Of a stretch of 64,000 nucleotides of DNA, positions 1-64,000 are shown one piece after another. How positions within the stretch are numbered: the stretch's first letter is position 1; every line of letters starts with the position of its first letter. The translations under genes and the position numbers were made by a program. The stretch spans positions 372,001 through 436,000 of the forward strand of contig NZ_JNXI01000001.1 of the NCBI RefSeq assembly GCF_000717055.1. The letters are read 5' to 3'. Source of the DNA: Streptomyces iakyrus (GTDB lineage: Bacteria > Actinomycetota > Actinomycetes > Streptomycetales > Streptomycetaceae). Under the pieces are notes generated by a model that saw nothing but the letters and a program-made list of their open reading frames with translations, did no database searches and was not told the DNA's origin.

Positions 1-371
1 TCCTCCCGGCGCGCGGCCTGCAACTCCCGCTCGGCAGCTGCCTGTTCCCGACGCTCCACCTCCGACAGCGCGGCCTGCTCGGCCTCCCGCTGCGCGGTCA
101 CGAACTCGGTGAGCGCCTTCGGGGAGTCGAACCCGAGCGTGGCCAACAGCCGTTTGATCGCAGCCCGTTCGCCCTGTGCCTTCTCGCGGGTGAGCATCTT
201 GCCCAACCGGTCCTGGGTGACCGTGACCTGCTGCTCCTGGCCGCCGCTGTCCGTGGCGTCGTCGAGCTGGTCGTTCGTCTCGTCCTCCGACGAGGCACCG
301 AGAATCGGGTAGATCGGCCGCCCGTCACGGCGGTGGCCGACAGGACGGCGAGGCGGCAGGGGCCGGACCAT
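1..371 (-). CDS. Phage capsid scaffolding protein (partial)
   Basis: Reading leftward from an ATG at 371 behind a GGAGG ribosome site, an open frame runs off the left edge after about 123 codons. The N-terminus is acidic and low in complexity (SSEDETNDQLDDATDSGG). It is followed by a charged helical stretch, RLGKMLTREKAQGERAAIKR, and then a Glu/Ala/Arg-rich coiled-coil-like segment. This composition and its place just after the portal gene fit the scaffolding proteins of tailed phages, which shape the procapsid. The C-terminus and presumably the major capsid gene lie beyond the window. The family call rests on composition and synteny only. Confidence 0.65.
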   Translation of the reverse strand, partial: MVRPLPPRRPVGHRRDGRPIYPILGASSEDETNDQLDDATDSGGQEQQVTVTQDRLGKMLTREKAQGERAAIKRLLATLGFDSPKALTEFVTAQREAEQAALSEVERREQAAAERELQAARRE

Positions 372-490
372 ACATCTCCTCCAGAGCGCGCCCCCGCGCT
401 GACGGCCAGTGTAGTCACCTGCACCGACACGGCCACGAACCCTTGTCCGACCGCCCCCACAGGATGGCCTCGAACAAGGAGGCACCACCC

Positions 491-1543
491 ATGACAATCG
501 ACCCCTACACCGCTGTCGGGCTCATCCCGGAGATCACCGAGATCCAGCAGCGCGACGACATCGCCGCCAACCTCGACCACCTCTACGCCCTCACCCGCAC
601 CGCTGTCTCCCTCGGCGGCCTCGACCACCCCGTCCGACTGGTCGCCCTGCCCGAAGGCGCGCTCCAGGGCTTCACCGACGAGATCCACGACCTCGACCAC
701 GCCACCTACGCCCGCACCTGCGCCATCAGCCTTCCCGGCGCGGAAACACAAGAACTCGGCCGCTGGGCCCACGAGTTCAACATTCACATCATGGCCCAGG
801 CCAAGGCCCTCCACCCGGCCTTCCCCGACCGGTACTTCAACGTCGGCTTCGTCATCGACCCCGTCGGCGAGATCGTCCTGCGGCACTACAAGCTTGCCCC
901 GCTGCCACCCATGGAACACAGCATCAGCCCACACGACGTGCTCGACCAGTGGACCCGTCTCTACGGCCGGAGCCCTGAGGCGTACTGGCCCGTTGCCGAC
1001 ACCGCCATCGGCCGCCTCGGCGTCATGATGGCCAACGAGGCGTCCTACCCGGAGAACGCCCGCGGCCTCGCCCTCGGCGGATGCGAGATCGCCTACCGCA
1101 CCAGTTACCCGCTGCCCGGCGTCGCCTCCGACGCCTTCGACATCCAGAACCGCGCCCGCGCCCTCGACAACACCATGTACGTCCTCGCCCCCAACCCGGC
1201 CTCCTACACCGGAGCCGACGTGCAGCGTGTCGACTTCTTCGGCGGCCACTCCACCATCACCGACTACACCGGCCGCACCATCGGCCACCTCGACCACGGC
1301 GGCGTCGCCACTTTCGTCACCGCCACCATCGACCTGCCCGCTCTCCGCCGCCAGCGCACCACCGCCGCGTGGACCAACTGGGCCAAGGACCTGCGCAGCG
1401 AGCTGTTCGCCACCCTCTACGAACAGCCCATCTACCCGGCCAACCTCTACGCCGACCGCCCGCCGTACAACCACGCCGAATACCGCGAGCACGTCACCGA
1501 ACCCCAGATCGACCTGATGCGCGCCCGCGGCATCTGGCGCTGA
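491..1543 (+). CDS. Nitrilase/carbon-nitrogen hydrolase family protein lacking the nucleophile Cys
   Basis: A 350-residue protein starts at the ATG at 491, behind AAGGAGG; the frame stays open further upstream but without a good ribosome site. The nitrilase fold is recognisable. Glu55 lies in LPEGALQG, Lys134 in RHYKLAPLPP, and the third block reads LGVMMANEASYPENARGLAL. In canonical members that block reads G-x-x-x-C-Y/N-D/E...PE, so the catalytic Cys position is Ala181. Glu and Lys are kept. It may be a pseudoenzyme or belong to a divergent subfamily. It faces the opposite way to the portal and scaffold genes on either side, so it looks like an independently expressed cargo gene (moron) in the prophage. 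No substrate can be inferred. Confidence 0.75.
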   Translation: MTIDPYTAVGLIPEITEIQQRDDIAANLDHLYALTRTAVSLGGLDHPVRLVALPEGALQGFTDEIHDLDHATYARTCAISLPGAETQELGRWAHEFNIHIMAQAKALHPAFPDRYFNVGFVIDPVGEIVLRHYKLAPLPPMEHSISPHDVLDQWTRLYGRSPEAYWPVADTAIGRLGVMMANEASYPENARGLALGGCEIAYRTSYPLPGVASDAFDIQNRARALDNTMYVLAPNPASYTGADVQRVDFFGGHSTITDYTGRTIGHLDHGGVATFVTATIDLPALRRQRTTAAWTNWAKDLRSELFATLYEQPIYPANLYADRPPYNHAEYREHVTEPQIDLMRARGIWR

Positions 1544-1571
1544 CCCCCGCTTCACGCACCCCGAGGCCGCG

Positions 1572-3329
1572 TCACCGGCCCGCCTCCACCGGCTCCCGCT
1601 CGCTCACCTTCCCCACCGGCTTCCTCACCCCGGCCGACCCCGACGCGCCGTCCTCCTCCAGGTACTCGTCGTCCTCGTCGGGCCCGCGCCGAGCAGCGGC
1701 CTCCGCCACCCGCACCGCGGCCTCGGGCTCCGCCTTCGCCCTGATCCGCTCCACCTCCTGCGAGGCGTCCTTGATCGGGTACCCGGCCTCCAGCAGCATC
1801 GCCACCGCCGTCTCCAGCGACAGGACCCCGGCGCCGTACGCCTTGACGACCTCCTCCAGCACCGCGCCCCGGTCCGTCGGCGTGTGCGGCGCCCACGCCA
1901 GCCGCGCTGGCAGCGTCTCCCCATCCGTCCAGCCCTCCGCCCGTCCGGCCTGGTACAGCCGCTGCACCATCTTGAACAGCAGCCGGTACTTGTGCTCCCG
2001 CGCCAACCGCATCATCCCGATCAGCGCATCCAGCGGCCCCAGAGCCAGCTTCAGCGCGTACCCCGACGGCACCTCCGTGGCCTCCAGCGTCCCGAGCCCA
2101 GCCGCCGTCACCCGGCTGTTCGCCGCAATCCGCTCCAGCAGGTGATCCACCCGCGCCCGCAGTTCGGCCAACTGCGGCGACGTGTCCAGGGCATCCATCC
2201 GCCCCGTTTCACCGAGCTGCCACACCGCACCGGCCTTCACCTGAAGCTCCTGCGGCTTGCCCGTCGCCCGGTCCACCGGCAGCCGCGCACCCGCGAGCCC
2301 GATGATCGGCGTGCCCGTCGTCGCCGAGGCCGCCGAGCTGTCCGAGTCCGTGGCCGCGAGCTCATCGAGCGCCTGCAAAACCCGCGCCAAAATCGAGCGC
2401 CCCCAGTGCTCCCCACCGTCGGGGATCGTGTTCGCGATGTGCACCACCGGCACGAAGTCGATCATCAGATCCAGCCGGTTCAGCTCCGTGCCATCCGGCC
2501 GCACCCGGAAGCTCGCCTTGTCCATCGGCAGCCGGTCCAGCGTCTCACCGTTCTTCAGATCCTCCAGCAGCCACTCCGCGTCCGTGAGGTAGCACGTCAC
2601 GTTGGACATCCGACCCGGCTCCCACGGGTACTGCCGCCCACCAGCCGCAGCACCGTCCTCGCCGTCCTCGGAGATCGGACCCAGCTCGTACGTCACACGC
2701 CGCACCCGGGCCTTCAAACCGGCGTCGTCGTCCGCCGGCAGCTCCCACGCCAGATGCACCCGCCTGGGAAAGTCCTCGTCCTCATCGCCCCACTGAGGGA
2801 AGAAGAACCCCGGATCGTAGACCCGCAACGTCGGCCGCTGCTTCTCCGGGTTCCACGCCAGCACCATCACGCTGTCCCCGAGCAGCACCGCCGCCCGCTC
2901 CGCCTGCTGGACCCGGAAGGTCAGCAGCTCTTTGTCCGCCCACTTCCGCAACCGGTCCTGGACCGCAGCGGCCTCGACCGCACCGGGCGTCGGCGTCTCC
3001 GCATCGGCATGCTCCGCGCCCTCGACCATGACCTTCTGCTCCGAACCGAGGAGGTAGCCGAGCGCAGTGTCCACGAGGTTGGCCGCGTCACCCAGCTCCC
3101 GCCGCTCCAACGCGCTCGCATCGCCACCGGCCGCCGCAAGCTGCCCGACCTGGTTGTTGTCGTACGACGCCAGCACCTTGTACGCGGCCAGCCGACGCAA
3201 CTCGTGCGGTGGCACCCACGTCTTGGCCAGCTCTGGGAACGCGCGGCTGCCCAGACGGCCAGCCTCAGCCATCACTGGCTTGTAGTTCAGCCACGACCAC
3301 GCATCGATCACGAGTTGGCGCAGGCCCAC
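1572..3329 (-). CDS. Phage portal protein
   Basis: A 585-residue protein starts at a GTG at 3329 behind GGAGGAG. Portal proteins form the dodecameric ring at the capsid vertex through which DNA enters and which carries the tail. Supporting features are the size, the central fold (DPGFFFPQWGDEDEDFPRRV, then WGRSILARVLQALDELAATDSD) and a helical stretch (RVDHLLERIAANSRVTAAGL). The C-terminal tail is acidic and charged. Its place directly after the terminase genes and before the scaffold gene matches the conserved tailed-phage order. The gap of 323 bp to the large terminase is unusually wide for this module. Confidence 0.85.
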   Translation of the reverse strand: MGLRQLVIDAWSWLNYKPVMAEAGRLGSRAFPELAKTWVPPHELRRLAAYKVLASYDNNQVGQLAAAGGDASALERRELGDAANLVDTALGYLLGSEQKVMVEGAEHADAETPTPGAVEAAAVQDRLRKWADKELLTFRVQQAERAAVLLGDSVMVLAWNPEKQRPTLRVYDPGFFFPQWGDEDEDFPRRVHLAWELPADDDAGLKARVRRVTYELGPISEDGEDGAAAGGRQYPWEPGRMSNVTCYLTDAEWLLEDLKNGETLDRLPMDKASFRVRPDGTELNRLDLMIDFVPVVHIANTIPDGGEHWGRSILARVLQALDELAATDSDSSAASATTGTPIIGLAGARLPVDRATGKPQELQVKAGAVWQLGETGRMDALDTSPQLAELRARVDHLLERIAANSRVTAAGLGTLEATEVPSGYALKLALGPLDALIGMMRLAREHKYRLLFKMVQRLYQAGRAEGWTDGETLPARLAWAPHTPTDRGAVLEEVVKAYGAGVLSLETAVAMLLEAGYPIKDASQEVERIRAKAEPEAAVRVAEAAARRGPDEDDEYLEEDGASGSAGVRKPVGKVSEREPVEAGR

Positions 3330-3652
3330 GGTCTCCTCCGGACGTCGGCCCCGCGCCGTCGATCAGCCTATAGTCCGGCGAACCGCCCACCGTCGGCCGC
3401 CGACCCGGCCACGCCCGCGTACAGGTGACGCCTCCCCCGTCGCCTCACACCGCACGCCATCGTTGTTCACGGCGTGCCTGCCGCCGACAACCCCGACACG
3501 CCGCCTTGCCCCCCACCGCCCGGCTCACGGGCGCTTACTGGCTGAACACGCCACCGCACACCCCCGACGAAGGCTGCACCTGGTGTGCCCTACTCCGCGA
3601 CAGCACGGCCCCGAGCAGACCACATGACCACCCGAGCACACCCCATAGCCGG
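3330..3652. other. Gap between large terminase and portal genes
   Basis: No convincing gene is seen in these 323 bp. A plus-strand frame from a GTG at 3425 includes the stretch EGCTWCALLRD, with a C-x2-C pair, but it has no usable ribosome site and runs antisense into the terminase gene. The portal ribosome site (GGAGGAG) lies at the left end of the gap. Confidence 0.4.
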
Positions 3653-5146
3653 TCACCGACGACCGCTGAGCCGCTGGTCGTCCCCACCACGTGGTGGTGG
3701 CATCGTCGGATCAAGGAACAGATCCCACAGCGCCCACACCGCCGAGTCCAGCAGGTCCGGCGAGTCCTCCGTCTCCCCCTGACCGACGAACGTGGTCATC
3801 TGTTCCTCCAGCTCCGCGAACCGTCGAGCCGGGCCAACGTGAGACACCCGAGCCTGCTCGTACAGCTGGGCGGCCGGGGCCGCCCGCGCCCGCTTCCCTC
3901 TGGTGGCGTGAACGATGCGCCAGTTCACTGTCGGGTCCACCTGCTCCAGGAGAGCGGGCAGGTAGTCGCCGCCGTTGTTCGCCTCGATGACCACGCAGTC
4001 CGCCCGGTGCTCGTGGTACAGCGTGGCGGCCCGCTTCATCGCCTGCGTCGGCGTGTACCGGTCCTGCTCACAGTGCAGCAGATACCCGCGAGGACGGTCG
4101 TCCCCGAACATCGTCTCCACCGGGAACCCGCGCCCCGCCACCGTGAACGCGGTCATGTCGGCGTTCTCGTGGCTCTTGGTCGCCGGGTCGACGGCCACCA
4201 CCACGCGCTGGAGGTCCGGCAGATGCTCGGGCCGGGGCCGGAAGCCCTCGACCTCCAGCATCCAGCCCTTCCACAGCGCGCCCTCCACGTCCTCGAGTAG
4301 CTCGCCCGACAGCTCCTGACGGCCCAGCCGGGTGCCGGCGTACTCCTCCTCCAGCTCCTCGCGGGCCGCCGCCGACAGGTTCGCGTCGTTCTCCCGCATG
4401 TGCCCGCGGGTCAGCACGACCCGCGGCGGCGCCCCGCCCTCCTCGTGTGCCTTCTCCTGCTTCCTACCGCGCTCGACGAGCCGCTTGACGTGAGGGAGCG
4501 GCTTCGGCGTCGTGGAGATGACGACCTGCGGGGTGTCCGCCTCACGAAGGCAGAACCACAGCATGTCGTAGACCTCCTGCGCGGTGTGCCGTGACCAGGC
4601 CGCGTACTCGTCCAGCCACGCCTTGTCGAACGCCCAGCCGCGCAGGTTGTCCGGCGTCTCCGCACCGAACCCCCGGATCAGCGTGCCATTCGCCAACCGG
4701 AGCGTCGTCTCACCGAGCGACGAGTTGTACTTCGCCACCTCCTCCGGCGGGAACACCGACAACAGCCCCGACTTCGGGGACTCGAAGCAGATGTCCCGCA
4801 CCAGCGTCGCGTTCTTGGCCACCACCGCGATCTGCAAACCCGGCGTATGCGCCCACTCCCGGACCGTCTCCGCCGCCGTCCGCGACTTCCCCCAGCCACG
4901 GCCGGTGAGCAGCATCCACACCGTCCACAGCCACAGCGGCTGACGCTGCGCCGCACGGGCATGGTGGTGCAGCCACCCCGCGTGGGGCAGCCCGTCACAG
5001 TTCGGGACCTCGCACGCCCACCTGCGCGCCGACAGCTCATCGGCCCGGACCAGTGCCGCGACCTCAGCCTTCAACTGCTCGTCGCTCATCACTGACGGGT
5101 CCGCGAACCCCTCGACTATTCGGCGCTTGGCCCGGCCGCGGCTCAC
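3653..5146 (-). CDS. Phage terminase large subunit
   Basis: A 497-residue DNA-packaging motor. The ATPase half has a Walker A at about residues 82-88 (GRGWGKS), a Walker B with catalytic Glu (WLDE, ending near 180) and a coupling motif STTPK near 211. The RNase H-like nuclease half has three acidic residues in place: Asp320 (VVVAVDPATK), Glu388 (CVVIEANNGGD) and Asp467 (PDLLDSAVWAL). All motifs look intact, so the enzyme should be functional. The GTG start overlaps the small-subunit stop codon (GTGA), which implies translational coupling. An N-terminal extension of about 75 residues precedes the ATPase core and contains Cys and His residues. Confidence 0.95.
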   Translation of the reverse strand: MSRGRAKRRIVEGFADPSVMSDEQLKAEVAALVRADELSARRWACEVPNCDGLPHAGWLHHHARAAQRQPLWLWTVWMLLTGRGWGKSRTAAETVREWAHTPGLQIAVVAKNATLVRDICFESPKSGLLSVFPPEEVAKYNSSLGETTLRLANGTLIRGFGAETPDNLRGWAFDKAWLDEYAAWSRHTAQEVYDMLWFCLREADTPQVVISTTPKPLPHVKRLVERGRKQEKAHEEGGAPPRVVLTRGHMRENDANLSAAAREELEEEYAGTRLGRQELSGELLEDVEGALWKGWMLEVEGFRPRPEHLPDLQRVVVAVDPATKSHENADMTAFTVAGRGFPVETMFGDDRPRGYLLHCEQDRYTPTQAMKRAATLYHEHRADCVVIEANNGGDYLPALLEQVDPTVNWRIVHATRGKRARAAPAAQLYEQARVSHVGPARRFAELEEQMTTFVGQGETEDSPDLLDSAVWALWDLFLDPTMPPPRGGDDQRLSGRR

Positions 5147-5676
5147 TGCGCGACCTCCGACAACCGGCGCTCCAGCTCACGGCGGAGCTGATCCATACGA
5201 GCCCGGCGATCCTCGTCCGATAGAGAGGCCACGTCCACGCCCTGGTCCCGGTCCTCGACCGCTCCGGCCGCCGGGGCCTCACCTACGGCTCGACGTTCGA
5301 TCTCCGCCGCGACCTGGATGTAGCGCAGCAGCTCCGACGGCGACAGCTCCCGCGGGTCGAGCGTCTGGAGCCGCGCGACCGCCTTGCTCTGCACGGCCTG
5401 CGCCAACTTCGCGTGTCTGCGGGCGATGTCCCGCCGCGCCTGTGCCTGCTCCGCGAGGAACAGCCGGTCCTGCTCCCGGTCGTAGGCCGCGGCCCGCATC
5501 ACCCATGCGAACTGCCGCGACCACCGGCCCAGCAGCGTGCGGGATTTATGCAACTCGCGTGCCGCCTTTGTCAGACTCCGCGCTGGGCCGAGATCGCGGT
5601 ACACGGCGAACGCCTCGAACGCCTGGACCGACTCCCCGCTCTGCCGCTCCCAGGACTCCACGGTGCCCTCGGCCAC
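5143..5676 (-). CDS. Phage terminase small subunit (HTH protein)
   Basis: A 177-residue protein starts at a GTG at 5676 behind AGGAGG. An N-terminal helix-turn-helix-like block (ARSLTKAARELHKSRTLLGR) should recognise the packaging site on phage DNA. It is followed by helical, charged oligomerisation sequence (DREQDRLFLAEQAQARRDIA). The C-terminus ends in a second charged helix. The family is typical of small subunits encoded by Streptomyces phages. The stop codon overlaps the start of the large-subunit gene, and the ParB-like gene ends 25 bp upstream, so all three probably share a transcript. Confidence 0.85.
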   Translation of the reverse strand: MAEGTVESWERQSGESVQAFEAFAVYRDLGPARSLTKAARELHKSRTLLGRWSRQFAWVMRAAAYDREQDRLFLAEQAQARRDIARRHAKLAQAVQSKAVARLQTLDPRELSPSELLRYIQVAAEIERRAVGEAPAAGAVEDRDQGVDVASLSDEDRRARMDQLRRELERRLSEVAQ

Positions 5677-5701
5677 CGCTCACCTCCTGGCCGACGGCCG
5701 A

Positions 5702-6604
5702 CTAGTTGCTCTGTGCGGCCAGGATTTCCAGCGCCCGCCACGGCTCGTCGGCCGGCACGGTGCCGTCCTGCACCATCCGGTCGATGGCCGCCCGCACGAC
5801 GGCGGCCGTCTCCACCGGCACGTCCCGCACCCCGAACACCGTCTCCAGCGGCGCCGCCCCCGCCCGGGTCGCCTCCCCGGTGGCGGCGTCGAACCAGCCC
5901 TCGGCCAGCTCGCCCAGGTGCCGCTCGAACACAGCGAGGATCACGCCGAGCGCCGTCGCGCTGTTGCCGATCTTGTACGCGGCCCGGGAGGTCTCCAGCG
6001 CATCGAGCACCGGCTCGTACTGCTCCAGCCCGGCCACCCATCGCTGGTCCGCCGTCGCCGTGGACCGGGCCGCGTCGAACGCGGCTTCCGCCCGCTCCAG
6101 CTCATCGGGAAGGAACATGAACTGCACGCTGGCGAAGTCGAGGTTCGCCTCGCCCAGGGAGGCGACGTCCACCTTCTCCAGCAGGTCCAGAGCCTTGTCG
6201 TCCAGGCCCGTGTACTGCCGCCACTCCACCGACTCCAGCTCGTCGTACAGCTCCTTGAGGATCGCCGGATCGTCCTGCCCGGCGATGGCGTTATGCGAGA
6301 GCTGAAGCGCGATCTGCCGCTGGCGGGGCAGCGGCTCGTCTATCTGCATCCACCAGATCTGCGACAGGCCGGCCTCGATCGCGGCGAGCGTGCGGTGGTT
6401 GCCGGACAGGACGACCAGCCGCCCCGTCTCGCGGTCGTTCCACACCAGCGGCGTCGAGGTCAGGCAGCCGTCACGCTCGATGTTCGCCACGAGCTGCCGG
6501 AACTGCTCGTGCGGCAGGAACCGCGCGTTGACGTCGAGCAGCGTCAGCGTGCGCGGGTCGCCCTGAACCATCTGCGGCGGGGCGAGGCAAGTGGTCTCCT
6601 CCAT
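5702..6604 (-). CDS. ParB-fold N-terminal domain protein next to terminase
   Basis: A 300-residue protein. The frame extends upstream into the neighbouring gene, but the ATG at 6604 is 2 bp after the neighbour's stop and has GGGAG before it. The N-terminal 100 residues have the ParB/sulfiredoxin-like core: LLDVNARFLPHEQFRQLV, then LTSTPLVWNDRETGRLVVLS and the signature GNHRTLAAIEAG, which corresponds to GERR in classic ParB. No HTH is evident after it. The C-terminal 150 residues are helical and not recognised. It sits between the methyltransferase/Mom-like gene and the terminase, so it may act in DNA modification or packaging. Segregation seems unlikely. Confidence 0.75.
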   Translation of the reverse strand: MEETTCLAPPQMVQGDPRTLTLLDVNARFLPHEQFRQLVANIERDGCLTSTPLVWNDRETGRLVVLSGNHRTLAAIEAGLSQIWWMQIDEPLPRQRQIALQLSHNAIAGQDDPAILKELYDELESVEWRQYTGLDDKALDLLEKVDVASLGEANLDFASVQFMFLPDELERAEAAFDAARSTATADQRWVAGLEQYEPVLDALETSRAAYKIGNSATALGVILAVFERHLGELAEGWFDAATGEATRAGAAPLETVFGVRDVPVETAAVVRAAIDRMVQDGTVPADEPWRALEILAAQSN

Positions 6605-6606
6605 GG

Positions 6607-7941
6607 TCAGACTCCCGTCTTCGTCGTCGGGGCGCCCCACCGCTTCGCCCACATGTGAAGGGCCTCGGCCAGCGTGTGCTGGCCCATAGCCCCCTGGTAC
6701 TGGAGCTGGAACTTCCAGCCGTCCTCGTTCGACGGGCTGCGCTTGTGCAGCCGCAGCAGCCCGCGGTACTTCATCGACACCGGGTTGTTGCTGAACGCCG
6801 TCGTCGCCACCCTCCGGATCCGCCGCGAGAAGGCCCGCTGGCACAGCAACTGCGCCTCGGCGCTGGTGGCCGCGAGCACGATCAGCTTCGACAGCCGCGG
6901 GTAGTCGGTTGGGGCGACCGCGAAGTCCGAGAGCACGTACGCCTCGTCCGGCGTGTACGTGCTCGGGGCCATCGCGAACACGCCCAGGAGTCGCCCGTCG
7001 CCGTCCTTCACCGCGACGGCCAGGTTCGCCGCGCCCGGCGCGATCTTCGGGTTGAGGTACCGGGAACGCAGCGCGTTGAACTGGCCGGGCTTCAACAGCG
7101 ACAGCCGGAGCGGGCCGACCAGTTCGTCACCCTCCCGCAGACGCGGAACCTTCACCGGATCGATCGGCTGGCGTGGAGCGACGATCCTCGTCCGGGCCTG
7201 ACTGGCATACACGTAGAAGGGAGCGGCGCGCGGTGTCGCCTTGATCACGCCGCGCAGGTAGGGGTGCAGCTCAGGCACGTCGTGGTTGGAGGCCGTCAGC
7301 CAGTACGGCCGGTCCGTGATCGCGCCGAGCACGCTGACCACGTCGTCGTCGGACAGCGGCTCGTACTCGGGAGCGTCCCAGGTGAAGTGCGCCTCCAGCG
7401 GCTCGTACAGCTTCTCGTAGCCGCCGCCGTAGAAGGGAGGGAAGGAGCACACCGGGGCGTCACGGGGAACCTTCTGGAGCCACGAGCGCACGTCCTCCAC
7501 CTCGTACGAGGCGAGTTCGATGTCCGAGCCGGACAGCCGCTCGACCGTCTCCGCGTGCTTGACCCTCCACTGCTCCCGATAAGAGCGCACGACCCGTTCA
7601 TGCCACAGCCCCTCGCGGCCGACGCTGGCGAGGAACCGAGTGCCGAGCATGAGCGTGGCGACGGTGCCGACGCCGTCGTCCAAGGAGTCCGCGAGCCAGC
7701 CGAGTTCGTCTCGGCTCTCCTCGCGGAGCTGGATGCCGACCGGCTGGCGGGTGAGCCACCGGCCGACCGCGCTGCTGTAGATGGACACGTCGGAGGAGTG
7801 GAGGGCGAAGCCCATGCCGGCCACGCTGCGCTCGATGGTGAAGTTGCCGCAGCACGGGACGTACACGGGGCCGCTCGGCCACTGGCTGGCGGTCTCGCGC
7901 ACGATGGAGCGCATGGGGCCCGGGATGGTGCCCTGGAACAT
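6607..7941 (-). CDS. Probable DNA-modification protein: adenine-methyltransferase-like plus Mom-like acyltransferase
   Basis: A 444-residue protein whose ATG at 7941 follows GGGAGGCGAGAG. The N-terminal half resembles a SAM-dependent DNA methyltransferase, with a motif-I-like block at 27-38 (VYVPCCGNFTIER), a possible acidic loop (HSSDVSIYSS) near 50, and SFPPFYGGGYEK at 166-177 in place of the (D/N/S)PP(Y/F) motif of adenine methyltransferases. Related actinophage proteins are called putative antirestriction adenine methyltransferases. The C-terminal part (about 270-420) resembles phage Mu Mom, a GNAT-like enzyme: LKPGQFNALRSRYLNP, VLSDFAVAP...LSKLIVLAA and RIRRVATTAFSNNPVSMKY. The likely role is covering phage DNA against host restriction. 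The fusion reading is an inference from motifs. Confidence 0.6.
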   Translation of the reverse strand: MFQGTIPGPMRSIVRETASQWPSGPVYVPCCGNFTIERSVAGMGFALHSSDVSIYSSAVGRWLTRQPVGIQLREESRDELGWLADSLDDGVGTVATLMLGTRFLASVGREGLWHERVVRSYREQWRVKHAETVERLSGSDIELASYEVEDVRSWLQKVPRDAPVCSFPPFYGGGYEKLYEPLEAHFTWDAPEYEPLSDDDVVSVLGAITDRPYWLTASNHDVPELHPYLRGVIKATPRAAPFYVYASQARTRIVAPRQPIDPVKVPRLREGDELVGPLRLSLLKPGQFNALRSRYLNPKIAPGAANLAVAVKDGDGRLLGVFAMAPSTYTPDEAYVLSDFAVAPTDYPRLSKLIVLAATSAEAQLLCQRAFSRRIRRVATTAFSNNPVSMKYRGLLRLHKRSPSNEDGWKFQLQYQGAMGQHTLAEALHMWAKRWGAPTTKTGV

Positions 7942-8039
7942 CTCTCGCCTCCCGACGAACGACAACGCCCGGCCTCGGCGGGTGCCGGGCCGGGCGCTGC
8001 GCTGGAACCTTACACAAGGAGCGCGCAGCCCCTTGGAAT

Positions 8040-8053
8040 AATGTCACCTATCT
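8040..8053 (+). repeat. 14-bp intergenic motif, copy A
   Basis: AATGTCACCTATCT lies between the DUF488-type gene and the methyltransferase/Mom-like gene. The same 14 bases recur at 10280-10293, and a copy with one mismatch is on the minus strand at 13075-13088. All three copies are intergenic and inside the prophage. An operator is one possible reading. Confidence 0.6.
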
Positions 8054-8073
8054 TTGAGGCGCGGTTCCGACGC

Positions 8074-8475
8074 TCAGATCAACGTGCCCTGCTGATCCAT
8101 CGGGGACAGCTCCCGCACCTCATCTCCCGTGACCTCCTTCCACCAGGCCGCGAACACGCGGCGGTGGCACCACAGGCCCGGCTTGGCCAGGTCCTCGAAG
8201 CAGAGCAGCACCAGGCGGTGATCGCCCTCGGCCTGCGTGATCTGCCGCAGACGCGCGGCGATCCGCTCGGGGCCGAGCTGGTCGAGGTCGGCCCGATACG
8301 CCGTCGTGAACTCGGGCTCGGGCTGGGAGAGGTAGTCCCGACGCGGGGCGAGCTCCCGCACCGAGTGGGTGAGAGAGTAGGGGAGTTTGAAGCGGGGAGC
8401 GCCCAGGGTGATGCGGACCGGCACCCCTTGCGGGGGCTGGAACGCCTGGAACCGATTGGTGAACAGGGTGAGCAC
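8074..8475 (-). CDS. DUF488-type small protein
   Basis: A 133-residue protein starting at a GTG at 8475 behind GAAAGGA; the longer upstream frame is Arg-rich and lacks a ribosome site. It starts VLTLFTNRFQAFQ and carries RITLGAPRFKLPY. The conserved core LVLLCFEDLAKPGLWCHRRV, with its C...C-H-R-R end, followed by FAAWWKEVTG, is typical of DUF488 proteins. The biochemical function of that family is not established. It lies between parB and the modification gene, so it may belong to the same prophage module. Confidence 0.7.
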   Translation of the reverse strand: MLTLFTNRFQAFQPPQGVPVRITLGAPRFKLPYSLTHSVRELAPRRDYLSQPEPEFTTAYRADLDQLGPERIAARLRQITQAEGDHRLVLLCFEDLAKPGLWCHRRVFAAWWKEVTGDEVRELSPMDQQGTLI

Positions 8476-8641
8476 GTGGCCATTCCTTTCGTGGTGCTCA
8501 GATACCAGGGCGCGTCGGCGTCCCCGCCGGCGGCCCCGGTGACCGATGATGCCGCCCGCTCGGACCTGTAGGGGCCTGAGCAGCACCGGGCACGTAGGGA
8601 AAGTGCCTCCCTGCGCGCCCGGCTCGGGCCGAAATGGGTTG

Positions 8642-8696
8642 GAATTCGGAGAGGAATTCAAGCGGAAAGAGGCGCGGCCGGAATTCCGGCCGCGCC
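8642..8696. repeat. GAATTC cluster with a 26-bp perfect palindrome
   Basis: Three GAATTC hexamers lie at 8642, 8654 and 8681. The third is the centre of an uninterrupted 26-bp perfect palindrome at 8671-8696 (13-bp arms, no loop, core CCGGAATTCCGG). The cluster sits just beyond the end of the parB gene, in front of the DUF488-type gene. Three further GAATTC hexamers flank the parB promoter at 9914, 10006 and 10020. Candidate functions are a centromere-like ParB site or an operator. Confidence 0.55.
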
Positions 8697-8722
8697 CACT
8701 CACCCAAACCCACAGGAGAAGA

Positions 8723-8748
8723 AGGGGCGCGACCGCCGCCGCGCCCCT
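8723..8748 (-). terminator. Terminator of the parB gene
   Basis: A 9-bp perfect stem (AGGGGCGCG / CGCGCCCCT) with an 8-base loop lies 6 bp past the parB stop codon, reading left. On the minus strand it is followed by CTTCTTCTCC rather than a clean U-run. Confidence 0.6.
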
Positions 8749-8753
8749 CCGTT

Positions 8754-9896
8754 CTACTTCGCTGCCGCTTGCGCCTTCTTGGCAGGCGTCCGGCGCGCCG
8801 GGGCCTTCGTGCCCGCGGCCGTGCGCGCCGCGGGCTTCGGGCCGGGCTTGGCCGCCGCCTTCTTCCCCGTGGACTGCGACTCGTCCGCCGCCTTCGCCTC
8901 CGGCTTCTCGGCCTTCGCCTCGGGCTTGGCCGCCGCCTCGGTCTTCTTCGCAGCCGCCGCCTCCTGCTGGACCTCCACGGCCGCCTTATTGAACTCCTCG
9001 GCCATGGCCCGCTGGATACCCTGCGCCTTGCTCAGCAGGTTCCGTACCATCTGCACCTTGGCGTACAGGCGGCCGACGACCCGCAGGTGACGGGCGAGGT
9101 CGTCACCGAGGATGACAGCCAGATCCTCCGGCTTCTTCTCCGCCAGCTCCTCCAGCAGCGGGATCAGGACCTCCTCCGCCTTGCCGAGTTCGTCCTTCGC
9201 CTTGGCCTTGGCCTTCTTCTGCTTCTCCTGCTCCTCGGCCGTCGGCGCCTTCTCGTTGGTGAGGGAGGTCTGCTGCTCCATCATCTTGAGGCCGTTGGCG
9301 AAGTGCTGCGCCTCGGCCTCGCTGTCGAAGTCGCCGCGCACGTACCGCATGGCGGCCACCATCTGGTTCGCCGGGTTGAGCTGGGCGATGTGCCAGGCGA
9401 GGTTGTTCTTGATCTGTCCCTGGTCGACCATCTCGGCCACCTCGGGGCGCAGGGTGAGCAGGCCCAGCCGCCAGGTGATGTGCGTCTCCGTCTTGCCGAA
9501 CTGCTTGGCGATCTTCGCCGGGGTCCATCCGGCGGCCTTGAGGTCGGCGTACGCACCGGCCTCCTCCATGATGGTCATGTCCGCCCGGTTGACGTTCTCA
9601 GCGATGCTGAGGACGTACGCCTCTTCCTCGGTGGCACCCTCGACGACCTTCGCCGGGATGACCTCCAGGCCGGCCGCCTGGCAGGACCGCCAGCGCCGCT
9701 CGCCCGCGATCAGCATGTAGGGGACCTTGGCGCCCTCGACCGGCCGGACGACGACCGGCTGGAGGAGGCCGTTCTCCTTGATGCTGTTGGTCAGCTCGTC
9801 CTGCGCCTCCTCGGAGAAGAACTTCCTCGGCTGCTCCGGGTTGGGAGCGATCTCGCTGACCTTGATGTTGATGAACTCGACCTTGTTGTCAGCCAT
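8754..9896 (-). CDS. parB: ParB/Spo0J-family protein with Ala/Lys-rich histone-like tail
   Basis: A 380-residue protein. Residues about 1-110 form the ParB N-terminal domain, with PNPEQPRKFF, LLQPVVVRP and the nucleotide-binding signature AGERRWRSCQAAGL. The ENVNRADMT block follows, then an HTH region (TPAKIAKQFGKTETHITWRL) that should bind a parS-like site. A charged helical stretch (EEQEKQKKAKAKAKDELGKA) follows. The last 75 residues or so are Ala/Lys/Pro-rich (KKAAAKPGPKPAARTAAG, KAPARRTPAKKAQAAAK), like histone H1 tails and suited to non-specific DNA binding. No ParA partner gene is in the window. The role could be prophage maintenance, DNA compaction or regulation. Confidence 0.9.
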   Translation of the reverse strand: MADNKVEFINIKVSEIAPNPEQPRKFFSEEAQDELTNSIKENGLLQPVVVRPVEGAKVPYMLIAGERRWRSCQAAGLEVIPAKVVEGATEEEAYVLSIAENVNRADMTIMEEAGAYADLKAAGWTPAKIAKQFGKTETHITWRLGLLTLRPEVAEMVDQGQIKNNLAWHIAQLNPANQMVAAMRYVRGDFDSEAEAQHFANGLKMMEQQTSLTNEKAPTAEEQEKQKKAKAKAKDELGKAEEVLIPLLEELAEKKPEDLAVILGDDLARHLRVVGRLYAKVQMVRNLLSKAQGIQRAMAEEFNKAAVEVQQEAAAAKKTEAAAKPEAKAEKPEAKAADESQSTGKKAAAKPGPKPAARTAAGTKAPARRTPAKKAQAAAK

Positions 9897-9942
9897 TTTC
9901 CCGCGCCTTTCGTGAATTCCGTTCGGAGTGTTTCCCTTTGTT

Positions 9943-9985
9943 CTTACACTTATATCTTAATGGCGAATACCGCCAAATCAAGTTC
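9943..9985 (-). promoter_or_regulatory. parB promoter with palindromic operator in the spacer
   Basis: Reading left toward parB, TTGATT and TAAGAT form a -35/-10 pair with a 16-bp spacer. The spacer contains the inverted repeat TGGCG-GTATT-CGCCA, so a protein bound there would block RNA polymerase. Assignment is by eye. ParB autorepression or control by the HTH regulator at 10742 are both possible. Confidence 0.45.
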
Positions 9986-10067
9986 AGAACTCTTTTAATT
10001 CAAGGGAATTCAGAAAGGGGAATTCGCCGCATATCTAAATTCGCCTTCCCGGATGCGGACATGAGAG

Positions 10068-10099
10068 AGCCCGCCACGACCAAGCGGTCACGGCGGGCT
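10068..10099. terminator. Hairpin downstream of the 57-residue gene
   Basis: A long imperfect stem with outer arms AGCCCGCC / GGCGGGCT encloses a further paired segment. It lies between parB and the small gene ending at 10326 and probably ends transcription from that gene. Confidence 0.5.
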
Positions 10100-10140
10100 G
10101 GCTCCCGTCAGGCACCCCGACGGCCGCACCGGACGGCCGA

Positions 10141-10186
10141 CTCCTCGCCGGGCGGGGCGCGGGGGGGTCGGCCGCCCGGCGAGGAG
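10141..10186. terminator. Strong 15-bp stem hairpin
   Basis: CTCCTCGCCGGGCGG at 10141-10155 pairs perfectly with CCGCCCGGCGAGGAG at 10172-10186 across a 16-base G-rich loop. With the hairpin at 10068 it isolates parB from leftward transcription from the 57-residue gene. Confidence 0.65.
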
Positions 10187-10279
10187 TAGGGAAGGACGCC
10201 GCTCGCGCGACGCTGCCATGCGGGCTCCTGCGGCTGCTGTACCCGCCCGGCACGTCAGAACATACAGCAGCATCTCAAA

Positions 10280-10293
10280 AATGTCACCTATCT
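10280..10293 (+). repeat. 14-bp intergenic motif, copy B
   Basis: AATGTCACCTATCT, identical to copy A at 8040-8053. It lies 32 bp beyond the stop codon of the small gene at 10326-10499. Confidence 0.6.
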
Positions 10294-10325
10294 GGCCCCT
10301 GTCTGAGTGTTGGTCACCCTGTGAC

Positions 10326-10499
10326 TCAACAGCAGCCATCCTCTCGCTGGCCGTCATCTGACTCCCGGCCGCGCATACCAGCCTGCCACTCCAGCAGCCT
10401 TCGGGCCTCCTGGCGGGCCGAGACGTCCGCCCCACCTCGAAGCAAACACGGGGGCTGCTTGGCCAGTTCAGCGATCCGCCGCTCGTCGATTTCGGACAT
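10326..10499 (-). CDS. Small prophage protein, 57 residues
   Basis: Starting at the ATG at 10499 behind GGGAGGAA, this encodes MSEIDERRIAELAKQPPCLL and continues to a C-terminus ending DDGQREDGCC. The upstream frame extension lacks a ribosome site. The protein is charged and mostly helical, with no recognisable domain and no membrane segment. It is the leftward-facing neighbour of the rightward HTH regulator gene at 10742, an arrangement often used for small phage regulators, but no function can be assigned. Confidence 0.5.
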   Translation of the reverse strand: MSEIDERRIAELAKQPPCLLRGGADVSARQEARRLLEWQAGMRGRESDDGQREDGCC

Positions 10500-10741
10500 G
10501 CGATTCCTCCCGTGAACGGCAAGCGCGCCGCCTTCGCCCGCCCAGATGCGACTTCCTCGACAGCCCACCAAGAGGCAGGCAACGGAGCGCGTGACGCCCG
10601 CAGTTCGCCCGCCGGCTCCCCCGGGGAAACTGTCCAACAAACCCTATAACCCCTCCGAGCTGCGAGGTATCGTAGAGGCAGGGACGATTGTTACCGGCCA
10701 GTCACCTGCGGCAGCATACGGCACGGCCAGAGAAGGCGGAC

Positions 10742-11284
10742 ATGACAGACACCACTGACCGGCGTCAACTCATGAGCCTGGCCTCGAAGTTGCTCGCCCT
10801 GCTGCGACTGCGCCGCGATCCGGACGGGTTCACGCCCAGCGCCCGGGACGTCTCAGATGCGACGACCCCCGTGGGACAGCGCAAGCCCCTGCTGTCGCAC
10901 GGCACCGTCAACAGCCTGATGAACGGCACCAGTAGCAACCCCAGATCGTCTACACTCATCGCGCTTGCGCAGGCACTCGACGCCCCGGCCGCGTTCCTGC
11001 TCCCAGGACCGGAGTGGGACGACCTCGCAGCCCTGTCCGTGTACCAGGAGCGCCCAGAAGCCCGCGAAGTCCTGCGTTTAATGCAGGGTCTTGAGGTGCA
11101 GGACATTCTTGAAATCAGTTCGAAGCTCCGGGAGATCCGTGGTCGCAGGGGACTACCCAAAGAGGTCCCCACGATCCCCCCACCTCCCCCCGGCGTCGAC
11201 CAGCCCCGTGAGGGCCGGCCGCGCCGCCTGCTGAGCCTGCACGAAGCCGCTGAGAGGGCAGCGGATGATCTGGAAGGACGTTGA
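10742..11284 (+). CDS. XRE-type HTH regulator
   Basis: A 180-residue protein starting at the ATG at 10742 (AGAAGG upstream); an upstream in-frame ATG at 10688 lacks a ribosome site. The N-terminal 80 residues form an XRE-like HTH: LSHGTVNSLMNGTSSNPRSS, then TLIALAQALDAPAAFLLPG. A helical middle follows (REVLRLMQGLEVQDILEISS) and a Pro/Arg-rich C-terminus. Its stop codon overlaps the TTG start of the membrane-protein gene (TTGA), so the two are co-translated. In actinobacteria such HTH genes are often paired with MAB_1171c-type membrane proteins. Here it is the best candidate for the prophage repressor or switch protein. Confidence 0.7.
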   Translation: MTDTTDRRQLMSLASKLLALLRLRRDPDGFTPSARDVSDATTPVGQRKPLLSHGTVNSLMNGTSSNPRSSTLIALAQALDAPAAFLLPGPEWDDLAALSVYQERPEAREVLRLMQGLEVQDILEISSKLREIRGRRGLPKEVPTIPPPPPGVDQPREGRPRRLLSLHEAAERAADDLEGR

Positions 11285-12057
11285 ACCTCTTGGACGGCCC
11301 CATCTACGGTGTCTGTGCCCTTGTCACAGCCGTAAGCGCGGCGATACGCCTGCACTACACCCGTAAGCGTCGCAATCAAGCGGTCTATCAAATCGCCCAT
11401 AGGGCCCGAATGTCGGCGTTCGCAGCCTGCTTCATCGGCTCACTCCTGGCGATCCCCACAGTCGCCGAAGCCATTGACCGACTCATGGACCTCAACGAGG
11501 TCTCCTCCCTCGCCTCGGACCTCGCCGCAGTGATCTTCTGGGCATGCCTCCAAGTCATGATCGTGGACTGGACGCGCTCAAGAAGCCACGTACCGGCGGG
11601 AGTCGCGGTGCGCATCATCGCCGTGTGCTGTGTTGTCGCGGCGATGATCTGGGAGTTCCACATGGCCGACACCGCGCACACTGAGCTGTCCGCGACCTAC
11701 GCGCGTAGATCCGACGTCCGGCTGTACCTGCTCACCTACCTCGGCTTCACAGCCGTGGCCGGGCTGGAAATCGGCGCCTTTTCTACCGGGCTGGCCATTG
11801 CGGCCTGGCAGCAACGACGCGCAGCCGCAACCGGACTGTCCATCGCTGCAGCCGGGGGCATCTTCGGCGTAGCCCATGCGCTCAGCCGTAGCGCGTACAT
11901 CATCGCTGACCGGACCGGGCACGCGTGGCCGCTGCCTGTCGAAAACGCCGTCAGCCCCGCCTTGGCGGGGCTCTCCATCATCTGTGTGGCCACCGGTCTC
12001 GCGCTGGCCACCATCGGCTACAACATCAGCCCCAAAGGCGCCGGCAGCGCAGTTTAG
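11281..12057 (+). CDS. MAB_1171c-like multi-pass membrane protein
   Basis: A 258-residue protein with a TTG start at 11281 overlapping the regulator stop. It has about seven hydrophobic segments, for example IYGVCALVTAVSAAIRL, LASDLAAVIFWACLQVMIV, AVRIIAVCCVVAAMIW, VRLYLLTYLGFTAVAGLEIG, AAAGGIFGVAHALSRSAYII and ALAGLSIICVATGLALATIG. The layout matches the actinobacterial MAB_1171c family of putative transporters, which are usually encoded beside an XRE-type regulator. Transport activity is not shown. The gene converges with the recombinase-like gene and overlaps it by 4 bp. Confidence 0.6.
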   Translation: MNLLDGPIYGVCALVTAVSAAIRLHYTRKRRNQAVYQIAHRARMSAFAACFIGSLLAIPTVAEAIDRLMDLNEVSSLASDLAAVIFWACLQVMIVDWTRSRSHVPAGVAVRIIAVCCVVAAMIWEFHMADTAHTELSATYARRSDVRLYLLTYLGFTAVAGLEIGAFSTGLAIAAWQQRRAAATGLSIAAAGGIFGVAHALSRSAYIIADRTGHAWPLPVENAVSPALAGLSIICVATGLALATIGYNISPKGAGSAV

Positions 12058-13028
12058 GCGGACAACTCCTCAGCCTCCGCGCCCCACTGCCGCCAATGCA
12101 GTGCCACCCGGTTCGCGTCCACCGTGCGAGAGCCTCTGGACGCGGCCGGGTACACAGCCACCTTCTCCAGCATGAGAACCAGGACACCCTTCTTCGCCCT
12201 CATCGGCGCGTGCTTCCACCAGCGCATGAGGTCAGGGATGTCACCCACCGGCACATGCTTGACCTGCTCCAGGAAACGAGCCTTCGTCTCGCTCTCGCGG
12301 ATCAGCTGCGTGAGTTCCTTGTCGGCCGCCCTGAACGCCTTGAGCGACATGTCCGGCGAACGCCCGTAGTCCACGCCCAGCTTCTTCTGCCGACGGCGCG
12401 CGGCTGCCGCCTCCTTACGCAAGAGGGCAGCCTGGGTCAGCAGTTCATCTCGCGCCTGACCAATCAACGCGCTGACCTCCGGCTTGGCCAACTCTGCCAG
12501 CACGTGCTCAGCAACGTACGTCTCCAGCAGGTCAGCATTGATGCGGACCTTGCCGCACCCGCCCGGATGCTGAGCTGTGCTGGGCGCACACCGGTAGCCG
12601 CGGCTGCCGCGGTTCGAGGGAGAGGAGCCCAGCGAGGTCGTGCACAGCCCGCAGGTACCCATCAGACCCGGAACCAGGTACTCGCGCTGTGGCGCCCGCT
12701 GCTTGGCGGGGTCATGGACGGGGCGCATGGCGCGGATGGCCTCGAAGTCCTCCCGAGGGATGATCGCGGGGCCGCCCGTTTCGACGAGGTTGCCGTTCTC
12801 GTCTTCCTCCAGACCGGCGATGGCCGGGTGATCGAGCACGTTTGCCAGGACGTCTGGCTTCCACAGGCCACCGCGCGTCGTGCGGTACCCCTCGGCGTTC
12901 ATCCACTCCGTGATGGCGGGATAGGGCTGCTTGAGCAACCGTCGCGAGGCGGCAGCACGAATGCCCTCCGCCTCGCTCTCGCGCACCCGCCGGTACGCCA
13001 TGTCCTCAAAGCCGTACAGCCTCGGCAT
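12054..13028 (-). CDS. Serine-recombinase DNA-binding domains without catalytic domain
   Basis: A 324-residue protein starting at the ATG at 13028 behind a GGAGG-type site, so it looks like a designed gene. Residues 1-110 match the 'recombinase' domain of large serine recombinases (ESEAEGIRAAASRRLLKQ, then AITEWMNAEGYRTTRGGLW and NVLDHPAIAG). A zinc-ribbon block follows (TCGLC ... GYRC ... GGCGKV), then a coiled-coil segment (ELLTQAALLRKEAAAARRRQ) and a C-terminal domain. The resolvase domain of about 150 residues, with its nucleophile Ser, is absent, and no remnant is seen upstream. It should bind DNA but not cut it. Confidence 0.75.
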   Translation of the reverse strand: MPRLYGFEDMAYRRVRESEAEGIRAAASRRLLKQPYPAITEWMNAEGYRTTRGGLWKPDVLANVLDHPAIAGLEEDENGNLVETGGPAIIPREDFEAIRAMRPVHDPAKQRAPQREYLVPGLMGTCGLCTTSLGSSPSNRGSRGYRCAPSTAQHPGGCGKVRINADLLETYVAEHVLAELAKPEVSALIGQARDELLTQAALLRKEAAAARRRQKKLGVDYGRSPDMSLKAFRAADKELTQLIRESETKARFLEQVKHVPVGDIPDLMRWWKHAPMRAKKGVLVLMLEKVAVYPAASRGSRTVDANRVALHWRQWGAEAEELSA

Positions 13029-13061
13029 CTCCTCGCCCCTCCTACCGACCCCCTTTAGTGA

Positions 13062-13108
13062 ACTAGTTTACCGAAGATAGGTCACATTGTTGGAAACTCA
13101 ACAAACAC
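13062..13108 (-). promoter_or_regulatory. Promoter of the recombinase-like gene with 14-bp motif, copy C
   Basis: On the minus strand TTGAGT and TATCTT are spaced by 16 bp, a good sigma-70 promoter for the gene starting at 13028. The -10 lies inside AATGTGACCTATCT (13075-13088), which differs by one base from the copies at 8040 and 10280. A protein bound to the motif would therefore control this promoter. Confidence 0.5.
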
Positions 13109-13135
13109 CCCAAGATCACGCGCCGCCTCCGTCGA

Positions 13136-13396
13136 TCACGTACTCGCCCCCGCGTCCCGGCGCTGCTCGATGCCGAGGACCTTCCACAGCTCCGCCGTTG
13201 GTACCCGGACTGTGCCGCCTAGCGGGAGCGTCCGAACAGGGAACTTCCCATTGCGGATCAGCTCGTACGCCTTGTCTCGGCCAATTCCCAGAGCACGCCC
13301 GGCAGTTGTCACGTTGACCGTGGCCGGAAGAGCCAGCAGCTCCTCCAGACCCATCGCTCCGGCCGAAGCCTGTCCGCCCGCTTCCTGAGCAGTCAT
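13136..13396 (-). CDS. xis: Excisionase-like HTH protein
   Basis: An 86-residue protein with a MerR/excisionase-type DNA-binding block: ATVNVTTAGRALGIGRDKAY, then ELIRNGKFPVRTLPLGGTVR and VPTAELWKVLG. This is the usual layout of actinobacterial Xis proteins, which bend attachment-site DNA and favour excision by the integrase. It is divergent from the integrase gene, whereas many actinobacterial elements carry xis and int in one operon. An internal ATG at 13352 is a possible alternative start, because the ribosome site before 13396 is weak. Confidence 0.75.
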   Translation of the reverse strand: MTAQEAGGQASAGAMGLEELLALPATVNVTTAGRALGIGRDKAYELIRNGKFPVRTLPLGGTVRVPTAELWKVLGIEQRRDAGAST

Positions 13397-13486
13397 CTCG
13401 TTGGTCGCAATCTCCCCCGCGCCAACTTGTCAGCAACTTTACAACGCTGTCCGACACCCCCAGCAAGATCGAGAGAGATCACGCCA

Positions 13487-13506
13487 GACACGTACGGACA
13501 CGTACG
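13487..13506 (+). repeat. Tandem 10-bp direct repeat upstream of int
   Basis: GACACGTACG occurs twice head to tail at 13487 and 13497, in the xis-int intergenic region. Arm-type sites for Xis or Int binding are a reasonable guess. Confidence 0.45.
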
Positions 13507-13559
13507 CACACCAACGGCTGGCTGTGATCCAAGCGACAGTCAACAGGGAGCAGTGTCGG

Positions 13560-15467
13560 ATGTTCGAGCCGAGCTACTACAGGCGGTGCCAGTGCAAGGG
13601 ACCACTCAAGGACAAGAAGGGCAACCCCGTCCTCGACACCGACGGCAACCCCAAGATCGGCTCCATCGGCACGACGTGCCCCAAGCTAGGCAAGGGGCAC
13701 GGCACCTGGAACTTCTACTTCGAGCTCGAACCAGCCGAGGGCGGCACCCGCCAGCGGGTACGCCGCGGCGGCTTCGCCAAGTTGGAAGACGCCAAGAAGA
13801 AGGCCAGGGAGATCTACGACGCCGCCATGGCCGGCGGCGACGTGCTGTCCGATGAGAAGTGCGGCGACTTCTTCCTTCGGTGGATCAAGGCGAAGAAGTC
13901 CCTGGCCCGTACGACCCGCCACGGCTACGAGGAGCACATTAACAACTACCTCCTCCCGCACCTCGGGCACATCAAGTGCCGTGACCTCAAGGTTCGGCAC
14001 CTCGACAAGATGTACGACGCGATCGAGAAAGAGAACGCCCAGCGGATCCTCCACCGGCTGCATGTCGACGAGCTCCAGAAGAAGCGCGACGCCGCGCACC
14101 GGGCCTGGGTGAAGACGGCGGGCTATGCCAAGAAGGAGGAGCGCCGCGCCGCGCGCCGGGCCTTTCTCGACGCCAACGCAGAGCTGCGCGACGGAAAGAA
14201 GGGGCTGCGGAAGGTCACCTCCCCAGCCACCATGCACCGCATCAACGACACCCTCAGCTCGGCACTGTCCTGGGGCATCAAGCGCGAACAGCTCTTCCAG
14301 AGGAACTGGGCCCAGCTCGTGGAGCTGCCCCCAGTCACTCGGCCCAAGCCGCTCGTCTGGACTCCCGAGCGCATCGAGCACTGGAAGCGCACCGGCGAGA
14401 AGCCCGGCCCGGTCATGGTCTGGACACCGGAGCTGACCGGCCAATTCCTCGACTTCGTCAAGGACGATTGGCTCTACGAGCTGTGGCACAGCTTCATCTT
14501 CCTCGGCCCCCGCCGCGGCGAGATGGCCGCCCTGCCCTGGACGGAGGTCAGCCTCGATGCCCTGTGGCTACGGATCTCCCAGCAGATCGTCGAGGTGGCG
14601 TACGAGCTCTACGGAGAAGCGCCGAAGGCCGACAGCGTTCGCACCCTGTCCCTGAGCCTGGAGTCTGCGGACAACCTCGCCACCTTTCGCGCGAAGCAGG
14701 AGAAGCAGCGCCAGGAGTGGGGAGACGCCTACGTCGAGAGCGGCCGGGTGTGGACGCACGAGAACGGCGAGGCGCTGCACCCCGACTGGATATCCCGACG
14801 CTTCACCCGCCTGGTCGAGCTGTCCGGCCTGCCGCCGGTCCGCCTCCACGACCTGCGCCACCTCGCCGCCACCCTGTCCCTGCTCGCCGGGCACGACATC
14901 AAGGTCGTCCAGGAGAAGCTGGGGCACTCCTCGCGCCAGATCACCTCCGACACGTACACCAGCGTGCTGCCCGAGATGCTGCGGGCCGAGGCAGAGTCGG
15001 TCATGGCCGTCGTCCCCCGCGACGTCCCCTTCCAGGTGCGCACCCCGCTGACGATCCCCGAGGCAGCTTGGCAGAACGACATCGCCGTCTTCTTCGCGCA
15101 CGGCGCACGGCAGTCTGGCGACACCTGGGCCGTCGGAGCGCAGACCCAACCGGACTCCGAACTCCTCGGCATGATCACCCTGACCGGCCGGGGTCAGGAC
15201 GACGCCGCCAACGGAGCGGTGAAGTGGGTACGTGATCACTGCTCCGCGAGCGACCTTGAGCTGGTACGCGTGGAGAACTTCAACGACCGCTACCCCGAGG
15301 ACCAGCGAGCCGACTTCTCGCTCACGCGCTTCACGGTCGCCCGCTCCGAGTCCCCGACCGTCGAGCCATGGGCCCTACCGACCGGCCTGCCTCCGGCGGC
15401 GCCCCGCCACGGTCTCCGGGCTCGAAAGGGCGCCGGAAGGCGGCGTGAGGGCGCTTCTGTCCACTGA
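13560..15467 (+). CDS. int: Tyrosine-type site-specific integrase
   Basis: A 635-residue recombinase. The ATG at 13560, 9 bp after GGGAG, is preferred over an upstream ATG in the same frame. An N-terminal Cys-containing arm-binding region (YYRRCQCKG ... TTCPKLGKGHG) precedes the core-binding domain (KSLARTTRHGYEEHINNYLL). The catalytic residues are present: Arg in GPRRGEMAAL near 317, HDLRH near 430, GHSSRQ near 453 and the nucleophile Tyr in SDTYTSVLP near 466. About 160 residues follow the Tyr, longer than usual, with sequence resembling no standard integrase part. It integrates the prophage, presumably at the adjacent tRNA gene. Confidence 0.92.
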   Translation: MFEPSYYRRCQCKGPLKDKKGNPVLDTDGNPKIGSIGTTCPKLGKGHGTWNFYFELEPAEGGTRQRVRRGGFAKLEDAKKKAREIYDAAMAGGDVLSDEKCGDFFLRWIKAKKSLARTTRHGYEEHINNYLLPHLGHIKCRDLKVRHLDKMYDAIEKENAQRILHRLHVDELQKKRDAAHRAWVKTAGYAKKEERRAARRAFLDANAELRDGKKGLRKVTSPATMHRINDTLSSALSWGIKREQLFQRNWAQLVELPPVTRPKPLVWTPERIEHWKRTGEKPGPVMVWTPELTGQFLDFVKDDWLYELWHSFIFLGPRRGEMAALPWTEVSLDALWLRISQQIVEVAYELYGEAPKADSVRTLSLSLESADNLATFRAKQEKQRQEWGDAYVESGRVWTHENGEALHPDWISRRFTRLVELSGLPPVRLHDLRHLAATLSLLAGHDIKVVQEKLGHSSRQITSDTYTSVLPEMLRAEAESVMAVVPRDVPFQVRTPLTIPEAAWQNDIAVFFAHGARQSGDTWAVGAQTQPDSELLGMITLTGRGQDDAANGAVKWVRDHCSASDLELVRVENFNDRYPEDQRADFSLTRFTVARSESPTVEPWALPTGLPPAAPRHGLRARKGAGRRREGASVH

Positions 15468-15516
15468 ATCGCCCCCGCGTCCACTGTGTGTCCACTGGAT
15501 CTTGGTCTGAACGGAT

Positions 15517-15552
15517 GAACGGGGGGCACCACCTTGGAGTGGTGCCCCCCGT
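15517..15552 (+). terminator. Terminator of the integrase gene
   Basis: A near-perfect 15-bp stem (AACGGGGGGCACCAC / TGGTGCCCCCCGTT) with a short loop is followed by CTTACGTTT. It lies about 50 bp after the int stop and just before the tRNA gene. Confidence 0.75.
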
Positions 15553-15599
15553 TCTTACGTTTCCGCAGGTAGAAACGGTTCTCCCCGCGTAGTGAGTGG

Positions 15600-15645
15600 T
15601 GGGGCGGGTGGGACTCGAACCCACGGCCGACGGATTATGAGTCCG
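15600..15645. other. Predicted prophage attachment site (att) in the tRNA 3' half
   Basis: The integrase gene ends 133 bp away and points at the 3' half of the tRNA gene. Tyrosine integrases commonly use such sequences as attB, with the crossover between the anticodon loop and the 3' end. The partner direct repeat must lie left of the window, so the exact core cannot be defined here. Confidence 0.5.
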
Positions 15646-15673
15646 CTGCTCTAACCGGCTGAGCTACCGCCCC
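15600..15673 (-). tRNA. tRNA with CAU anticodon (Ile2-type or elongator Met)
   Basis: A 74-nt cloverleaf with acceptor GGGGCGG / CCGCCCC, D-loop TAGCTCAGCCGGTTAGAGC, anticodon loop CTCATAA and T-arm GGGTTCGAGTCCC. CCA appears to be encoded (15597-15599). The CAU anticodon alone does not separate lysidine-modified tRNA-Ile from elongator tRNA-Met. Its 3' end faces the prophage and the integrase, so it is the likely attachment site. Confidence 0.92.
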
Positions 15674-15828
15674 ATAGCGGCGTGTCGCGTACATGTGTGC
15701 GCGCCGTCTGCCGCAGCATAGCCGCTCATACGATCTCCTGCTTCGGCTGGGCGGCTTCGCACGGCCTGCATGACCTTGAGGACTGCGCCGGGTGCCGCGC
15801 GGTTCCCGGGACAGCGGATCGGACATGA

Positions 15829-15853
15829 AAAAGGACCCCTGAGAGGGGTCCTC
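15829..15853 (-). terminator. Terminator downstream of the tRNA-Asn pair
   Basis: The stem AGGACCCC / GGGGTCCT with a 4-5-base loop is followed on the minus strand by a T-run (TTTTTC). It separates the two tRNA-Asn genes from the CAU tRNA gene, which must have its own promoter. Confidence 0.8.
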
Positions 15854-15863
15854 GTTCAACCTG

Positions 15864-15936
15864 CTCCCCCGACTGGACTCGAACCAGTAACCTGCCGGTT
15901 AACAGCCGGCTGCTCTGCCAATTGAGCTACGGAGGA
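15864..15936 (-). tRNA. tRNA-Asn (GUU), downstream copy
   Basis: A 73-nt cloverleaf: acceptor TCCTCCG / CGGGGGA with one T-G pair, anticodon loop CTGTTAACC and T-loop GGTTCGAGTCC. Only CA of the CCA end is encoded. It is nearly identical to the copy at 15942. Confidence 0.93.
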
Positions 15937-15941
15937 CCGAG

Positions 15942-16014
15942 CTCCCCGGACTGGACTCGAACCAGTAACCTGCCGGTTAACAGCCGGCTGCTCTGCCAAT
16001 TGAGCTACCGAGGA
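15942..16014 (-). tRNA. tRNA-Asn (GUU), upstream copy
   Basis: A 73-nt cloverleaf with acceptor TCCTCGG / CCGGGGA, five bases upstream of the second tRNA-Asn. The copies share all of the anticodon, D and T arms and differ only near the acceptor stem, where both keep pairing. Confidence 0.93.
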
Positions 16015-16173
16015 AGGTCTCGTTTGCATCGAACGTACCTACCTGGGTATCCGCCAGGGGGCGCGCGTTCGCTGCGACACATACATTAGCGCAAGCAGGG
16101 GGGTGCTCCGCCAATCGGCACTCCCCGGCGCCAACGCCGCACCGGAGACCTACGCAAGGAAAGGGTGGCCGCC

Positions 16174-16479
16174 ATGCGTTACCGGCTCACGTTCGTCGCC
16201 GGAGTCGTCCTGGGTTACGTGCTGGGCACGAGGGCCGGGCGCGAGCGCTACGAGCAGCTGAAGAAGTCAGCCCGGCAGTTCGCTCAGAACCCCGCGGTCC
16301 GCAACACCGCCGAGACGGCGGCCCACCAGGGCCGTGAGTTCGCGGGCAAGGCGTACCACGTGGTGAGCGACAAGGTCGGCGACCGAGTCCCCGAGTCGGT
16401 GGCGGACCGGGTCCGTCACCTCCGCGACCGAGCCACCCACAACGGTGGCGAGGACGACTGGGGCACGACCAACACGTGA
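16174..16479 (+). CDS. Small YtxH-like membrane-anchored protein
   Basis: A 101-residue protein. The ATG at 16174 is preferred to the in-frame GTG at 16165 because AAGGAAAGG directly abuts that GTG. One N-terminal membrane segment (LTFVAGVVLGYVLGTRAG) is followed by GRERYEQLKKSARQFAQNPA and an amphipathic helical tail (AAHQGREFAGKAYHVVSDKV). This layout is that of YtxH-type stress-related proteins, whose biochemical role is unclear. It stands alone, facing away from the tRNA genes. Confidence 0.65.
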   Translation: MRYRLTFVAGVVLGYVLGTRAGRERYEQLKKSARQFAQNPAVRNTAETAAHQGREFAGKAYHVVSDKVGDRVPESVADRVRHLRDRATHNGGEDDWGTTNT

Positions 16480-16500
16480 TCCCTTGATGCCGAGGATGTC

Positions 16501-16545
16501 AGCGCCCCGAAAGGGGCGCGGGGAACGGCGCGACCAGCCACGACG
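16501..16545 (-). repeat. Dispersed Streptomyces intergenic repeat, copy 1
   Basis: On the minus strand this reads CGTCGTGGCTGGTCGCGC, then CGTTCCCCGCGCCCC, ending in a GGGGCGC/GCGCCCC hairpin. Related copies lie at 21859-21920 and 28121-28156, all between genes. Confidence 0.7.
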
Positions 16546-16626
16546 AGGCCCGCACGCGGCACCCGGCACAAGCCCCCACGGCGCCCACGGCCCAAGCCAG
16601 CGCAGCGGTACGGCAGAATTTTGGCC

Positions 16627-18075
16627 ATGGGGATAGTCGCCGGGTTGGACAGTTCACCCGATTTCACTCGTATCGTCGTCTGTGACACGGACACCGGAGC
16701 CGTGCTCAGGCAGGGATATGCACCGCATCCGGTGGAGAGCCCCGCGGGCGGCGGGCGGCCGTCGGACGTCGATCCGCAGGCCTGGCTGCTCTCCCTGGGC
16801 GAGGCCGCGGGCGGTGGGCTGCTCGAGGGTGTGCAGGCGATCGGTGTCTCCGCCCAGCAGAACGCCGTCGTGCCGCTGGACGCGCAGGGCAACACCGTGC
16901 GGCCGGCGATGGTCGGCGGTGACAAGCGGACGCAGGTCGCCGCGGCCGACCTGGTCGACGCGCTCGGCGGGCGTGAGGCCTGGGCGCAAGCCGTCGGCTG
17001 TGTGCCGCAGGCCGCGCAGCCCGTCACGAAGCTGCGCTGGATGGCCCGGACCGAGCCGGAGAACGCGCAGCGCACCGCGATCCTCCTCCAGGCGCACGAC
17101 TGGCTGGTGTGGCAGCTGCTGGGCCGGCCGGTCAGGAGGACCACCGACCGGGGCGGGGCCTCCGGCACCGGCTACTGGTCGGCGGCGACCGGCGGCTACC
17201 GGCCCGACCTCGTGGAGCTGGCGCTCGGCCACCAGGTGATGCTGCCGGAGGTGATCGGTCCGGCGGACGCGGCCGGTACGACGCCGGAGGGGCTGCTGAT
17301 CTCCGTGGGCACCGGCGAGACCATGGCGGCGGCGTTCGGTCTCGGCATCGGCCTCGGTGACGCGGTGGTGTCGCTGGGCGCGTCCGGGTCCGTGATGGCC
17401 GTGCACCCCGAGGCGCTGGTCGACGGGTCCGGGATGATCACCGCGCTCGCGGACGCGACCGGCATGCATCTGCCCGTCGTCACCACGCTGAACGCGGTAC
17501 GGACCCTGCGCGGGGCCGCCGAGCTGCTCGGGCTGCCCGATCTGGAGAGCCTGTCCGATCTGGCGATGAAGTCGACGCCCGGGTCGCACGGTCTGGTGCT
17601 GCTGCCCTATCTGGAGGGCGAGCGGACGCCGAACCTGCCGCACACCGCCGGGACCCTGGCCGGGCTGCGGCGCGAGTCGATGAAGGCGGAGCACCTGGCG
17701 CGGGCGGCGTTCGAGGGGATGCTGTGCGGGCTCGCGGACGCGCTGGACGTGCTGCGCGGCCGGGGCGTGGACGTGCGGCGTGTGTTCCTGCTCGGGCAGG
17801 CCGCCGAACTGCCCGCCGTGCAGGCGGCGGCACCCATGCTGTTCGGGACGCAGGTCGTGGTGCCGCAGCCGGCGGACTACGCGGCAATCGGCGCCGCCCG
17901 TCAGGCGGCCTGGGCGCTGGGTGCCTCGCAGGGCACGCTCGACGTGCGGAACCCGCCGGTCTGGCAGGGCGCGGTCGCACAGGTCCTGGAGCCCGGGGAC
18001 GAACTGGCCGTGGGGCAGGCGGTGCGCCAGCAGTTCGTGGCGGTGCGGGAGCAGACGCATCCCGGAGCCCTCTGA
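16627..18075 (+). CDS. xylB: FGGY-family carbohydrate kinase (xylulokinase-like)
   Basis: A 482-residue sugar kinase of the actin-like ATPase superfamily. The N-terminal domain shows GIVAGLDSSPDFTRIVVCDT and a substrate region IGVSAQQNAVVPLDAQGN. The C-terminal domain carries VSLGASGSVMAVHPEAL, LLPYLEGERTPNLPHTAGTL and QPADYAAIGAARQAAWALG, as in xylulokinases (ATP + D-xylulose to D-xylulose 5-phosphate). The substrate is not proven, and no xylose isomerase gene is nearby. The start is the ATG at 16627. It has no ribosome site, but a CAGAAT -10-like box lies 7 bp upstream, so the mRNA may be leaderless. Confidence 0.82.
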   Translation: MGIVAGLDSSPDFTRIVVCDTDTGAVLRQGYAPHPVESPAGGGRPSDVDPQAWLLSLGEAAGGGLLEGVQAIGVSAQQNAVVPLDAQGNTVRPAMVGGDKRTQVAAADLVDALGGREAWAQAVGCVPQAAQPVTKLRWMARTEPENAQRTAILLQAHDWLVWQLLGRPVRRTTDRGGASGTGYWSAATGGYRPDLVELALGHQVMLPEVIGPADAAGTTPEGLLISVGTGETMAAAFGLGIGLGDAVVSLGASGSVMAVHPEALVDGSGMITALADATGMHLPVVTTLNAVRTLRGAAELLGLPDLESLSDLAMKSTPGSHGLVLLPYLEGERTPNLPHTAGTLAGLRRESMKAEHLARAAFEGMLCGLADALDVLRGRGVDVRRVFLLGQAAELPAVQAAAPMLFGTQVVVPQPADYAAIGAARQAAWALGASQGTLDVRNPPVWQGAVAQVLEPGDELAVGQAVRQQFVAVREQTHPGAL

Positions 18076-18185
18076 CCTGTTGACCGCCCGTTGGGTTAAT
18101 TCGGTTGAGGTAACACCGGTGGAGTGTTCGACGATAGGGGCCAGGGGCAACCAACCGCTCCGTCGCCCACTCCGAGAGAAGCAGC

Positions 18186-19919
18186 GTGCTCATACGACTC
18201 CTGCGGACCTACCTCAGGCCCTACAAGAGACCCATCACCCTGCTGGTGCTGCTGCAGTTCCTGCAGACCTGCGCCACGCTCTACCTGCCCACGCTCAACG
18301 CCGACATCATCGACCGGGGTGTCGTGAACGGCGACACCGGCTACATCCTGGGCTACGGCGGTCTGATGATCGGCATCTCGCTGGTCCAGGTCGTGTGCAA
18401 CATCGGCGCCGTGTACTACGGCGCCCGTACGGCGTCGGCGGTCGGGCGGGACGTGCGCGGTGCCGTCTTCGACCGGGTGCAGTCGTTCTCCGCGCGTGAG
18501 GTGGGCCACTTCGGGGCGCCGTCGCTGATCACCCGGACGACGAACGACGTCCAGCAGGTGCAGATGCTGACGCTGATGACGTTCACGCTGCTGGTGTCGG
18601 CGCCGATCATGTGCGTGGGCGGCATCGTGCTGGCGCTCGGTCTGGACGTGCCGCTGTCCGGGGTGCTGGTGGCGGTCGTGCCGGTGCTGGGCATCTGCGT
18701 GACGCTGATCGTGCGGCGGCTGCGGCCGCTGTTCCGGGCGATGCAGGAGCGGCTGGACTCCGTGAACCGGGTGCTGCGCGAGCAGATCACCGGCAACCGG
18801 GTGATCCGCGCCTTCGTCCGCGACGAGTACGAGCAGCAGCGCTTCCGCAAGGCCAACACCGACCTCACCGACTTCGCGCTGGGCACCGGCAACCTGCTCG
18901 CGCTGATGTTCCCGATCGTCATGACGGTGGTGAACCTGTCGTCGATCGCCGTGGTGTGGTTCGGCGCGCACCGGATCGACAGCGGCGGGATGCAGATCGG
19001 CGACCTGACCGCGTTCCTGGCCTATCTGATGCAGATCGTCATGTCCGTGATGATGGCCACCTTCATCTTCATGATGGTGCCGCGCGCGGAGGTGTGTGCC
19101 GAGCGCATCCAGGAGGTGCTGGACACCTCGTCGAGTGTCGCGCCGCCGTCGGCGCCGGTGCGGGAGCTGCGGCGGCACGGGCATCTGGAGATCCGCGGGG
19201 CGGGCTTCCGCTATCCGGGTGCCGAGGAGCCGGTGCTGCGGGCCGTCGACCTGGTGGCCCGGCCTGGCGAGACGACGGCCGTCATCGGCTCGACCGGCAG
19301 CGGCAAGTCCACGCTGCTCGGGCTGGTGCCGCGGCTGTTCGACGCGACCGACGGGCAGGTGCTCGTCGACGGTGTCGAAGTCGCGGAGATCGAGCCCAAG
19401 CTGCTCGCCAGGACCGTCGGGCTGGTGCCGCAGAAGCCGTACCTGTTCGCGGGGACCGTGGCGACCAACCTGCGCTACGGCAATCCGGACGCCACCGACG
19501 AGGAGCTGTGGCACGCGCTGGGGGTGGCGCAGGCCAAGGACTTCGTGGAGCGGCTGGAGGGTGGTCTCGACTCCCCGATCTCCCAAGGCGGGACGAACGT
19601 CTCCGGCGGGCAGCGGCAGCGGCTCGCGATCGCTCGGACGCTGGTGCAGCGGCCCGAGATCTACCTCTTCGACGACTCCTTCTCCGCGCTCGACTACGCC
19701 ACGGACGCCACCCTGCGGGCCGCGCTCACGCGGGAGACCGCCGAGGCGACCGTGGTGATCGTCGCCCAGCGGGTGGCGACCATCCGGGACGCCGACCGGA
19801 TCATCGTGCTCGACGAGGGCAGGGTCGTCGGCACCGGGCGGCACCACGAGCTGATGGCGGACAACGAGACCTACCGGGAGATCGTGCTCTCCCAGCTCAC
19901 GGAAGCGGAGGCTGCCTGA
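18186..19919 (+). CDS. ABC exporter half (degenerate nucleotide site)
   Basis: A 577-residue fused permease/ATPase starting at a GTG. Six membrane segments (for example LVLLQFLQTCATLYLPTL and LMTFTLLVSAPIMCVGGIVL) precede the nucleotide-binding domain. Walker A is GSTGSGKST near 370 and the signature is NVSGGQRQR near 472. Walker B is YLFDDS, with Asp where the catalytic Glu should be, and the switch His is Gln (VIVAQRVATI). Such changes mark the non-hydrolysing half of heterodimeric exporters of the TmrAB/BmrCD type. The next gene, overlapping by 1 bp (TGATG), encodes the catalytic partner. The substrate is unknown. Confidence 0.88.
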   Translation: MLIRLLRTYLRPYKRPITLLVLLQFLQTCATLYLPTLNADIIDRGVVNGDTGYILGYGGLMIGISLVQVVCNIGAVYYGARTASAVGRDVRGAVFDRVQSFSAREVGHFGAPSLITRTTNDVQQVQMLTLMTFTLLVSAPIMCVGGIVLALGLDVPLSGVLVAVVPVLGICVTLIVRRLRPLFRAMQERLDSVNRVLREQITGNRVIRAFVRDEYEQQRFRKANTDLTDFALGTGNLLALMFPIVMTVVNLSSIAVVWFGAHRIDSGGMQIGDLTAFLAYLMQIVMSVMMATFIFMMVPRAEVCAERIQEVLDTSSSVAPPSAPVRELRRHGHLEIRGAGFRYPGAEEPVLRAVDLVARPGETTAVIGSTGSGKSTLLGLVPRLFDATDGQVLVDGVEVAEIEPKLLARTVGLVPQKPYLFAGTVATNLRYGNPDATDEELWHALGVAQAKDFVERLEGGLDSPISQGGTNVSGGQRQRLAIARTLVQRPEIYLFDDSFSALDYATDATLRAALTRETAEATVVIVAQRVATIRDADRIIVLDEGRVVGTGRHHELMADNETYREIVLSQLTEAEAA

Positions 19920-21847
19920 TGGCGGGGCCCATGGGGCGGATGATGGCCGGGGGCGGCCCCGACCAGCGCTCGCTGGACTTCAAGGGATCCGGCAAACGGC
20001 TCGTCGCGCAGTTCCGGCCGGAGCGGGCGACCATCTACGTGCTGCTGCTGTGCGTGGTGCTCAGTGTCGGCCTCAACGTCGTCGGGCCGAAGATCCTCGG
20101 CAAGGCGACCGACCTGGTCTTCGCGGGCATCGTCGGGCGGGGCATGCCGGAGGGGGCGAGCAAGGAGCAGGTCCTCGACTCCATGCGGCAGCGCGGGGAC
20201 GGTGGCGTCGCCGACATGCTGCGCAGCACCGACTTCACGCCCGGCGAGGGCATCGACTTCACGGCCGTCGGGCATGTGCTGCTGCTCGCGCTGGGCGTGT
20301 TCACGGTGGCCGGGCTGCTGATGGCGGTGGCGACGCGGCTGGTGAACCGGGCCGTGAACCGGACCATGTTCCGGATGCGCGAGGACGTCCAGACGAAGCT
20401 GTCGCGGCTGCCGCTGTCGTACTTCGACAAGAGCCGGCGTGGTGAGGTGCTGTCCCGGGCGACGAACGACATCGACAACATCGGGCAGACGCTCCAGCAG
20501 TCGATGGGGCAGCTCATCAACTCGGTGCTGACCATCATCGGCGTCCTCGCGATGATGTTCTACGTCTCGTGGATCCTCGCGCTGGTCGCGCTGGTGACCG
20601 TGCCGCTTTCGTTCGTCGTGGCCACGTGGGTGGGCAAGCGGTCGCAGCCGCACTTCGTGCAGCAGTGGCGCTCGACGGGGCAGTTGAACGCGCACATCGA
20701 GGAGATGTACACCGGGCACGCCCTGGTGAAGGTGTTCGGGCGGCAGGAGGAGTCGGCGAAGCAGTTCGCCGAGCAGAACGACGCGCTGTACGAGGCGGGG
20801 TTCAGGGCACAGTTCAACAGCGGGGTCATGCAGCCGCTGATGATGTTCGTGTCGAACCTCAACTACGTGCTGGTGGCGGTGGTGGGCGGGCTGCGGGTCG
20901 CCTCGGGCTCGCTGTCGATCGGTGACGTGCAGGCCTTCATCCAGTACTCACGGCAGTTCTCGATGCCCCTGACGCAGGTCGCCTCCATGGCGAACCTGGT
21001 GCAGTCGGGTGTCGCCTCCGCGGAGCGGGTCTTCGAGCTGCTCGATGCGGAGGAGCAGGGCGCCGACCCGGTTCCGGGGGTGCGGCCGGAGGAGCTGCGC
21101 GGGCAGGTGGCGCTGGAGCACGTGTCGTTCCGCTACGACCCCGACAAGCCGCTCATCGAGGACCTGTCACTGAAGGTCGAGCCCGGGCAGACGGTGGCCA
21201 TCGTCGGTCCGACGGGCGCCGGCAAGACGACGCTGGTGAATCTGCTGATGCGGTTCTACGACGTCACCAGCGGGCGCATCACCCTCGACGGGGTCGACAT
21301 CGCGCGGATGTCGAGGGACGAACTGCGCGCCGGGATCGGCATGGTGCTCCAGGACGCCTGGTTGTTCGGCGGCACGATCGCGGAGAACATCGCGTACGGC
21401 GCGTCCCGGAAGGTGACCCGGGGCGAGATCGAGGAGGCGGCCCGGGCGGCGCACGCTGACCGGTTCGTCCGGACGCTGCCGGACGGGTACGACACGGTGA
21501 TCGACGACGAGGGGGCGGGGGTCAGCGCCGGTGAGAAGCAGCTGATCACCATCGCCCGGGCGTTCCTGTCCGACCCGGTGATCCTGGTGCTGGACGAGGC
21601 GACGAGCTCGGTCGACACGCGGACGGAGGTGCTCATCCAGAAGGCCATGGCGAAACTCGCCCACGGCCGCACGTCGTTCGTCATCGCCCACCGGTTGTCG
21701 ACGATCCGGGACGCGGACGCGATCCTGGTGATGGAGAACGGGTCGATCGTGGAGCAGGGTGCGCACGAGGAGCTGCTCGCGGCGGGCGGTGCGTATGCGC
21801 GGCTGTATCAGGCGCAGTTCGCGCAGGCGGTGGCCGAGGTGGACTGA
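19919..21847 (+). CDS. ABC exporter half (catalytic)
   Basis: A 642-residue permease/ATPase; the ATG at 19919 overlaps the previous stop. An N-terminal Gly/Met-rich tail and an extra loop of about 60 residues (GASKEQVLDSMRQRGDGGVA) between the first two membrane segments distinguish it from its partner. The ATPase has Walker A GPTGAGKTT, a variant signature GVSAGEKQL, Walker B ILVLDEATSSVD with catalytic Glu, and the switch His in FVIAHRLSTI. It supplies the consensus catalytic residues of the heterodimer. A repeat/terminator-like hairpin lies right after the stop. Confidence 0.9.
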   Translation: MAGPMGRMMAGGGPDQRSLDFKGSGKRLVAQFRPERATIYVLLLCVVLSVGLNVVGPKILGKATDLVFAGIVGRGMPEGASKEQVLDSMRQRGDGGVADMLRSTDFTPGEGIDFTAVGHVLLLALGVFTVAGLLMAVATRLVNRAVNRTMFRMREDVQTKLSRLPLSYFDKSRRGEVLSRATNDIDNIGQTLQQSMGQLINSVLTIIGVLAMMFYVSWILALVALVTVPLSFVVATWVGKRSQPHFVQQWRSTGQLNAHIEEMYTGHALVKVFGRQEESAKQFAEQNDALYEAGFRAQFNSGVMQPLMMFVSNLNYVLVAVVGGLRVASGSLSIGDVQAFIQYSRQFSMPLTQVASMANLVQSGVASAERVFELLDAEEQGADPVPGVRPEELRGQVALEHVSFRYDPDKPLIEDLSLKVEPGQTVAIVGPTGAGKTTLVNLLMRFYDVTSGRITLDGVDIARMSRDELRAGIGMVLQDAWLFGGTIAENIAYGASRKVTRGEIEEAARAAHADRFVRTLPDGYDTVIDDEGAGVSAGEKQLITIARAFLSDPVILVLDEATSSVDTRTEVLIQKAMAKLAHGRTSFVIAHRLSTIRDADAILVMENGSIVEQGAHEELLAAGGAYARLYQAQFAQAVAEVD

Positions 21848-21858
21848 AGCGGCGGGCC

Positions 21859-21920
21859 CGTCGTGGCTGGTCGCGCAGTTCCCCGCGCCCCTTCACGGGC
21901 GCGGGGAACTGCGCGAGCGA
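21859..21920. terminator. Dispersed repeat, copy 2, acting as a terminator-like hairpin
   Basis: GCGCAGTTCCCCGCGCCC is followed by a short loop and its inverted copy GGGCGCGGGGAACTGCGC, giving an 18-bp stem. It lies between the convergent ABC exporter and hrdA genes and could terminate both. The left arm is the same dispersed repeat seen at 16501 and 28121. Confidence 0.75.
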
Positions 21921-21944
21921 CCCCCACCGGACCCGCACACGGCA

Positions 21945-23267
21945 TCAGTCCAGATAGCCCCTCAGCTGGTCCGCAAAAGCGTGATCCCGCAGCTTGTTGA
22001 GGGTCTTGGACTCGATCTGCCGAATCCGCTCCCGCGTCACACCGAAGATGCGGCCGATCTCCTCCAGCGTGCGCGGGCGGCCGTCCGCGAGGCCGTAACG
22101 GAGCTGGACCACTTTCCGCTCCCGCTCCCCCAGCGTCGACAGGACCGCCTCCAGGTGCTCCCTGAGCAGCAGGAACGCCGCCGACTCCACCGGAGAGGCC
22201 GCGTCGCCGTCCTCGATGAGGTCACCGAGGGCGACGTCGTCCTCCTCGCCCACGGGCGCGTGCAGCGACACCGGCTCCTGGGCGAGGCGCAGGACCTCGC
22301 TGACCCGCTCCGGCGCGAGGTCCAGGTGGGCCGCGACCTCCTCTGGCGTCGGCTCGTACCCACGCTCCTGCAACATCCGCCGCTGCACCCGTACGACCCG
22401 GTTGATGAGCTCCACGACGTGGACCGGGACCCGTATCGTGCGGGCCTGGTCGGCCAGGGCGCGGGACATTGCCTGGCGGATCCACCACGTGGCGTACGTG
22501 GAGAACTTGTAGCCGCGGGCGTAGTCGAACTTCTCGACGGCCCTGATGAGGCCGAGGTTGCCCTCCTGGACGAGGTCGAGCATGGTCAGGCCGCGGCCGA
22601 CGTAGCGCTTGGCGACCGAGACGACCAGGCGCAGGTTCGCCTCGATCAGGCGGCGCTTGGCCATGCGGCCCATGACGACGAGCCGGTCCAGGTCGAGGGC
22701 GAGCTGGCTGTCCAGGTCGGGGGTGAGCCGCAGCTTCTCCTCGGCGAACAGGCCGGCCTCGACCCGGCGGGCGAGTTCGACCTCCTCGGCGGCCGTCAGC
22801 AGGGGGATGCGGCCGATCTCCCGCAGGTACTGGCGGAACAGGTCCGAGGAGGGGCTGCCGGTCTCGGTACGCGCCGGGGTCGGTGGGACGACCTCGGGGG
22901 GCTCGGCGGCCTCGACGGCGTCGGCGGGCGGCTCCTCCGGCTCCGGTTCCGCCTCGGGGTGGTGCACGGCGCGGCTCTGCGCCGGGACCGCGGACAGGGC
23001 GTCGGCCTCCGCGTCCGGCGCGGTCCCGTCGGCGCCGGGGGCGGCACCGGCGTCGGTCTGGGTGAGGGTCCGGGTCTGCACGGGGGCGACCTCCAGGATG
23101 ATCGCTGCCGGCGGGTACGGCAGCGGTACTTCGGGGGCGGAGTCGGCCTCGCCGCTTTCCGTCCCGTACGCGATGAGCGGAACCGCGGGGGTCTGGGACC
23201 CGTCGGTGACGGATCGGCCGCGCTCCGAGGACTCAGGCACCGGAACCCAGTGTGGGGTAAGACACAT
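21945..23267 (-). CDS. hrdA: RNA polymerase sigma-70 family factor HrdA
   Basis: A 440-residue group 1/2 sigma factor. The N-terminal 160 residues are a disordered Pro/Glu-rich extension, as in Streptomyces Hrd proteins. Region 1.2 is [17 protein letters not shown]. Region 2 reads [20 protein letters not shown], then [20 protein letters not shown]. Region 4 ends in [20 protein letters not shown]. It binds core RNA polymerase and recognises -10 and -35 elements. The hrdA name rests on the adjacent dnaG gene, as in S. coelicolor; hrdC or hrdD would be the alternatives. The ATG at 23267 has only a weak ribosome site. Confidence 0.85.
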
Positions 23268-23326
23268 CGTCGCCACGAGGGGCGTGCGATGACTTTTTGC
23301 TTCCGGTCCGTGACCGCGCGGTGACC

Positions 23327-25246
23327 TCAGAGCGCGGCGGCGCCGTGTTCCCTGAGGGTCTGGTCGTACTGCTGGAGGACCCACAGTTCGTTCTGTACGG
23401 CGGCGAGCTCCGCCGGGTCGCCGTGGGCGCCGAGGCGGGTGAGCCGGCCCGTGATGTCGCGGATACGGCGCTCGACGGCCCGGCGGCGGACCGTCACGAG
23501 CTGGGCGCCCGCATACACCTCGTCGACGCCCTTCACACCCTTGTGCAGCATGATCGCCTCGACGGCCAGCTCCGTGACCATCGCGCGGACCGCGTCGTCC
23601 GGGGCGGCCTCGCGGACCCTGACGAGGTAGTCCTGGGGGTCGGCGACGCCCGGTTCGGCGCCGCCCGCGTCGAGGATGGCCTGGCGGACGGCGGCGTAGG
23701 GCGGGGCGGTGAATTCGTCCACGCCGTACGCGTCGAAGGCCGGGGAGACCAACTCGGGGCGCTGGAGGGCGAGTTTGAGCAGTTCCCGTTCGGTGGCGAA
23801 GACCGGGTTGCGGAGGTTGAGGGCCGGGCCGCGGGGGGTGGCCGGCTGGGGCGGGCCGGCGTACCGCCCGCTCTGGTGCTGCCGCTCCGGGGCGGGGCCC
23901 TTGCCGCCGCGGTCGCGGGCCCAGCGGGCCAGCTGGGCCACGCGCTTGACCACGAACTGGGTGTCGAGGATGCCGAGCATCCCGGCGAGCTGGACGGCGA
24001 CCTCGTGCTGGGCGCCGCTGTTCTTGATGCGGGCGACGATCGGGGCGGCTTCGTCCAGCGCGGAGGCGCGGCCCGCCGGGGTGTCGAGGTCGTAGCGGCT
24101 CACGATCTGGCGCAGCGCGAACTCGAAGAGCGGGGTGCGGGGTTCGACGAGGTCGGCGACGGCCTCGTCGCCCTTGGCCAGGCGCAGGTCGCAGGGGTCC
24201 ATGCCGTCGGGGGCGATGGCGATGTACGTCTCGGCGGCGAACTTCTGGTCGTCCTCGAAGGCGCGCAGGGCCGCCTTCTGGCCGGCGGCGTCGCCGTCGA
24301 AGGTGAAGATGACGCGGGCCGAGCCGTTGTCCATGAGCAGGCGGCGGAGGATCTTGATGTGGTCGCCGCCGAAGGCGGTGCCGCAGGTGGCGATGGCGGT
24401 CGTCACACCGGCGAGGTGGCAGGCCATGACGTCCGTGTAGCCCTCGACCACGACCGCGCGGCTGGACTTCGCGATGTCCTTCTTCGCCAGGTCGATGCCG
24501 TAGAGGACCTGGGACTTCTTGTAGATCGCCGTGTCGGGCGTGTTCAGGTACTTGGGGCCGTTGTCCGCTTCGTAGAGCTTGCGGGCGCCGAAGCCGACGA
24601 CGTCGCCGCCGATGTCGCGGATGGGCCACATCAGGCGTCCGCGGAAGCGGTCGATGGGGCCGCGGCGGCCCTCCTGGGAGAGGCCGGAGAGGATCAGTTC
24701 CTTGTCGGTGAAGCCCTTGCCGCGCAGGAAGCGCGTGAGGTGGTCCCAGCCCTGGGGGCTGTAGCCGACGGAGAAGTGCTGGGCGGCGGCCTGGTCGAAG
24801 CCGCGCTCGGCGAGGAACTGGCGGCCGGTGTCGGCCTCCGGGCTGGTCGCGAGCTGCTCCGCGTACCAGTCGGCGGCGATCTTGTGGGCCTCGACCAGGC
24901 GGATCCGCTCACCGCGCTGGTGGGAGGGGTTGTAGCCGCCCTCCTCGTAGCGCAGGGTGATGCCCGCCTGGCCGGCCAGGCGCTCGACCGCCTCCGAGAA
25001 GGTGAGGTGGTCGATCTTCATCACGAACGTGATGGTGTCGCCGCCCTCCTGGCAGCCGAAGCAGTGGAAGAACCCCTTGCTCGGGCTGACCTGGAAGGAG
25101 GGCGACTTCTCGTCGTGGAACGGGCAGAGTCCCTTCAGGTTGCCGCCGCCCGCGTTGCGCAGCTGGAGGTACTCGGACACCACGGCGTCGATCGGGACCG
25201 CGTCCCGTACCGCCTTCACGTCCTCGTCGTTGATCCGTCCAGCCAC
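23327..25246 (-). CDS. dnaG: DNA primase DnaG
   Basis: A 639-residue primase that makes RNA primers at the replication fork. The CHC2 zinc finger is at 41-65 ([11 protein letters not shown] ... [11 protein letters not shown]). The RNA-polymerase domain includes [20 protein letters not shown]. The TOPRIM part has the catalytic Glu in [16 protein letters not shown] and the metal-binding [12 protein letters not shown]. The C-terminal helicase-binding domain follows an [19 protein letters not shown] linker. All key residues are present and the length is normal. It lies 59 bp upstream of hrdA on the same strand, so a macromolecular-synthesis-type operon is possible. Confidence 0.97.
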
Positions 25247-25371
25247 GAGGTGAGTCTACGGGGCCGAACCGACACTCCTGAGGCCAGACGGCTTTCCGGC
25301 CGGGGGTCCGGGGGTGGCCCCCCGGGAATTGCAGCACGGCGGCGGACCGACACCCCCGACAGCCCCGGCGG

Positions 25372-26637
25372 CTACGGGGCGAGGCTGTCCAGCGGCACGT
25401 GCGGGTCCGCCAGCGACTCCGTGTTCACCCGGTCCCGGGAGCGGACCAGGCGCTGGATCTTGTCCGTGACATCCCACACGTTCACGTTCATCCCGGCCAG
25501 CACCCGGCCGTCCTTCACCCAGAACGCGATGAACTCGCGCTTCCCGGCGTCCCCGCGGATCACCACCTGGTCGTAGCTGCCGGCGGGCGCCCAGCCGGAG
25601 TACTCCATGCCCAGGTCGTACTGGTCGGAGAAGAAGTAGGGCACCCGGTCGTACGTCACCTCGCGGCCCAGCATGGAGCGCGCGGCCGCCGGTCCGCCGT
25701 TGAGGGCGTTGGCCCAGTGCTCGACGCGCACCCGCGTGCCGAACAGGGGGTGCGGGAAGGAGACGACGTCGCCGGCCGCGTAGACGTCCGGGTCGGAGGT
25801 GCGCAGCCGCTCGTCGACGACGATGCCGCCGCCGTGGGCCCGGTCGGCGATCTCCAGGCCGGACGCCTCCGCCAGGTGGGTGCGCGGGGCGGCGCCGATC
25901 GCCGCCAGCACGTCGTGCGCCGGGTGCTCCTCGCCGTCGTCGGTGCGGGCTGCGAGGACCATGCCGTCCTGGCCGACGATCTCCGTCAGCCGCCGGCCGA
26001 AGTGGAAGCGCACCCCGTGCTCGCGGTGCAGCTCGGCGAAGAGCCCGCCCAGCTCCGGGCCCAGCACGCCGTGCAGCGGGGTCGGACCGTGCTCGACGAC
26101 CGTGACCTCCGCGCCGTACTCGCGGGCCGCCGCCGCGACCTCCAGGCCGATCCAGCCGGCACCGGCGATGACGAGGTGTCCGTTGTCCCGGCCGAGGTTG
26201 GTCAGGACGTGTTTGAGGCGCTCGGCGTGGGCGAGGCGGCGCAGGTGGTGGACCCCCGCCAGGTCCGTGCCCGGCACGTCGAGGCGGCGGGGCTCGGCGC
26301 CGGTCGCCAGGAGCAGCTTGTCGTAGCGGACGACCGTGCCGTCCTCGCCGAAGCGGACCGTCTTCGCCGTACGGTCGATCGCGTCGACGGTCTGGCCCAG
26401 GTGGAGCTCGATGTCGTTGGCCGCGTACCAGGCGGGTTCGTGCACGAAGACGCTGTCGCGCTCTTCCTTGCCGAGGAGGTAACCCTTGGACAGGGGCGGG
26501 CGCTCGTAGGGGTGGTCGCGTTCGTCGCAGATCAGTATCACGCGGCCGGTGAAGCCCTCCGCGCGGAGCGTCTCCGCCGCCTTCGCGCCGGCCAGTCCGC
26601 CTCCGACGATGACGAATGTCTGATCCGCGTCGACCAC
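25372..26637 (-). CDS. Ferredoxin-reductase-type FAD/NAD flavoprotein
   Basis: A 421-residue enzyme of the rhodocoxin/putidaredoxin reductase family, passing electrons from NAD(P)H through FAD to an iron-sulfur partner. The FAD-binding fold opens with FVIVGGGLAGAKAAETLRAE. The NAD-binding fold is LVIAGAGWIGLEVAAAAREY, and the second FAD site is TSDPDVYAAGDVVSFPHPLF. The C-terminal reductase domain ends with IQRLVRSRDRVNTESLADP. Neither a ferredoxin nor a P450 gene is adjacent. A VDADQTF N-terminus starts at the ATG at 26637 behind GAGGAG. Confidence 0.88.
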   Translation of the reverse strand: MVDADQTFVIVGGGLAGAKAAETLRAEGFTGRVILICDERDHPYERPPLSKGYLLGKEERDSVFVHEPAWYAANDIELHLGQTVDAIDRTAKTVRFGEDGTVVRYDKLLLATGAEPRRLDVPGTDLAGVHHLRRLAHAERLKHVLTNLGRDNGHLVIAGAGWIGLEVAAAAREYGAEVTVVEHGPTPLHGVLGPELGGLFAELHREHGVRFHFGRRLTEIVGQDGMVLAARTDDGEEHPAHDVLAAIGAAPRTHLAEASGLEIADRAHGGGIVVDERLRTSDPDVYAAGDVVSFPHPLFGTRVRVEHWANALNGGPAAARSMLGREVTYDRVPYFFSDQYDLGMEYSGWAPAGSYDQVVIRGDAGKREFIAFWVKDGRVLAGMNVNVWDVTDKIQRLVRSRDRVNTESLADPHVPLDSLAP

Positions 26638-26763
26638 TTGATGCCTCCTCGTAAGGGTGTCGCCACTTGCGAGCGTCCCGCACGGAACGTGGTGCGGGAA
26701 GAGGGAGTGACCCGATCAGGCCACGGAGGGCCACAGGGGGGTGCTCGCGTCCCGCCCTTCGCG

Positions 26764-28047
26764 TCAGTTTCCTGCCTGCCCCGTCAGGCGGACGTGAAGC
26801 GAACGGGCGGAGGTGTCGGTGAGGGAGGCGATCTGGTCGACGATCACCCGTTTGCGCGCCCTGTCGTCCGCCGCCCGGTCGAACAGAGCGCGGAACTGCG
26901 GGTCCAGGCCGTCCGGGGCGCGGGCGGTGAGCGCCTCGGCGAGTTCGGCGACGACGATCCGCTGGTCGGCGCGCAGGCGTTCCTGCTCGGCGCGCTGCAT
27001 GACGTAGAGGTCGGCGACGGCCTTGAGGACGGCGCACTCCAGCCGGGTCTCGCGCGGGACGACCAGCTCGGCGGCGTACCGGGTGAGCCGCCCGGCCCCG
27101 TACGCGGAGCGGGTCGCGGTCTCGGCGGCCAGGCAGAAGCGGCCGATGAGCTGGCTGGTGGCGTCCTTGAGGCGGGCCTGGGCGACGGCGGTGCCGTCGT
27201 AGCCGTGCGGCCACCACTCCTGGGCGAGCAGCCGGTCCAGGGCCTCGGCGAGCTCGGCGGGGTCGGTGCCGGCGGGCACGTACCGGCCGCGGGCGACCTC
27301 GAAGACGTCACGGCGTTCGGGGTCGGCGTGCAGGCAGTTCGGGTCGATGTGGCCGGCGTGCAGACCGTCCTCCACGTCGTGCACGGAGTAGGCGACGTCG
27401 TCGGACCAGTCCATGACCTGCGCCTCGAAGCAGGTGCGGGTGCCGGGTGCGTCCTTGCGGAGCCAGTCGAAGACCGGGCGGTCGTCCTCGTAGACGCCGA
27501 ACTTGTTCGAGGCCGGGTCCGTGGGGTGGGCGCCGCGGGGCCAGGGGTACTTGGTGGCGGCGTCGAGGGCGGCGCGGGTGAGGTTGAGACCGACGGAGCC
27601 GTCCGGGGTGAACCGCTTGGGCTCGATGCGGGTGAGGAGCCTGAGGGACTGGGCGTTGCCCTCGAAGCCGCCGCAGTCCGCCGCGAACTCGTTGAGGGCC
27701 TGTTCGCCGTTGTGGCCGAAGGGCGGGTGGCCGAGGTCGTGGGAGAGGCAGGCGGCTTCGACGAGGTCGGGGTCGCAGCCGAGGGCCGCGCCGAGTTCGC
27801 GGCCGACCTGGGCGCATTCGAGGGAGTGGGTGAGGCGGGTGCGGGGGCTGGCGTCCCAGGCGGGGCCCAGGGTGCCGGGCGTTACCACTTGGGTTTTGCC
27901 GGCGAGTCTTCTCAGGGCGGCGCTGTGCAGGACCCTGGCGCGGTCGCGTTGGAAGGCGGTGCGGCCGGGGCGTTTGTCGGGTTCCGGGGCCCAGCGCTCG
28001 ACTGACGTCGGGTCGTAGGCCGGGGGGTTCTGTGCGGTGCCTGCCAT
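26764..28047 (-). CDS. dgt: Deoxyguanosinetriphosphate triphosphohydrolase-like protein
   Basis: A 427-residue HD-domain enzyme that hydrolyses dNTPs to the nucleoside and triphosphate. The N-terminus has [20 protein letters not shown] and RRLAGKTQV. The metal site is THSLECAQ ... [19 protein letters not shown], with a later Asp in [18 protein letters not shown]. Active-site residues appear complete. The ATG at 28047 has no Shine-Dalgarno sequence, but TACTGT lies 6 bp upstream, as in leaderless Streptomyces genes. A longer upstream frame crosses the dispersed repeat and was rejected. Confidence 0.9.
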
Positions 28048-28120
28048 GTGTCGACAGTACGGGCACGGGTGTGCTGCCCGCCGTCGCGTGTGCCGAGTTC
28101 GGTGGCGTGGCGTGTGCCGG

Positions 28121-28156
28121 CTCGTCGTGGCTTGTCGCGCAGTTCCCCGCGCCCCT
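28121..28156 (+). repeat. Dispersed Streptomyces intergenic repeat, copy 3
   Basis: CTCGTCGTGGCTTGTCGCGC is followed directly by AGTTCCCCGCGCCCCT. It matches copies at 16501-16545 (minus strand) and 21859-21895. It lacks the inverted right arm. Confidence 0.7.
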
Positions 28157-28182
28157 GAGGACGCGGCCCCCACACCCCCGTT

Positions 28183-28950
28183 TCAGGCGGAGGCCAGTAC
28201 CGGTTCGGTCGCTGCGCGCAGTGCTTCCTCGTAGCGGTGGAGGACGAGTTCGGCCATCGTCGGGTGGGTGCCGAGGGGGGCGGCCGCTATCCAGGGGGCC
28301 TGCTGGGCGCACTCCGTGGCGAAGCGGCCCGGGGCCGTGAAGTAGGACGCGAGGGCGATGTGGCGGCGGCCCCTCGCCAGGAGGGTGCGGACCGCGGTCG
28401 GGACCGTGGGGGTGGCGGCCGACGCGTAGGCCGGGACGACCGGGACGCCCAGGCGGGCCGCCAGGAGGTGGGCCGTGCGGGCGGTGTCCGCTTTCGCGTC
28501 CGGGTCGCGGGAGCCGGCAGCGGCGAGGACGACCGCGCTGGTGCGGTGGGGGGTGTTGCCCCAGCCGGCTTCCGTGAGGCGGGCCTGGAGGGCGTCGACC
28601 AGGAGCGGGTGCGGGCCCAGCGGGGCGGCCAGGTGGGTGCGGGCCCGGGAGACCGCAGCCATCTCGGGGATGTCCCGCTTGACGTGGTAGCCGCGGCTGA
28701 GGAGCAGCGGTACGAGGACCGCCTCCGTGTCTTTGAGGCCGGCGAGCGTGTCGGGGAGCAGCGGGGCGTTGAGTTCGATGTGGCCCAGGTGCACCGGCAC
28801 GTCGGGGCGCAGGGCCCGGACCCGGTCCAGGAGCGCGCTCACCGTGCTCAGCGCGCGGGGGTCGCGGCTGCCGTGGGCCACGACCACGAGGGCGGGCGGG
28901 GCCGGGCGGCGCGTGGCGGGCGGCGGGACGAGGCTGAGCTGACTGGGCAT
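28183..28950 (-). CDS. Sirohydrochlorin chelatase-like (CbiX/SirB) protein
   Basis: A 255-residue protein with two CbiX repeats. The first has LVVVAHGSRDPRALSTVSAL and LVPLLLSRGYHVKRDIPEMA, with the metal-binding His of each block. The second repeat keeps VVLAAAGSRDPDAKADTART, where the His is lost, and IALASYFTAPGRFATEC. Enzymes of this type insert Fe2+ or Co2+ into sirohydrochlorin. With nirB about 15 kb away, siroheme supply for nitrite reductase is a reasonable role, though cobalamin or sulfite reduction are alternatives. It is divergent from the DUF218 gene. Confidence 0.82.
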   Translation of the reverse strand: MPSQLSLVPPPATRRPAPPALVVVAHGSRDPRALSTVSALLDRVRALRPDVPVHLGHIELNAPLLPDTLAGLKDTEAVLVPLLLSRGYHVKRDIPEMAAVSRARTHLAAPLGPHPLLVDALQARLTEAGWGNTPHRTSAVVLAAAGSRDPDAKADTARTAHLLAARLGVPVVPAYASAATPTVPTAVRTLLARGRRHIALASYFTAPGRFATECAQQAPWIAAAPLGTHPTMAELVLHRYEEALRAATEPVLASA

Positions 28951-29163
28951 GCACCGATGGTCGCGGCGCCACGTTGCCTTCCCGTTGCGTGGGCGTCACG
29001 GGTGTTTTCCAGCGGTTCACCATGCGGGGCAGGGAGGATGTGAGCCGCCTTGACCTGCGGTTTCCATGGACGGCGTGAAGCTGGTCACGTGACCGCGGGT
29101 GAACCGGGCGGCCCGTAGGGACGTCCCTGACTGTCGAGGGGCCGACCTGGGGAGGGACCGCCG

Positions 29164-29862
29164 ATGCGTCGTGTGACGTTCCGCAGACCGCGGCTGCCGC
29201 GGACCCGGCGGGGGCAGCGGAGGCTGGTGCAGGCCGTGATGGCCGGGTGCGTACTCGCGCTGCTTCCGGCGACGTGGATGTACACCGTGGCGGGTGACCG
29301 GCTGCGTACGGCGGCTGATGTGCCGCGTACCGATGTGGCGGTGGTGTTCGGTGCCGGGCTCTGGGACGGGGAGCCGTCGCCGTACCTCGCGCACCGGCTG
29401 GACGCGGCGGCGGAGCTGTACCGGGAGGGCCGGGTCGAGGTGGTGCTGGTCACCGGGGACAACAGCCGGGAGGACTACGACGAGCCGGACGCCATGCGCG
29501 GTTATCTGACGCGGCACGGGGTGCCCGACGGGCGGATCGTCAGCGACTACGCGGGGTTCGACACCTGGGACTCCTGCGTGCGCGCGAAGAAGATCTTCGG
29601 GGTGGAACGGGCCGTGCTGATCAGCCAGGGTTTCCACATCCGGCGGGCGGTGGCGCTGTGCGAGGCGGCCGGGGTGGAGTCGTACGGGGTCGGGGTGGAC
29701 GCCGTGCACGACGCGACCTGGTACTACGGGGGCGCCCGGGAGATCTTCGCCGCCGGGAAGGCGGCGCTGGACGCGGTGTTCCGGCCGGATCCGCGCTTCC
29801 TCGGGCCGCGGGAGCCGGGCGTGGAGAGGGCGTTGGCCAGGGCCGAAGAGACGCTCGGATGA
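29164..29862 (+). CDS. DUF218 (SanA/YdcF-like) membrane-anchored protein
   Basis: A 232-residue protein with an ATG behind GGGAGGGA. One N-terminal membrane anchor (AVMAGCVLALLPATWMYTVA) leads into the DUF218 fold: TDVAVVFGAGLWDGEPSPYL, VVLVTGDNSREDYDEPDAM, the TWDSCVRAKKIFG helix and LISQGFHIRRAVALCEAAG. E. coli SanA, a relative, affects envelope permeability to vancomycin, but no reaction is established for this protein. The catalytic-looking domain should face outside. Confidence 0.8.
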   Translation: MRRVTFRRPRLPRTRRGQRRLVQAVMAGCVLALLPATWMYTVAGDRLRTAADVPRTDVAVVFGAGLWDGEPSPYLAHRLDAAAELYREGRVEVVLVTGDNSREDYDEPDAMRGYLTRHGVPDGRIVSDYAGFDTWDSCVRAKKIFGVERAVLISQGFHIRRAVALCEAAGVESYGVGVDAVHDATWYYGGAREIFAAGKAALDAVFRPDPRFLGPREPGVERALARAEETLG

Positions 29863-30022
29863 ATCCGGACGTTCTCCTCCCACAGGTTTGACGCGGTCAT
29901 TTCACCCCCGCGCGTGAATTGCACCTCCGGCGCTCCCCGTGTTCATGCGATCACGCTTAGTGTCTTCGCCGGGCGGCGGCGGATCGGACCGTCCGCCGCG
30001 AACTGGGGGAAAGGACAGAGCG

Positions 30023-30331
30023 ATGACTCGACTTCGCTCCGCATGGGTGGTGGCCGCCGCGGGTGCGCTGCTGGCGGTGCCGGCCGCCATGGGGACCGCC
30101 TCGGCGGCGCCCGTGGCGGCACCGGTGATCCAGGCTCCGGAGCCGGGCTGCGCGAAGCTCGGCGGCTACGGCCAGGGGTGGGCCGACATCCGCAACGTGT
30201 GTGGACACACCATCTCCGCCAGCGTGGAAGTCGACGGCTGGGACCCGTCGTGCATCCAGATCGGCCCCGGCGGGGTCGGCAGGATCGGCCTGGATCAGGG
30301 TGACGAGCCGTACTACGCGTACGAGTGCTGA
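30023..30331 (+). CDS. Small secreted protein with tendamistat-like fold
   Basis: A 102-residue precursor with an AAGGACAG ribosome site. The Sec signal peptide (SAWVVAAAGALLAVPAAMGT) ends near ASAAPVAAP. The mature part has four Cys with spacing close to the Streptomyces alpha-amylase inhibitor tendamistat (16/16/24 residues between them versus 15/17/27). Matching surroundings are CAKL, VCGHTISASVEV and CIQIGPGG. The inhibitory Trp-Arg-Tyr triad is absent, with GWAD in the corresponding loop. It may therefore have another target. The family call rests on cysteine pattern and local similarity read by eye. Confidence 0.55.
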   Translation: MTRLRSAWVVAAAGALLAVPAAMGTASAAPVAAPVIQAPEPGCAKLGGYGQGWADIRNVCGHTISASVEVDGWDPSCIQIGPGGVGRIGLDQGDEPYYAYEC

Positions 30332-30444
30332 CCCTGCTGTCCGCAGGGTGACCGGGACCGTGTCCTGACCAGGCACCGTCCCTGCACGCGTCCGGGGGTG
30401 GGGGCATGGCTTGACGCTGCCCCCGCCCCCGGATCAACCTGGCC

Positions 30445-31212
30445 TCAGCGGCCCCGGAAGCGCGGCGGGCGCTTCTCCAGGAACGCCGTCATCCCCTCCT
30501 TCTGGTCGTCGGTGGCGAACAGGGCGTGGAAGACGCGGCGTTCGAAGCGGATGCCGTCGCGCAGGCCGGTTTCCAGGGCCCGGTCGACGCACTCGCGGGC
30601 CGCCCTGACCGCCGCACGGCCGTGGGAGGCGATCGCCGCCGCCGCTTCGAGGGCCTCGGGCAGGACCCGGTCGTCCGGGACCACGCGGGAGACGAGACCG
30701 CAGCGTCCAGCCTCCCGTGCGTCCATCGTGCGGCCCGTGAGGACCAGGTCCATGGCCGTGGCCCGGCCCACGAGACGGGTCAGCCGCTGGGTGCCGCCGA
30801 TGCCGGGGATCACGCCCAGCTTGATCTCGGGCTGCCCGAAGACCGCCGACTCCCCCGCGACGACCAGGTCGCACATCATCGCGAGCTCGCAACCACCGCC
30901 GAGGGCATGGCCGTTGACCGCCGCAATCTTCGGGGTGCGGAGCTCGGCGAACTCCTCCCAGTCGGCGAAGTAGTCCTCGGCCATCATGTCGACGGCCGAC
31001 TTCCCCGCCATCTCCTTGATGTCCGCGCCGGCCGCGAAGACCGTGTCCGAGCCGGTGACGACGAAGCAGCCGACCTCTGGGTCCGCGTCCAACGGGCGTA
31101 GTGTGCCGAGGAGTTCGGCGAGGAGCTCACTGCTGAGCGCGTTGCGCACGTGCGGGCGGTGCAGGCGTACGGTCACCACCCGGCCGTCCCGCTCCAGCTT
31201 CAGGTTGTTCAT
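30445..31212 (-). CDS. Enoyl-CoA hydratase/isomerase family protein
   Basis: A 255-residue crotonase-fold protein. The oxyanion-hole segments are FAAGADIKEMAG and VNGHALGGGCELAMMCDLV, followed by FGQPEIKLGVIPGIGGTQRL. The two Glu positions of canonical hydratases are in line (Glu in GCELAM and Glu in GQPEIKLG), so hydration of 2-enoyl-CoA is likely. The ATG at 31212 is favoured over an ATG 6 bp upstream because AGAAGGG fits it better. It is the last gene of a tight operon, 11 bp after the TmpA-like gene and two genes after an NRPS-like adenylation gene. Confidence 0.85.
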   Translation of the reverse strand: MNNLKLERDGRVVTVRLHRPHVRNALSSELLAELLGTLRPLDADPEVGCFVVTGSDTVFAAGADIKEMAGKSAVDMMAEDYFADWEEFAELRTPKIAAVNGHALGGGCELAMMCDLVVAGESAVFGQPEIKLGVIPGIGGTQRLTRLVGRATAMDLVLTGRTMDAREAGRCGLVSRVVPDDRVLPEALEAAAAIASHGRAAVRAARECVDRALETGLRDGIRFERRVFHALFATDDQKEGMTAFLEKRPPRFRGR

Positions 31213-31223
31213 CGGCATCCCTT

Positions 31224-32480
31224 CTACGAGTCCCAGATCGCGCCGTACGCCGGAATCCCCCGCCGTTCCAGGCCGTGGACCACCTGCCAGGTCAGCTTCT
31301 TGTTGGAGATGCAGATGACCGCCTCGGCGCCGAAGTCCCGGTGGGCCTCGTGGGCGAGTCGCACCATGTCGGGCTTGCCGTGCCGGGAGGTGTCCCAGAT
31401 CAGGGCGTGCGGCTGCACGGCGAGGATCTCGTCGACCAGGGCGTCGCCGTAGGTCGTCCGGGGGTCGCGGGTCGCCCAGACCAGCCGGGAGGGCACCTGG
31501 GCGGCGAGCAGGTGGGGCAGGCAGGGGCCGATGCCGCTGCCGGTGGCGACGTAGACGACCTTGGTGAACAGGACCTCGATGTTGGCGACGCCGGCCGTGG
31601 TGATGCCCTTGACCCACACCTGCCGGGGCAGGTCGTCGATGAAGGAGCCGGTCCAGTCGCCGGCCCGGGAGATGGTCAGGCGGAAGCCGGGCTCGCCGGG
31701 GGCGGGGACGTTGGCGAAGGAGTGCCATTCCCTCAGCGGGCTGCGGCTGATCGCGGTGGAGGAGCCCGCGAAGGGGGTCTCGCCGTGGTCGAAGCGGGCC
31801 AGCACCACGTGGGAGGAGGGACGTTCGAGGCGGACGTCCACCCTGCGCAGCCGGAGCCAGGGCAGGGCGACGCTGAAGGTGACCACCGCGAGCGTGCCGA
31901 CCTCCCAGGGACCCGGCGACGCCAGCAGCGTGTGCGTCCAGAACAGGGCCAGGGCCGTCCAGCCGCCGAAGCGGTGGATCTTCTCGAAGTGGTCGTGGTG
32001 GCGGGAGCGGAAGGGCGGCAGGGCGGTGGCGATGATCAGGGCGAGGAGGGCGATCAGGGTCCAGCCCACGGCCCTGAGGGGGCCGCCGGGTGTCGTGACC
32101 GTCAGGGCCAGGAACCAGGCCGTGCCCGCCAGCGCCCCGCCGACGTGCAGTCCGCCGAAGTGGTAGACCTTGCCGAGCGTCCAGCGGACCCGCAGCGGCC
32201 AGCTGGTCGGCGCCGAGGTCGCCAGGCGGAACAGCAGGTTGATGACGTACTGCTGGCGGACGACGACGGCGAGGGCGAGGTTGGCGAGGGCCGCGTGCCC
32301 GAGGGTGGCGGCAGACAGGGGCCACAGGGTCCAGGCGCACGCCGCGTTGGCGAGGAGCACCAGGGCCGCGAGCCGGTTGTAGTGCATCAGGCGGGGGTGC
32401 TTGAGCAGGCGGCGGGGAGCGGGCAGGAGAGGCGGGAGCCCGCCGGTGGCCTGGTGGTTCCGGGGCGGGGACGTGGTCAT
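31224..32480 (-). CDS. TmpA-like membrane flavoprotein oxidoreductase
   Basis: A 418-residue protein. Six hydrophobic segments fill the first 220 residues (for example RLAALVLLANAACAWTLW, GGLHVGGALAGTAWFLALTV and FGGWTALALFWTHTLLAS), with His-rich ends (RSRHHDHFEKIHRFGG). The C-terminal half resembles a flavin/NAD reductase module: VVLARFDHGETP, a nucleotide-binding GSGIGPCLPHLLAAQVPSRL and AVICISNKKLTWQVVHGLER. The layout recalls fungal TmpA-type membrane oxidoreductases. Its start overlaps the stop of the adenylation gene (ATGA), so they should act on a common substrate. No iron-reductase heme motif is evident. Confidence 0.6.
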   Translation of the reverse strand: MTTSPPRNHQATGGLPPLLPAPRRLLKHPRLMHYNRLAALVLLANAACAWTLWPLSAATLGHAALANLALAVVVRQQYVINLLFRLATSAPTSWPLRVRWTLGKVYHFGGLHVGGALAGTAWFLALTVTTPGGPLRAVGWTLIALLALIIATALPPFRSRHHDHFEKIHRFGGWTALALFWTHTLLASPGPWEVGTLAVVTFSVALPWLRLRRVDVRLERPSSHVVLARFDHGETPFAGSSTAISRSPLREWHSFANVPAPGEPGFRLTISRAGDWTGSFIDDLPRQVWVKGITTAGVANIEVLFTKVVYVATGSGIGPCLPHLLAAQVPSRLVWATRDPRTTYGDALVDEILAVQPHALIWDTSRHGKPDMVRLAHEAHRDFGAEAVICISNKKLTWQVVHGLERRGIPAYGAIWDS

Positions 32481-33997
32481 CGCGCCACCGCCACGCGCTC
32501 CTCGATCATGTGCAGCAGCGCCTGTTTGTCGACCTTGCCGCGGTCGGTCTCGGGGAGGAACGCGAGCGGCAGGATCCGCTCGGGGACGCAGTAGTAGGGC
32601 AGGGCGTCCGCGACCGCGCGGCGCGCCGCGTCCGGGTCGACGTCGGCCGGGCAGACGAAGGAGACCAGGGTCCGGGCGTCGCGTTTCAGGGTGACGGCCC
32701 GGGTGCAGCCGGCGGCCGACTCCAGGACCGAGGAGACGGAGTCCAGCTCGACGCGGAAGCCGCGCACCTTGACCTGGTCGTCGGTGCGGCCGAGGTGCTC
32801 CAGCTCGCCCCCGGCGGTCCAGCGGCCGAGGTCGCGGGTGCGGAACATGCGCCGGCCGCCGCCGAGGAACGGGTCGGGGGCGTAGCGCTCGGCGTTGAGG
32901 GCGTCGTCGCCGAGGTAGCCGGCGGAGACGCAGTCGCCGCCGGCCCACATCTCGCCCACCTCGCCGACCGGCAGGGGGCGGCGGTCGGCGTCGAGGACGT
33001 ACACCGTGTTGTTGGGGGTGGGGCGGCCGATGGTGAGCAGCGGGGCGGACGGGTCGTGGCGGCTCATCGTGTTGACGATCGTGGTCTCCGTGGGGCCGCA
33101 GCAGTTGAAGAAGGCGGCCTGCCGGGCCCACCGGTCGGCCAGCGGGCGCGGGCAGGGCTCCCCCGCGACGGCGACCGTGCGTACCCGGGGGCAGGCGGCC
33201 GGGTCGAGGCCGGAGAGCACGGTCGGGGTCGCGATCAGCACGTCCGCGGTGCGGGCCGCCGCGGCGAGGTCCTTGCCGCGGATGACGAGCGTGCCGCCCT
33301 GGGCGAGGCAGCCGAGGATCTCCCAGGCGGCCATGTCGAAGGCGATGTTGAGGAGCTGGGCGACCCGGTCGCCGGGCCGGACGCCGAGGCCGCCCGGGGC
33401 GGTGAGCAGGAGGTTGGCGACGTTGCGGTGGGTGACCTTCACGCCGTTGGGGCGGCCGGTGGTGCCGGAGGTGAACAGCACGTAGCAGCCGTCGTCGCCG
33501 GTGACGCGGACGCGTGGGGCCGGGGCGTGCGGCAGCGGTTCGTCGAGCGGGAGCAGCAGATGGCCGTCCGGCAGGGGCACGCGGTGGACGTGCTCCGCGG
33601 CCGTGAGGACGACCCGGGTGCGGGCGGTGCGGATGACGTGGGTGAGCTGGGCCGGGGGCGCGAGGCCGATGTCCTGCGGGACGTAGGCGGCGCCGGCCTT
33701 CAGGATGCCGAGCAGGCCGACCAGCATCGGGATCGAGCGGCGGACGAACAGGCCGACGTGGTCGCCGGGGCGGATGCCCTCGCGGACCAGGCGGGCGGCG
33801 AGGGCATCGGCGTACCGGTCGAGCTCCCCGTAGGTGATGCGGGCGCCCTGGTGTTCGGCGGCCACGGCGTGCGGGGTGGCCCTGGCGTGCCGGGCGACGG
33901 CGTGGTGCAGGAGCGGGTCGGGGACGGGGACGGTGGGGCCCCGGCCGTACTGCCGGAAGAGCTGCTGGTCGTGTGGGGTCAAGTGGCGCAGAGGCAT
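32477..33997 (-). CDS. NRPS-like stand-alone adenylation enzyme
   Basis: A 506-residue AMP-forming enzyme. Core motifs are A2 (LGILKAGAAYVPQD), A3 (LFTSGTTGRPNGV, with Asn for the usual Lys), A4 (FDMAAWEIL, whose Asp suggests an amino-acid substrate), A5 (NCCGPTETT), A7 (FRTRDLGRW), A8 (GRTDDQVKVRGFRVELDSV) and the A10 Lys in TDRGKVDKQAL. There is no carrier or condensation domain, so the activated acid must go to a separate partner. The TmpA-like gene follows with a 4-bp overlap. Fungal TmpB proteins join an adenylation domain to a TmpA-like part, so this may be a split bacterial version. Confidence 0.82.
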   Translation of the reverse strand: MPLRHLTPHDQQLFRQYGRGPTVPVPDPLLHHAVARHARATPHAVAAEHQGARITYGELDRYADALAARLVREGIRPGDHVGLFVRRSIPMLVGLLGILKAGAAYVPQDIGLAPPAQLTHVIRTARTRVVLTAAEHVHRVPLPDGHLLLPLDEPLPHAPAPRVRVTGDDGCYVLFTSGTTGRPNGVKVTHRNVANLLLTAPGGLGVRPGDRVAQLLNIAFDMAAWEILGCLAQGGTLVIRGKDLAAAARTADVLIATPTVLSGLDPAACPRVRTVAVAGEPCPRPLADRWARQAAFFNCCGPTETTIVNTMSRHDPSAPLLTIGRPTPNNTVYVLDADRRPLPVGEVGEMWAGGDCVSAGYLGDDALNAERYAPDPFLGGGRRMFRTRDLGRWTAGGELEHLGRTDDQVKVRGFRVELDSVSSVLESAAGCTRAVTLKRDARTLVSFVCPADVDPDAARRAVADALPYYCVPERILPLAFLPETDRGKVDKQALLHMIEERVAVAR

Positions 33998-34157
33998 GAT
34001 CGGATGGCCTCCTGGCTGTTTCGAGATCGGATTGCCACCCGCGGGCCGGCCGCGGGTGGATGCTGCCGTGAGCGGCGGGCATGCCCGGGTGTCGAACGCC
34101 GTGCGGAGTCGTGCGAGCGCTGCGCGTAGCCAGAGCGTAGTGCTGCTGGTTCAACTC

Positions 34158-34202
34158 TCAACGAGGTCGGATCGGCCAAGAAAGGAACGCAATGAGCCAC
34201 AT
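34158..34202 (-). CDS. Possible 14-residue leader peptide
   Basis: An ATG at 34202 preceded by GAGGAACG encodes MWLIAFLSWPIRPR and a stop, about 160 bp before the adenylation gene. Its start codon sits in the palindrome GCCACATGTGGC (34196-34207), inside a wider stem AGGAACGC / GCGTTCCT (34183-34213) that would sequester the ribosome site. This is the geometry of a translated leader controlling a downstream operon, but no regulatory codon run is obvious, apart from two Trp and two Arg residues. Confidence 0.35.
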   Translation of the reverse strand: MWLIAFLSWPIRPR

Positions 34203-34340
34203 GTGGCGTTCCTCGTCCCAAAGGCAACGTACGTGGCGGTCGGCGACGACCTGTAGGAGGGCGGGCCTGTGCCCGGCCGGGCCAGGGGCTGCTGCCTCAC
34301 GCGGGCGGGCCGGTGGCGGGGAGGTTGCCGTCCCGGCCGC

Positions 34341-34378
34341 GTAACAGGGAACCGTCCCGGGCGTAACACGGCCGACGC
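34341..34378 (+). promoter_or_regulatory. GlnR-type binding site upstream of nasA
   Basis: Four pentamers, GTAAC, CCGTC, GTAAC and GACGC, start at 34341, 34352, 34363 and 34374, exactly 11 bp apart. This is the phasing of GlnR boxes (gTnAC-n6-GaAAC repeated); the first and third are perfect half-sites. nasA is a known GlnR target in S. coelicolor. The site ends only 12 bp before the chosen ATG. Confidence 0.6.
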
Positions 34379-34390
34379 ACGCTGAACGGT

Positions 34391-36505
34391 ATGCAGAGCA
34401 CCGTGACGCCCACGCACTGCCCGTACTGCGCCCTGCAGTGCGGGATGAACCTGACGCCCGCGCCGGACGGGACCGTCGAGGTGAGCGAGCGCACGGACTT
34501 CCCGGTGAACCGGGGAGCCCTGTGCGGCAAGGGGCGCACATCAGCGGCGGTGCTCGCGAGCAACGTCCGTCTGACCTCCCCGTTGGTGCGCGACGAGGGC
34601 GGCACCCTGGTGCCCGCCTCCTGGGACGAGGCGCTGGAGAGGATCGCCGCGGGGCTGGGCCGTACGCGCGCGGAGCACGGGCCGGACGCGGTCGGGGTGT
34701 TCGGCGGAGGCGGGCTGACGAACGAGAAGGCGTACACGCTCGGCAAGTTCGCGCGGGTCGTGCTCGGCACCTCGCAGATCGACTACAACGGCCGTTTCTG
34801 CATGTCGTCGGCGGCCGCAGCGGGCATCAAGGCGTTCGGGCTCGACCGGGGGCTGCCGTTCCCGCTGGAGGACATCCCGAAGTCCGGCTGCGTGATCCTC
34901 GTCGGGTCGAACCTCGCGGAGACCATGCCGCCGTCGCTGCGGTTCTTCACCGAGCTGAAGGAGAACGGCGGCACGCTCATCGTGATCGACCCGCGCCGCA
35001 CCAAGACCGCCGAGCAGGCGGACCTGCACCTGGCGCCCCGGCCGGGCACGGACCTGGCTCTCGCCCTGGGCCTGCTGCACCTGGTGATCGCCGAGGGCCG
35101 GGTGGACGAGGGGTACGTCGGTGAGCGCACGGCCGGCTGGGAGGACGCCCGGGCGGCGGCGATGGCGCACTGGCCGGAGTACGTGGAGCGGATCACGGGG
35201 GTGTCCGTTCCACAACTGCGGGAGACGGTACGGCTGTTCTGCGAGCCGGAGTCGGCGATGGTGCTCACCGCCCGGGGGCCCGAACAGCAGTCCAAGGGCA
35301 CCGACACCGTGGGCGCGTGGATCAACCTGTGCCTGGCGACCGGCCGGGCGGGCCGCCCGCTGTCCGGGTACGGCTGTCTGACCGGGCAGGGCAACGGGCA
35401 GGGCGGGCGTGAACACGGGCAGAAGGCCGACCAGTTGCCCGGCTACCGCAAGCTCGACGACCCGGCCGCGCGGGCGCACGTCGCCGAGGTGTGGGGCGTC
35501 GACCCGGACAGTCTGCCCGGGCCGGGGCGCAGCGCGTACGAGCTGCTGGACGCGCTGGGCACCGACATCAGGTCGCTGCTGCTGATGGCGTCGAACCCGG
35601 TGGTGTCGGCGCCGCGGGCCGCGCACATCGAGGAGCGGATCAGGTCGCTGGACTTCCTGGCGGTCTGCGACGTGGTGCTGTCGGAGACGGCGTCGCTCGC
35701 GGACGTGGTCCTGCCGGTCACCCAGTGGGCCGAGGAAACGGGCACGACGACCAACCTGGAGGGCAGGGTCCTGCTGCGGCGCCGGGCGATCACCCCGCCC
35801 GAGGGCATCCGCAGCGACCTTGAGGTGCTGCACGAACTCGCCGCCCGGCTGGGCGTGGAGAAGGGCTTCCCGACCGACCCGGAGGAGGTCTTCGAGGAGC
35901 TGCGGCGGGCGTCGGCGGGCGGGGCGGCGGACTACTCGGGGATCACCTACCGGAGGCTGGCGGAGGAGAACGGGGTGTTCTGGCCCTGTCCGGCGGCGGT
36001 GGAGGCGGCCGGTGACCCCGCCGGGGAGACACCTGCCGCGCACCCGGGCACACCCCGCCTCTTCCTGGACCGTTTCGCCACCCCCGACGGCCGGGCCCGG
36101 TTCGTTCCCGTGTCGCACCGCGCGATCGCCGAGGAGCCGGACGACGAGTACCCCGTGCTGCTCACCACCGGGCGGGTCGTGGCGCAGTACCAGTCCGGGG
36201 CGCAGACCCGGCGCGTGGCGGAGCTGAACGCCGCCGCGCCGGGGCCGTTCGTCGAGCTGCACCCGAGGCTGGCGGCCCGGCTCGGAGCGGCCGAGGGGGA
36301 TCCGGTGGCCGTCGTGTCCCGGCGGGGCCGGGCCGTCGCGCCCGCGAGGATCACGAACGCCATCCGGCCCGACACCGTCTTCATGCCCTTCCACTGGCCG
36401 GGCGAGGGCCGCGCCAACACCCTCACCAACCCCGCGCTCGACCCGACCTCCCGGATGCCGGAGTTCAAGGCGTGCGCGGTGCGGCTGGAGGCCGTCGAGC
36501 GGTAG
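34391..36505 (+). CDS. nasA: Assimilatory nitrate reductase catalytic subunit
   Basis: A 704-residue molybdopterin oxidoreductase that reduces nitrate to nitrite in the cytoplasm. The N-terminal [4Fe-4S] site is CPYCALQCGM with the fourth Cys in GALCGKG. Mo-cofactor regions include GLTNEKAYTLGKFARVVLGT, RFCMSSAAAAGIKAFG, YGCLTGQGNGQGGREHG and the C-terminal MPFHWPGEGRANTLTNPALD. There is no Tat signal, consistent with an assimilatory enzyme. No Shine-Dalgarno sequence precedes the ATG; a GTG at 34403 is an alternative start. The GlnR-like site upstream indicates nitrogen control, and nirBD lies 8 kb downstream. Confidence 0.92.
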   Translation: MQSTVTPTHCPYCALQCGMNLTPAPDGTVEVSERTDFPVNRGALCGKGRTSAAVLASNVRLTSPLVRDEGGTLVPASWDEALERIAAGLGRTRAEHGPDAVGVFGGGGLTNEKAYTLGKFARVVLGTSQIDYNGRFCMSSAAAAGIKAFGLDRGLPFPLEDIPKSGCVILVGSNLAETMPPSLRFFTELKENGGTLIVIDPRRTKTAEQADLHLAPRPGTDLALALGLLHLVIAEGRVDEGYVGERTAGWEDARAAAMAHWPEYVERITGVSVPQLRETVRLFCEPESAMVLTARGPEQQSKGTDTVGAWINLCLATGRAGRPLSGYGCLTGQGNGQGGREHGQKADQLPGYRKLDDPAARAHVAEVWGVDPDSLPGPGRSAYELLDALGTDIRSLLLMASNPVVSAPRAAHIEERIRSLDFLAVCDVVLSETASLADVVLPVTQWAEETGTTTNLEGRVLLRRRAITPPEGIRSDLEVLHELAARLGVEKGFPTDPEEVFEELRRASAGGAADYSGITYRRLAEENGVFWPCPAAVEAAGDPAGETPAAHPGTPRLFLDRFATPDGRARFVPVSHRAIAEEPDDEYPVLLTTGRVVAQYQSGAQTRRVAELNAAAPGPFVELHPRLAARLGAAEGDPVAVVSRRGRAVAPARITNAIRPDTVFMPFHWPGEGRANTLTNPALDPTSRMPEFKACAVRLEAVER

Positions 36506-36508
36506 GGG

Positions 36509-38155
36509 TCAGCTCACTGCGACGGCCTTCCAGGCCGCGGCGACCGCCTTCTGCTCGGTGCTGTCGGCGCCGTAGAGGTCCTTGGCCGCGCTCAGGGTCG
36601 CCGTGCGGGCGTCCGCGTAGTCCGTCGAGGACGTCATGTAGACCGTCAGCGCGCGGTACCAGATTTTGCCCAGGGCGGCCCGGCCGATGCCGTTCACCGT
36701 GGAGCCGTCACAGGTCGGGGAGGTGTAGGCGACGCCGTTGACGGTCTTGCTGCCGCTGCCCTCCGCGAGCAGGTAGGCGAAGTGGTTGCCGACGCCCGAG
36801 GAGTAGTGCACGTCGAGGTCGCCGAGCTTCGGGTTCCAGCAGTCCGCCGACTTGCCGTCCTTCGACGGCTTGTCCATGAAGCGCAGGGCCTCGCGGCCCA
36901 GGCCGGAGCGGACGACTTTCTCACCGATGAGCCAGTCGCCCCGGTCCTCGGAGTTGGCCGCGTGGAACTCCACCAGCGTGCCGAAGATGTCCGAGGTGGC
37001 CTCGTTCAGGCCGCCGGACTCGCCCGAGTACGTCAGCGCCGCCGTCTTGGACGTCACGCCGTGGGACATCTCGTGCCCGGCGACGTCCAGCGACACCAGC
37101 GGGCCCATCAGCTTGCCGTCTCCGTCGCCGTAGGTCATGCAGAAGCAGTTGTCGTCCCAGAAGGCGTTGTTGTAGTCCTTGCCGTAGTGGACGCGGTTGA
37201 AGGAGCCCTTGCCGTCGCCCGCGATGCCGGCGCGGCCGTGGACCTCCTTGTAGTAGTCCCAGGTGACGTCGGTGCCGTACTGGGCGTCGACCGCGGCCGT
37301 GGACCGGTCGGCGGCCGTCCCCGTCCCCCAGTGGTTGTCGGCGTCCGTGAAGAGCGTCGCGGGGGCGCGGGTCAGACAGATGGTCAGCAGGCACTGGTCC
37401 GTCTTGTTCTCGGCGTCGCCGGTGTAGGTGCCGCCGCGTGTCGCGTCCTTGAGCCGGTACGACGAGCCGGACGCCGTCGTCTCCAGCGGGACCGTGCCGC
37501 CGTAGAGGGACTTGCCGTCGCCGGAGGCCGACTCCATGGTGTCCCAGGCGTCGATCCGGGTGCCGGTCGTCGCGTCGGTCAGCACCGTGCGTCCGACCGG
37601 GTTGCCGAGCTCGTCGTGCGCCACCGCGTCGGTCTGCCAGGCCAGCTTCGGGGCGCCGTGCAGGGCGTCGACGACCAGCCGCGGCTTGGCGGTCAGCTTC
37701 TTCAGGGTCTCGCCGAGGTGCGCGGCGCGCAGCAGGTTCGCCGCGAGGTCGGCGGCCCTGGGGGCGGTCACCTTCGGGGTGACGCTCGCCAGGGAGAGCG
37801 CGGACGTCGTCGCGCGGGTCGTGCCCCGGTAGGTGCCGTCCGGGTTCAGGTGGAGCACGAAGTCTCCGCCCAGGACCGGGAGCCGGTGGTAGGTGCGGTC
37901 GTAGCGGACGTGGCGGGTGCCGTCCTCGTCGACGACGACGTCCCGGACCTCCGTCTTCTGGGCCGGGGTGAGGCCCAGGGCGGCGGCCCGGTCCGCGAGC
38001 ACCGCCTCCGCGTCCTCGATCGCGCCGGACCTGGTCGGCCGGTCCGCCGCGCCGGCGGCCGGGGAGAGGACGGCGGCCAGCAGGGCGGTGGTGCCGGTGA
38101 GGGCCACACCGGCGAGGGCGAGACGGGAACCGCGGACATGACGTATCCGACTCAT
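36509..38155 (-). CDS. Secreted M4 (thermolysin-like) metalloprotease
   Basis: A 548-residue preproenzyme starting at the ATG at 38155 behind GAGGAGA. The signal peptide (LALAGVALTGTTALLAAVLS) ends near AGAADRP, followed by an FTP/PepSY-type propeptide of about 170 residues. The catalytic domain contains the zinc motif VAGHEMSHGVT and the third-ligand region SGGLNEATSDIFGTLVEF. Later conserved parts are VHYSSGVGNHFAYLLAEG, with the proton-donor His, and GRAALGKIWYRALTVYMTS. All catalytic residues are present. It is expected to be exported and self-processed. It converges with nasA with 3 bp between the stop codons. Confidence 0.93.
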   Translation of the reverse strand: MSRIRHVRGSRLALAGVALTGTTALLAAVLSPAAGAADRPTRSGAIEDAEAVLADRAAALGLTPAQKTEVRDVVVDEDGTRHVRYDRTYHRLPVLGGDFVLHLNPDGTYRGTTRATTSALSLASVTPKVTAPRAADLAANLLRAAHLGETLKKLTAKPRLVVDALHGAPKLAWQTDAVAHDELGNPVGRTVLTDATTGTRIDAWDTMESASGDGKSLYGGTVPLETTASGSSYRLKDATRGGTYTGDAENKTDQCLLTICLTRAPATLFTDADNHWGTGTAADRSTAAVDAQYGTDVTWDYYKEVHGRAGIAGDGKGSFNRVHYGKDYNNAFWDDNCFCMTYGDGDGKLMGPLVSLDVAGHEMSHGVTSKTAALTYSGESGGLNEATSDIFGTLVEFHAANSEDRGDWLIGEKVVRSGLGREALRFMDKPSKDGKSADCWNPKLGDLDVHYSSGVGNHFAYLLAEGSGSKTVNGVAYTSPTCDGSTVNGIGRAALGKIWYRALTVYMTSSTDYADARTATLSAAKDLYGADSTEQKAVAAAWKAVAVS

Positions 38156-38294
38156 CGGTCTCCTCATACGGGCGCACCCGGTCGCGTGGGGTCGACCGGG
38201 GGCGGCGTTGATGTTGACCGCGAGTTAAGGCGGCGCGGACATGGCATGTCCATAGCGCCGTTGTGCAGGTGTGTGAGGGTGCAGAATCGTTCCT

Positions 38295-38711
38295 GTGACC
38301 CTCCCCTTCTTCGTCTACGGCACCCTCCGCCCGGGGGAGGTCAACCACGACCTCTTCCTGCGCGGCCGCACCCGGTCCGAGGAGCCGGGGCGGCTCGCGG
38401 ACGCGGTGCTCTACGCCGGGCCGGGCTACCCCTACGCGGTCGAGGAGCCGGGCGGCGGCGTGGTCAGCGGGGAACTGGTGACCGCATGGCCGGAGGCGTA
38501 CGAGCGGCTGCTCGCCGAGCTGGACCGGCTGGAGGAGTACGTGCCCGGGGATCCGCGCAGCCTGTACGAACGCGTCGAGCGCAAGGTCGTCCGGGCGGCG
38601 GACGGAGTGGCGGTCCGGGCCTGGGTGTACGTGGCCGCACCCGCCGTCGCCACGCGGCTGCGGGCCCGCGGGCGGACGATCGAGGGCGGCGACTGGCGGA
38701 CTCGGACGTGA
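38295..38711 (+). CDS. Gamma-glutamylcyclotransferase-like (AIG2) protein
   Basis: A 138-residue protein of the GGCT/AIG2 fold. It opens LPFFVYGTLRPGEVNHDLFL, the diagnostic YGTL substrate loop, and continues with GPGYPYAVEEPGGGVVSGEL, where Glu residues near the loop may act as catalytic acid. LAELDRLEEYVPGDPRSLYE precedes the C-terminal strand. The substrate is unknown; related enzymes cleave gamma-glutamyl amines or cyclise gamma-glutamyl peptides. The GTG start lacks a ribosome site, but CAGAAT stands 7 bp before it, suggesting a leaderless transcript. Confidence 0.8.
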   Translation: MTLPFFVYGTLRPGEVNHDLFLRGRTRSEEPGRLADAVLYAGPGYPYAVEEPGGGVVSGELVTAWPEAYERLLAELDRLEEYVPGDPRSLYERVERKVVRAADGVAVRAWVYVAAPAVATRLRARGRTIEGGDWRTRT

Positions 38712-38735
38712 GGGCCGTGCGCGGCTGAAGCCGGC

Positions 38736-39353
38736 TCAGCCCCCGTACGGCCGCTTCGCCCTGGCCTCCCGCAACGCGTGGCCCCACCACACCAGTTGGT
38801 CCAGCATGGTCTTGGCCGCCGCGTCCGGGCCGGACCGGTCGCGCAGGGTGCCCCGGTCGTCGAAGGAGGCGCCGACGTTGTGGAAGGAGACGGTGTCGCG
38901 GACCGTCACGGCGTGGAGCTCCGCGAAGACCTGGCGCAGGTGCTCCGCGGCGCGCAGGCCACCGGACAGGCCGCCGTAGGAGACGAGCCCGACGGGCTTG
39001 GCCTGCCATTCGGTGAAGTGCCAGTCGACGAGGTTCTTCAGGCCCGCCGGGAAGGAGTGGTTGTACTCGGGAGTGAGGACCACGAACGCGTCCGCGCGGG
39101 CCAGCTTCGGGGTGATGCCGGACAGCGCGGTGGTCGCCTCCTCGGTCGGTTCGAGGGACATCGGCAGCGCGGCCTCGGCGACGTCCACGACCTCGGCGAC
39201 CAGGTCGTCCCGGTCCCGGATGCGGCCGAGGAGCCAGTCGGCGACGACGGGGCCGAAGCGGCCGTGCCGGTTGCTGCCCACGACGAGGGTCAGCCGGAGC
39301 GGGTCGGCGGCGGTCCGCGGCGGGGCGGCTGGATCCGTAGCGGTTGTCTTCAT
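38736..39353 (-). CDS. NADPH-dependent FMN reductase (SoxR-regulated type)
   Basis: A 205-residue flavodoxin-fold reductase. The FMN phosphate loop is VVGSNRHGRFGPVVADWL, and the second flavin region is VLTPEYNHSFPAGLKNLVDW with YGGLSGGLRAAEHLRQVF. It should transfer electrons from NAD(P)H to quinones, azo dyes or other small oxidants. A palindrome resembling a SoxR box lies in its promoter. In S. coelicolor a reductase gene of this kind (SCO2478) belongs to the SoxR regulon, so a response to redox-cycling compounds is likely. Confidence 0.87.
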   Translation of the reverse strand: MKTTATDPAAPPRTAADPLRLTLVVGSNRHGRFGPVVADWLLGRIRDRDDLVAEVVDVAEAALPMSLEPTEEATTALSGITPKLARADAFVVLTPEYNHSFPAGLKNLVDWHFTEWQAKPVGLVSYGGLSGGLRAAEHLRQVFAELHAVTVRDTVSFHNVGASFDDRGTLRDRSGPDAAAKTMLDQLVWWGHALREARAKRPYGG

Positions 39354-39368
39354 GCGGCACAGCCTCGT

Positions 39369-39388
39369 ACCTCAACCAAACTTGAGGT
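39369..39388 (-). promoter_or_regulatory. SoxR-box-like palindrome
   Basis: ACCTCAACCAAACTTGAGGT is a perfect 7-bp inverted repeat with a 6-bp spacer, matching the CCTCAAG...CTTGAGG type of SoxR site. It begins at a -35-like TTGACC on the minus strand, the position typical of MerR-family activators. It is 16 bp upstream of the FMN reductase start codon. Confidence 0.7.
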
Positions 39389-39622
39389 CAAGCACCGGCC
39401 GCGCGCATCCGGGGTCACCCGTTCACACGCGCTCCCCGCGCTTTTCCCCACCTCGCCCGCCGAACGCCCGTGACCTGCCGAAACGGCCAACGAAGGCAGC
39501 CGGTTCGGCCCTGCCCGACACCCATTCACCCCAATTCTGACGCCCTTTCAGCAAGCGCGGTCGTCCCGCTGCCCGTTACCTCGGAAGGGCAGGCGCCGAC
39601 CGAACCGCTCGAAGGAGCACCG

Positions 39623-40144
39623 ATGCGACGTATCGCCCCGCCGCTGACCGGTACCGCGCTCGCCGTCGCCACCGCGGCCCTCGCCGCCGCCCCCGCGTAC
39701 GGCGCGTCCGCCGGTGGCCTGGAGCTGTCCCCGGCCTCGGTCGTGCCGGGCGGCCAGGTCACGGTGCGCACGACGGCCTGCGGCGACGGCGGCTCGGCGA
39801 CGGGTGACGCCGGCGCGGTCGGGGCGGGTTCCGTCGGCCTGGCGCCGGACGCGCACGGGCCGGGCGCGACCGGGCGGTTCAAGGTGCCGCCGAGCGCGCA
39901 GCCGGGAACGTACGAGATCATCGCGACCTGCACCGGCAGCGGCCGGCGGCTCACGGGGGACCTGGTGGTCACGCTGACGCCGGTGCGCGAACAGGTCCAT
40001 CCCCGGGGAAGCGTGAAGACGGGGGTCGGCGGCGCTCTGGGCCCCGATCCCGTGCAGACCGCGGCAGGTGTGGCGGCCCTCGCCGTCGCCGCCGCGGGCG
40101 GTACCTGGCTCCTGCATCGCCGGGCGAGAGGCGACGGGATCTGA
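39623..40144 (+). CDS. Secreted, C-terminally membrane-anchored Ala/Gly-rich protein
   Basis: A 173-residue protein starting at the ATG at 39623 behind AAGGAG; an in-frame extension upstream has no such site. The signal peptide (TGTALAVATAALAAAPAYGA) is followed by an immunoglobulin-like domain (LELSPASVVPGGQVTVRTTA ... GTYEIIATCTGSGRRLTGDL) with two Cys. The C-terminus has a membrane segment (TAAGVAALAVAAAGGTWLLH) and a basic tail, HRRARGDGI. No LPxTG or LAxTG sorting signal is seen. It lies 109 bp before a sortase gene, so both probably act at the cell surface. Confidence 0.65.
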   Translation: MRRIAPPLTGTALAVATAALAAAPAYGASAGGLELSPASVVPGGQVTVRTTACGDGGSATGDAGAVGAGSVGLAPDAHGPGATGRFKVPPSAQPGTYEIIATCTGSGRRLTGDLVVTLTPVREQVHPRGSVKTGVGGALGPDPVQTAAGVAALAVAAAGGTWLLHRRARGDGI

Positions 40145-40253
40145 CGGACACCCTCCGCTGTCCGTCGCCGGTACCGCATGTCCCCTCCCCTCCGGGTCCG
40201 ACGCCCCTCGCGGCCCGGAGGGGGTACGGGGCTGGCTCAGAAGAGGGTGGGTT

Positions 40254-40913
40254 ATGCGCGGGTTCCCCAGGTTCGGCAGCGGTGTGCGCGATCCCGCGAA
40301 CGCCGCCATGGCCGCCGTCACGGTGTTCGCCCTGTGCTCCGGGGTGTGGCTGCTGCGCGACGGCGCCGGGACGCACACCCCGCCGCAGCCGTCCGCCGCA
40401 CAGGCCCGGGCCGGGCTGGACGGCCGGGCCGGTGAGCGGCCCGCCGTGCCCCCGCTGCCGCCCTCACCGCCCGACCGGATCCGCATCCCGGCGATCGGGG
40501 TGAACGCGCCGCTGACCGGCCTCGGCCTGACGAGGACCGGCAGCCTCGACGTACCGCCCGCCGCGGAGAAGAATCTCGCCGGCTGGTACGAGGCCGGCAC
40601 GACCCCCGGGGAGCGGGGCACGGCGATCGTGGCCGGCCACGTCGACAACGCCGACGGCCCCGCCGTGTTCTACGACCTCGGCGCCCTGGCCAGGGGCAGC
40701 ACGATCGAGATGGACCGGCGGGACGGCGGGGTCGCGGTGTTCACCGTGGACGCCGTGGAGGTCCACGCCGCGAAGGACTTCCCCGACGAGAAGGTCTACG
40801 GCGCCGCCGGCCGCCCCGAGTTGCGGGTCATCACCTGCGGCGGCACCTACTCACGCGGCACCGGTTACCAGGGGAACGTCGTCGTCTTCGCGCATCTGAC
40901 CGGGAGCCGGTGA
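40254..40913 (+). CDS. Class E/F-type sortase
   Basis: A 219-residue transpeptidase-like protein. An N-terminal anchor (NAAMAAVTVFALCSGVWLLR) and a Pro/Ala-rich spacer precede the sortase barrel: RIRIPAIGVNAPLTGLGLT, then NLAGWYEAGTTPGERGTAI. The catalytic His is in VAGHVDNADG, the nucleophile Cys in RVITCGGTYSRGTGYQGNVV, and an Arg follows in that segment. It could process the preceding secreted protein, though that lacks a sorting motif. Its 3' end overlaps the antisense HxlR gene by 63 bp. Confidence 0.82.
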   Translation: MRGFPRFGSGVRDPANAAMAAVTVFALCSGVWLLRDGAGTHTPPQPSAAQARAGLDGRAGERPAVPPLPPSPPDRIRIPAIGVNAPLTGLGLTRTGSLDVPPAAEKNLAGWYEAGTTPGERGTAIVAGHVDNADGPAVFYDLGALARGSTIEMDRRDGGVAVFTVDAVEVHAAKDFPDEKVYGAAGRPELRVITCGGTYSRGTGYQGNVVVFAHLTGSR

Positions 40914-41237
40914 CAGGACGTTGGCCCTCCCCCAGGCCCCCAGCGGTTCCAGTGCCTCGTTCAGGGACATGCCCCGGGGCGTCAGCGAGTACTCCACGCG
41001 CGGCGGCACCTCGTCGTACGCCTCGCGGTGCACCAGGCCGTCGGCCTCCATCTCCCGCAGCTGCGAGGCGAGCACCTTCTCGGTGACACCGGGCAGTTCC
41101 CGGCGCAGCTCGCCGAAGCGGCAGGGCCGCTCGTGCAGCGCCCAGAGGATCAGCACCTTCCACTTGCCACCGATCACGTCCATCGCCGCGTCGATCCCGC
41201 AGACGTACGCGCCCGGCCGCCGTCCCGTCGTTCCCAT
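40851..41237 (-). CDS. HxlR-family transcriptional regulator
   Basis: A 128-residue winged-helix regulator. The N-terminal CGIDAAMDVIGGKWKVLILW, with its conserved Cys, and the core FGELRRELPGVTEKVLASQL, then REMEADGLVHREAYDEVPPR and VEYSLTPRGMSL, are diagnostic of HxlR proteins. Some members sense quinones or aldehydes through that Cys. It is divergent from the reductase gene at 41345, with the palindrome AAGTACGTACTT between them, and probably controls both. The 3' end overlaps the sortase gene in the antisense direction. Confidence 0.9.
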   Translation of the reverse strand: MGTTGRRPGAYVCGIDAAMDVIGGKWKVLILWALHERPCRFGELRRELPGVTEKVLASQLREMEADGLVHREAYDEVPPRVEYSLTPRGMSLNEALEPLGAWGRANVLSPAPGQMREDDDVPLVTGAA

Positions 41238-41297
41238 GCCCGGTCTCCTCCCCCTTCGCCTGCCTGGACTCTTCCCCCGTGGTAACCACCCACTTCG

Positions 41298-41309
41298 AAG
41301 TACGTACTT
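41298..41309. promoter_or_regulatory. Candidate HxlR operator
   Basis: AAGTACGTACTT is a perfect 12-bp palindrome midway between the divergent HxlR and reductase genes. HxlR-type operators commonly contain GTAC half-sites of this kind. Confidence 0.6.
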
Positions 41310-41344
41310 GAGCAGGCGCTTCCCCTGCGACGAGCCTAATCGCC

Positions 41345-42238
41345 ATGACCGATAACGCAGTTGTTCCCCGTACCTCTCTCACCCTTCTCGGCACCGGTGC
41401 CATGGGCACCGCCCTCGCACGCGTATGGCTGGCCGCCGGGCACGAGGTGACCGTCTGGAACCGCACCGCCGCCCGGACCGAGCCCCTCGCCGCCGAGGGC
41501 GCCACGGTCGCCGCGAGCGCCGCCGACGCCGTGGCGGCGAACCGCCTGGTGATCGTCTGCCTCCTGGACGACGCCTCGGTGGGCGAGGCCCTCGACGGGG
41601 CCGATCTCGCCGGGCGGGACCTGGTGAACCTCACCACCGGCACCCCGGCCGAGGGACGGGCGCGGGCCGCCTGGGCCGAGGCGCGCGGCGCGCGCTTCCT
41701 GGACGCCGGGATCATGGCCGTCCCGCCCATGATCGGCGCCCCCGACTCCGGCGGATACGTCTTCTACAGCGGCTCCCCCGAGCTGTTCGAGGAGCACCGC
41801 GCCACCCTGGGCGTCCCGGCCGGCACCCGCTACGTCGGAGCCGACCCGGGTTTCGCCGCCCTGCACGACGTGGCGCTGCTGAGCGCGATGAGCGGCATGT
41901 TCGCGGGCATCACCCACGCCTTCGCGCTGATCCGCCCGGAGGACATCGCGCCGAAGGACTTCGCGCCGCTGCTCGCGGACTGGCTGACCGCGATGGCCCC
42001 CGCCGTGCACCAGAGCGCGGACCAGCTGCAGAGCGGCGACTACACCCGCGGCGTCGTCTCCAACCTCGCGATGCAGGTCGCCGGCAACGCCACCCTGCTG
42101 CGCACGGCCGAGGAGCAGCGGGTCAGCCCGGAGCTGCTCACGCCGTACATGAAGCTCATGGAGCGGTGGCTCGCCCTGGGGCACGGGGAGGAGGACGGGA
42201 CGGGGACGGTGGAGCTGCTGGACGTGCGGGGGCGCTAG
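41345..42238 (+). CDS. NAD(P)-dependent reductase, imine-reductase-like
   Basis: A 297-residue protein of the 6-phosphogluconate/hydroxyisobutyrate dehydrogenase fold. The NADP-binding N-terminus is LTLLGTGAMGTALARVWLAA, followed by VWNRTAARTEPLAAEG, whose Arg favours NADPH. At the catalytic position of hydroxyisobutyrate dehydrogenases (Lys), the sequence FAALHDVALLSAM has Asp, as in many imine reductases. C-terminal dimerisation helices follow. The substrate is unknown. It is divergently paired with the HxlR regulator and presumably induced by its ligand. Confidence 0.78.
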   Translation: MTDNAVVPRTSLTLLGTGAMGTALARVWLAAGHEVTVWNRTAARTEPLAAEGATVAASAADAVAANRLVIVCLLDDASVGEALDGADLAGRDLVNLTTGTPAEGRARAAWAEARGARFLDAGIMAVPPMIGAPDSGGYVFYSGSPELFEEHRATLGVPAGTRYVGADPGFAALHDVALLSAMSGMFAGITHAFALIRPEDIAPKDFAPLLADWLTAMAPAVHQSADQLQSGDYTRGVVSNLAMQVAGNATLLRTAEEQRVSPELLTPYMKLMERWLALGHGEEDGTGTVELLDVRGR

Positions 42239-43017
42239 GCCAGCCACTGTTCGTACGCGAGGTTCCCCACCAGGGCGAAGACGACCGTCAGCAGTACGAC
42301 GCGGACGAAGCCGCTGCCCTTTTTGAGGGCGGTATGGGCGCCGAGGGTGCCGCCCGCCAGGTTGAAGACGGCCATCAGGGCGGCCAGCTGCCACAGGACC
42401 GCGCCCTGCCAGGCGAAGGTGGCGAGCGCGCCGGCGTTGGTGCAGCAGTTGACGATCTTCGCGGTGGCGGAGGCGGTGACGAGGTCGAGGTGGAGCACGG
42501 CGGTGAGGGCGAGGACCAGGAACGTCCCGGTGCCGGGGCCGATCAGGCCGTCGTAGAAGCCGATGCCCAGGCCGGCGAGGCCGATCGCGGCGAGGATCCG
42601 GCGGGGTGAGGCCGGGCCGGTCGCCGGGGCGGTGCCGAAGGCGGGCCGCAGGATCACGAAGGCGGCCACGCCCAGCAGCACCACCATGATCACGGGCTTG
42701 AGCACCTCGGTGCTCATCCCGGCCGCGAAGAAGGCGCCCCCGGAGGAGCCCGCGAGCGCGGCGAGGCCGATGCGCACGGCGAGGCGTACGTCCACCGGTG
42801 CCTTGCGGGCGTACGTCACCGCGGCGCCCGTCGTGCCGACGATGGCGACCGCCTTGTTGGTGCCGAGCGCGTAGGCGGCCGGGGTGCTCGCCGGCAGTCC
42901 GAGCAGCAGCACGGGCAGCAGCAGGAGGCCGCCCCCGCCGACCACGGCGTCGATCCAGCCTGCGGCGAGGGCCGCGACGCAGAGCAGGACGATCGTGGTC
43001 AGCGATATGTCGGGCAT
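42235..43017 (-). CDS. TauE/SafE-family membrane permease
   Basis: A 260-residue protein with about eight membrane segments. The two family repeats begin AAGWIDAVVGGGGLLLLPVL (with the ALGTNKAVAI motif) and GIGFYDGLIGPGTGTFLVLA (with TASATAKIVNCCTNAGALA). Members export or import sulfite, sulfoacetate or other small anions. The gene next to the nitrite reductase locus gives no substrate clue. It overlaps the reductase gene by 4 bp tail to tail. Confidence 0.85.
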   Translation of the reverse strand: MPDISLTTIVLLCVAALAAGWIDAVVGGGGLLLLPVLLLGLPASTPAAYALGTNKAVAIVGTTGAAVTYARKAPVDVRLAVRIGLAALAGSSGGAFFAAGMSTEVLKPVIMVVLLGVAAFVILRPAFGTAPATGPASPRRILAAIGLAGLGIGFYDGLIGPGTGTFLVLALTAVLHLDLVTASATAKIVNCCTNAGALATFAWQGAVLWQLAALMAVFNLAGGTLGAHTALKKGSGFVRVVLLTVVFALVGNLAYEQWLA

Positions 43018-43173
43018 GATCGCGACCCTATGCGAGGCCGGTGTACCGCCTCTGCGACGCCCCTCGCAGCCCGCCGCCCCCGCGCCGCCGAACCCCTCAC
43101 AGCCCGCCGTCTTCGCACCTCAGGAAGCCTCACACCCGCCGCCCCCGTCCGCTGAGGGCAGCGTTCCCCGCGG

Positions 43174-43211
43174 GAAACAGAGGTGATGCTGCCGGGTAAC
43201 ACCGGCACCGC
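43174..43211 (+). promoter_or_regulatory. GlnR-type binding site upstream of the nir operon
   Basis: GAAAC, GATGC, GTAAC and ACCGC begin at 43174, 43185, 43196 and 43207, each 11 bp apart, the same phasing as the site before nasA. The operon is a known GlnR target class. It ends 6 bp before the chosen ATG. Confidence 0.55.
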
Positions 43212-43217
43212 ACGCTC

Positions 43218-44441
43218 ATGGACATGACCTCGAATGAGCGTGTGGTGGTGATCGGCACCGGCCTGGCGGGCGTACGGCTCGCCCGGCGGCTCGGTGAGCT
43301 CGGCACGCCCGCGCTGCTGATCGGCGAGGAGGAGCACCGGCCCTACAACCGGGTGCTGCTCGCCGAGGTGCTGGCCGGACGGTACAGCCCCGAGGTGATC
43401 GCCCTGCCGGCACCCGCACAGGTCAGGCGCGGCCGGATCACCGGGATCGACCGCGAGCGCCGGACGGTCGCCTGTGCGGACGGGTCCGTGATCGCATACG
43501 GCCGGCTCGTCCTCGCCACCGGCTCCAACCCGGTGCTGCCGCCGCTGCGCGGCCTGTTCACCGAGAACCACGAACTGCCCGAGGGCATCCACGCGTTCCG
43601 CACCATGGACGACTGCCTGGGCCTGTCCAAGGCGCTCCGCCCGGGGGTGAAGGCGGTCGTCATCGGCGGCGGGCTCCTCGGGGTCTCCGCCGCCCGGGCG
43701 CTCGCCCGGCGCGGCGCGCAGGTCGTGCTCGCCCAGCAGTCCGAGCGGCTGATGGAGCGCCAGCTCGACCCGGCCGCCTCGAAGCTCGTCGAGCGGCACC
43801 TCACCGACCTGGGCGTGGAGGTGCACACCGAGTGCCGCGTCCGGGACGTGCGCTGCGTCGGCGGCGCCGTCCGCTCCGTGGAGATGGCCGACGGATACGC
43901 GCTCGACGCCGATCTGGTGGTCGTCGCCTGCGGTGTGCATCCGCGAGTGGGCCTCGCCCAGGCCGCCGGCCTCGACGTCCGCAAGGGCGTCGTCGTCGAC
44001 GACGAGCTGCGCACCTCCGACCCGTACATCCACGCGATCGGCGACTGCGCCCAGCACGACGGCGTCCTCTACGGACTCGCCACTCCCGCGCTCGAACAGG
44101 CCGACGCGCTCGCGGAACTGCTCGCCGGTGACGCGAACGCCCGCTACACCGGCACCCGTTCCCTGACCCGGCTCACGCTGAACGGGCACGACAGCCCCTT
44201 CGACCTCGCCGCGTTCGGCGAGACCGAGGCGCTCCCGGGCGACGACGTCGTCCAGCTCGCCGACGCCACCCGCGGCACCTACCGCAAGGTCGTCGTCCGC
44301 GACGACCGCCTGGTCGGCGGGGTCCTCGTCGGCGAACTCGGCACCGTCGGCGCGCTCGCCCGCGCCTGGGAGGGAGCAGAGCCGCTCCCCTCCGCCGGCG
44401 GCCCGCTGCTCCACCTGCTCACCAACGATGGAGGCTCCTGA
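43218..44441 (+). CDS. FAD-dependent pyridine nucleotide oxidoreductase of the nir operon
   Basis: A 407-residue reductase resembling the N-terminal part of NirB. It has FAD binding at VVVIGTGLAGVRLARRLGEL, the NirB-like RPYNRVLLAEVLAGRYSPEV, NAD binding at AVVIGGGLLGVSAARALARR and a second FAD motif at TSDPYIHAIGDCAQHDG. NirB itself follows at once (ATGA-type overlap), so this is an extra electron-transfer subunit or a duplicated reductase domain. The start could also be the ATG at 43224. Nitrogen control through the upstream GlnR-like site is likely. Confidence 0.85.
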   Translation: MDMTSNERVVVIGTGLAGVRLARRLGELGTPALLIGEEEHRPYNRVLLAEVLAGRYSPEVIALPAPAQVRRGRITGIDRERRTVACADGSVIAYGRLVLATGSNPVLPPLRGLFTENHELPEGIHAFRTMDDCLGLSKALRPGVKAVVIGGGLLGVSAARALARRGAQVVLAQQSERLMERQLDPAASKLVERHLTDLGVEVHTECRVRDVRCVGGAVRSVEMADGYALDADLVVVACGVHPRVGLAQAAGLDVRKGVVVDDELRTSDPYIHAIGDCAQHDGVLYGLATPALEQADALAELLAGDANARYTGTRSLTRLTLNGHDSPFDLAAFGETEALPGDDVVQLADATRGTYRKVVVRDDRLVGGVLVGELGTVGALARAWEGAEPLPSAGGPLLHLLTNDGGS

Positions 44442-47056
44442 TGACCGCCACCCCGGAGGCCACGGAGGCCACCCCCACGATCGTGCTCGTCGGCCACGGC
44501 ATGGTCGGCCAGCGCTTCCTCGAAGCGCTCGCCGCGCGCGGCCTGACCGCCACACACCGCGTGGTCGTTCTCTGCGAGGAGCCGCGCCCGGCCTATGACC
44601 GCGTGGCGCTCACGTCGTACTTCTCGGGGAAGACCCCCGAGGACCTGTCCATGACGGACATGGAGTTCATCGAGACGCACGGCATCGAGCTGTACGTCGG
44701 TGACCCGGCGACCGCCGTCGACCGCGAGGCCCGCAAGGTCACCGCCAGGTCCGGCGAGGTCTTCGACTACGACGTCCTCGTCCTCGCCACCGGCTCCTAC
44801 CCCTTCGTGCCGCCGGTCCCGGGCAAGGACGCCGAGGGCTGTTTCGTCTACCGCACCATCGAGGACCTGCTCGCGATCGAGGAGTACGCGAAGTCGAAGG
44901 CCACGGTGGGTGCCGTGGTCGGCGGCGGTCTGCTCGGGCTGGAGGCGGCCGGTGCGCTGAAGGGGCTCGGACTCACCTCCCACATCGTGGAGTTCGCGCC
45001 CCGGCTGATGCCCGTCCAGGTGGACGAGGGCGGTGGCGCGGCGCTGCTGCGCACCATCGAGGAGATGGGCCTGACCGTCCACACGGGCGTGGGCACGCAG
45101 GAGATCCTGGTCGACGCCGAGGGCGCCGTCACCGGCATGAAGCTCTCCGACGGCTCCGAACTCGCCGCCGACATGGTGGTGTTCTCCGCCGGTGTCCGCC
45201 CCCGCGACCAGCTGGCCCGCGACTGCGGCCTGACGGTCGGCGAGCGCGGCGGCATCACGGTCGACGAGCAGTGCCGTACGGTCGCCGACCCGCACGTCTT
45301 CGCGATCGGCGAGTGCGCACTGGCCTCCGACGGCCGGGTGTACGGCCTGGTGGCGCCGGGCTACGAGCAGGCCGAGACGGCCGCGGCCACGATCGCCGCG
45401 GACGAGGCGTCCTTCACCGGCGCCGACCTGTCCACCAAGCTGAAGCTGCTCGGCGTGGACGTGGCGTCCTTCGGCGACGCGCACGGCACCGCCGAGGACT
45501 GCCTGGACGTCGTCTACTCCGACTCCCGCGCGGGCCTGTACAAGAAGCTGGTCATCGGCCGCGACGGCACGCTGCTCGGCGGCATCCTGGTCGGCGACGC
45601 GGAGGCGTACGGCACGCTGAAGGCGTTCACCGGCTCGGTCCCGCCGGTGTCGCCCGAGTCGCTGGTGCTGCCCGCCGGTGCCGGGGCGCCCGCCCAGCTC
45701 GGCCCGGCCGCGCTGCCGGACGACGCGATCATCTGCTCCTGCAACAACGTCCGCAAGGGCACGATCCGCGACGCGGTCACCGAGCACAAGTGCACCACCG
45801 TGCCCGAGGTGAAGAAGTGCACCAAGGCCGGTACGACCTGCGGAAGTTGCGTCAAGGTCCTCGGCCAGCTGGTCACCGCCGAGCTGGAGGCGTCCGGCGT
45901 CGAGGTCGACAAGGGCCTGTGCGGCTGCTTCGCGCAGACCCGCGAGGAGCTGTACGAGATCGTCCTCGCGCTGCGCATCACCACCTACCAGGACCTGCTG
46001 GACCGCCACGGCCGCGAGGGGGCCCGGGGCGGTGACGGCTGCGAGGTCTGCAAGCCGGCCGTCGGCTCGATCATCGCCTCCCTCGCCCCGACGATCGGCG
46101 CGAGCGGCTACGTCCTGGACGGCGAGCAGGCGGCGCTCCAGGACACCAATGACCACTTCCTGGCCAACCTCCAGAAGAACGGCTCGTACTCGGTCGTCCC
46201 GCGCATCCCCGGCGGCGAGATCGCCCCGGAGAAGCTGATCGTCATCGGCGAGATCGCCCGCGACTTCGGCCTCTACACGAAGATCACCGGCGGCCAGCGG
46301 ATCGACATGTTCGGTGCGCGCGTCGAGCAACTGCCGGTGATCTGGGCGCGCTTGGTGGACGCCGGTTTCGAGTCCGGCCACGCCTACGGCAAGTCGCTGC
46401 GCACGGTGAAGTCCTGCGTCGGGCAGACCTGGTGCCGCTACGGCGTCCAGGACTCCGTCCGCATGGCGATCGACCTGGAACTGCGCTACCGGGGTCTGCG
46501 CTCCCCGCACAAGCTGAAGTCGGCGGTCTCCGGCTGCCAGCGCGAGTGCGCCGAGGCCCAGTCGAAGGACTTCGGCGTGATCGCCACCGCCAACGGCTGG
46601 AACCTCTACGTCGGCGGCAACGGCGGCGCGACCCCGCGCCACGCGGACCTGCTCGCGCAGGACCTGTCGGACGCCGAACTGGTCCGCCTGATCGACCGGT
46701 TCCTGATGTTCTACATCCGTACGGCCGACCGCCTGGAGCGGACCTCGACCTGGCTGGAGCGGATCCCGGGCGGCCTCGACCACGTGAAGGACGTCGTCGT
46801 CCACGACTCGCTCGGCATCTGCGACGAGCTGGAGCAGCTGATGCAGGCGCACGTCGCGCACTACCGCGACGAGTGGGCCGAGACCATCAACGACCCCGAG
46901 AAGCTCGCCCGGTTCGTGTCCTTCGTGAACGCCCCGGACACCCCGGACCCGGTCGTCGCCTTCGTGCCCGAGCGCGACCAGATGAAGCCCGACCTGCCGC
47001 TGCTGTCCATCGGCATGCGACCCGCCGACGTACTGGAAGGAAGCGCCCAGCGATGA
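44441..47056 (+). CDS. nirB: Nitrite reductase [NAD(P)H] large subunit
   Basis: An 871-residue enzyme reducing nitrite to ammonium with six electrons from NAD(P)H. In order it has an FAD domain (IVLVGHGMVGQRFLEALAAR), an NAD domain (GAVVGGGLLGLEAAGALKGL), a BFD-like [2Fe-2S] domain (IICSCNNVRKGTI ... TTCGSC), and the siroheme/[4Fe-4S] half with SCVGQTWCRYGVQD and AVSGCQRECAEAQSKD, which hold the four cluster Cys. All cofactor ligands appear present. The start overlaps the upstream reductase by 1 bp and the stop overlaps nirD (ATGA). Confidence 0.95.
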   Translation: MTATPEATEATPTIVLVGHGMVGQRFLEALAARGLTATHRVVVLCEEPRPAYDRVALTSYFSGKTPEDLSMTDMEFIETHGIELYVGDPATAVDREARKVTARSGEVFDYDVLVLATGSYPFVPPVPGKDAEGCFVYRTIEDLLAIEEYAKSKATVGAVVGGGLLGLEAAGALKGLGLTSHIVEFAPRLMPVQVDEGGGAALLRTIEEMGLTVHTGVGTQEILVDAEGAVTGMKLSDGSELAADMVVFSAGVRPRDQLARDCGLTVGERGGITVDEQCRTVADPHVFAIGECALASDGRVYGLVAPGYEQAETAAATIAADEASFTGADLSTKLKLLGVDVASFGDAHGTAEDCLDVVYSDSRAGLYKKLVIGRDGTLLGGILVGDAEAYGTLKAFTGSVPPVSPESLVLPAGAGAPAQLGPAALPDDAIICSCNNVRKGTIRDAVTEHKCTTVPEVKKCTKAGTTCGSCVKVLGQLVTAELEASGVEVDKGLCGCFAQTREELYEIVLALRITTYQDLLDRHGREGARGGDGCEVCKPAVGSIIASLAPTIGASGYVLDGEQAALQDTNDHFLANLQKNGSYSVVPRIPGGEIAPEKLIVIGEIARDFGLYTKITGGQRIDMFGARVEQLPVIWARLVDAGFESGHAYGKSLRTVKSCVGQTWCRYGVQDSVRMAIDLELRYRGLRSPHKLKSAVSGCQRECAEAQSKDFGVIATANGWNLYVGGNGGATPRHADLLAQDLSDAELVRLIDRFLMFYIRTADRLERTSTWLERIPGGLDHVKDVVVHDSLGICDELEQLMQAHVAHYRDEWAETINDPEKLARFVSFVNAPDTPDPVVAFVPERDQMKPDLPLLSIGMRPADVLEGSAQR

Positions 47057-47403
47057 CCCTGGCACTGGAGACCACCGACCTCAAGGTCGAACTCGCCCTG
47101 GACGACGACTGGTTCGCGGTCTGCGACCTGAGCACGCTGCTCCCGGGCCGCGGGGTGGCCGCACTGCTGCCGGACGGCCGGCAGGCCGCGATCTTCCGCG
47201 ACCGCTCCGGCGAGCTGTTCGCCATCGACAACCGCGACCCCTTCACCGGCGCGGCCGTCCTCTCCCGCGGCCTGACGGGCACCCACCAGGGCCGCCCGTT
47301 CGTCGCCTCGCCCCTGCTGAAGCAGCGCTTCGACCTGGCGTCCGGGCAGTGCCTGGACGACGAGGCGGTACGGGTGACGGCCTACAAGGTGCGGACGTCG
47401 TAG
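47053..47403 (+). CDS. nirD: Nitrite reductase small subunit
   Basis: A 116-residue Rieske-fold protein: DDDWFAVCDLSTLLPGRGVA, then QAAIFRDRSGELFAIDNRDP and FVASPLLKQRFDLASGQCLD. The Cys-His iron-sulfur ligands of true Rieske proteins are missing (no CxH and CxxH pair), as is normal for NirD. It stabilises or assists NirB. Translation is coupled to nirB by a 4-bp overlap. Confidence 0.93.
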   Translation: MTLALETTDLKVELALDDDWFAVCDLSTLLPGRGVAALLPDGRQAAIFRDRSGELFAIDNRDPFTGAAVLSRGLTGTHQGRPFVASPLLKQRFDLASGQCLDDEAVRVTAYKVRTS

Positions 47404-47454
47404 CAACGGTGCCCGACCGCAGGTCCTCGACCGACGGTTCTTGACCGACGTTTC

Positions 47455-47484
47455 TTGACCGGACGTTCTGAAAAAGCCTAGGCT
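47455..47484 (+). promoter_or_regulatory. Promoter of the TetR gene
   Basis: TTGACC and TAGGCT are spaced by 18 bp, close to the Streptomyces sigma-HrdB consensus. The -10 ends 7 bp before the GTG at 47492, so transcription should begin at or next to the start codon and the mRNA would be leaderless. The string TTCTTGACCG occurs twice just upstream. Confidence 0.65.
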
Positions 47485-47491
47485 GCACTGC

Positions 47492-48076
47492 GTGGCCAGG
47501 ACCAAGGAGTTCGATCCGGACGCCACGCTCCAGGCAGCTCTCGAGCTGTTCTGGCGGCGCGGCTACGAGGCGACGTCGATGTCCGACCTCGTCGCCCACC
47601 TCGGCATCGGACGCGCCAGCATCTATGCGACCTTCGGCAACAAGCACGAGCTGTACCTGAAGGCGCTGGACCGCTACGACCGGACGGGACTCCCGCCGAT
47701 CCTGCGGGAGCTGTCCCAGCCGGGACCCGCGCTGCCGGCCGTGCGCGAGCTCGTCCGGCGGTACGCGGCGGAGGCCGCGGACGCCCGGGAACGCCTGAAC
47801 GGCTGCATGATCACCAATGCGGCGTCCGAACTCGCCCCGCACGACCGGACGACCGCCCGGCGCGTGAAGCGCAACTGGGACCAGCTGGAGACCGTGCTGC
47901 ACTCGGCGCTGGTCCGCGCCCAGGCGCAGGGGGAACTGCCCGCCGGACGCGACCCGCTCGCACTGGCCCGCATGCTGCTCGTCCTGCTCCAGGGCCTGCG
48001 GGTGGTCGGCAAGGCCTCACCGGACCCTGCGCGCGTCAGGGACGCGGCCGAGCAGGCCCTGGCACTTCTGGACTGA
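47492..48076 (+). CDS. TetR-family transcriptional regulator
   Basis: A 194-residue regulator starting at a GTG. The N-terminal HTH domain is LQAALELFWRRGYEATSMSD, then LVAHLGIGRASIYATFGNKH and ELYLKALDRY. The ligand-binding C-terminus is all-helical (LALARMLLVLLQGLRVVGKA). The next gene, an SDR oxidoreductase, has a palindromic operator in front of it, so it is the probable target. A terminator separates the two, giving independent transcription. Confidence 0.92.
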   Translation: MARTKEFDPDATLQAALELFWRRGYEATSMSDLVAHLGIGRASIYATFGNKHELYLKALDRYDRTGLPPILRELSQPGPALPAVRELVRRYAAEAADARERLNGCMITNAASELAPHDRTTARRVKRNWDQLETVLHSALVRAQAQGELPAGRDPLALARMLLVLLQGLRVVGKASPDPARVRDAAEQALALLD

Positions 48077-48104
48077 AAGGCACCTCGACCGGGGTGCCTT
48101 TTCT
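48076..48104 (+). terminator. Terminator after the TetR gene
   Basis: AAAGGCACC pairs with GGTGCCTTT across an 8-base loop and is followed by TTCT. The stem begins at the last base of the TetR stop codon. Confidence 0.8.
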
Positions 48105-48115
48105 GTGCCGCGATA

Positions 48116-48132
48116 TTGAACCGATCGTTCAA
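48116..48132. promoter_or_regulatory. Palindromic operator before the SDR gene
   Basis: TTGAACCGATCGTTCAA has perfect 6-bp arms (TTGAAC / GTTCAA) around a 5-bp centre, a common TetR-family operator form. It lies between the TetR terminator and the 8-bp tandem repeat. Confidence 0.7.
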
Positions 48133-48141
48133 GAACTCCTC

Positions 48142-48197
48142 GGCACTTCGGCACTTCGGCACTTCGACACTTCGGCACTTCGATATTTCGATACTTC
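48142..48197 (+). repeat. 8-bp tandem repeat, seven copies
   Basis: Seven head-to-tail octamers occupy 56 bp: GGCACTTC three times, GACACTTC, GGCACTTC, then GATATTTC and GATACTTC. They lie between the operator and the ribosome site of the SDR gene. The period is not a multiple of three and the chosen start codon is downstream, so the array is probably not translated. Copy number could vary by slippage. Confidence 0.85.
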
Positions 48198-48214
48198 GAG
48201 ACAAGGACCGTCAC

Positions 48215-48994
48215 ATGACCACTGCACCGCACCGGGCCCGCTTCACCGACCGCACCGCCCTGGTCACCGGCGCCGGGTCCGGCATCGGACGCGCGATCGC
48301 CCGCGCACTCGCGGCGGAGGGCGCGAACGTCGTGGTGGTGGGCCGTCGGGGAGAACCACTGGAGGAGACCGCGGAGTCGATCGAGGCCGCGGGAGGCAAG
48401 GCGCTGGCCGTCACGGCGGACGTGGCGCGGGCCGCGGACGTCGAGGCGGCGGTGGCAGCCGCCGCCGAGCACTTCGGCTCCTTGGACGTGGCGGTGAACA
48501 ACGCGGGCGTCTTCCGGGGCGGAGCACCGCTGGCGGACCTCGCCGAGGAGGACTGGCACACGCAGCTCGGCGTCAACGTCACCGGCGTGTTCCTCGCCCT
48601 GCGGGCCGAGATCCGCCAGATGCGCACACAGCCGTCCGGCGGGGCGATCGTCAACATCGCCTCCACCTTCGGCGCCCACACTCGTCACCCCGGCGCCGCC
48701 GCGTACGCCGCCACCAAGGCGGCGGTGTCCGTCCTCACCCGAGGGGCCGCACTCGACCACATCCGGGAGGGCATCCGCATCAACGCGGTCAGCCCCGGCG
48801 CCGTCGACACACCGATGTCGCTGCAGCCGGGCGAGACGGACGCCGACCGCTCGGCCCGCGCCCGGTCCACCCTCCCGCTCGGCCGCGTGACCACGACGGA
48901 GGAGGTGGCCGCGGCGGTCCTCCACCTGGCCTCCGACGACGCCGCCTCGACGGTGGGCACGGACCTGGTGGTGGACAGCGGCGCCACGGCCTGA
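48215..48994 (+). CDS. Short-chain dehydrogenase/reductase
   Basis: A 259-residue classical SDR starting at the ATG at 48215, 8 bp after AAGGA; an upstream in-frame ATG would translate the octamer array and was rejected. NAD(P) binding is at ALVTGAGSGIGRAIARALAA and the structural motif is VNNAGVF. The catalytic Ser is in VNIASTFGAH, and the Tyr-x3-Lys is in AAYAATKAAVSVLTRG. The C-terminus ends ASTVGTDLVVDSGATA. The substrate is unknown. It is probably repressed by the adjacent TetR protein. Confidence 0.92.
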   Translation: MTTAPHRARFTDRTALVTGAGSGIGRAIARALAAEGANVVVVGRRGEPLEETAESIEAAGGKALAVTADVARAADVEAAVAAAAEHFGSLDVAVNNAGVFRGGAPLADLAEEDWHTQLGVNVTGVFLALRAEIRQMRTQPSGGAIVNIASTFGAHTRHPGAAAYAATKAAVSVLTRGAALDHIREGIRINAVSPGAVDTPMSLQPGETDADRSARARSTLPLGRVTTTEEVAAAVLHLASDDAASTVGTDLVVDSGATA

Positions 48995-49043
48995 GCGGCG
49001 GCTGGGCGAGGCCGTCTGACGGATCGTGTCCGTCGTGTACGGA

Positions 49044-50321
49044 TCACGTCCGTTCCGGAGCCGGGGAGCGGGGTGCGTCGGCCGCGCGTTCGCAGTGGGG
49101 CCAGTCGCCGAAGTCGCGGTCCCGGCTCCACAGCTTCCGGGCCGCCCGGATGTTCCACTCCGGGTCCAGGGCCTCACGCGGTGTGCCGCCCAGTTCGCGC
49201 AGCCGGGCGTCGGAGATCTGGAACAGGCCCCAGTTCCGGGTGCCGTTGGTGTTGGGGAGGATGTGCAGCGGGTCGAGGAAGGACTGGCAGTCGGCTATGG
49301 CCACCGCCTTGTCCGGCACCTCGGGGAACACCTCCCGGACCCGCTGCCGCACCTTCTGCGGCGACCACACCCGCATCCGGACGGGCGAGGTGTACAGCGC
49401 CTCCTTCGTCGGCTCCGCGACGACCCCGTTGGGCTGTAGTCCGGCGAGCACCTGGAAGGCCGTGACGCGGCGCAGGGTCTGGGGGCCGAAGTCCCCGTCC
49501 ACGCCGATGTCCGCGCCCTTGGCGTGCAGCAGGCGCTGCACCTCCCGCACGCACTCGTCGTGCTCGCCCATCGCGATCACCGGCGGGCAGCCGGCCGAGA
49601 ACAACGGCCGGACCGCCTCGCCGGTGCGCAGGCCGCCGCCGGCACCGGCGGCGTCACCGTCGCCGGAGGGCGACCGGCCGCTCGACAGCACCCAGGCCGA
49701 GACCGTGACGGCGGCGAGGACCGCGACGACGACGGTGGCGCGCAGCCGGTGCCGGCGCGGCCGGCGCGCGGGACCGGATGCCGCATCGGGGGTGGGCTGC
49801 TCCGGTGCCCGGTCGTCGCCCGGGGCCGGGGCAGGGGTCTGGGCAGGGGTCTGGGCCGGTCCCTGGTCCGGGGTTGATGCCAGCCCCTGGTCCGAGGTCG
49901 GGGTTTGACCCTGGGCCGGGGTCGAGGCCTTGGTGGGCGCCTCCGCCTTCGGATCGGCCTTCGGATCGGCCTTCAGGTCGGTCTTGGGAGCGACTTTCGG
50001 GTCGGCTTCCTGGGGCGCTTCCGGTTCCGCTCCCCCTGCCGCTTCCGGCACCGCTCCCCGTTCCGCGGCGGCACGCGCCGTGTCCGCCAGTGCCCACAGG
50101 CGGTGCAAGGTGCGCAGTTCGTCCGGGGTCGCGCCGCAGACCGTGGCCAGCCGGTGCACGCTCCCGTAGTCCTGGGGCACCGACGTGCCCCGGCAGTAGC
50201 GGTGCAAGGTCGAGCCGGCCAGGCCGGACTTCCTGGCGAGGGCCTCGTAACTCAGGCCGGACCGGCTCTTCAACGAACGCAACAGCGCGGCGAACCGCTC
50301 CGTTTCCGGGCATGCGGACAA
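49044..50321 (-). CDS. HTH-transmembrane-peptidoglycan-binding protein with lysozyme-like C-terminus
   Basis: A 425-residue protein; the TTG at 50321 is favoured because AGGGGGGA lies 6 bp upstream, with a GTG 24 bp earlier as alternative. An N-terminal XRE-like HTH (FAALLRSLKSRSGLSYEALA, then RKSGLAGSTLHRYCRGTSVP) is followed by a long Pro/Ala/Lys-rich linker and one membrane segment (LRATVVVAVLAAVTVSAWVL). Outside lie a peptidoglycan-binding domain (GADIGVDGDFGPQTLRRVTA) and a transglycosylase-like region (RNWGLFQISDARLRELGG). It may link cell-wall state to DNA binding, but the lytic activity is not certain. Confidence 0.7.
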   Translation of the reverse strand: MSACPETERFAALLRSLKSRSGLSYEALARKSGLAGSTLHRYCRGTSVPQDYGSVHRLATVCGATPDELRTLHRLWALADTARAAAERGAVPEAAGGAEPEAPQEADPKVAPKTDLKADPKADPKAEAPTKASTPAQGQTPTSDQGLASTPDQGPAQTPAQTPAPAPGDDRAPEQPTPDAASGPARRPRRHRLRATVVVAVLAAVTVSAWVLSSGRSPSGDGDAAGAGGGLRTGEAVRPLFSAGCPPVIAMGEHDECVREVQRLLHAKGADIGVDGDFGPQTLRRVTAFQVLAGLQPNGVVAEPTKEALYTSPVRMRVWSPQKVRQRVREVFPEVPDKAVAIADCQSFLDPLHILPNTNGTRNWGLFQISDARLRELGGTPREALDPEWNIRAARKLWSRDRDFGDWPHCERAADAPRSPAPERT

Positions 50322-50554
50322 GGCCGTTCCCCCCTCGGGAATCCCCACGGACGCTGGTCGGGCGTCTCGTGCCGACACTGTGCCACCAAAGGCGTCCCAT
50401 GGCCGTCCCAACGGTTCCGGAACGCGCCAGGTGCGCGGCCCACCGGCGTCCCGGCGTCCCAGCGGCCCCCCACGTCCTTGCCCGGCCCGGCCGCGCCTTG
50501 CCAGCGTCGGGCCGTCCGCACCACCGTCCCCAGATCTCCGAGGAGACCAGGCTC

Positions 50555-50983
50555 ATGCGCCTTTCCGTCCGCCGGAACTCCCGTGCGAACCCGCTGCTCG
50601 CCGTGCTCGCCGTCAGCGCCGCCGCCGTCGCCACCCTGGCCGTGCCGAGCTCCGCGTCGGCGGCCCCGGCCGCGCCCGCCGCGGTGGACTGCGCGTCCGG
50701 GCACATCTGCTTCTGGACCGGAGCCAACTTCACCGGCAGCAAGTGCGCCTGGGACGTGGCCGACCCCGACTGGCAGAGCGGTGCCGTCCGGTGTTCCTGG
50801 GCCGCCACGACCAACGTGAAGTCCGTTTGGAACGCCGGCACCAGCAGCTCCAGCGGTGTCGCCTACTACCGGGGCGCCAACTACAGCGACCGGGTCGGCT
50901 GCACTCGCCAGCAGCACGGCGGCAACCTCGCCGGCACGTACAAGGTCCGCTCCCACCGGTGGATCTCGGGCAGCTGCGGCTGA
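50555..50983 (+). CDS. Secreted peptidase-inhibitor family I36-like protein
   Basis: A 142-residue precursor with an AGGAGACC ribosome site. The signal peptide (LLAVLAVSAAAVATLAVPSS) ends near SAAPAAPA. The mature domain has the beta/gamma-crystallin-like pattern of I36 inhibitors such as SMI: GHICFWTGANFTGSKCAWDV, VKSVWNAGTSSSSGVAYYRG and a C-terminal NLAGTYKVRSHRWISGSCG. Four or more Cys suggest disulfides. The target protease is unknown. A strong terminator follows. Confidence 0.78.
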   Translation: MRLSVRRNSRANPLLAVLAVSAAAVATLAVPSSASAAPAAPAAVDCASGHICFWTGANFTGSKCAWDVADPDWQSGAVRCSWAATTNVKSVWNAGTSSSSGVAYYRGANYSDRVGCTRQQHGGNLAGTYKVRSHRWISGSCG

Positions 50984-51006
50984 CCGGACCGGCCATCGGC
51001 ACGAAA

Positions 51007-51052
51007 CGCGGTGGCGTGCACGCCCGAGCAGACGGGCGTGCACGCCACCGCG
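51007..51052 (+). terminator. 20-bp perfect-stem terminator
   Basis: CGCGGTGGCGTGCACGCCCG at 51007-51026 pairs perfectly with 51033-51052 across a 6-base loop. It lies between the convergent I36-like and SulP genes and can serve both. Confidence 0.8.
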
Positions 51053-51073
51053 GCCTGACCGCAGGGGGCGGGG

Positions 51074-53452
51074 TCAGCCCAGCAGGGGCGACCGCGCGTG
51101 CTCCTCGGGGAGGGGCCGGGTGTCGAGGTAGAACCACTCGGCGTCCGCAGTGGGCCAGGGCGCCGGTTCCGCCGCCTCCTGGCCGGGGACCGGGCGCCGG
51201 GGCAGCGGCGTCGGGGCCGGGCCCGGGTCCGCGGCCTGCTTCGCCTCCCCCGGCATCAGCAGCTCCACCCGCAGCCCAAGGCCCCGCTGCTGGGCGGTGA
51301 ATTCCTCGACCTGGTTGCGGCAGGCGTGGTCCAGGTGGGTCACGCCGGTCAGGTCGAGACGGATCCTCGGCTTCCCGGACGCGGCGGCCGCCTCCAGCGC
51401 GTCGATCACCTTCGGCAGCCGCAGGAACGTGGCGTTGCCCGCCATGACGACCTTGGCCGTGTCCTGCTCGACCTGCTGGCGGATCACCGTCTGCGACATA
51501 CGCAGCGCGGCCAGCACGATTCCCGCGGCGAGACCGAACAGCACGCCCTCCAGCAGCGCGGTCGCCACGATGACCAGCATGGTCAGCGTCATCACCGCGA
51601 ACTCGCCCCTGTCCTGGCGCCACATCTTCGGGAACTCGGCGGGCCCGAACAGCTTCCAGCCGCTGTGCACGAGGACGCCGGCGAGCACGGAGATCGGGAT
51701 CAGCGCGAGCACCTGCGGCAGCAGCAGCGCGAACAGCAGCAGCCACAGGCCGTGCAGGGTGCGGGAGAGCCGGGTCTTGGCCCCGGCCTGGACGTTCGCC
51801 GAACTGCGCGCCACCACCGCGGTGATGGGGAGCGCGCCGAGGATGCCCGCGACGGTGTTGCCCGCGCCCTGGGCGATCAGCTCGGTGTTGTAGCGGGTGC
51901 GCGGACCGTTGTGCATACGGTCCACGGCGGCGGCCGTGAACAGGCTCTCCGCGGACGCGATGACCGTGAAGGTGAGGATCGCGGTGATGATCGTCCCGTC
52001 GGCGAGCCCGGCGAACTGCTCCGCGCCCGGCACCTGCACGGAGTTGAGCAGGTTGCCCACCTGGAGGGTTTTCACGTCCACGCCGGGCAGCGCGGCGACG
52101 ACCATGCCGATGCCGACGGCGACCAGAGCGGCGGGGATCTTCCCGGCCGGCCCGGGCACCTTCTTCCAGATGAAGCTCAGCACGATCGTGACGACACCGA
52201 GCAGCATGGCGATCATCGCCTGCGGGTTCGTCAGGACGCCGGCCAGCAGTCCGGGCACCCCGGCCATGTTCTCCAACGCGGTGCCGGGGGCCTTGGCGTC
52301 GGCCATCGGGTAGGCCTGGCTGAACATCAGCGGCACGCCGATGCCGGCGAGCATGCCCTGCACGACGGCGACCGAGATGGCCTGGAACATCCGGCCGAGC
52401 CGTACCAGTCCGAGGACGATCTGGAGGAGGCCGGCGAACAGCACGATCACGCCGAGCATGGCCACGCCGACCTCGGCGACCGTCTCCGCGACCAGCGCGG
52501 CGAGCCCCGCGGCCGGGCCGCTGACCTGGAGCGTGCTGCCCCGGACGGCGCCGACGACCAGACCGCCGATCACCCCGGAGATGATTCCGAGTTCGGCGGG
52601 GACGCCGGAGGCGACGGCAACGCCGATGCACAGCGGCAGGGCCACGAGGAAGACGACGAGGGAGGCGGTGATGTCGGTGGCCAGGTCGCCCTTCGCGCCA
52701 CCCTTGCCGCCGCTGCCCTTCGCTCGCCCCTTGCCGCCGACGCCTTCCGCTCCACCCCTGCCGCTGACGCCCTTTGCACCGCTCAGCACGCCGCGGAGCA
52801 GCCCGCCCAGCGCGCCACCGCCCGCGGTGCCGGCGCCCGGGCCGTCCGGGAGGCGCCCGTCCGGCCCATGGCCCGGGCGGCCCCCTGAACCGCCCCCTGA
52901 CGGGTGGCCTTCGGGCGCCCCGCCCCTGGAACCGCCACCCGCCGGCCCACCTGCCCACCGGCCCCATGGCCCGGCCGCGCCTCCCCTGCTGTGGGCCCCG
53001 GTGTGGGCCCCGGGGTCACCCGGCACGCCTCCCGGCGCCCCACCCCCCGCATCACCCTCCGCCGACCAGGCCCACGGATCCCCCACCGGACCTCCGGCGA
53101 GCCGGCCCCCCTGATCTCCCACCGGGGCCCCCTCCGAAGCCCCGCCGGACCAGCCCCCCTGTTCCCCCGCCAGGCCGCCGCCCGACCAGTCCCCTCGCTC
53201 CCCCGCCAGGCCTCCGCCCGACCAGCCTCCGGTCTCCCCTTCAGGGCCCCCCGTCGACCAACCCCCCGTGTCCCCCGCGGCACCGGCCCCCCACTCGGCG
53301 AACCCGTCCGTCGGAGGACCGCCGGTCCGCCAACCCCCCTCGCCGCCCGACGGCCCCCCGGATCGCCGGCCCACCGTGTCCCCCGCCGCTCCTCCCGGCC
53401 GCCCGCCCCCCGGGCCGCCCCGCGTCCTCCCCCGTGCATGGGCCCCGCTCAC
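51074..53452 (-). CDS. SulP-family anion transporter with long Gly-rich N-terminus and STAS domain
   Basis: A 792-residue protein with a GTG start overlapping the carbonic anhydrase stop (GTGA). The first 260 residues or so are low-complexity Gly/Ala/Trp repeats (for example GGWSGGGLAGERGDWSGGG) and end in a basic KGRAKGSGGKGGAKGD. The SulP core starts at LATDITASLVVFLVALPLCI and has about 10-12 membrane segments, with QVSGPAAGLAALVAE. A STAS-like domain (ATFLRLPKVIDALEAAAASG ... LTGVTHLDHACRNQVEEF) follows. Coupling to a carbonic anhydrase suggests bicarbonate uptake, although sulfate is possible. Confidence 0.85.
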   Translation of the reverse strand: MSGAHARGRTRGGPGGGRPGGAAGDTVGRRSGGPSGGEGGWRTGGPPTDGFAEWGAGAAGDTGGWSTGGPEGETGGWSGGGLAGERGDWSGGGLAGEQGGWSGGASEGAPVGDQGGRLAGGPVGDPWAWSAEGDAGGGAPGGVPGDPGAHTGAHSRGGAAGPWGRWAGGPAGGGSRGGAPEGHPSGGGSGGRPGHGPDGRLPDGPGAGTAGGGALGGLLRGVLSGAKGVSGRGGAEGVGGKGRAKGSGGKGGAKGDLATDITASLVVFLVALPLCIGVAVASGVPAELGIISGVIGGLVVGAVRGSTLQVSGPAAGLAALVAETVAEVGVAMLGVIVLFAGLLQIVLGLVRLGRMFQAISVAVVQGMLAGIGVPLMFSQAYPMADAKAPGTALENMAGVPGLLAGVLTNPQAMIAMLLGVVTIVLSFIWKKVPGPAGKIPAALVAVGIGMVVAALPGVDVKTLQVGNLLNSVQVPGAEQFAGLADGTIITAILTFTVIASAESLFTAAAVDRMHNGPRTRYNTELIAQGAGNTVAGILGALPITAVVARSSANVQAGAKTRLSRTLHGLWLLLFALLLPQVLALIPISVLAGVLVHSGWKLFGPAEFPKMWRQDRGEFAVMTLTMLVIVATALLEGVLFGLAAGIVLAALRMSQTVIRQQVEQDTAKVVMAGNATFLRLPKVIDALEAAAASGKPRIRLDLTGVTHLDHACRNQVEEFTAQQRGLGLRVELLMPGEAKQAADPGPAPTPLPRRPVPGQEAAEPAPWPTADAEWFYLDTRPLPEEHARSPLLG

Positions 53453-54054
53453 GCGGCGTGCACCCGGAAGCCGCCCTCGTCGCCCAGCTCGTAGACGAAG
53501 CCGGTGTCGACCTCGTAGTACCAGCCGTGCAGCCGCAGCCGGCCCGAGTCGAGGCGTTGCCGGACCACGGGGTAACTCCGCAGCGCGGCCAGCTGGTTGA
53601 CGACATTGCCCTGGGACACCTCCGGCAGGGACGGGTCGTCCGGGGCGCTCTCCAGAACGGAGGTCAGCTCCGGGCGGGCGATGCGGAGCCAGGCGTCCAC
53701 GCCGGGCAGGGCCGACAGGTCGTCACCGGACTTCAGCGCGCCCATCGCACCGCAGTGTGAGTGACCGCACACCACGATGTCCTGAACCCCGAGCACCTCC
53801 AGTGCGTACTCGATGGTGGCCGCCTCTCCACAGGCCCCGGGCCGTCCGTAGGGCGGCACGATATTTCCTGCGTTCCGCAGCTCGAATATCTCTCCGGGCC
53901 GCGCTCCCGTGATCATGGCGGGTATGACACGCGAGTCCGAGCAGGTAATGAACAGCGCTTCCGGATATTGCCCTTCGGCCAGTTTCCGGTATTCGCCGCT
54001 GTTGAAATCGACGCGCGTCCTGAACGTCCGGGCACGGTCCAGCAAATCCTTCAT
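53449..54054 (-). CDS. Beta-class carbonic anhydrase
   Basis: A 201-residue zinc enzyme interconverting CO2 and bicarbonate. The ATG at 54054 follows AGGAGAG. Zinc ligands and the Asp-Arg dyad are in LFITCSDSRVIPAMITGARP; the other ligands, His and Cys, are in VVCGHSHCGAMGAL. The conserved substrate segment is FELRNAGNIVPPYG. The gene is translationally coupled to the SulP transporter gene, a known pairing in which the enzyme and the transporter handle bicarbonate together. Confidence 0.93.
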   Translation of the reverse strand: MKDLLDRARTFRTRVDFNSGEYRKLAEGQYPEALFITCSDSRVIPAMITGARPGEIFELRNAGNIVPPYGRPGACGEAATIEYALEVLGVQDIVVCGHSHCGAMGALKSGDDLSALPGVDAWLRIARPELTSVLESAPDDPSLPEVSQGNVVNQLAALRSYPVVRQRLDSGRLRLHGWYYEVDTGFVYELGDEGGFRVHAA

Positions 54055-54271
54055 CGCACTCTCCTGAACTGGGGTTCCTCCCTGTGTGCTCCACCGTAGA
54101 CCGCCGACCTACAGAGGAAGGTTAAGCAAACTCCAGAGCCCGGACAGCAATTGCACATTCTTTGTCCGGATTCCCAGACGCAGCGTCTTCTTGTAGCGTG
54201 TGAACTCCGCGGCAGGGAATGCTAATTCACGCTGCCCGGATTCATACCGGTTTCACGGAGAGACAGGACGT

Positions 54272-55078
54272 ATGGGCCTACGAGTGCTGCTCATCGAAGA
54301 CGACGAGACGATCGCCGAGCCGCTCGCCGAGGGGCTCGGCCACTTCGGGCTGACGGTCGACCACGTCGCCACCGGGACGGACGGCCTGAGAGGCCCGTAC
54401 AACGACGTCGTGCTGCTCGACCTGGGGCTGCCGGACATGGACGGCATCGACGTCTGCCGCGGCATCCGGCAGGTCTCGGACGTGCCCATCGTCATCCTCA
54501 GCGCGCGCGGCGAGGAGGCCGACCGCGTGCTGGGTCTGGAGCTCGGCGCCGACGACTACCTGGCGAAACCATTCAGCGTGCGGGAACTGGTCGCCCGGGT
54601 CCGTGCGGTGACCCGCCGCACGCAGCGCACCCACACGGCGTTCCCCGAGGCGCCGGGCCTGGTGAGCGCCCCCGAGCCGGCACCGGCCGAACCGGCCTAC
54701 GAACCCGCCCCGGCCCTCTCCTACGACCCCCCGGCGGCGTCCGCGTCCGCCCCCGACCCCGCCCCCGCGCACGACCCGGGCCCGCTCGTCGTGGACCGCC
54801 GTACCCGCCAGGTCTGGGTCGGCGACGCCCCCGTCCTGCTCACGCCCAAGGAGTTCGACCTGCTGGCGCTGCTCAGCGAGGACCCCGGCGCGGTCTACTC
54901 GCGGCAGCAGATCCTCGACCGCGTCTGGGACCCGCACTACGACGGCCCGACCAAGACGCTGGACGTCCATGTCGCCGCGCTGCGGAAGAAGCTGGGGCAC
55001 CCGGCGTGGATCCGGACCCTGCGGGGCGTCGGTTTCCGGCTGTCCGTGCACACGGGGCCGCAGGTGGCCTCTCCATGA
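54272..55078 (+). CDS. OmpR-type response regulator
   Basis: A 268-residue regulator starting at the ATG at 54272. The receiver domain has the acidic pair in LLIEDDETIAEPL, the phospho-acceptor Asp in VVLLDLGLPDMDGID, and Lys in LAKPFSVREL. A Pro/Ala-rich linker of about 50 residues (PEPAPAEPAYEPAPALSYDP) is unusually long. The winged-helix domain (LTPKEFDLLALLSEDPGAVY, then DGPTKTLDVHVAALRKKLG) binds DNA. The histidine kinase gene follows with an ATGA overlap, so they are cognate partners. The signal is unknown. Confidence 0.93.
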   Translation: MGLRVLLIEDDETIAEPLAEGLGHFGLTVDHVATGTDGLRGPYNDVVLLDLGLPDMDGIDVCRGIRQVSDVPIVILSARGEEADRVLGLELGADDYLAKPFSVRELVARVRAVTRRTQRTHTAFPEAPGLVSAPEPAPAEPAYEPAPALSYDPPAASASAPDPAPAHDPGPLVVDRRTRQVWVGDAPVLLTPKEFDLLALLSEDPGAVYSRQQILDRVWDPHYDGPTKTLDVHVAALRKKLGHPAWIRTLRGVGFRLSVHTGPQVASP

Positions 55079-56562
55079 CCCGCCGGCTGCTGCTCAGCTA
55101 CCTCAGCCTCGCCGCGCTGGTGCTGCTCTGCCTGGAGATCCCGCTGGGCTTCGTGTACTCGCGCGGGGAGCGGGAGCGGGTGGTCAACGCGGCGAAGGAC
55201 GAGGCCGAGTCGGTCTCGGCGTACGCGGCACTGTCCCTGGCTGCGGGGCGCGGCGACCGGGACCTGCCCGGACGGGTGGCGCACTGCGCGCAGCGCATCG
55301 GGGGCAAGGTGGTGATCGTCGACGCGGCGGGCACGCCGCTCGCCACCTCGCACCGGCTGGACGCCGGGATGTCCGGCACGCTGGCCGCCCGGCCGGGCAT
55401 CGCGGCGGCGCTGCGGGGGACCTCGACGGTGGACGTCCGCACCTCCACCATCGGCGGGGTCGAGTACCTGTCGGTGGCCGCGCCGGTCGGCCAGGAGGCG
55501 CGGCCGGTGGGTGCGGTGTGGCTGACGGTGCCGACGCGGACGGTCCACGAGCGGGTGCACCACGTCTGGCTGCTGCTCGCGCTGGGCGGGTGCGCGGTGC
55601 TGACGGCCGTCGCGGTGGTCGGTTTCGCCTTCGCGCGCTGGGCGGGCCGCCCCATCCGTGAACTGGAGCAGGCCACACATGACTTGGCCGACGGCGGCCG
55701 GTTCGAGCCGGTGACGGTCACCAAGGGGCCGCCGGAAGTACGCAGTCTGGCCGCGGCGTTCAACCACACCGGCGCCCGGCTCGCCCATCTGCTGGCGTCG
55801 CAGCGGGCGTTCGCGGGCGAGGCCTCGCACCAGCTGAAGACACCGCTGGCGGCGCTGCGGCTGCGCCTGGAGAACATGGAGCCGGACGTCGCCGCCCGCG
55901 CCCGGGGCAGTCTCACCGCGGCCGTCACGGAGACGGACCGGCTCGCCCGGATGGTCGGGCACCTGCTGGCCATGGCGCGGCTGGAGGAGCACGCGGCCAT
56001 TCCCGCCACGGTCGATCTGGGTGCGGTCTGCGCGGAGCGGCACCGCACCTGGCAGCCGCTGTTCGCGCGGGAGGACGTCTCGCTGGTGCTCTTCGCGGGG
56101 AGCGTGGGCCCGGTGCTCGCGGTGCCGGGGGCCGTGGAGCAGATCATGGACAACCTGCTGTCCAACGCCCTGCGCGCGTCCCCGGCGGGCAGCACCGTAA
56201 CGGTCGAACTGCGGTTGCAGGCACCGCCCCGGCGGGCCTTGCGAGACAGCCGCCCCCGCTGGGTCGACCTGCACGTCACCGACGAGGGCCCGGGCATGAC
56301 GGAGGAGCAGCGGGCCCGCGCCTTCGACCGTTTCTGGCGGGCCCCGGGAGCCCCCAAGGGCGGTACGGGACTCGGCCTCGCCCTGGTGCAGCGCCTGGCC
56401 CATGCCAGCGGCGGGGAGGCGACTCTGCGCGCGGCGGCCACCGGCGGCCTGGACGTGGTGATCCGGCTGCCGTCCGCGCGGCCGCCCGGCGAGAGTGACC
56501 ACGGGCCGGGCGGCGACCGTCCGAGGAAGCCGAGACGGGAGGCACCGGCGCTGCCGGCGTAG
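55075..56562 (+). CDS. Sensor histidine kinase
   Basis: A 495-residue membrane kinase. Two membrane segments (LLLSYLSLAALVLLCLEIPL near the start and HHVWLLLALGGCAVLTAVAV) flank an extracytoplasmic sensor of about 140 residues. A HAMP-like region (GRPIRELEQATHDLADGG) leads to the H-box ASHQLKTPLAALRLRLENM, the N-box NLLSNALRAS, the G1 box VTDEGPGMTEEQ and the G2 box GGTGLGLALVQRLAHASGG. It is complete and translationally coupled to the response regulator. The C-terminus is a short charged tail. Confidence 0.94.
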   Translation: MTRRLLLSYLSLAALVLLCLEIPLGFVYSRGERERVVNAAKDEAESVSAYAALSLAAGRGDRDLPGRVAHCAQRIGGKVVIVDAAGTPLATSHRLDAGMSGTLAARPGIAAALRGTSTVDVRTSTIGGVEYLSVAAPVGQEARPVGAVWLTVPTRTVHERVHHVWLLLALGGCAVLTAVAVVGFAFARWAGRPIRELEQATHDLADGGRFEPVTVTKGPPEVRSLAAAFNHTGARLAHLLASQRAFAGEASHQLKTPLAALRLRLENMEPDVAARARGSLTAAVTETDRLARMVGHLLAMARLEEHAAIPATVDLGAVCAERHRTWQPLFAREDVSLVLFAGSVGPVLAVPGAVEQIMDNLLSNALRASPAGSTVTVELRLQAPPRRALRDSRPRWVDLHVTDEGPGMTEEQRARAFDRFWRAPGAPKGGTGLGLALVQRLAHASGGEATLRAAATGGLDVVIRLPSARPPGESDHGPGGDRPRKPRREAPALPA

Positions 56563-56727
56563 GGCCCGTGCCGGGCGGGGCACAGCCGGCACACAGCATG
56601 CCGCCCCGCGGCCACGAGTTGGCCATGCCCCGTCAACCCTGTCCCCTTAGCGTCCCTCTCGCCTCCCCCCACGCACAACCCTGCCGTCGACCGGCGGCAG
56701 GGCGGTACGGCACCTCTTGGAGTGAGA

Positions 56728-57885
56728 GTGGAACGTCGTAGCCTCCTGCGTGCGGCCGTCCTCGGCGGCACATCGGCCGCTCTGGGCGGAACCCTGTGGC
56801 GCGGGGCCGCGTACGCGGCCCCCGCCCAGCCCGGCACCGGCCCCTACGGACCGCTGGGCTCCCCGGACGCCAACGGCATCCGACTCCCGAGCGGCTTCAC
56901 GAGCCGGGTGATCGCCCGGTCCGGCCAGCGCGTCGGCAGCACGTCGTACACCTGGCACAACGCCCCGGACGGCGGCGCCTGTTACGCCGACGGCACGGGC
57001 TGGATCTATGTCTCCAACTCCGAGATCAACCCCTCGGGCGGCGCGAGCGCGGTGAAGTTCTCGTCGGCGGGCGCGATCACCGGCGCGTACCGGATCCTCT
57101 CCAACACCCGCCAGAACTGCGCGGGCGGCAAGACCCCGTGGAACACCTGGCTGTCCTGCGAGGAGGTGTCCCTCGGCTACGTCTACGAGACCGACCCGTG
57201 GGGCACGAACGCGGCGGTGCAGCGGGCGGCGATGGGCCGTTTCAAGCACGAGGCGGCGGCCGCCGACCCGGTGCGCAGGGTGATCTACCTGACCGAGGAC
57301 GAGACGAACGGCCGCTTCTACCGCTTCGTCCCGACCACGTGGGGCAACCTGTCGTCCGGCAGACTCCAGGTGATGGTCGCGGGCAGCGCCACGAGCGGTT
57401 CCTTCACCTGGGCCGACATCCCCGACCCCGACGGCTCCCCCACCGCCACCCGCTCGCAGGTCTCCGGCTCGAAGTCCTTCAACGGCGGCGAGGGCTGCCA
57501 CTACGCGAACGACACGGTCTGGTTCACCACCAAGGGCGACAACCGCGTCTGGCAGCTCAACCTCCTCACCAACACCTACGAACTGGCCTACGACGACTCC
57601 CTCGTCAACGGCACGGCCCCCCTCACCGGCGTCGACAACATCACCGGCGCCTCCTCCGGCGACCTCTTCGTCGCCGAGGACGGCGGCAACATGGAGATCT
57701 GCGTGATCACCCCGGACGACGTCGTCGCGTCGTTCCTGCGCGTCGACGGCCAGTCGAGCTCGGAGATCACGGGCCCGGCCTTCTCCCCCGACGGCACCCG
57801 CCTCTACTTCTCCAGCCAGCGCGGCACCAGCGGCACTTCCTCGGGCGGCATCACGTACGAGGTGACGGGCCCGTTCCGCTCGTAA
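56728..57885 (+). CDS. Tat-exported PhoX-like (DUF839) phosphatase family protein
   Basis: A 385-residue protein. The GTG at 56728 is chosen because GGAG lies 5 bp before it; another GTG 6 bp upstream overlaps that site. The Tat signal has ERRSLLRAAVLGGTSAALGG. The beta-propeller-like part has WHNAPDGGACYADGTGWIYV, NTWLSCEEVSLGYVYETDPW, KHEAAAADPVRRVIYLTEDE and GEGCHYANDTVWFTTKGDN. These acidic and Glu-rich loops correspond to the metal-binding sites of PhoX enzymes. Phosphatase activity is inferred from family only. It is probably released outside the cell. Confidence 0.8.
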   Translation: MERRSLLRAAVLGGTSAALGGTLWRGAAYAAPAQPGTGPYGPLGSPDANGIRLPSGFTSRVIARSGQRVGSTSYTWHNAPDGGACYADGTGWIYVSNSEINPSGGASAVKFSSAGAITGAYRILSNTRQNCAGGKTPWNTWLSCEEVSLGYVYETDPWGTNAAVQRAAMGRFKHEAAAADPVRRVIYLTEDETNGRFYRFVPTTWGNLSSGRLQVMVAGSATSGSFTWADIPDPDGSPTATRSQVSGSKSFNGGEGCHYANDTVWFTTKGDNRVWQLNLLTNTYELAYDDSLVNGTAPLTGVDNITGASSGDLFVAEDGGNMEICVITPDDVVASFLRVDGQSSSEITGPAFSPDGTRLYFSSQRGTSGTSSGGITYEVTGPFRS

Positions 57886-57999
57886 CGGGGGTCGTGCGCG
57901 ACACCTGAGCCCGGCCCGCCGGTGACCATCGGCGGGCCAGGCCGTTCCACCGGTTGGGCAGTCGTACCAAGCTGCCCTGCCGATGGAAGGAACACCACC

Positions 58000-58518
58000 G
58001 TGGACACGACCGTGCCCGTCCCGAATGCGCCGGGTGTGCTGCCCCGCGCCGAGTGGGTCAAGACCCTGCCGCAGACCATCGTCGCGTCCTGCGTCCTGCT
58101 GCTCGACGCCGAGGACCGGCTCCTGCTGCTGCGCTACGCCGGGGGCCTGCCCGCCGCGGGGCTCTGGGGGCTGCCGGGCGGCATGCTCGACCACGGCGAG
58201 GACCCCGCCGGTGCCGCGCGCCGGGAGCTGCACGAGGAGACCGGCATCGTCCTGGAAGAGGACCTGCGGTTCATCGGGTACGACCACCGGGCGGACGTAC
58301 TGGGCACGGGGCCGGTGATCGACTTCTACTTCCACGGAGGCCGGCTCCCGGCCGGGCAGCCCGTCCGGCGCAGCTCGGAGCACGACCACCACGGCCTGTT
58401 CGCCCTCGCCGACCTGGAGTCCGTCCCACTGGCGACCGGGTTGCCCACCCTCACCGCGCTGCTGACGGCGGCCCGGACCGGCACGGTCGTGTGCCTGCGC
58501 GACGGTGTGCCGCAGTGA
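58000..58518 (+). CDS. NUDIX hydrolase
   Basis: A 172-residue protein starting at a GTG behind GGAAGGAA. The Nudix box follows GLWGLPGGML and runs through HGEDPAGAARRELHEETGIV, with the G-x5-E-x7-REUxEExGU pattern complete, so it should bind Mg2+ and cut a nucleoside diphosphate-linked bond. The rest gives no substrate hint. A strong terminator follows. Confidence 0.88.
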   Translation: MDTTVPVPNAPGVLPRAEWVKTLPQTIVASCVLLLDAEDRLLLLRYAGGLPAAGLWGLPGGMLDHGEDPAGAARRELHEETGIVLEEDLRFIGYDHRADVLGTGPVIDFYFHGGRLPAGQPVRRSSEHDHHGLFALADLESVPLATGLPTLTALLTAARTGTVVCLRDGVPQ

Positions 58519-58547
58519 CCGGGCCCGGAATCTGAGAACACCGCGCG

Positions 58548-58588
58548 AGAGCGGGGCGGCACCTCCGCACAAGGTGCCACCCCGCTCT
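58548..58588. terminator. Bidirectional terminator between NUDIX and ppdk genes
   Basis: A 17-bp stem with a single mismatch (AGAGCGGGGCGGCACCT / AGGTGCCACCCCGCTCT) and a 7-base loop is flanked by TTCT on the right. It lies between convergent genes. Confidence 0.8.
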
Positions 58589-58665
58589 TCTCCGTGCACC
58601 GGAGCCGCCGCGATCGGTGAGGGTGGTCGGGGACCGTCGACGGCTCCGGGTTCTGCGGGTCCCGG

Positions 58666-61413
<2,748 letters not shown>

Positions 61414-61614
61414 GGGTCTCGACTCCTCGAGGACGCGGTGGCTGCCCTGACGGGCAGGAACATACCCAGATCAAAGGCGTCTGGGTACGTCCACTTGTGC
61501 GTCATGCGCCTGTAACCACTCGTCCGCCAGCGGATCGAAAGTCAAGGCTGAGCAAGCGATCGCAGCCGCATGTTTTCACTTCTTGAACGCAATAGCCTCC
61601 CTGAGACCTCCTGA

Positions 61615-61630
61615 GCGCTCATGTGAGCGG
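61615..61630 (-). promoter_or_regulatory. Palindromic element 1 upstream of ppdk
   Basis: On the minus strand this is CCGCTCACATGAGCGC, a near-perfect palindrome about 200 bp before the ppdk start. It matches element 2 at 61717 in 14 of 16 bases. Confidence 0.5.
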
Positions 61631-61669
61631 AGTTTCCGCACATTTGATTTCGCTCGATGAACGATCAAA

Positions 61670-61690
61670 GGGTGGCACTCAGTGCCACCC
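61670..61690 (-). terminator. Hairpin between the twin palindromes
   Basis: GGGTGGCACT and AGTGCCACCC flank a single base, with further A/T pairs outside and TTTG on the minus strand. It probably ends leftward transcription from the ROK gene, 130 bp past its stop. Confidence 0.55.
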
Positions 61691-61716
61691 CTTGGAGAAG
61701 TGCAGTCGCCCAAGAT

Positions 61717-61732
61717 CCGCTCATTTGAGCGC
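61717..61732 (+). promoter_or_regulatory. Palindromic element 2 upstream of ppdk
   Basis: CCGCTCATTTGAGCGC, the inverted counterpart of element 1, lies 102 bp away on the other side of the hairpin. Confidence 0.5.
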
Positions 61733-61819
61733 AACCCTTATCAGGGGTGGCGAGAATCACGCTGCCACAGCCGCCCGGATTTCACCATGCGGACGCGTCA
61801 CGGGACCGGAACGCGGCCG

Positions 61820-63022
61820 TCACACCCCGAGCGCGCGCAGCCGCTCCTCGACCCGCTCGGGCGCGTAGAGGTGCTCCACGACCATCGCACCGGCCCCGAC
61901 CAGCGCGGCCCGCTCACCCAACCGTGCGGTCACCACCTCCAGGCGGGCGGTGGAGCGGGGCAGCGCCCGCTGGTACAGCAGTTCCCGCACGCCCGTCAGG
62001 AAGGGGGTTCCGGCCAGATCCCCGGCGATCATCAGCACGCCGGGGTTGAGCAGGGTCACGACGGTCGCGAGGACCTCCCCGACCCGGCGCCCGGCCTCGC
62101 GGGCGAGTCCGACCGCCTCGGGGTGCCCGGCCGCCAGCAGGTCCCGCACGTCCGAGCCGGAGGCCGCCGGCACCCCCGACTCCGCCAGCCGCCGCGCCAC
62201 CGCGCCACCGCTCGCGACGGCGGCCAGACATCCGTACGAACCGCACCGGCACAGCGCCTCGGCGCCCTCCGGCACCCGGATGTGCCCGATGTCGCCCGCG
62301 CCGCCGTCGGTGCCCCGGAAGACCGAGCCGTCCACCACGACCCCGGCGCCGATGCCGGTGGAGACCTTGACCAGCACGAAGGCGGAGCAGTCGGGGTGGC
62401 CGGCGCGCTGTTCGCCGTACGCCATGAGGTTGGCGTCGTTGTCCACCAGGACGGGCACCCCGGTGGCGCCCGCGTGCTCGGTGAGCGCCCGGGCCAGCCG
62501 GCCCCGTATGTCGAAGCCGTCCCAGCCGGGCATGATCGGCGGCTGGACGACGCGGCCGGTCTCGGAGTCGACCGGTCCGGGCACCGCGAGCCCGGCCCCG
62601 CAGACCGCCGCGGCCCCGTGCCCGGTCTTGGCCAGCAACTCGGCGAACCAGCGTCCGAGTTCACCGAGCACGGCGTCCGGCCCGTCCTCGACGACGAGGG
62701 TGCCGGAGTGCTCGGCGAGGATCTCGCCGCTCAGCGACAGCACGGCCGCCCGGGCGTGCCGGGTGTCGAGGTCGGCGGCGAGGACCACCGCGTGCTCGTC
62801 GTCGAACTCCAGGGTGATGGAGGGGCGCCCGCCCAGCGGGGAGTCCACCGGCCCCCCGGCGCCCTCGCGCAGCCAGCCCGCGCGGAAGAGCCGGTCCAGC
62901 CGCTGCCCGACGGTCGCCCTGGACAGACCGGTCGCCTGCTGGAGCGCACCCCGGGTCACGGCGCGGCGACTGCGCACCAGTTCGAGCAGATCGCCGGCAC
63001 TCGCCTGAACACGTCCCGTCAT
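61820..63022 (-). CDS. ROK-family transcriptional regulator
   Basis: A 400-residue protein starting at the ATG at 63022 behind AAGGGGG. The N-terminal winged HTH is RRAVTRGALQQATGLSRATV, then GQRLDRLFRAGWL. The ROK sugar-kinase-like fold has LAADLDTRHARAAVLSLSG, PVLVDNDANLMAYGEQRAG and STGIGAGVVVDGSVFRGTDG. The zinc-binding signature is GDIGHIRVPEGAEALCRCGS and YGCLAAVASG, with CxCGxxGCL intact. It probably senses a sugar or sugar phosphate and controls the divergent glycosidase gene. Confidence 0.92.
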   Translation of the reverse strand: MTGRVQASAGDLLELVRSRRAVTRGALQQATGLSRATVGQRLDRLFRAGWLREGAGGPVDSPLGGRPSITLEFDDEHAVVLAADLDTRHARAAVLSLSGEILAEHSGTLVVEDGPDAVLGELGRWFAELLAKTGHGAAAVCGAGLAVPGPVDSETGRVVQPPIMPGWDGFDIRGRLARALTEHAGATGVPVLVDNDANLMAYGEQRAGHPDCSAFVLVKVSTGIGAGVVVDGSVFRGTDGGAGDIGHIRVPEGAEALCRCGSYGCLAAVASGGAVARRLAESGVPAASGSDVRDLLAAGHPEAVGLAREAGRRVGEVLATVVTLLNPGVLMIAGDLAGTPFLTGVRELLYQRALPRSTARLEVVTARLGERAALVGAGAMVVEHLYAPERVEERLRALGV

Positions 63023-63143
63023 GCGCACCCCCTTGTGTTTCCCAACCGTGCATTACATATTGGGTTTTGCGTGTTAAATAGACGTAACCCTACGGTAGCC
63101 CCTGCCGATCCTGGTCAGGCGTACGTCTTTGGGAGAGCCCCGA

Positions 63144-64000
63144 GTGGATCGCATCGCCCAGCTCACCACGCGTCCCGCGGGGCGCGAGACCGCATACGAT
63201 CCGGCCGCCGCCCCGCCTTCCTTGCACGTCAGAGCCGCACAGGTGCTGGAGGGCAACTGGACGGGCGCGTCCACCGTGCCCTCGCGCGGCCTGTATCCGC
63301 ACCAGTGGTCGTGGGACTCGGCGTTCATCGCGATCGGCCTGCGGCACCTCTCGCCGTTACGCGCCCAGACGGAACTGGAGACGCTGCTCGCGGCCCAGTG
63401 GGCGGACGGGCGGATCCCGCACATCGTCTTCAACCCCTCCGTCCCCCTCGACGCGTACTTCCCGAGCCCCGACTTCTGGCGCTCGTCGACCGCCGGGCGC
63501 GCGGCGGGCGCCCCGCGCACCGTACAGACCTCCGGCATCGTGCAGCCACCGGTGCACGCGCTGGCCGCGTGGCTGGTGCACATCGCCGACCCGGGCCTGT
63601 CCAGGGCGCGCGGCTTCCTCGCCCGGGCGTACCCCCGGCTGGCCGCCTGGCACGACTACCTCCTGCACCGGCGCGACCTCGGCGGGGGCGGGCTGGTGTC
63701 CGTCGTACACCCCTGGGAGCAGGGTATGGACAACAGCCCCTGCTGGGACCGCCCGTTGTCCCGGGTCGCTCCGGCCCCGGCCCACTCCTTCCGCCGCGCC
63801 GACCTCGCCCACGGCGCCCCCGAGGACCGGCCGACAGATCTGGACTACGGGCGGTACGTGCGGCTGGCGGCCGACTACCGGGACCGCGGGTACGCCGACG
63901 GCCCGGGCGACTTCGCCGTGGAGGACCCGGCGTTCAACGCCCTGCTCGCCGCCTCCGAGTACGCCCTGGAGCGGATCGCCCACGAGCTGGGTATGCGCGG
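63144..64000 (+). CDS. GH63/trehalase-like (MGH1-type) glycoside hydrolase, partial
   Basis: An open frame from a GTG at 63144, behind GGGAG, runs off the right edge after about 285 codons. It has features of the (alpha/alpha)6-barrel family of mannosylglycerate hydrolases and GH63 enzymes: LYPHQWSWDSAFIAIGLRHL, then WADGRIPHIVFNPSVPLDAY and VVHPWEQGMDNSPCWDRPL, with an Asp in the first and third blocks positioned as in the family. Substrate candidates include glucosylglycerate or alpha-glucosides. The divergent ROK regulator suggests sugar-dependent expression. The catalytic C-terminal half lies outside the window. Confidence 0.8.
   Translation, partial: MDRIAQLTTRPAGRETAYDPAAAPPSLHVRAAQVLEGNWTGASTVPSRGLYPHQWSWDSAFIAIGLRHLSPLRAQTELETLLAAQWADGRIPHIVFNPSVPLDAYFPSPDFWRSSTAGRAAGAPRTVQTSGIVQPPVHALAAWLVHIADPGLSRARGFLARAYPRLAAWHDYLLHRRDLGGGGLVSVVHPWEQGMDNSPCWDRPLSRVAPAPAHSFRRADLAHGAPEDRPTDLDYGRYVRLAADYRDRGYADGPGDFAVEDPAFNALLAASEYALERIAHELGMR

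What the first reader, a model, noticed from the sequence alone, without database searches (positions are those of the whole stretch)
6607..7941. Apparent fusion of an adenine-methyltransferase-like domain to a Mom-like acyltransferase
The N-terminal half shows a SAM-site-like PCCGNF block and SFPPFYGGGYEK in place of the adenine-methyltransferase catalytic motif. The C-terminal half reads like Mu Mom. Mom makes a hypermodified adenine, so one protein might prepare and then modify the base. It sits between a DUF488-type gene and a ParB-fold gene, directly upstream of terminase.
Basis: partly seen in the sequence, partly recalled or inferred. Interest (0 to 1): 0.75.

Follow-up and report, generated by a model that had tools for sequence, protein, structure and literature searches.

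The report
tRNA-linked phage DNA-modifying fusion enzyme
A prophage protein in this window joins a DNA-adenine-methylase-like half to an acyltransferase half; many relatives in other phages sit next to a small private tRNA gene, which suggests that they take an amino acid from a charged tRNA and attach it to DNA.

Summary
The fusion is real: window 6607-7941 (-), 444 aa, residues 2-267 = Pfam PF22555 'DAM-like-phage1', 279-434 = PF22559 'GNAT-phage-like'. Both are curated families and the pair is widespread, so the fusion itself is not new. The N-half folds like E. coli Dam, but the catalytic D/N of motif IV is F167. The C-half is a GNAT; Mu Mom is among the best fold matches but tied with others, and sequence shows no kinship. 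Appa-type Mom genes carry a similar element at their 3' end in 28 of 32 loci. [quoted passage not shown] Best reading: aminoacyl-tRNA-dependent adenine modification. The window's own Streptomyces lineage has no linked tRNA, so there the donor is inferred.

The parts
6607..7941 (-). Fusion protein, 444 aa, DAM-like-phage1 + GNAT-phage-like
   Evidence: AlphaFold model mean pLDDT 91.7
7141..7938 (-). [not shown]
7432..7446 (-). SFPPF block (residues 166-170) at the place of methylase motif IV; catalytic D/N replaced by F167; insertions of roughly 160-275 residues at or near this site in 4 of the 120 proteins listed, one of them named Hint domain-containing by NCBI
6640..7107 (-). [not shown]
5702..6604 (-). 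ParB-like partner; a relative lies downstream of the fusion in 65 of 67 dereplicated loci, and all 13 phage records also match it
8074..8475 (-). DUF488-like gene; within 1.5 kb upstream of the fusion in 33 of 60 dereplicated loci with more than 1.5 kb upstream
8754..9896 (-). ParB (ParB_N + HTH_ParB)
3653..5146 (-). Terminase large subunit

Best explanation
The protein is a phage DNA-modifying enzyme that works like Mu Mom: the GNAT half takes an amino-acyl group (glycyl in this clade) from a charged tRNA and places it on adenine in phage DNA, while the catalytically altered Dam-like half binds the DNA and presents the base; the adjacent ParB-like protein probably helps with DNA loading. The result would be a bulky modified adenine that blocks host restriction. 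Shown: the two domains, their predicted folds, the conserved ParB-like partner, the loss of the motif IV D/N, the family-wide linkage to tRNA-Gly or tRNA-Lys genes. Inferred: that the tRNA is the donor, that adenine is the target, the role of each half and of ParB, and that the window's copy, which has no linked tRNA, uses a host glycyl-tRNA.
For: Domains and fold. tRNA linkage, unbiased count: ARAGORN finds a same-strand tRNA within 600 nt upstream of the fusion in 38 of 63 loci (fusion proteins under 80% identical), 28 Gly, 5 Lys, 1 Arg, 4 unassigned; 7 more tRNAs in the other 625 kb, a 91-fold difference in density. With covariance model R1, trained on 45 of these Gly tRNAs, 50 of 63 have an upstream same-strand match, 44 within 600 nt, 33 within 150 nt; 17 of the 44 are not training loci. 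Isotypes of 46 R1 matches within -1200 to +700 of the ORF start (82 loci given, 43 of them reps with such a match): 34 Gly, 6 Lys, 1 Arg, 5 with 6- or 8-base loops; all 38 Gly-like ones have U73, but only 20 have GG in the D loop and 22 a canonical T loop. In the same host-genome rows (several overlapping) have GG in 15 and a canonical T loop in 14. The 5 isolate phages examined each have a match: Megabear, Clawz, Soos (Gly-like), FP_Brigit (Lys), ValentiniPuff (isotype unclear; it lies at the far end of the linear record, so upstream only if the ends meet). Isotype follows the protein tree and the window nests among Gly lineages, next to L075. Mom parallel: in 80 Appa-type Mom loci (the best 80 of 355) ARAGORN finds 7 tRNAs, all Gly, all within 600 nt of mom; 28 of 32 dereplicated loci have a tRNA-Gly-like element at the mom 3' end. 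Literature: title of Silva et al. 2023 in a reference list.
Against: No tRNA-like element above background in the window's element (best R1 match 11.5 bits, E 0.41) nor in close relatives L002-L042 at E up to 1. 13 of 63 reps have no upstream same-strand match; of these L105 has one on the other strand, L043 and L044 one downstream, L180 a degenerate one, 9 none. Four further matches lie more than 1.2 kb away. Mu-type (32 loci) and Darwin-type (27 loci) Moms have no linked tRNA-Gly. Sequence profiles do not link the GNAT half to Mom. Rfam's families, tRNA included, gave no match at E 0.01 on 7 test loci; Clawz, Soos and others are recognised only by R1, and the energy fold of the Clawz and Soos elements is not a clean cloverleaf. 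A noncanonical host tRNA-Gly (L193) does not co-occur with the fusion (23 and 5 of 61 genomes, 2 shared). Of 38 Gly-like elements 20 do keep GG in the D loop, so translation use is not excluded for those.
Confidence: 0.62

Rival explanations
1. The GNAT half uses an acyl-CoA (for example glycyl-CoA, as proposed for Mom in the 2021 jumbo-phage review) and the nearby tRNA is a hitchhiker or serves translation.
For: The best fold matches include CoA-bound acetyltransferases; the review names glycyl-CoA for Mom (passage); 20 of 38 Gly-like tRNAs keep GG in the D loop.
Against: Isotype-specific linkage that follows the enzyme tree, 91-fold local enrichment by ARAGORN, noncanonical tRNA bodies; [quoted passage not shown]
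Confidence: 0.15
2. The tRNA-like element is a cis-acting leader or trailer (processing site, translational control) of the operon and not a donor.
For: It mostly lies immediately 5' of the fusion, or at and overlapping the 3' end of mom.
Against: A regulator would not need U73 (38 of 38), NCC anticodon bases and, in 21 of 38 Gly-like cases, an encoded CCA, nor a switch to Lys with A73; position differs between fusion (5') and Mom (3').
Confidence: 0.12
3. The N-half is an active N6-adenine methylase with a regulatory GNAT half.
For: Dam fold; G32 and D51 kept in 67 of 67 readable sequences; NPP and EPCAG in the Firmicutes-type clade; SAM synthetase gene near the fusion of FP_Brigit.
Against: F or Y in place of the motif IV D/N in 50 of 68 sequences, the window among them.
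Confidence: 0.09

Closest known systems
Pfam PF22555 (DAM-like-phage1) + PF22559 (GNAT-phage-like); NCBI 'putative antirestriction adenine methyltransferase'
   Same: Same two domains in the same order over nearly the full length.
   Different: I found no experimental function for a member in the paper searches made here; tRNA linkage is not part of the names.
Mu Mom (PF25680; PDB 8bv8; Silva et al. 2023, title only)
   Same: GNAT fold, phage DNA modification; in Appa-type Moms a ParB-like neighbour and tRNA-Gly linkage.
   Different: Separate Pfam family, no detectable sequence kinship, no Dam-like half; no tRNA-Lys seen beside the Mom loci examined.
Dam-type N6-adenine DNA methyltransferases (2g1p, T4Dam 1yf3)
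   Different: Motif IV D/N replaced by F/Y in this clade.
DUF488-N3 nucleic-acid-modifying systems (Burroughs et al. 2023, recalled, not held)
   Same: DUF488-like gene upstream in 33 of 60 loci.
   Different: I could not check whether that paper describes this fusion or any tRNA.
FemX-type transferases with non-translational tRNA-Gly in Gram-positive bacteria (recalled)
   Same: Use of glycyl-tRNA by transferases, with tRNAs lacking translation features (recalled).
   Different: Target is peptidoglycan, not DNA; not compared here.

Membership tests
PF22555 + PF22559 fusion family | Both domains above the curated cut-off | tested here: met
   275.4 and 165 bits against 27
Dam-type N6-adenine methyltransferase | Rossmann methylase fold of the Dam kind | tested here: met
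   [not shown]
Dam-type N6-adenine methyltransferase | Motif IV D/N/S-P-P-Y/F/W (pattern recalled) | tested here: not met
   FPPF in the window; F36 Y14 N15 A1 gap2 in 68 sequences
Dam-type N6-adenine methyltransferase | SAM binding | not testable with these tools
   G32 and D51 are kept; binding needs an experiment
Mom (PF25680) | Match to the Mom profile | tested here: not met
   Only PF22555 and PF22559 at E up to 1; Mu Mom itself hits PF25680; hhalign 8.8%
Mom (PF25680) | GNAT fold closest to Mom | tested here: inconclusive
   [not shown]
Mom (PF25680) | Serine whose mutation inactivates Mu Mom (S124A, from the PDB title) | tested here: inconclusive
   No reliable register; S351 of the window varies S/A/G/N
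tRNA-dependent DNA modification | Linked, isotype-specific tRNA in the enzyme family | tested here: met
   ARAGORN 38 of 63, R1 44 of 63 reps within 600 nt upstream
tRNA-dependent DNA modification | Linked tRNA at the window's own locus | tested here: not met
tRNA-dependent DNA modification | Transfer of the amino acid to DNA | not testable with these tools
   needs biochemistry

The most novel reading that the evidence does not exclude
Phages carry a broad class of DNA-modifying enzymes (Dam-like/GNAT fusions and part of the Mom family) paired with their own reduced, non-translational tRNA; the tRNA sets which amino acid is put on adenine, glycine in one clade and lysine in another, so that donor identity has switched during evolution.
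Probability: 0.5. Interest if true: 0.9.

Novelty: new variant of a known kind. Interest (0 to 1): 0.74.

Why it matters
If true, DNA can be decorated with different amino acids taken from charged tRNAs, with the tRNA as an exchangeable specificity part. It would give a function to two Pfam families, explain why single odd tRNA genes sit beside these enzymes, and predict new modified bases (by hand calculation dA plus 57.02 Da for glycyl or its carbamoylmethyl isomer, dA plus 128.09 Da for lysyl) in phages that are already in culture, such as Megabear and FP_Brigit.

Tried and rejected
Mom kinship by sequence: hhalign of the GNAT half with 8 Moms gave 8.8%; a PDB sequence search with the fusion profile had a best E of 0.11, to an unrelated kinase. 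Paper searches on the fusion, DUF488 in DNA modification, and Mom with glycyl-tRNA gave no listing on this family (listings, of which at most 20 are shown per search). A hidden tRNA in the window: R1 without filters on 1500-15600, Rfam on 7850-8300, a hand-made cloverleaf scan with the chromosomal part as control and an acceptor-plus-anticodon scan: nothing above background. A host noncanonical tRNA-Gly as substitute donor (L193): does not co-occur with the fusion. The structural list for the whole model is filled mainly by methylases, so the C-half was folded alone. Mu- and Darwin-type Mom loci carry no tRNA-Gly. The first density count (33-fold) used longest-ORF starts, which run too far upstream in some loci, and a model trained on near-gene tRNAs; searches use starts from the alignment and drop 4 of 67 reps (the window-group rep and 3 with 300 nt or less upstream), and repeats the count with ARAGORN alone.

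Full report
Observation. The ORF, its two halves and its neighbours are as described. The protein is 444 aa (window 6607-7941, minus strand). Residues 2-267 match Pfam PF22555 (E 6.1e-82) and 279-434 match PF22559 (E 1.7e-48); PHROG 7858 (unknown function) covers residues 1-434. The pair is widespread: 13 phage records (10 phages, three of them held twice) at 41-49% identity over 98% of the length, 313 proteins in the first protein search and 496 in one with a mixed alignment (best 120 listed each), 24 genome loci. NCBI already names such proteins 'putative antirestriction adenine methyltransferase'. The fusion as such is therefore known to the databases.

Neighbours. A relative of the ParB-like gene 5702-6604 lies downstream of the fusion in 65 of 67 dereplicated loci; all 13 phage records also match the ParB-like query, which led to two further fusion-bearing phages, FP_Brigit and ValentiniPuff. 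DUF488 lies within 1.5 kb upstream in 33 of 60. In Microbacterium phage Appa a ParB-like gene and a tRNA-Gly flank a true Mom.

The tRNA, independent count. ARAGORN on 164 loci finds a tRNA in 78. The 164 include 41 close relatives of the window (L002-L025, L058-L074), none with a tRNA. Dereplicated at 80% protein identity there are 67 loci, of which 63 were used: 38 have a same-strand tRNA within 600 nt upstream of the fusion (28 Gly, 5 Lys, 1 Arg, 4 unassigned, one tRNA each), against 7 tRNAs in the remaining 625 kb of the same loci, a 91-fold difference in density.

The tRNA, model. Forty-five of the Gly type were aligned; the cloverleaf has 94.3% paired cells and a covariation score of 0.705 against 0.184 in shuffles and at most 0.162 in slid controls. 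These were picked by ARAGORN, which itself demands pairing, so part of this is by construction. A covariance model (R1) was run over the loci (E up to 1). Of 63 reps, 50 have an upstream same-strand match: 33 within 150 nt, 8 within 300, 3 within 600, 2 within 1200, 4 further away; of the 44 within 600 nt, 17 are not training loci. Thirteen have none, of which L105 has one on the opposite strand, L043 and L044 one downstream, and L180 a degenerate one. Of 46 matches within -1200 to +700 of the ORF start in 43 reps (I gave 82 of the loci with hits), 34 read Gly, 6 Lys, 1 Arg, and 5 have 6- or 8-base anticodon loops. All 38 Gly-like ones have U73 and 21 encode CCA, but 18 lack GG in the D loop and 16 lack a canonical T loop; 17 host-genome rows, several overlapping, lack these in 2 and 3. 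I read this as tRNAs that can be charged by GlyRS (identity elements recalled) but are not all kept for translation.

Isotype and tree. In the FastTree of 67 proteins (L044 dropped by a gap filter) the FPP/YPP clade has only Gly-like elements, one odd loop and several rows without a match; the NPP clade has Lys with a Gly subclade (L162, L168, L173) and one Arg call. The window's protein is sister to L075, which has tRNA-Gly, within Gly lineages. So the ancestor of the window's protein probably had the tRNA, and the Streptomyces element has lost it or uses another.

Mom. I then tested true Moms; R1 was not trained on them. In 80 viral loci of the Appa type (the best 80 of 355) ARAGORN finds 7 tRNAs, all Gly, all within 600 nt of mom, none in the other 351 kb. 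R1 finds 26 matches over 89 Mom-related sources at E up to 0.1, not all beside mom (one of two in L228 is not). Among 32 dereplicated loci 15 of the 31 with 200 nt downstream have an R1 match; a scan for a GCG..CGC acceptor with U73 and an NCC anticodon arm finds an element within -60 to +120 nt of the mom end in 28 of 32 loci (missing: L202, L278, L200, L273), against 2 elsewhere on the same strand, 6 on the other strand of 210 kb and 1 in 2 x 44 kb of the window's chromosome. The scan was written after I had seen these sequences. Many elements lack a D arm, and many overlap the 3' end of mom. In 28 aligned elements the T arm, which was not selected for, pairs in 96.4% of cells with changes on both sides at 4 of 5 pairs; the acceptor pairs fully, by selection. 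Moms of the Mu type (32 loci) and Darwin type (27 loci) have no linked tRNA-Gly.

Literature. The 2025 EcoSal Plus review (PMC12707154; [quoted passage not shown] 2023, doi 10.1101/2023.03.24.534169; title seen in the reference list only; not held). So a charged-tRNA donor for a viral DNA-modifying enzyme, by context Mom, appears to be in print already, and the linkage result is independent comparative support. The jumbo-phage review (PMC7824862; passages seen) had named glycyl-CoA. I found no paper on tRNA linkage of the PF22555-PF22559 fusions or on a lysyl variant in the searches; that library lacks preprints and most subscription papers, so this is weak evidence of novelty.

Chemistry. Mom's product is N6-carbamoylmethyl-adenine (recalled). 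Glycyl transfer to N6 gives an isomer of it (same added C2H3NO), so a rearrangement, or attack in another order, would link the two; this is inference.

Window. Its element has no tRNA-like sequence above background, nor have its close relatives. The gene is nevertheless under purifying selection (dN/dS proxy 0.07-0.18 in 9 comparisons). The host has ordinary tRNA-Gly genes, which may serve. This is the weakest link between the family-level result and the protein that I was given.

Noticed in passing
Window about 1500-15600 and own genome C1:370077-371126 (L341 15077-16126): The element has an integrase, terL, a phage capsid E protein and ORFs at the terS and portal positions; I saw no tail gene in the ORFs read, but did not scan them all. 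Related IMG/VR contigs are often only 15-25 kb long. It may be a capsid-forming satellite or a stable prophage remnant.
   Followed up: partly
L341 1384-7608 (left of the window): What reads like a dnd phosphorothioation cluster (by eye, not scanned), then a transposase-like ORF, an HATPase (MzaB-like), a weakly DndB/DpdB-like gene and an HNH gene, next to the phage head genes.
   Followed up: partly
Own genome C5:108771-108845 (L193): Noncanonical tRNA-Gly(TCC) that resembles the phage-linked ones; a match in 23 of 61 genomes of the genus, up to 5 per genome, not tied to the fusion.
   Followed up: partly
L200-L279, mom 3' ends: Appa-type mom genes end in, or just before, a reduced tRNA-Gly-like element in 28 of 32 dereplicated loci, often without a D arm and overlapping the coding end.
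   Followed up: yes
L047 1479-2657 (FP_Brigit): A phage-encoded SAM synthetase close to the fusion; MAT-like ORFs in 15 of 164 loci.
   Followed up: no
BFVD A0A8S5SJK3; phrog_2443: Proteins named amidoligase match most of the fusion by fold (E 2.3e-25, 695 aa) or its GNAT half by profile; possible longer fusions with an amidoligase.
   Followed up: no
Window 490-1557 and 3370-3652: Compared with several close relatives, the window has an extra stretch with a carbon-nitrogen hydrolase gene beside the portal-position ORF, and lacks about 1 kb between that ORF and terL.
   Followed up: no
Window 12057-13028: ORF with serine-recombinase (recombinase and zinc ribbon) domains and no catalytic-domain hit, beside the tyrosine integrase.
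   Followed up: no
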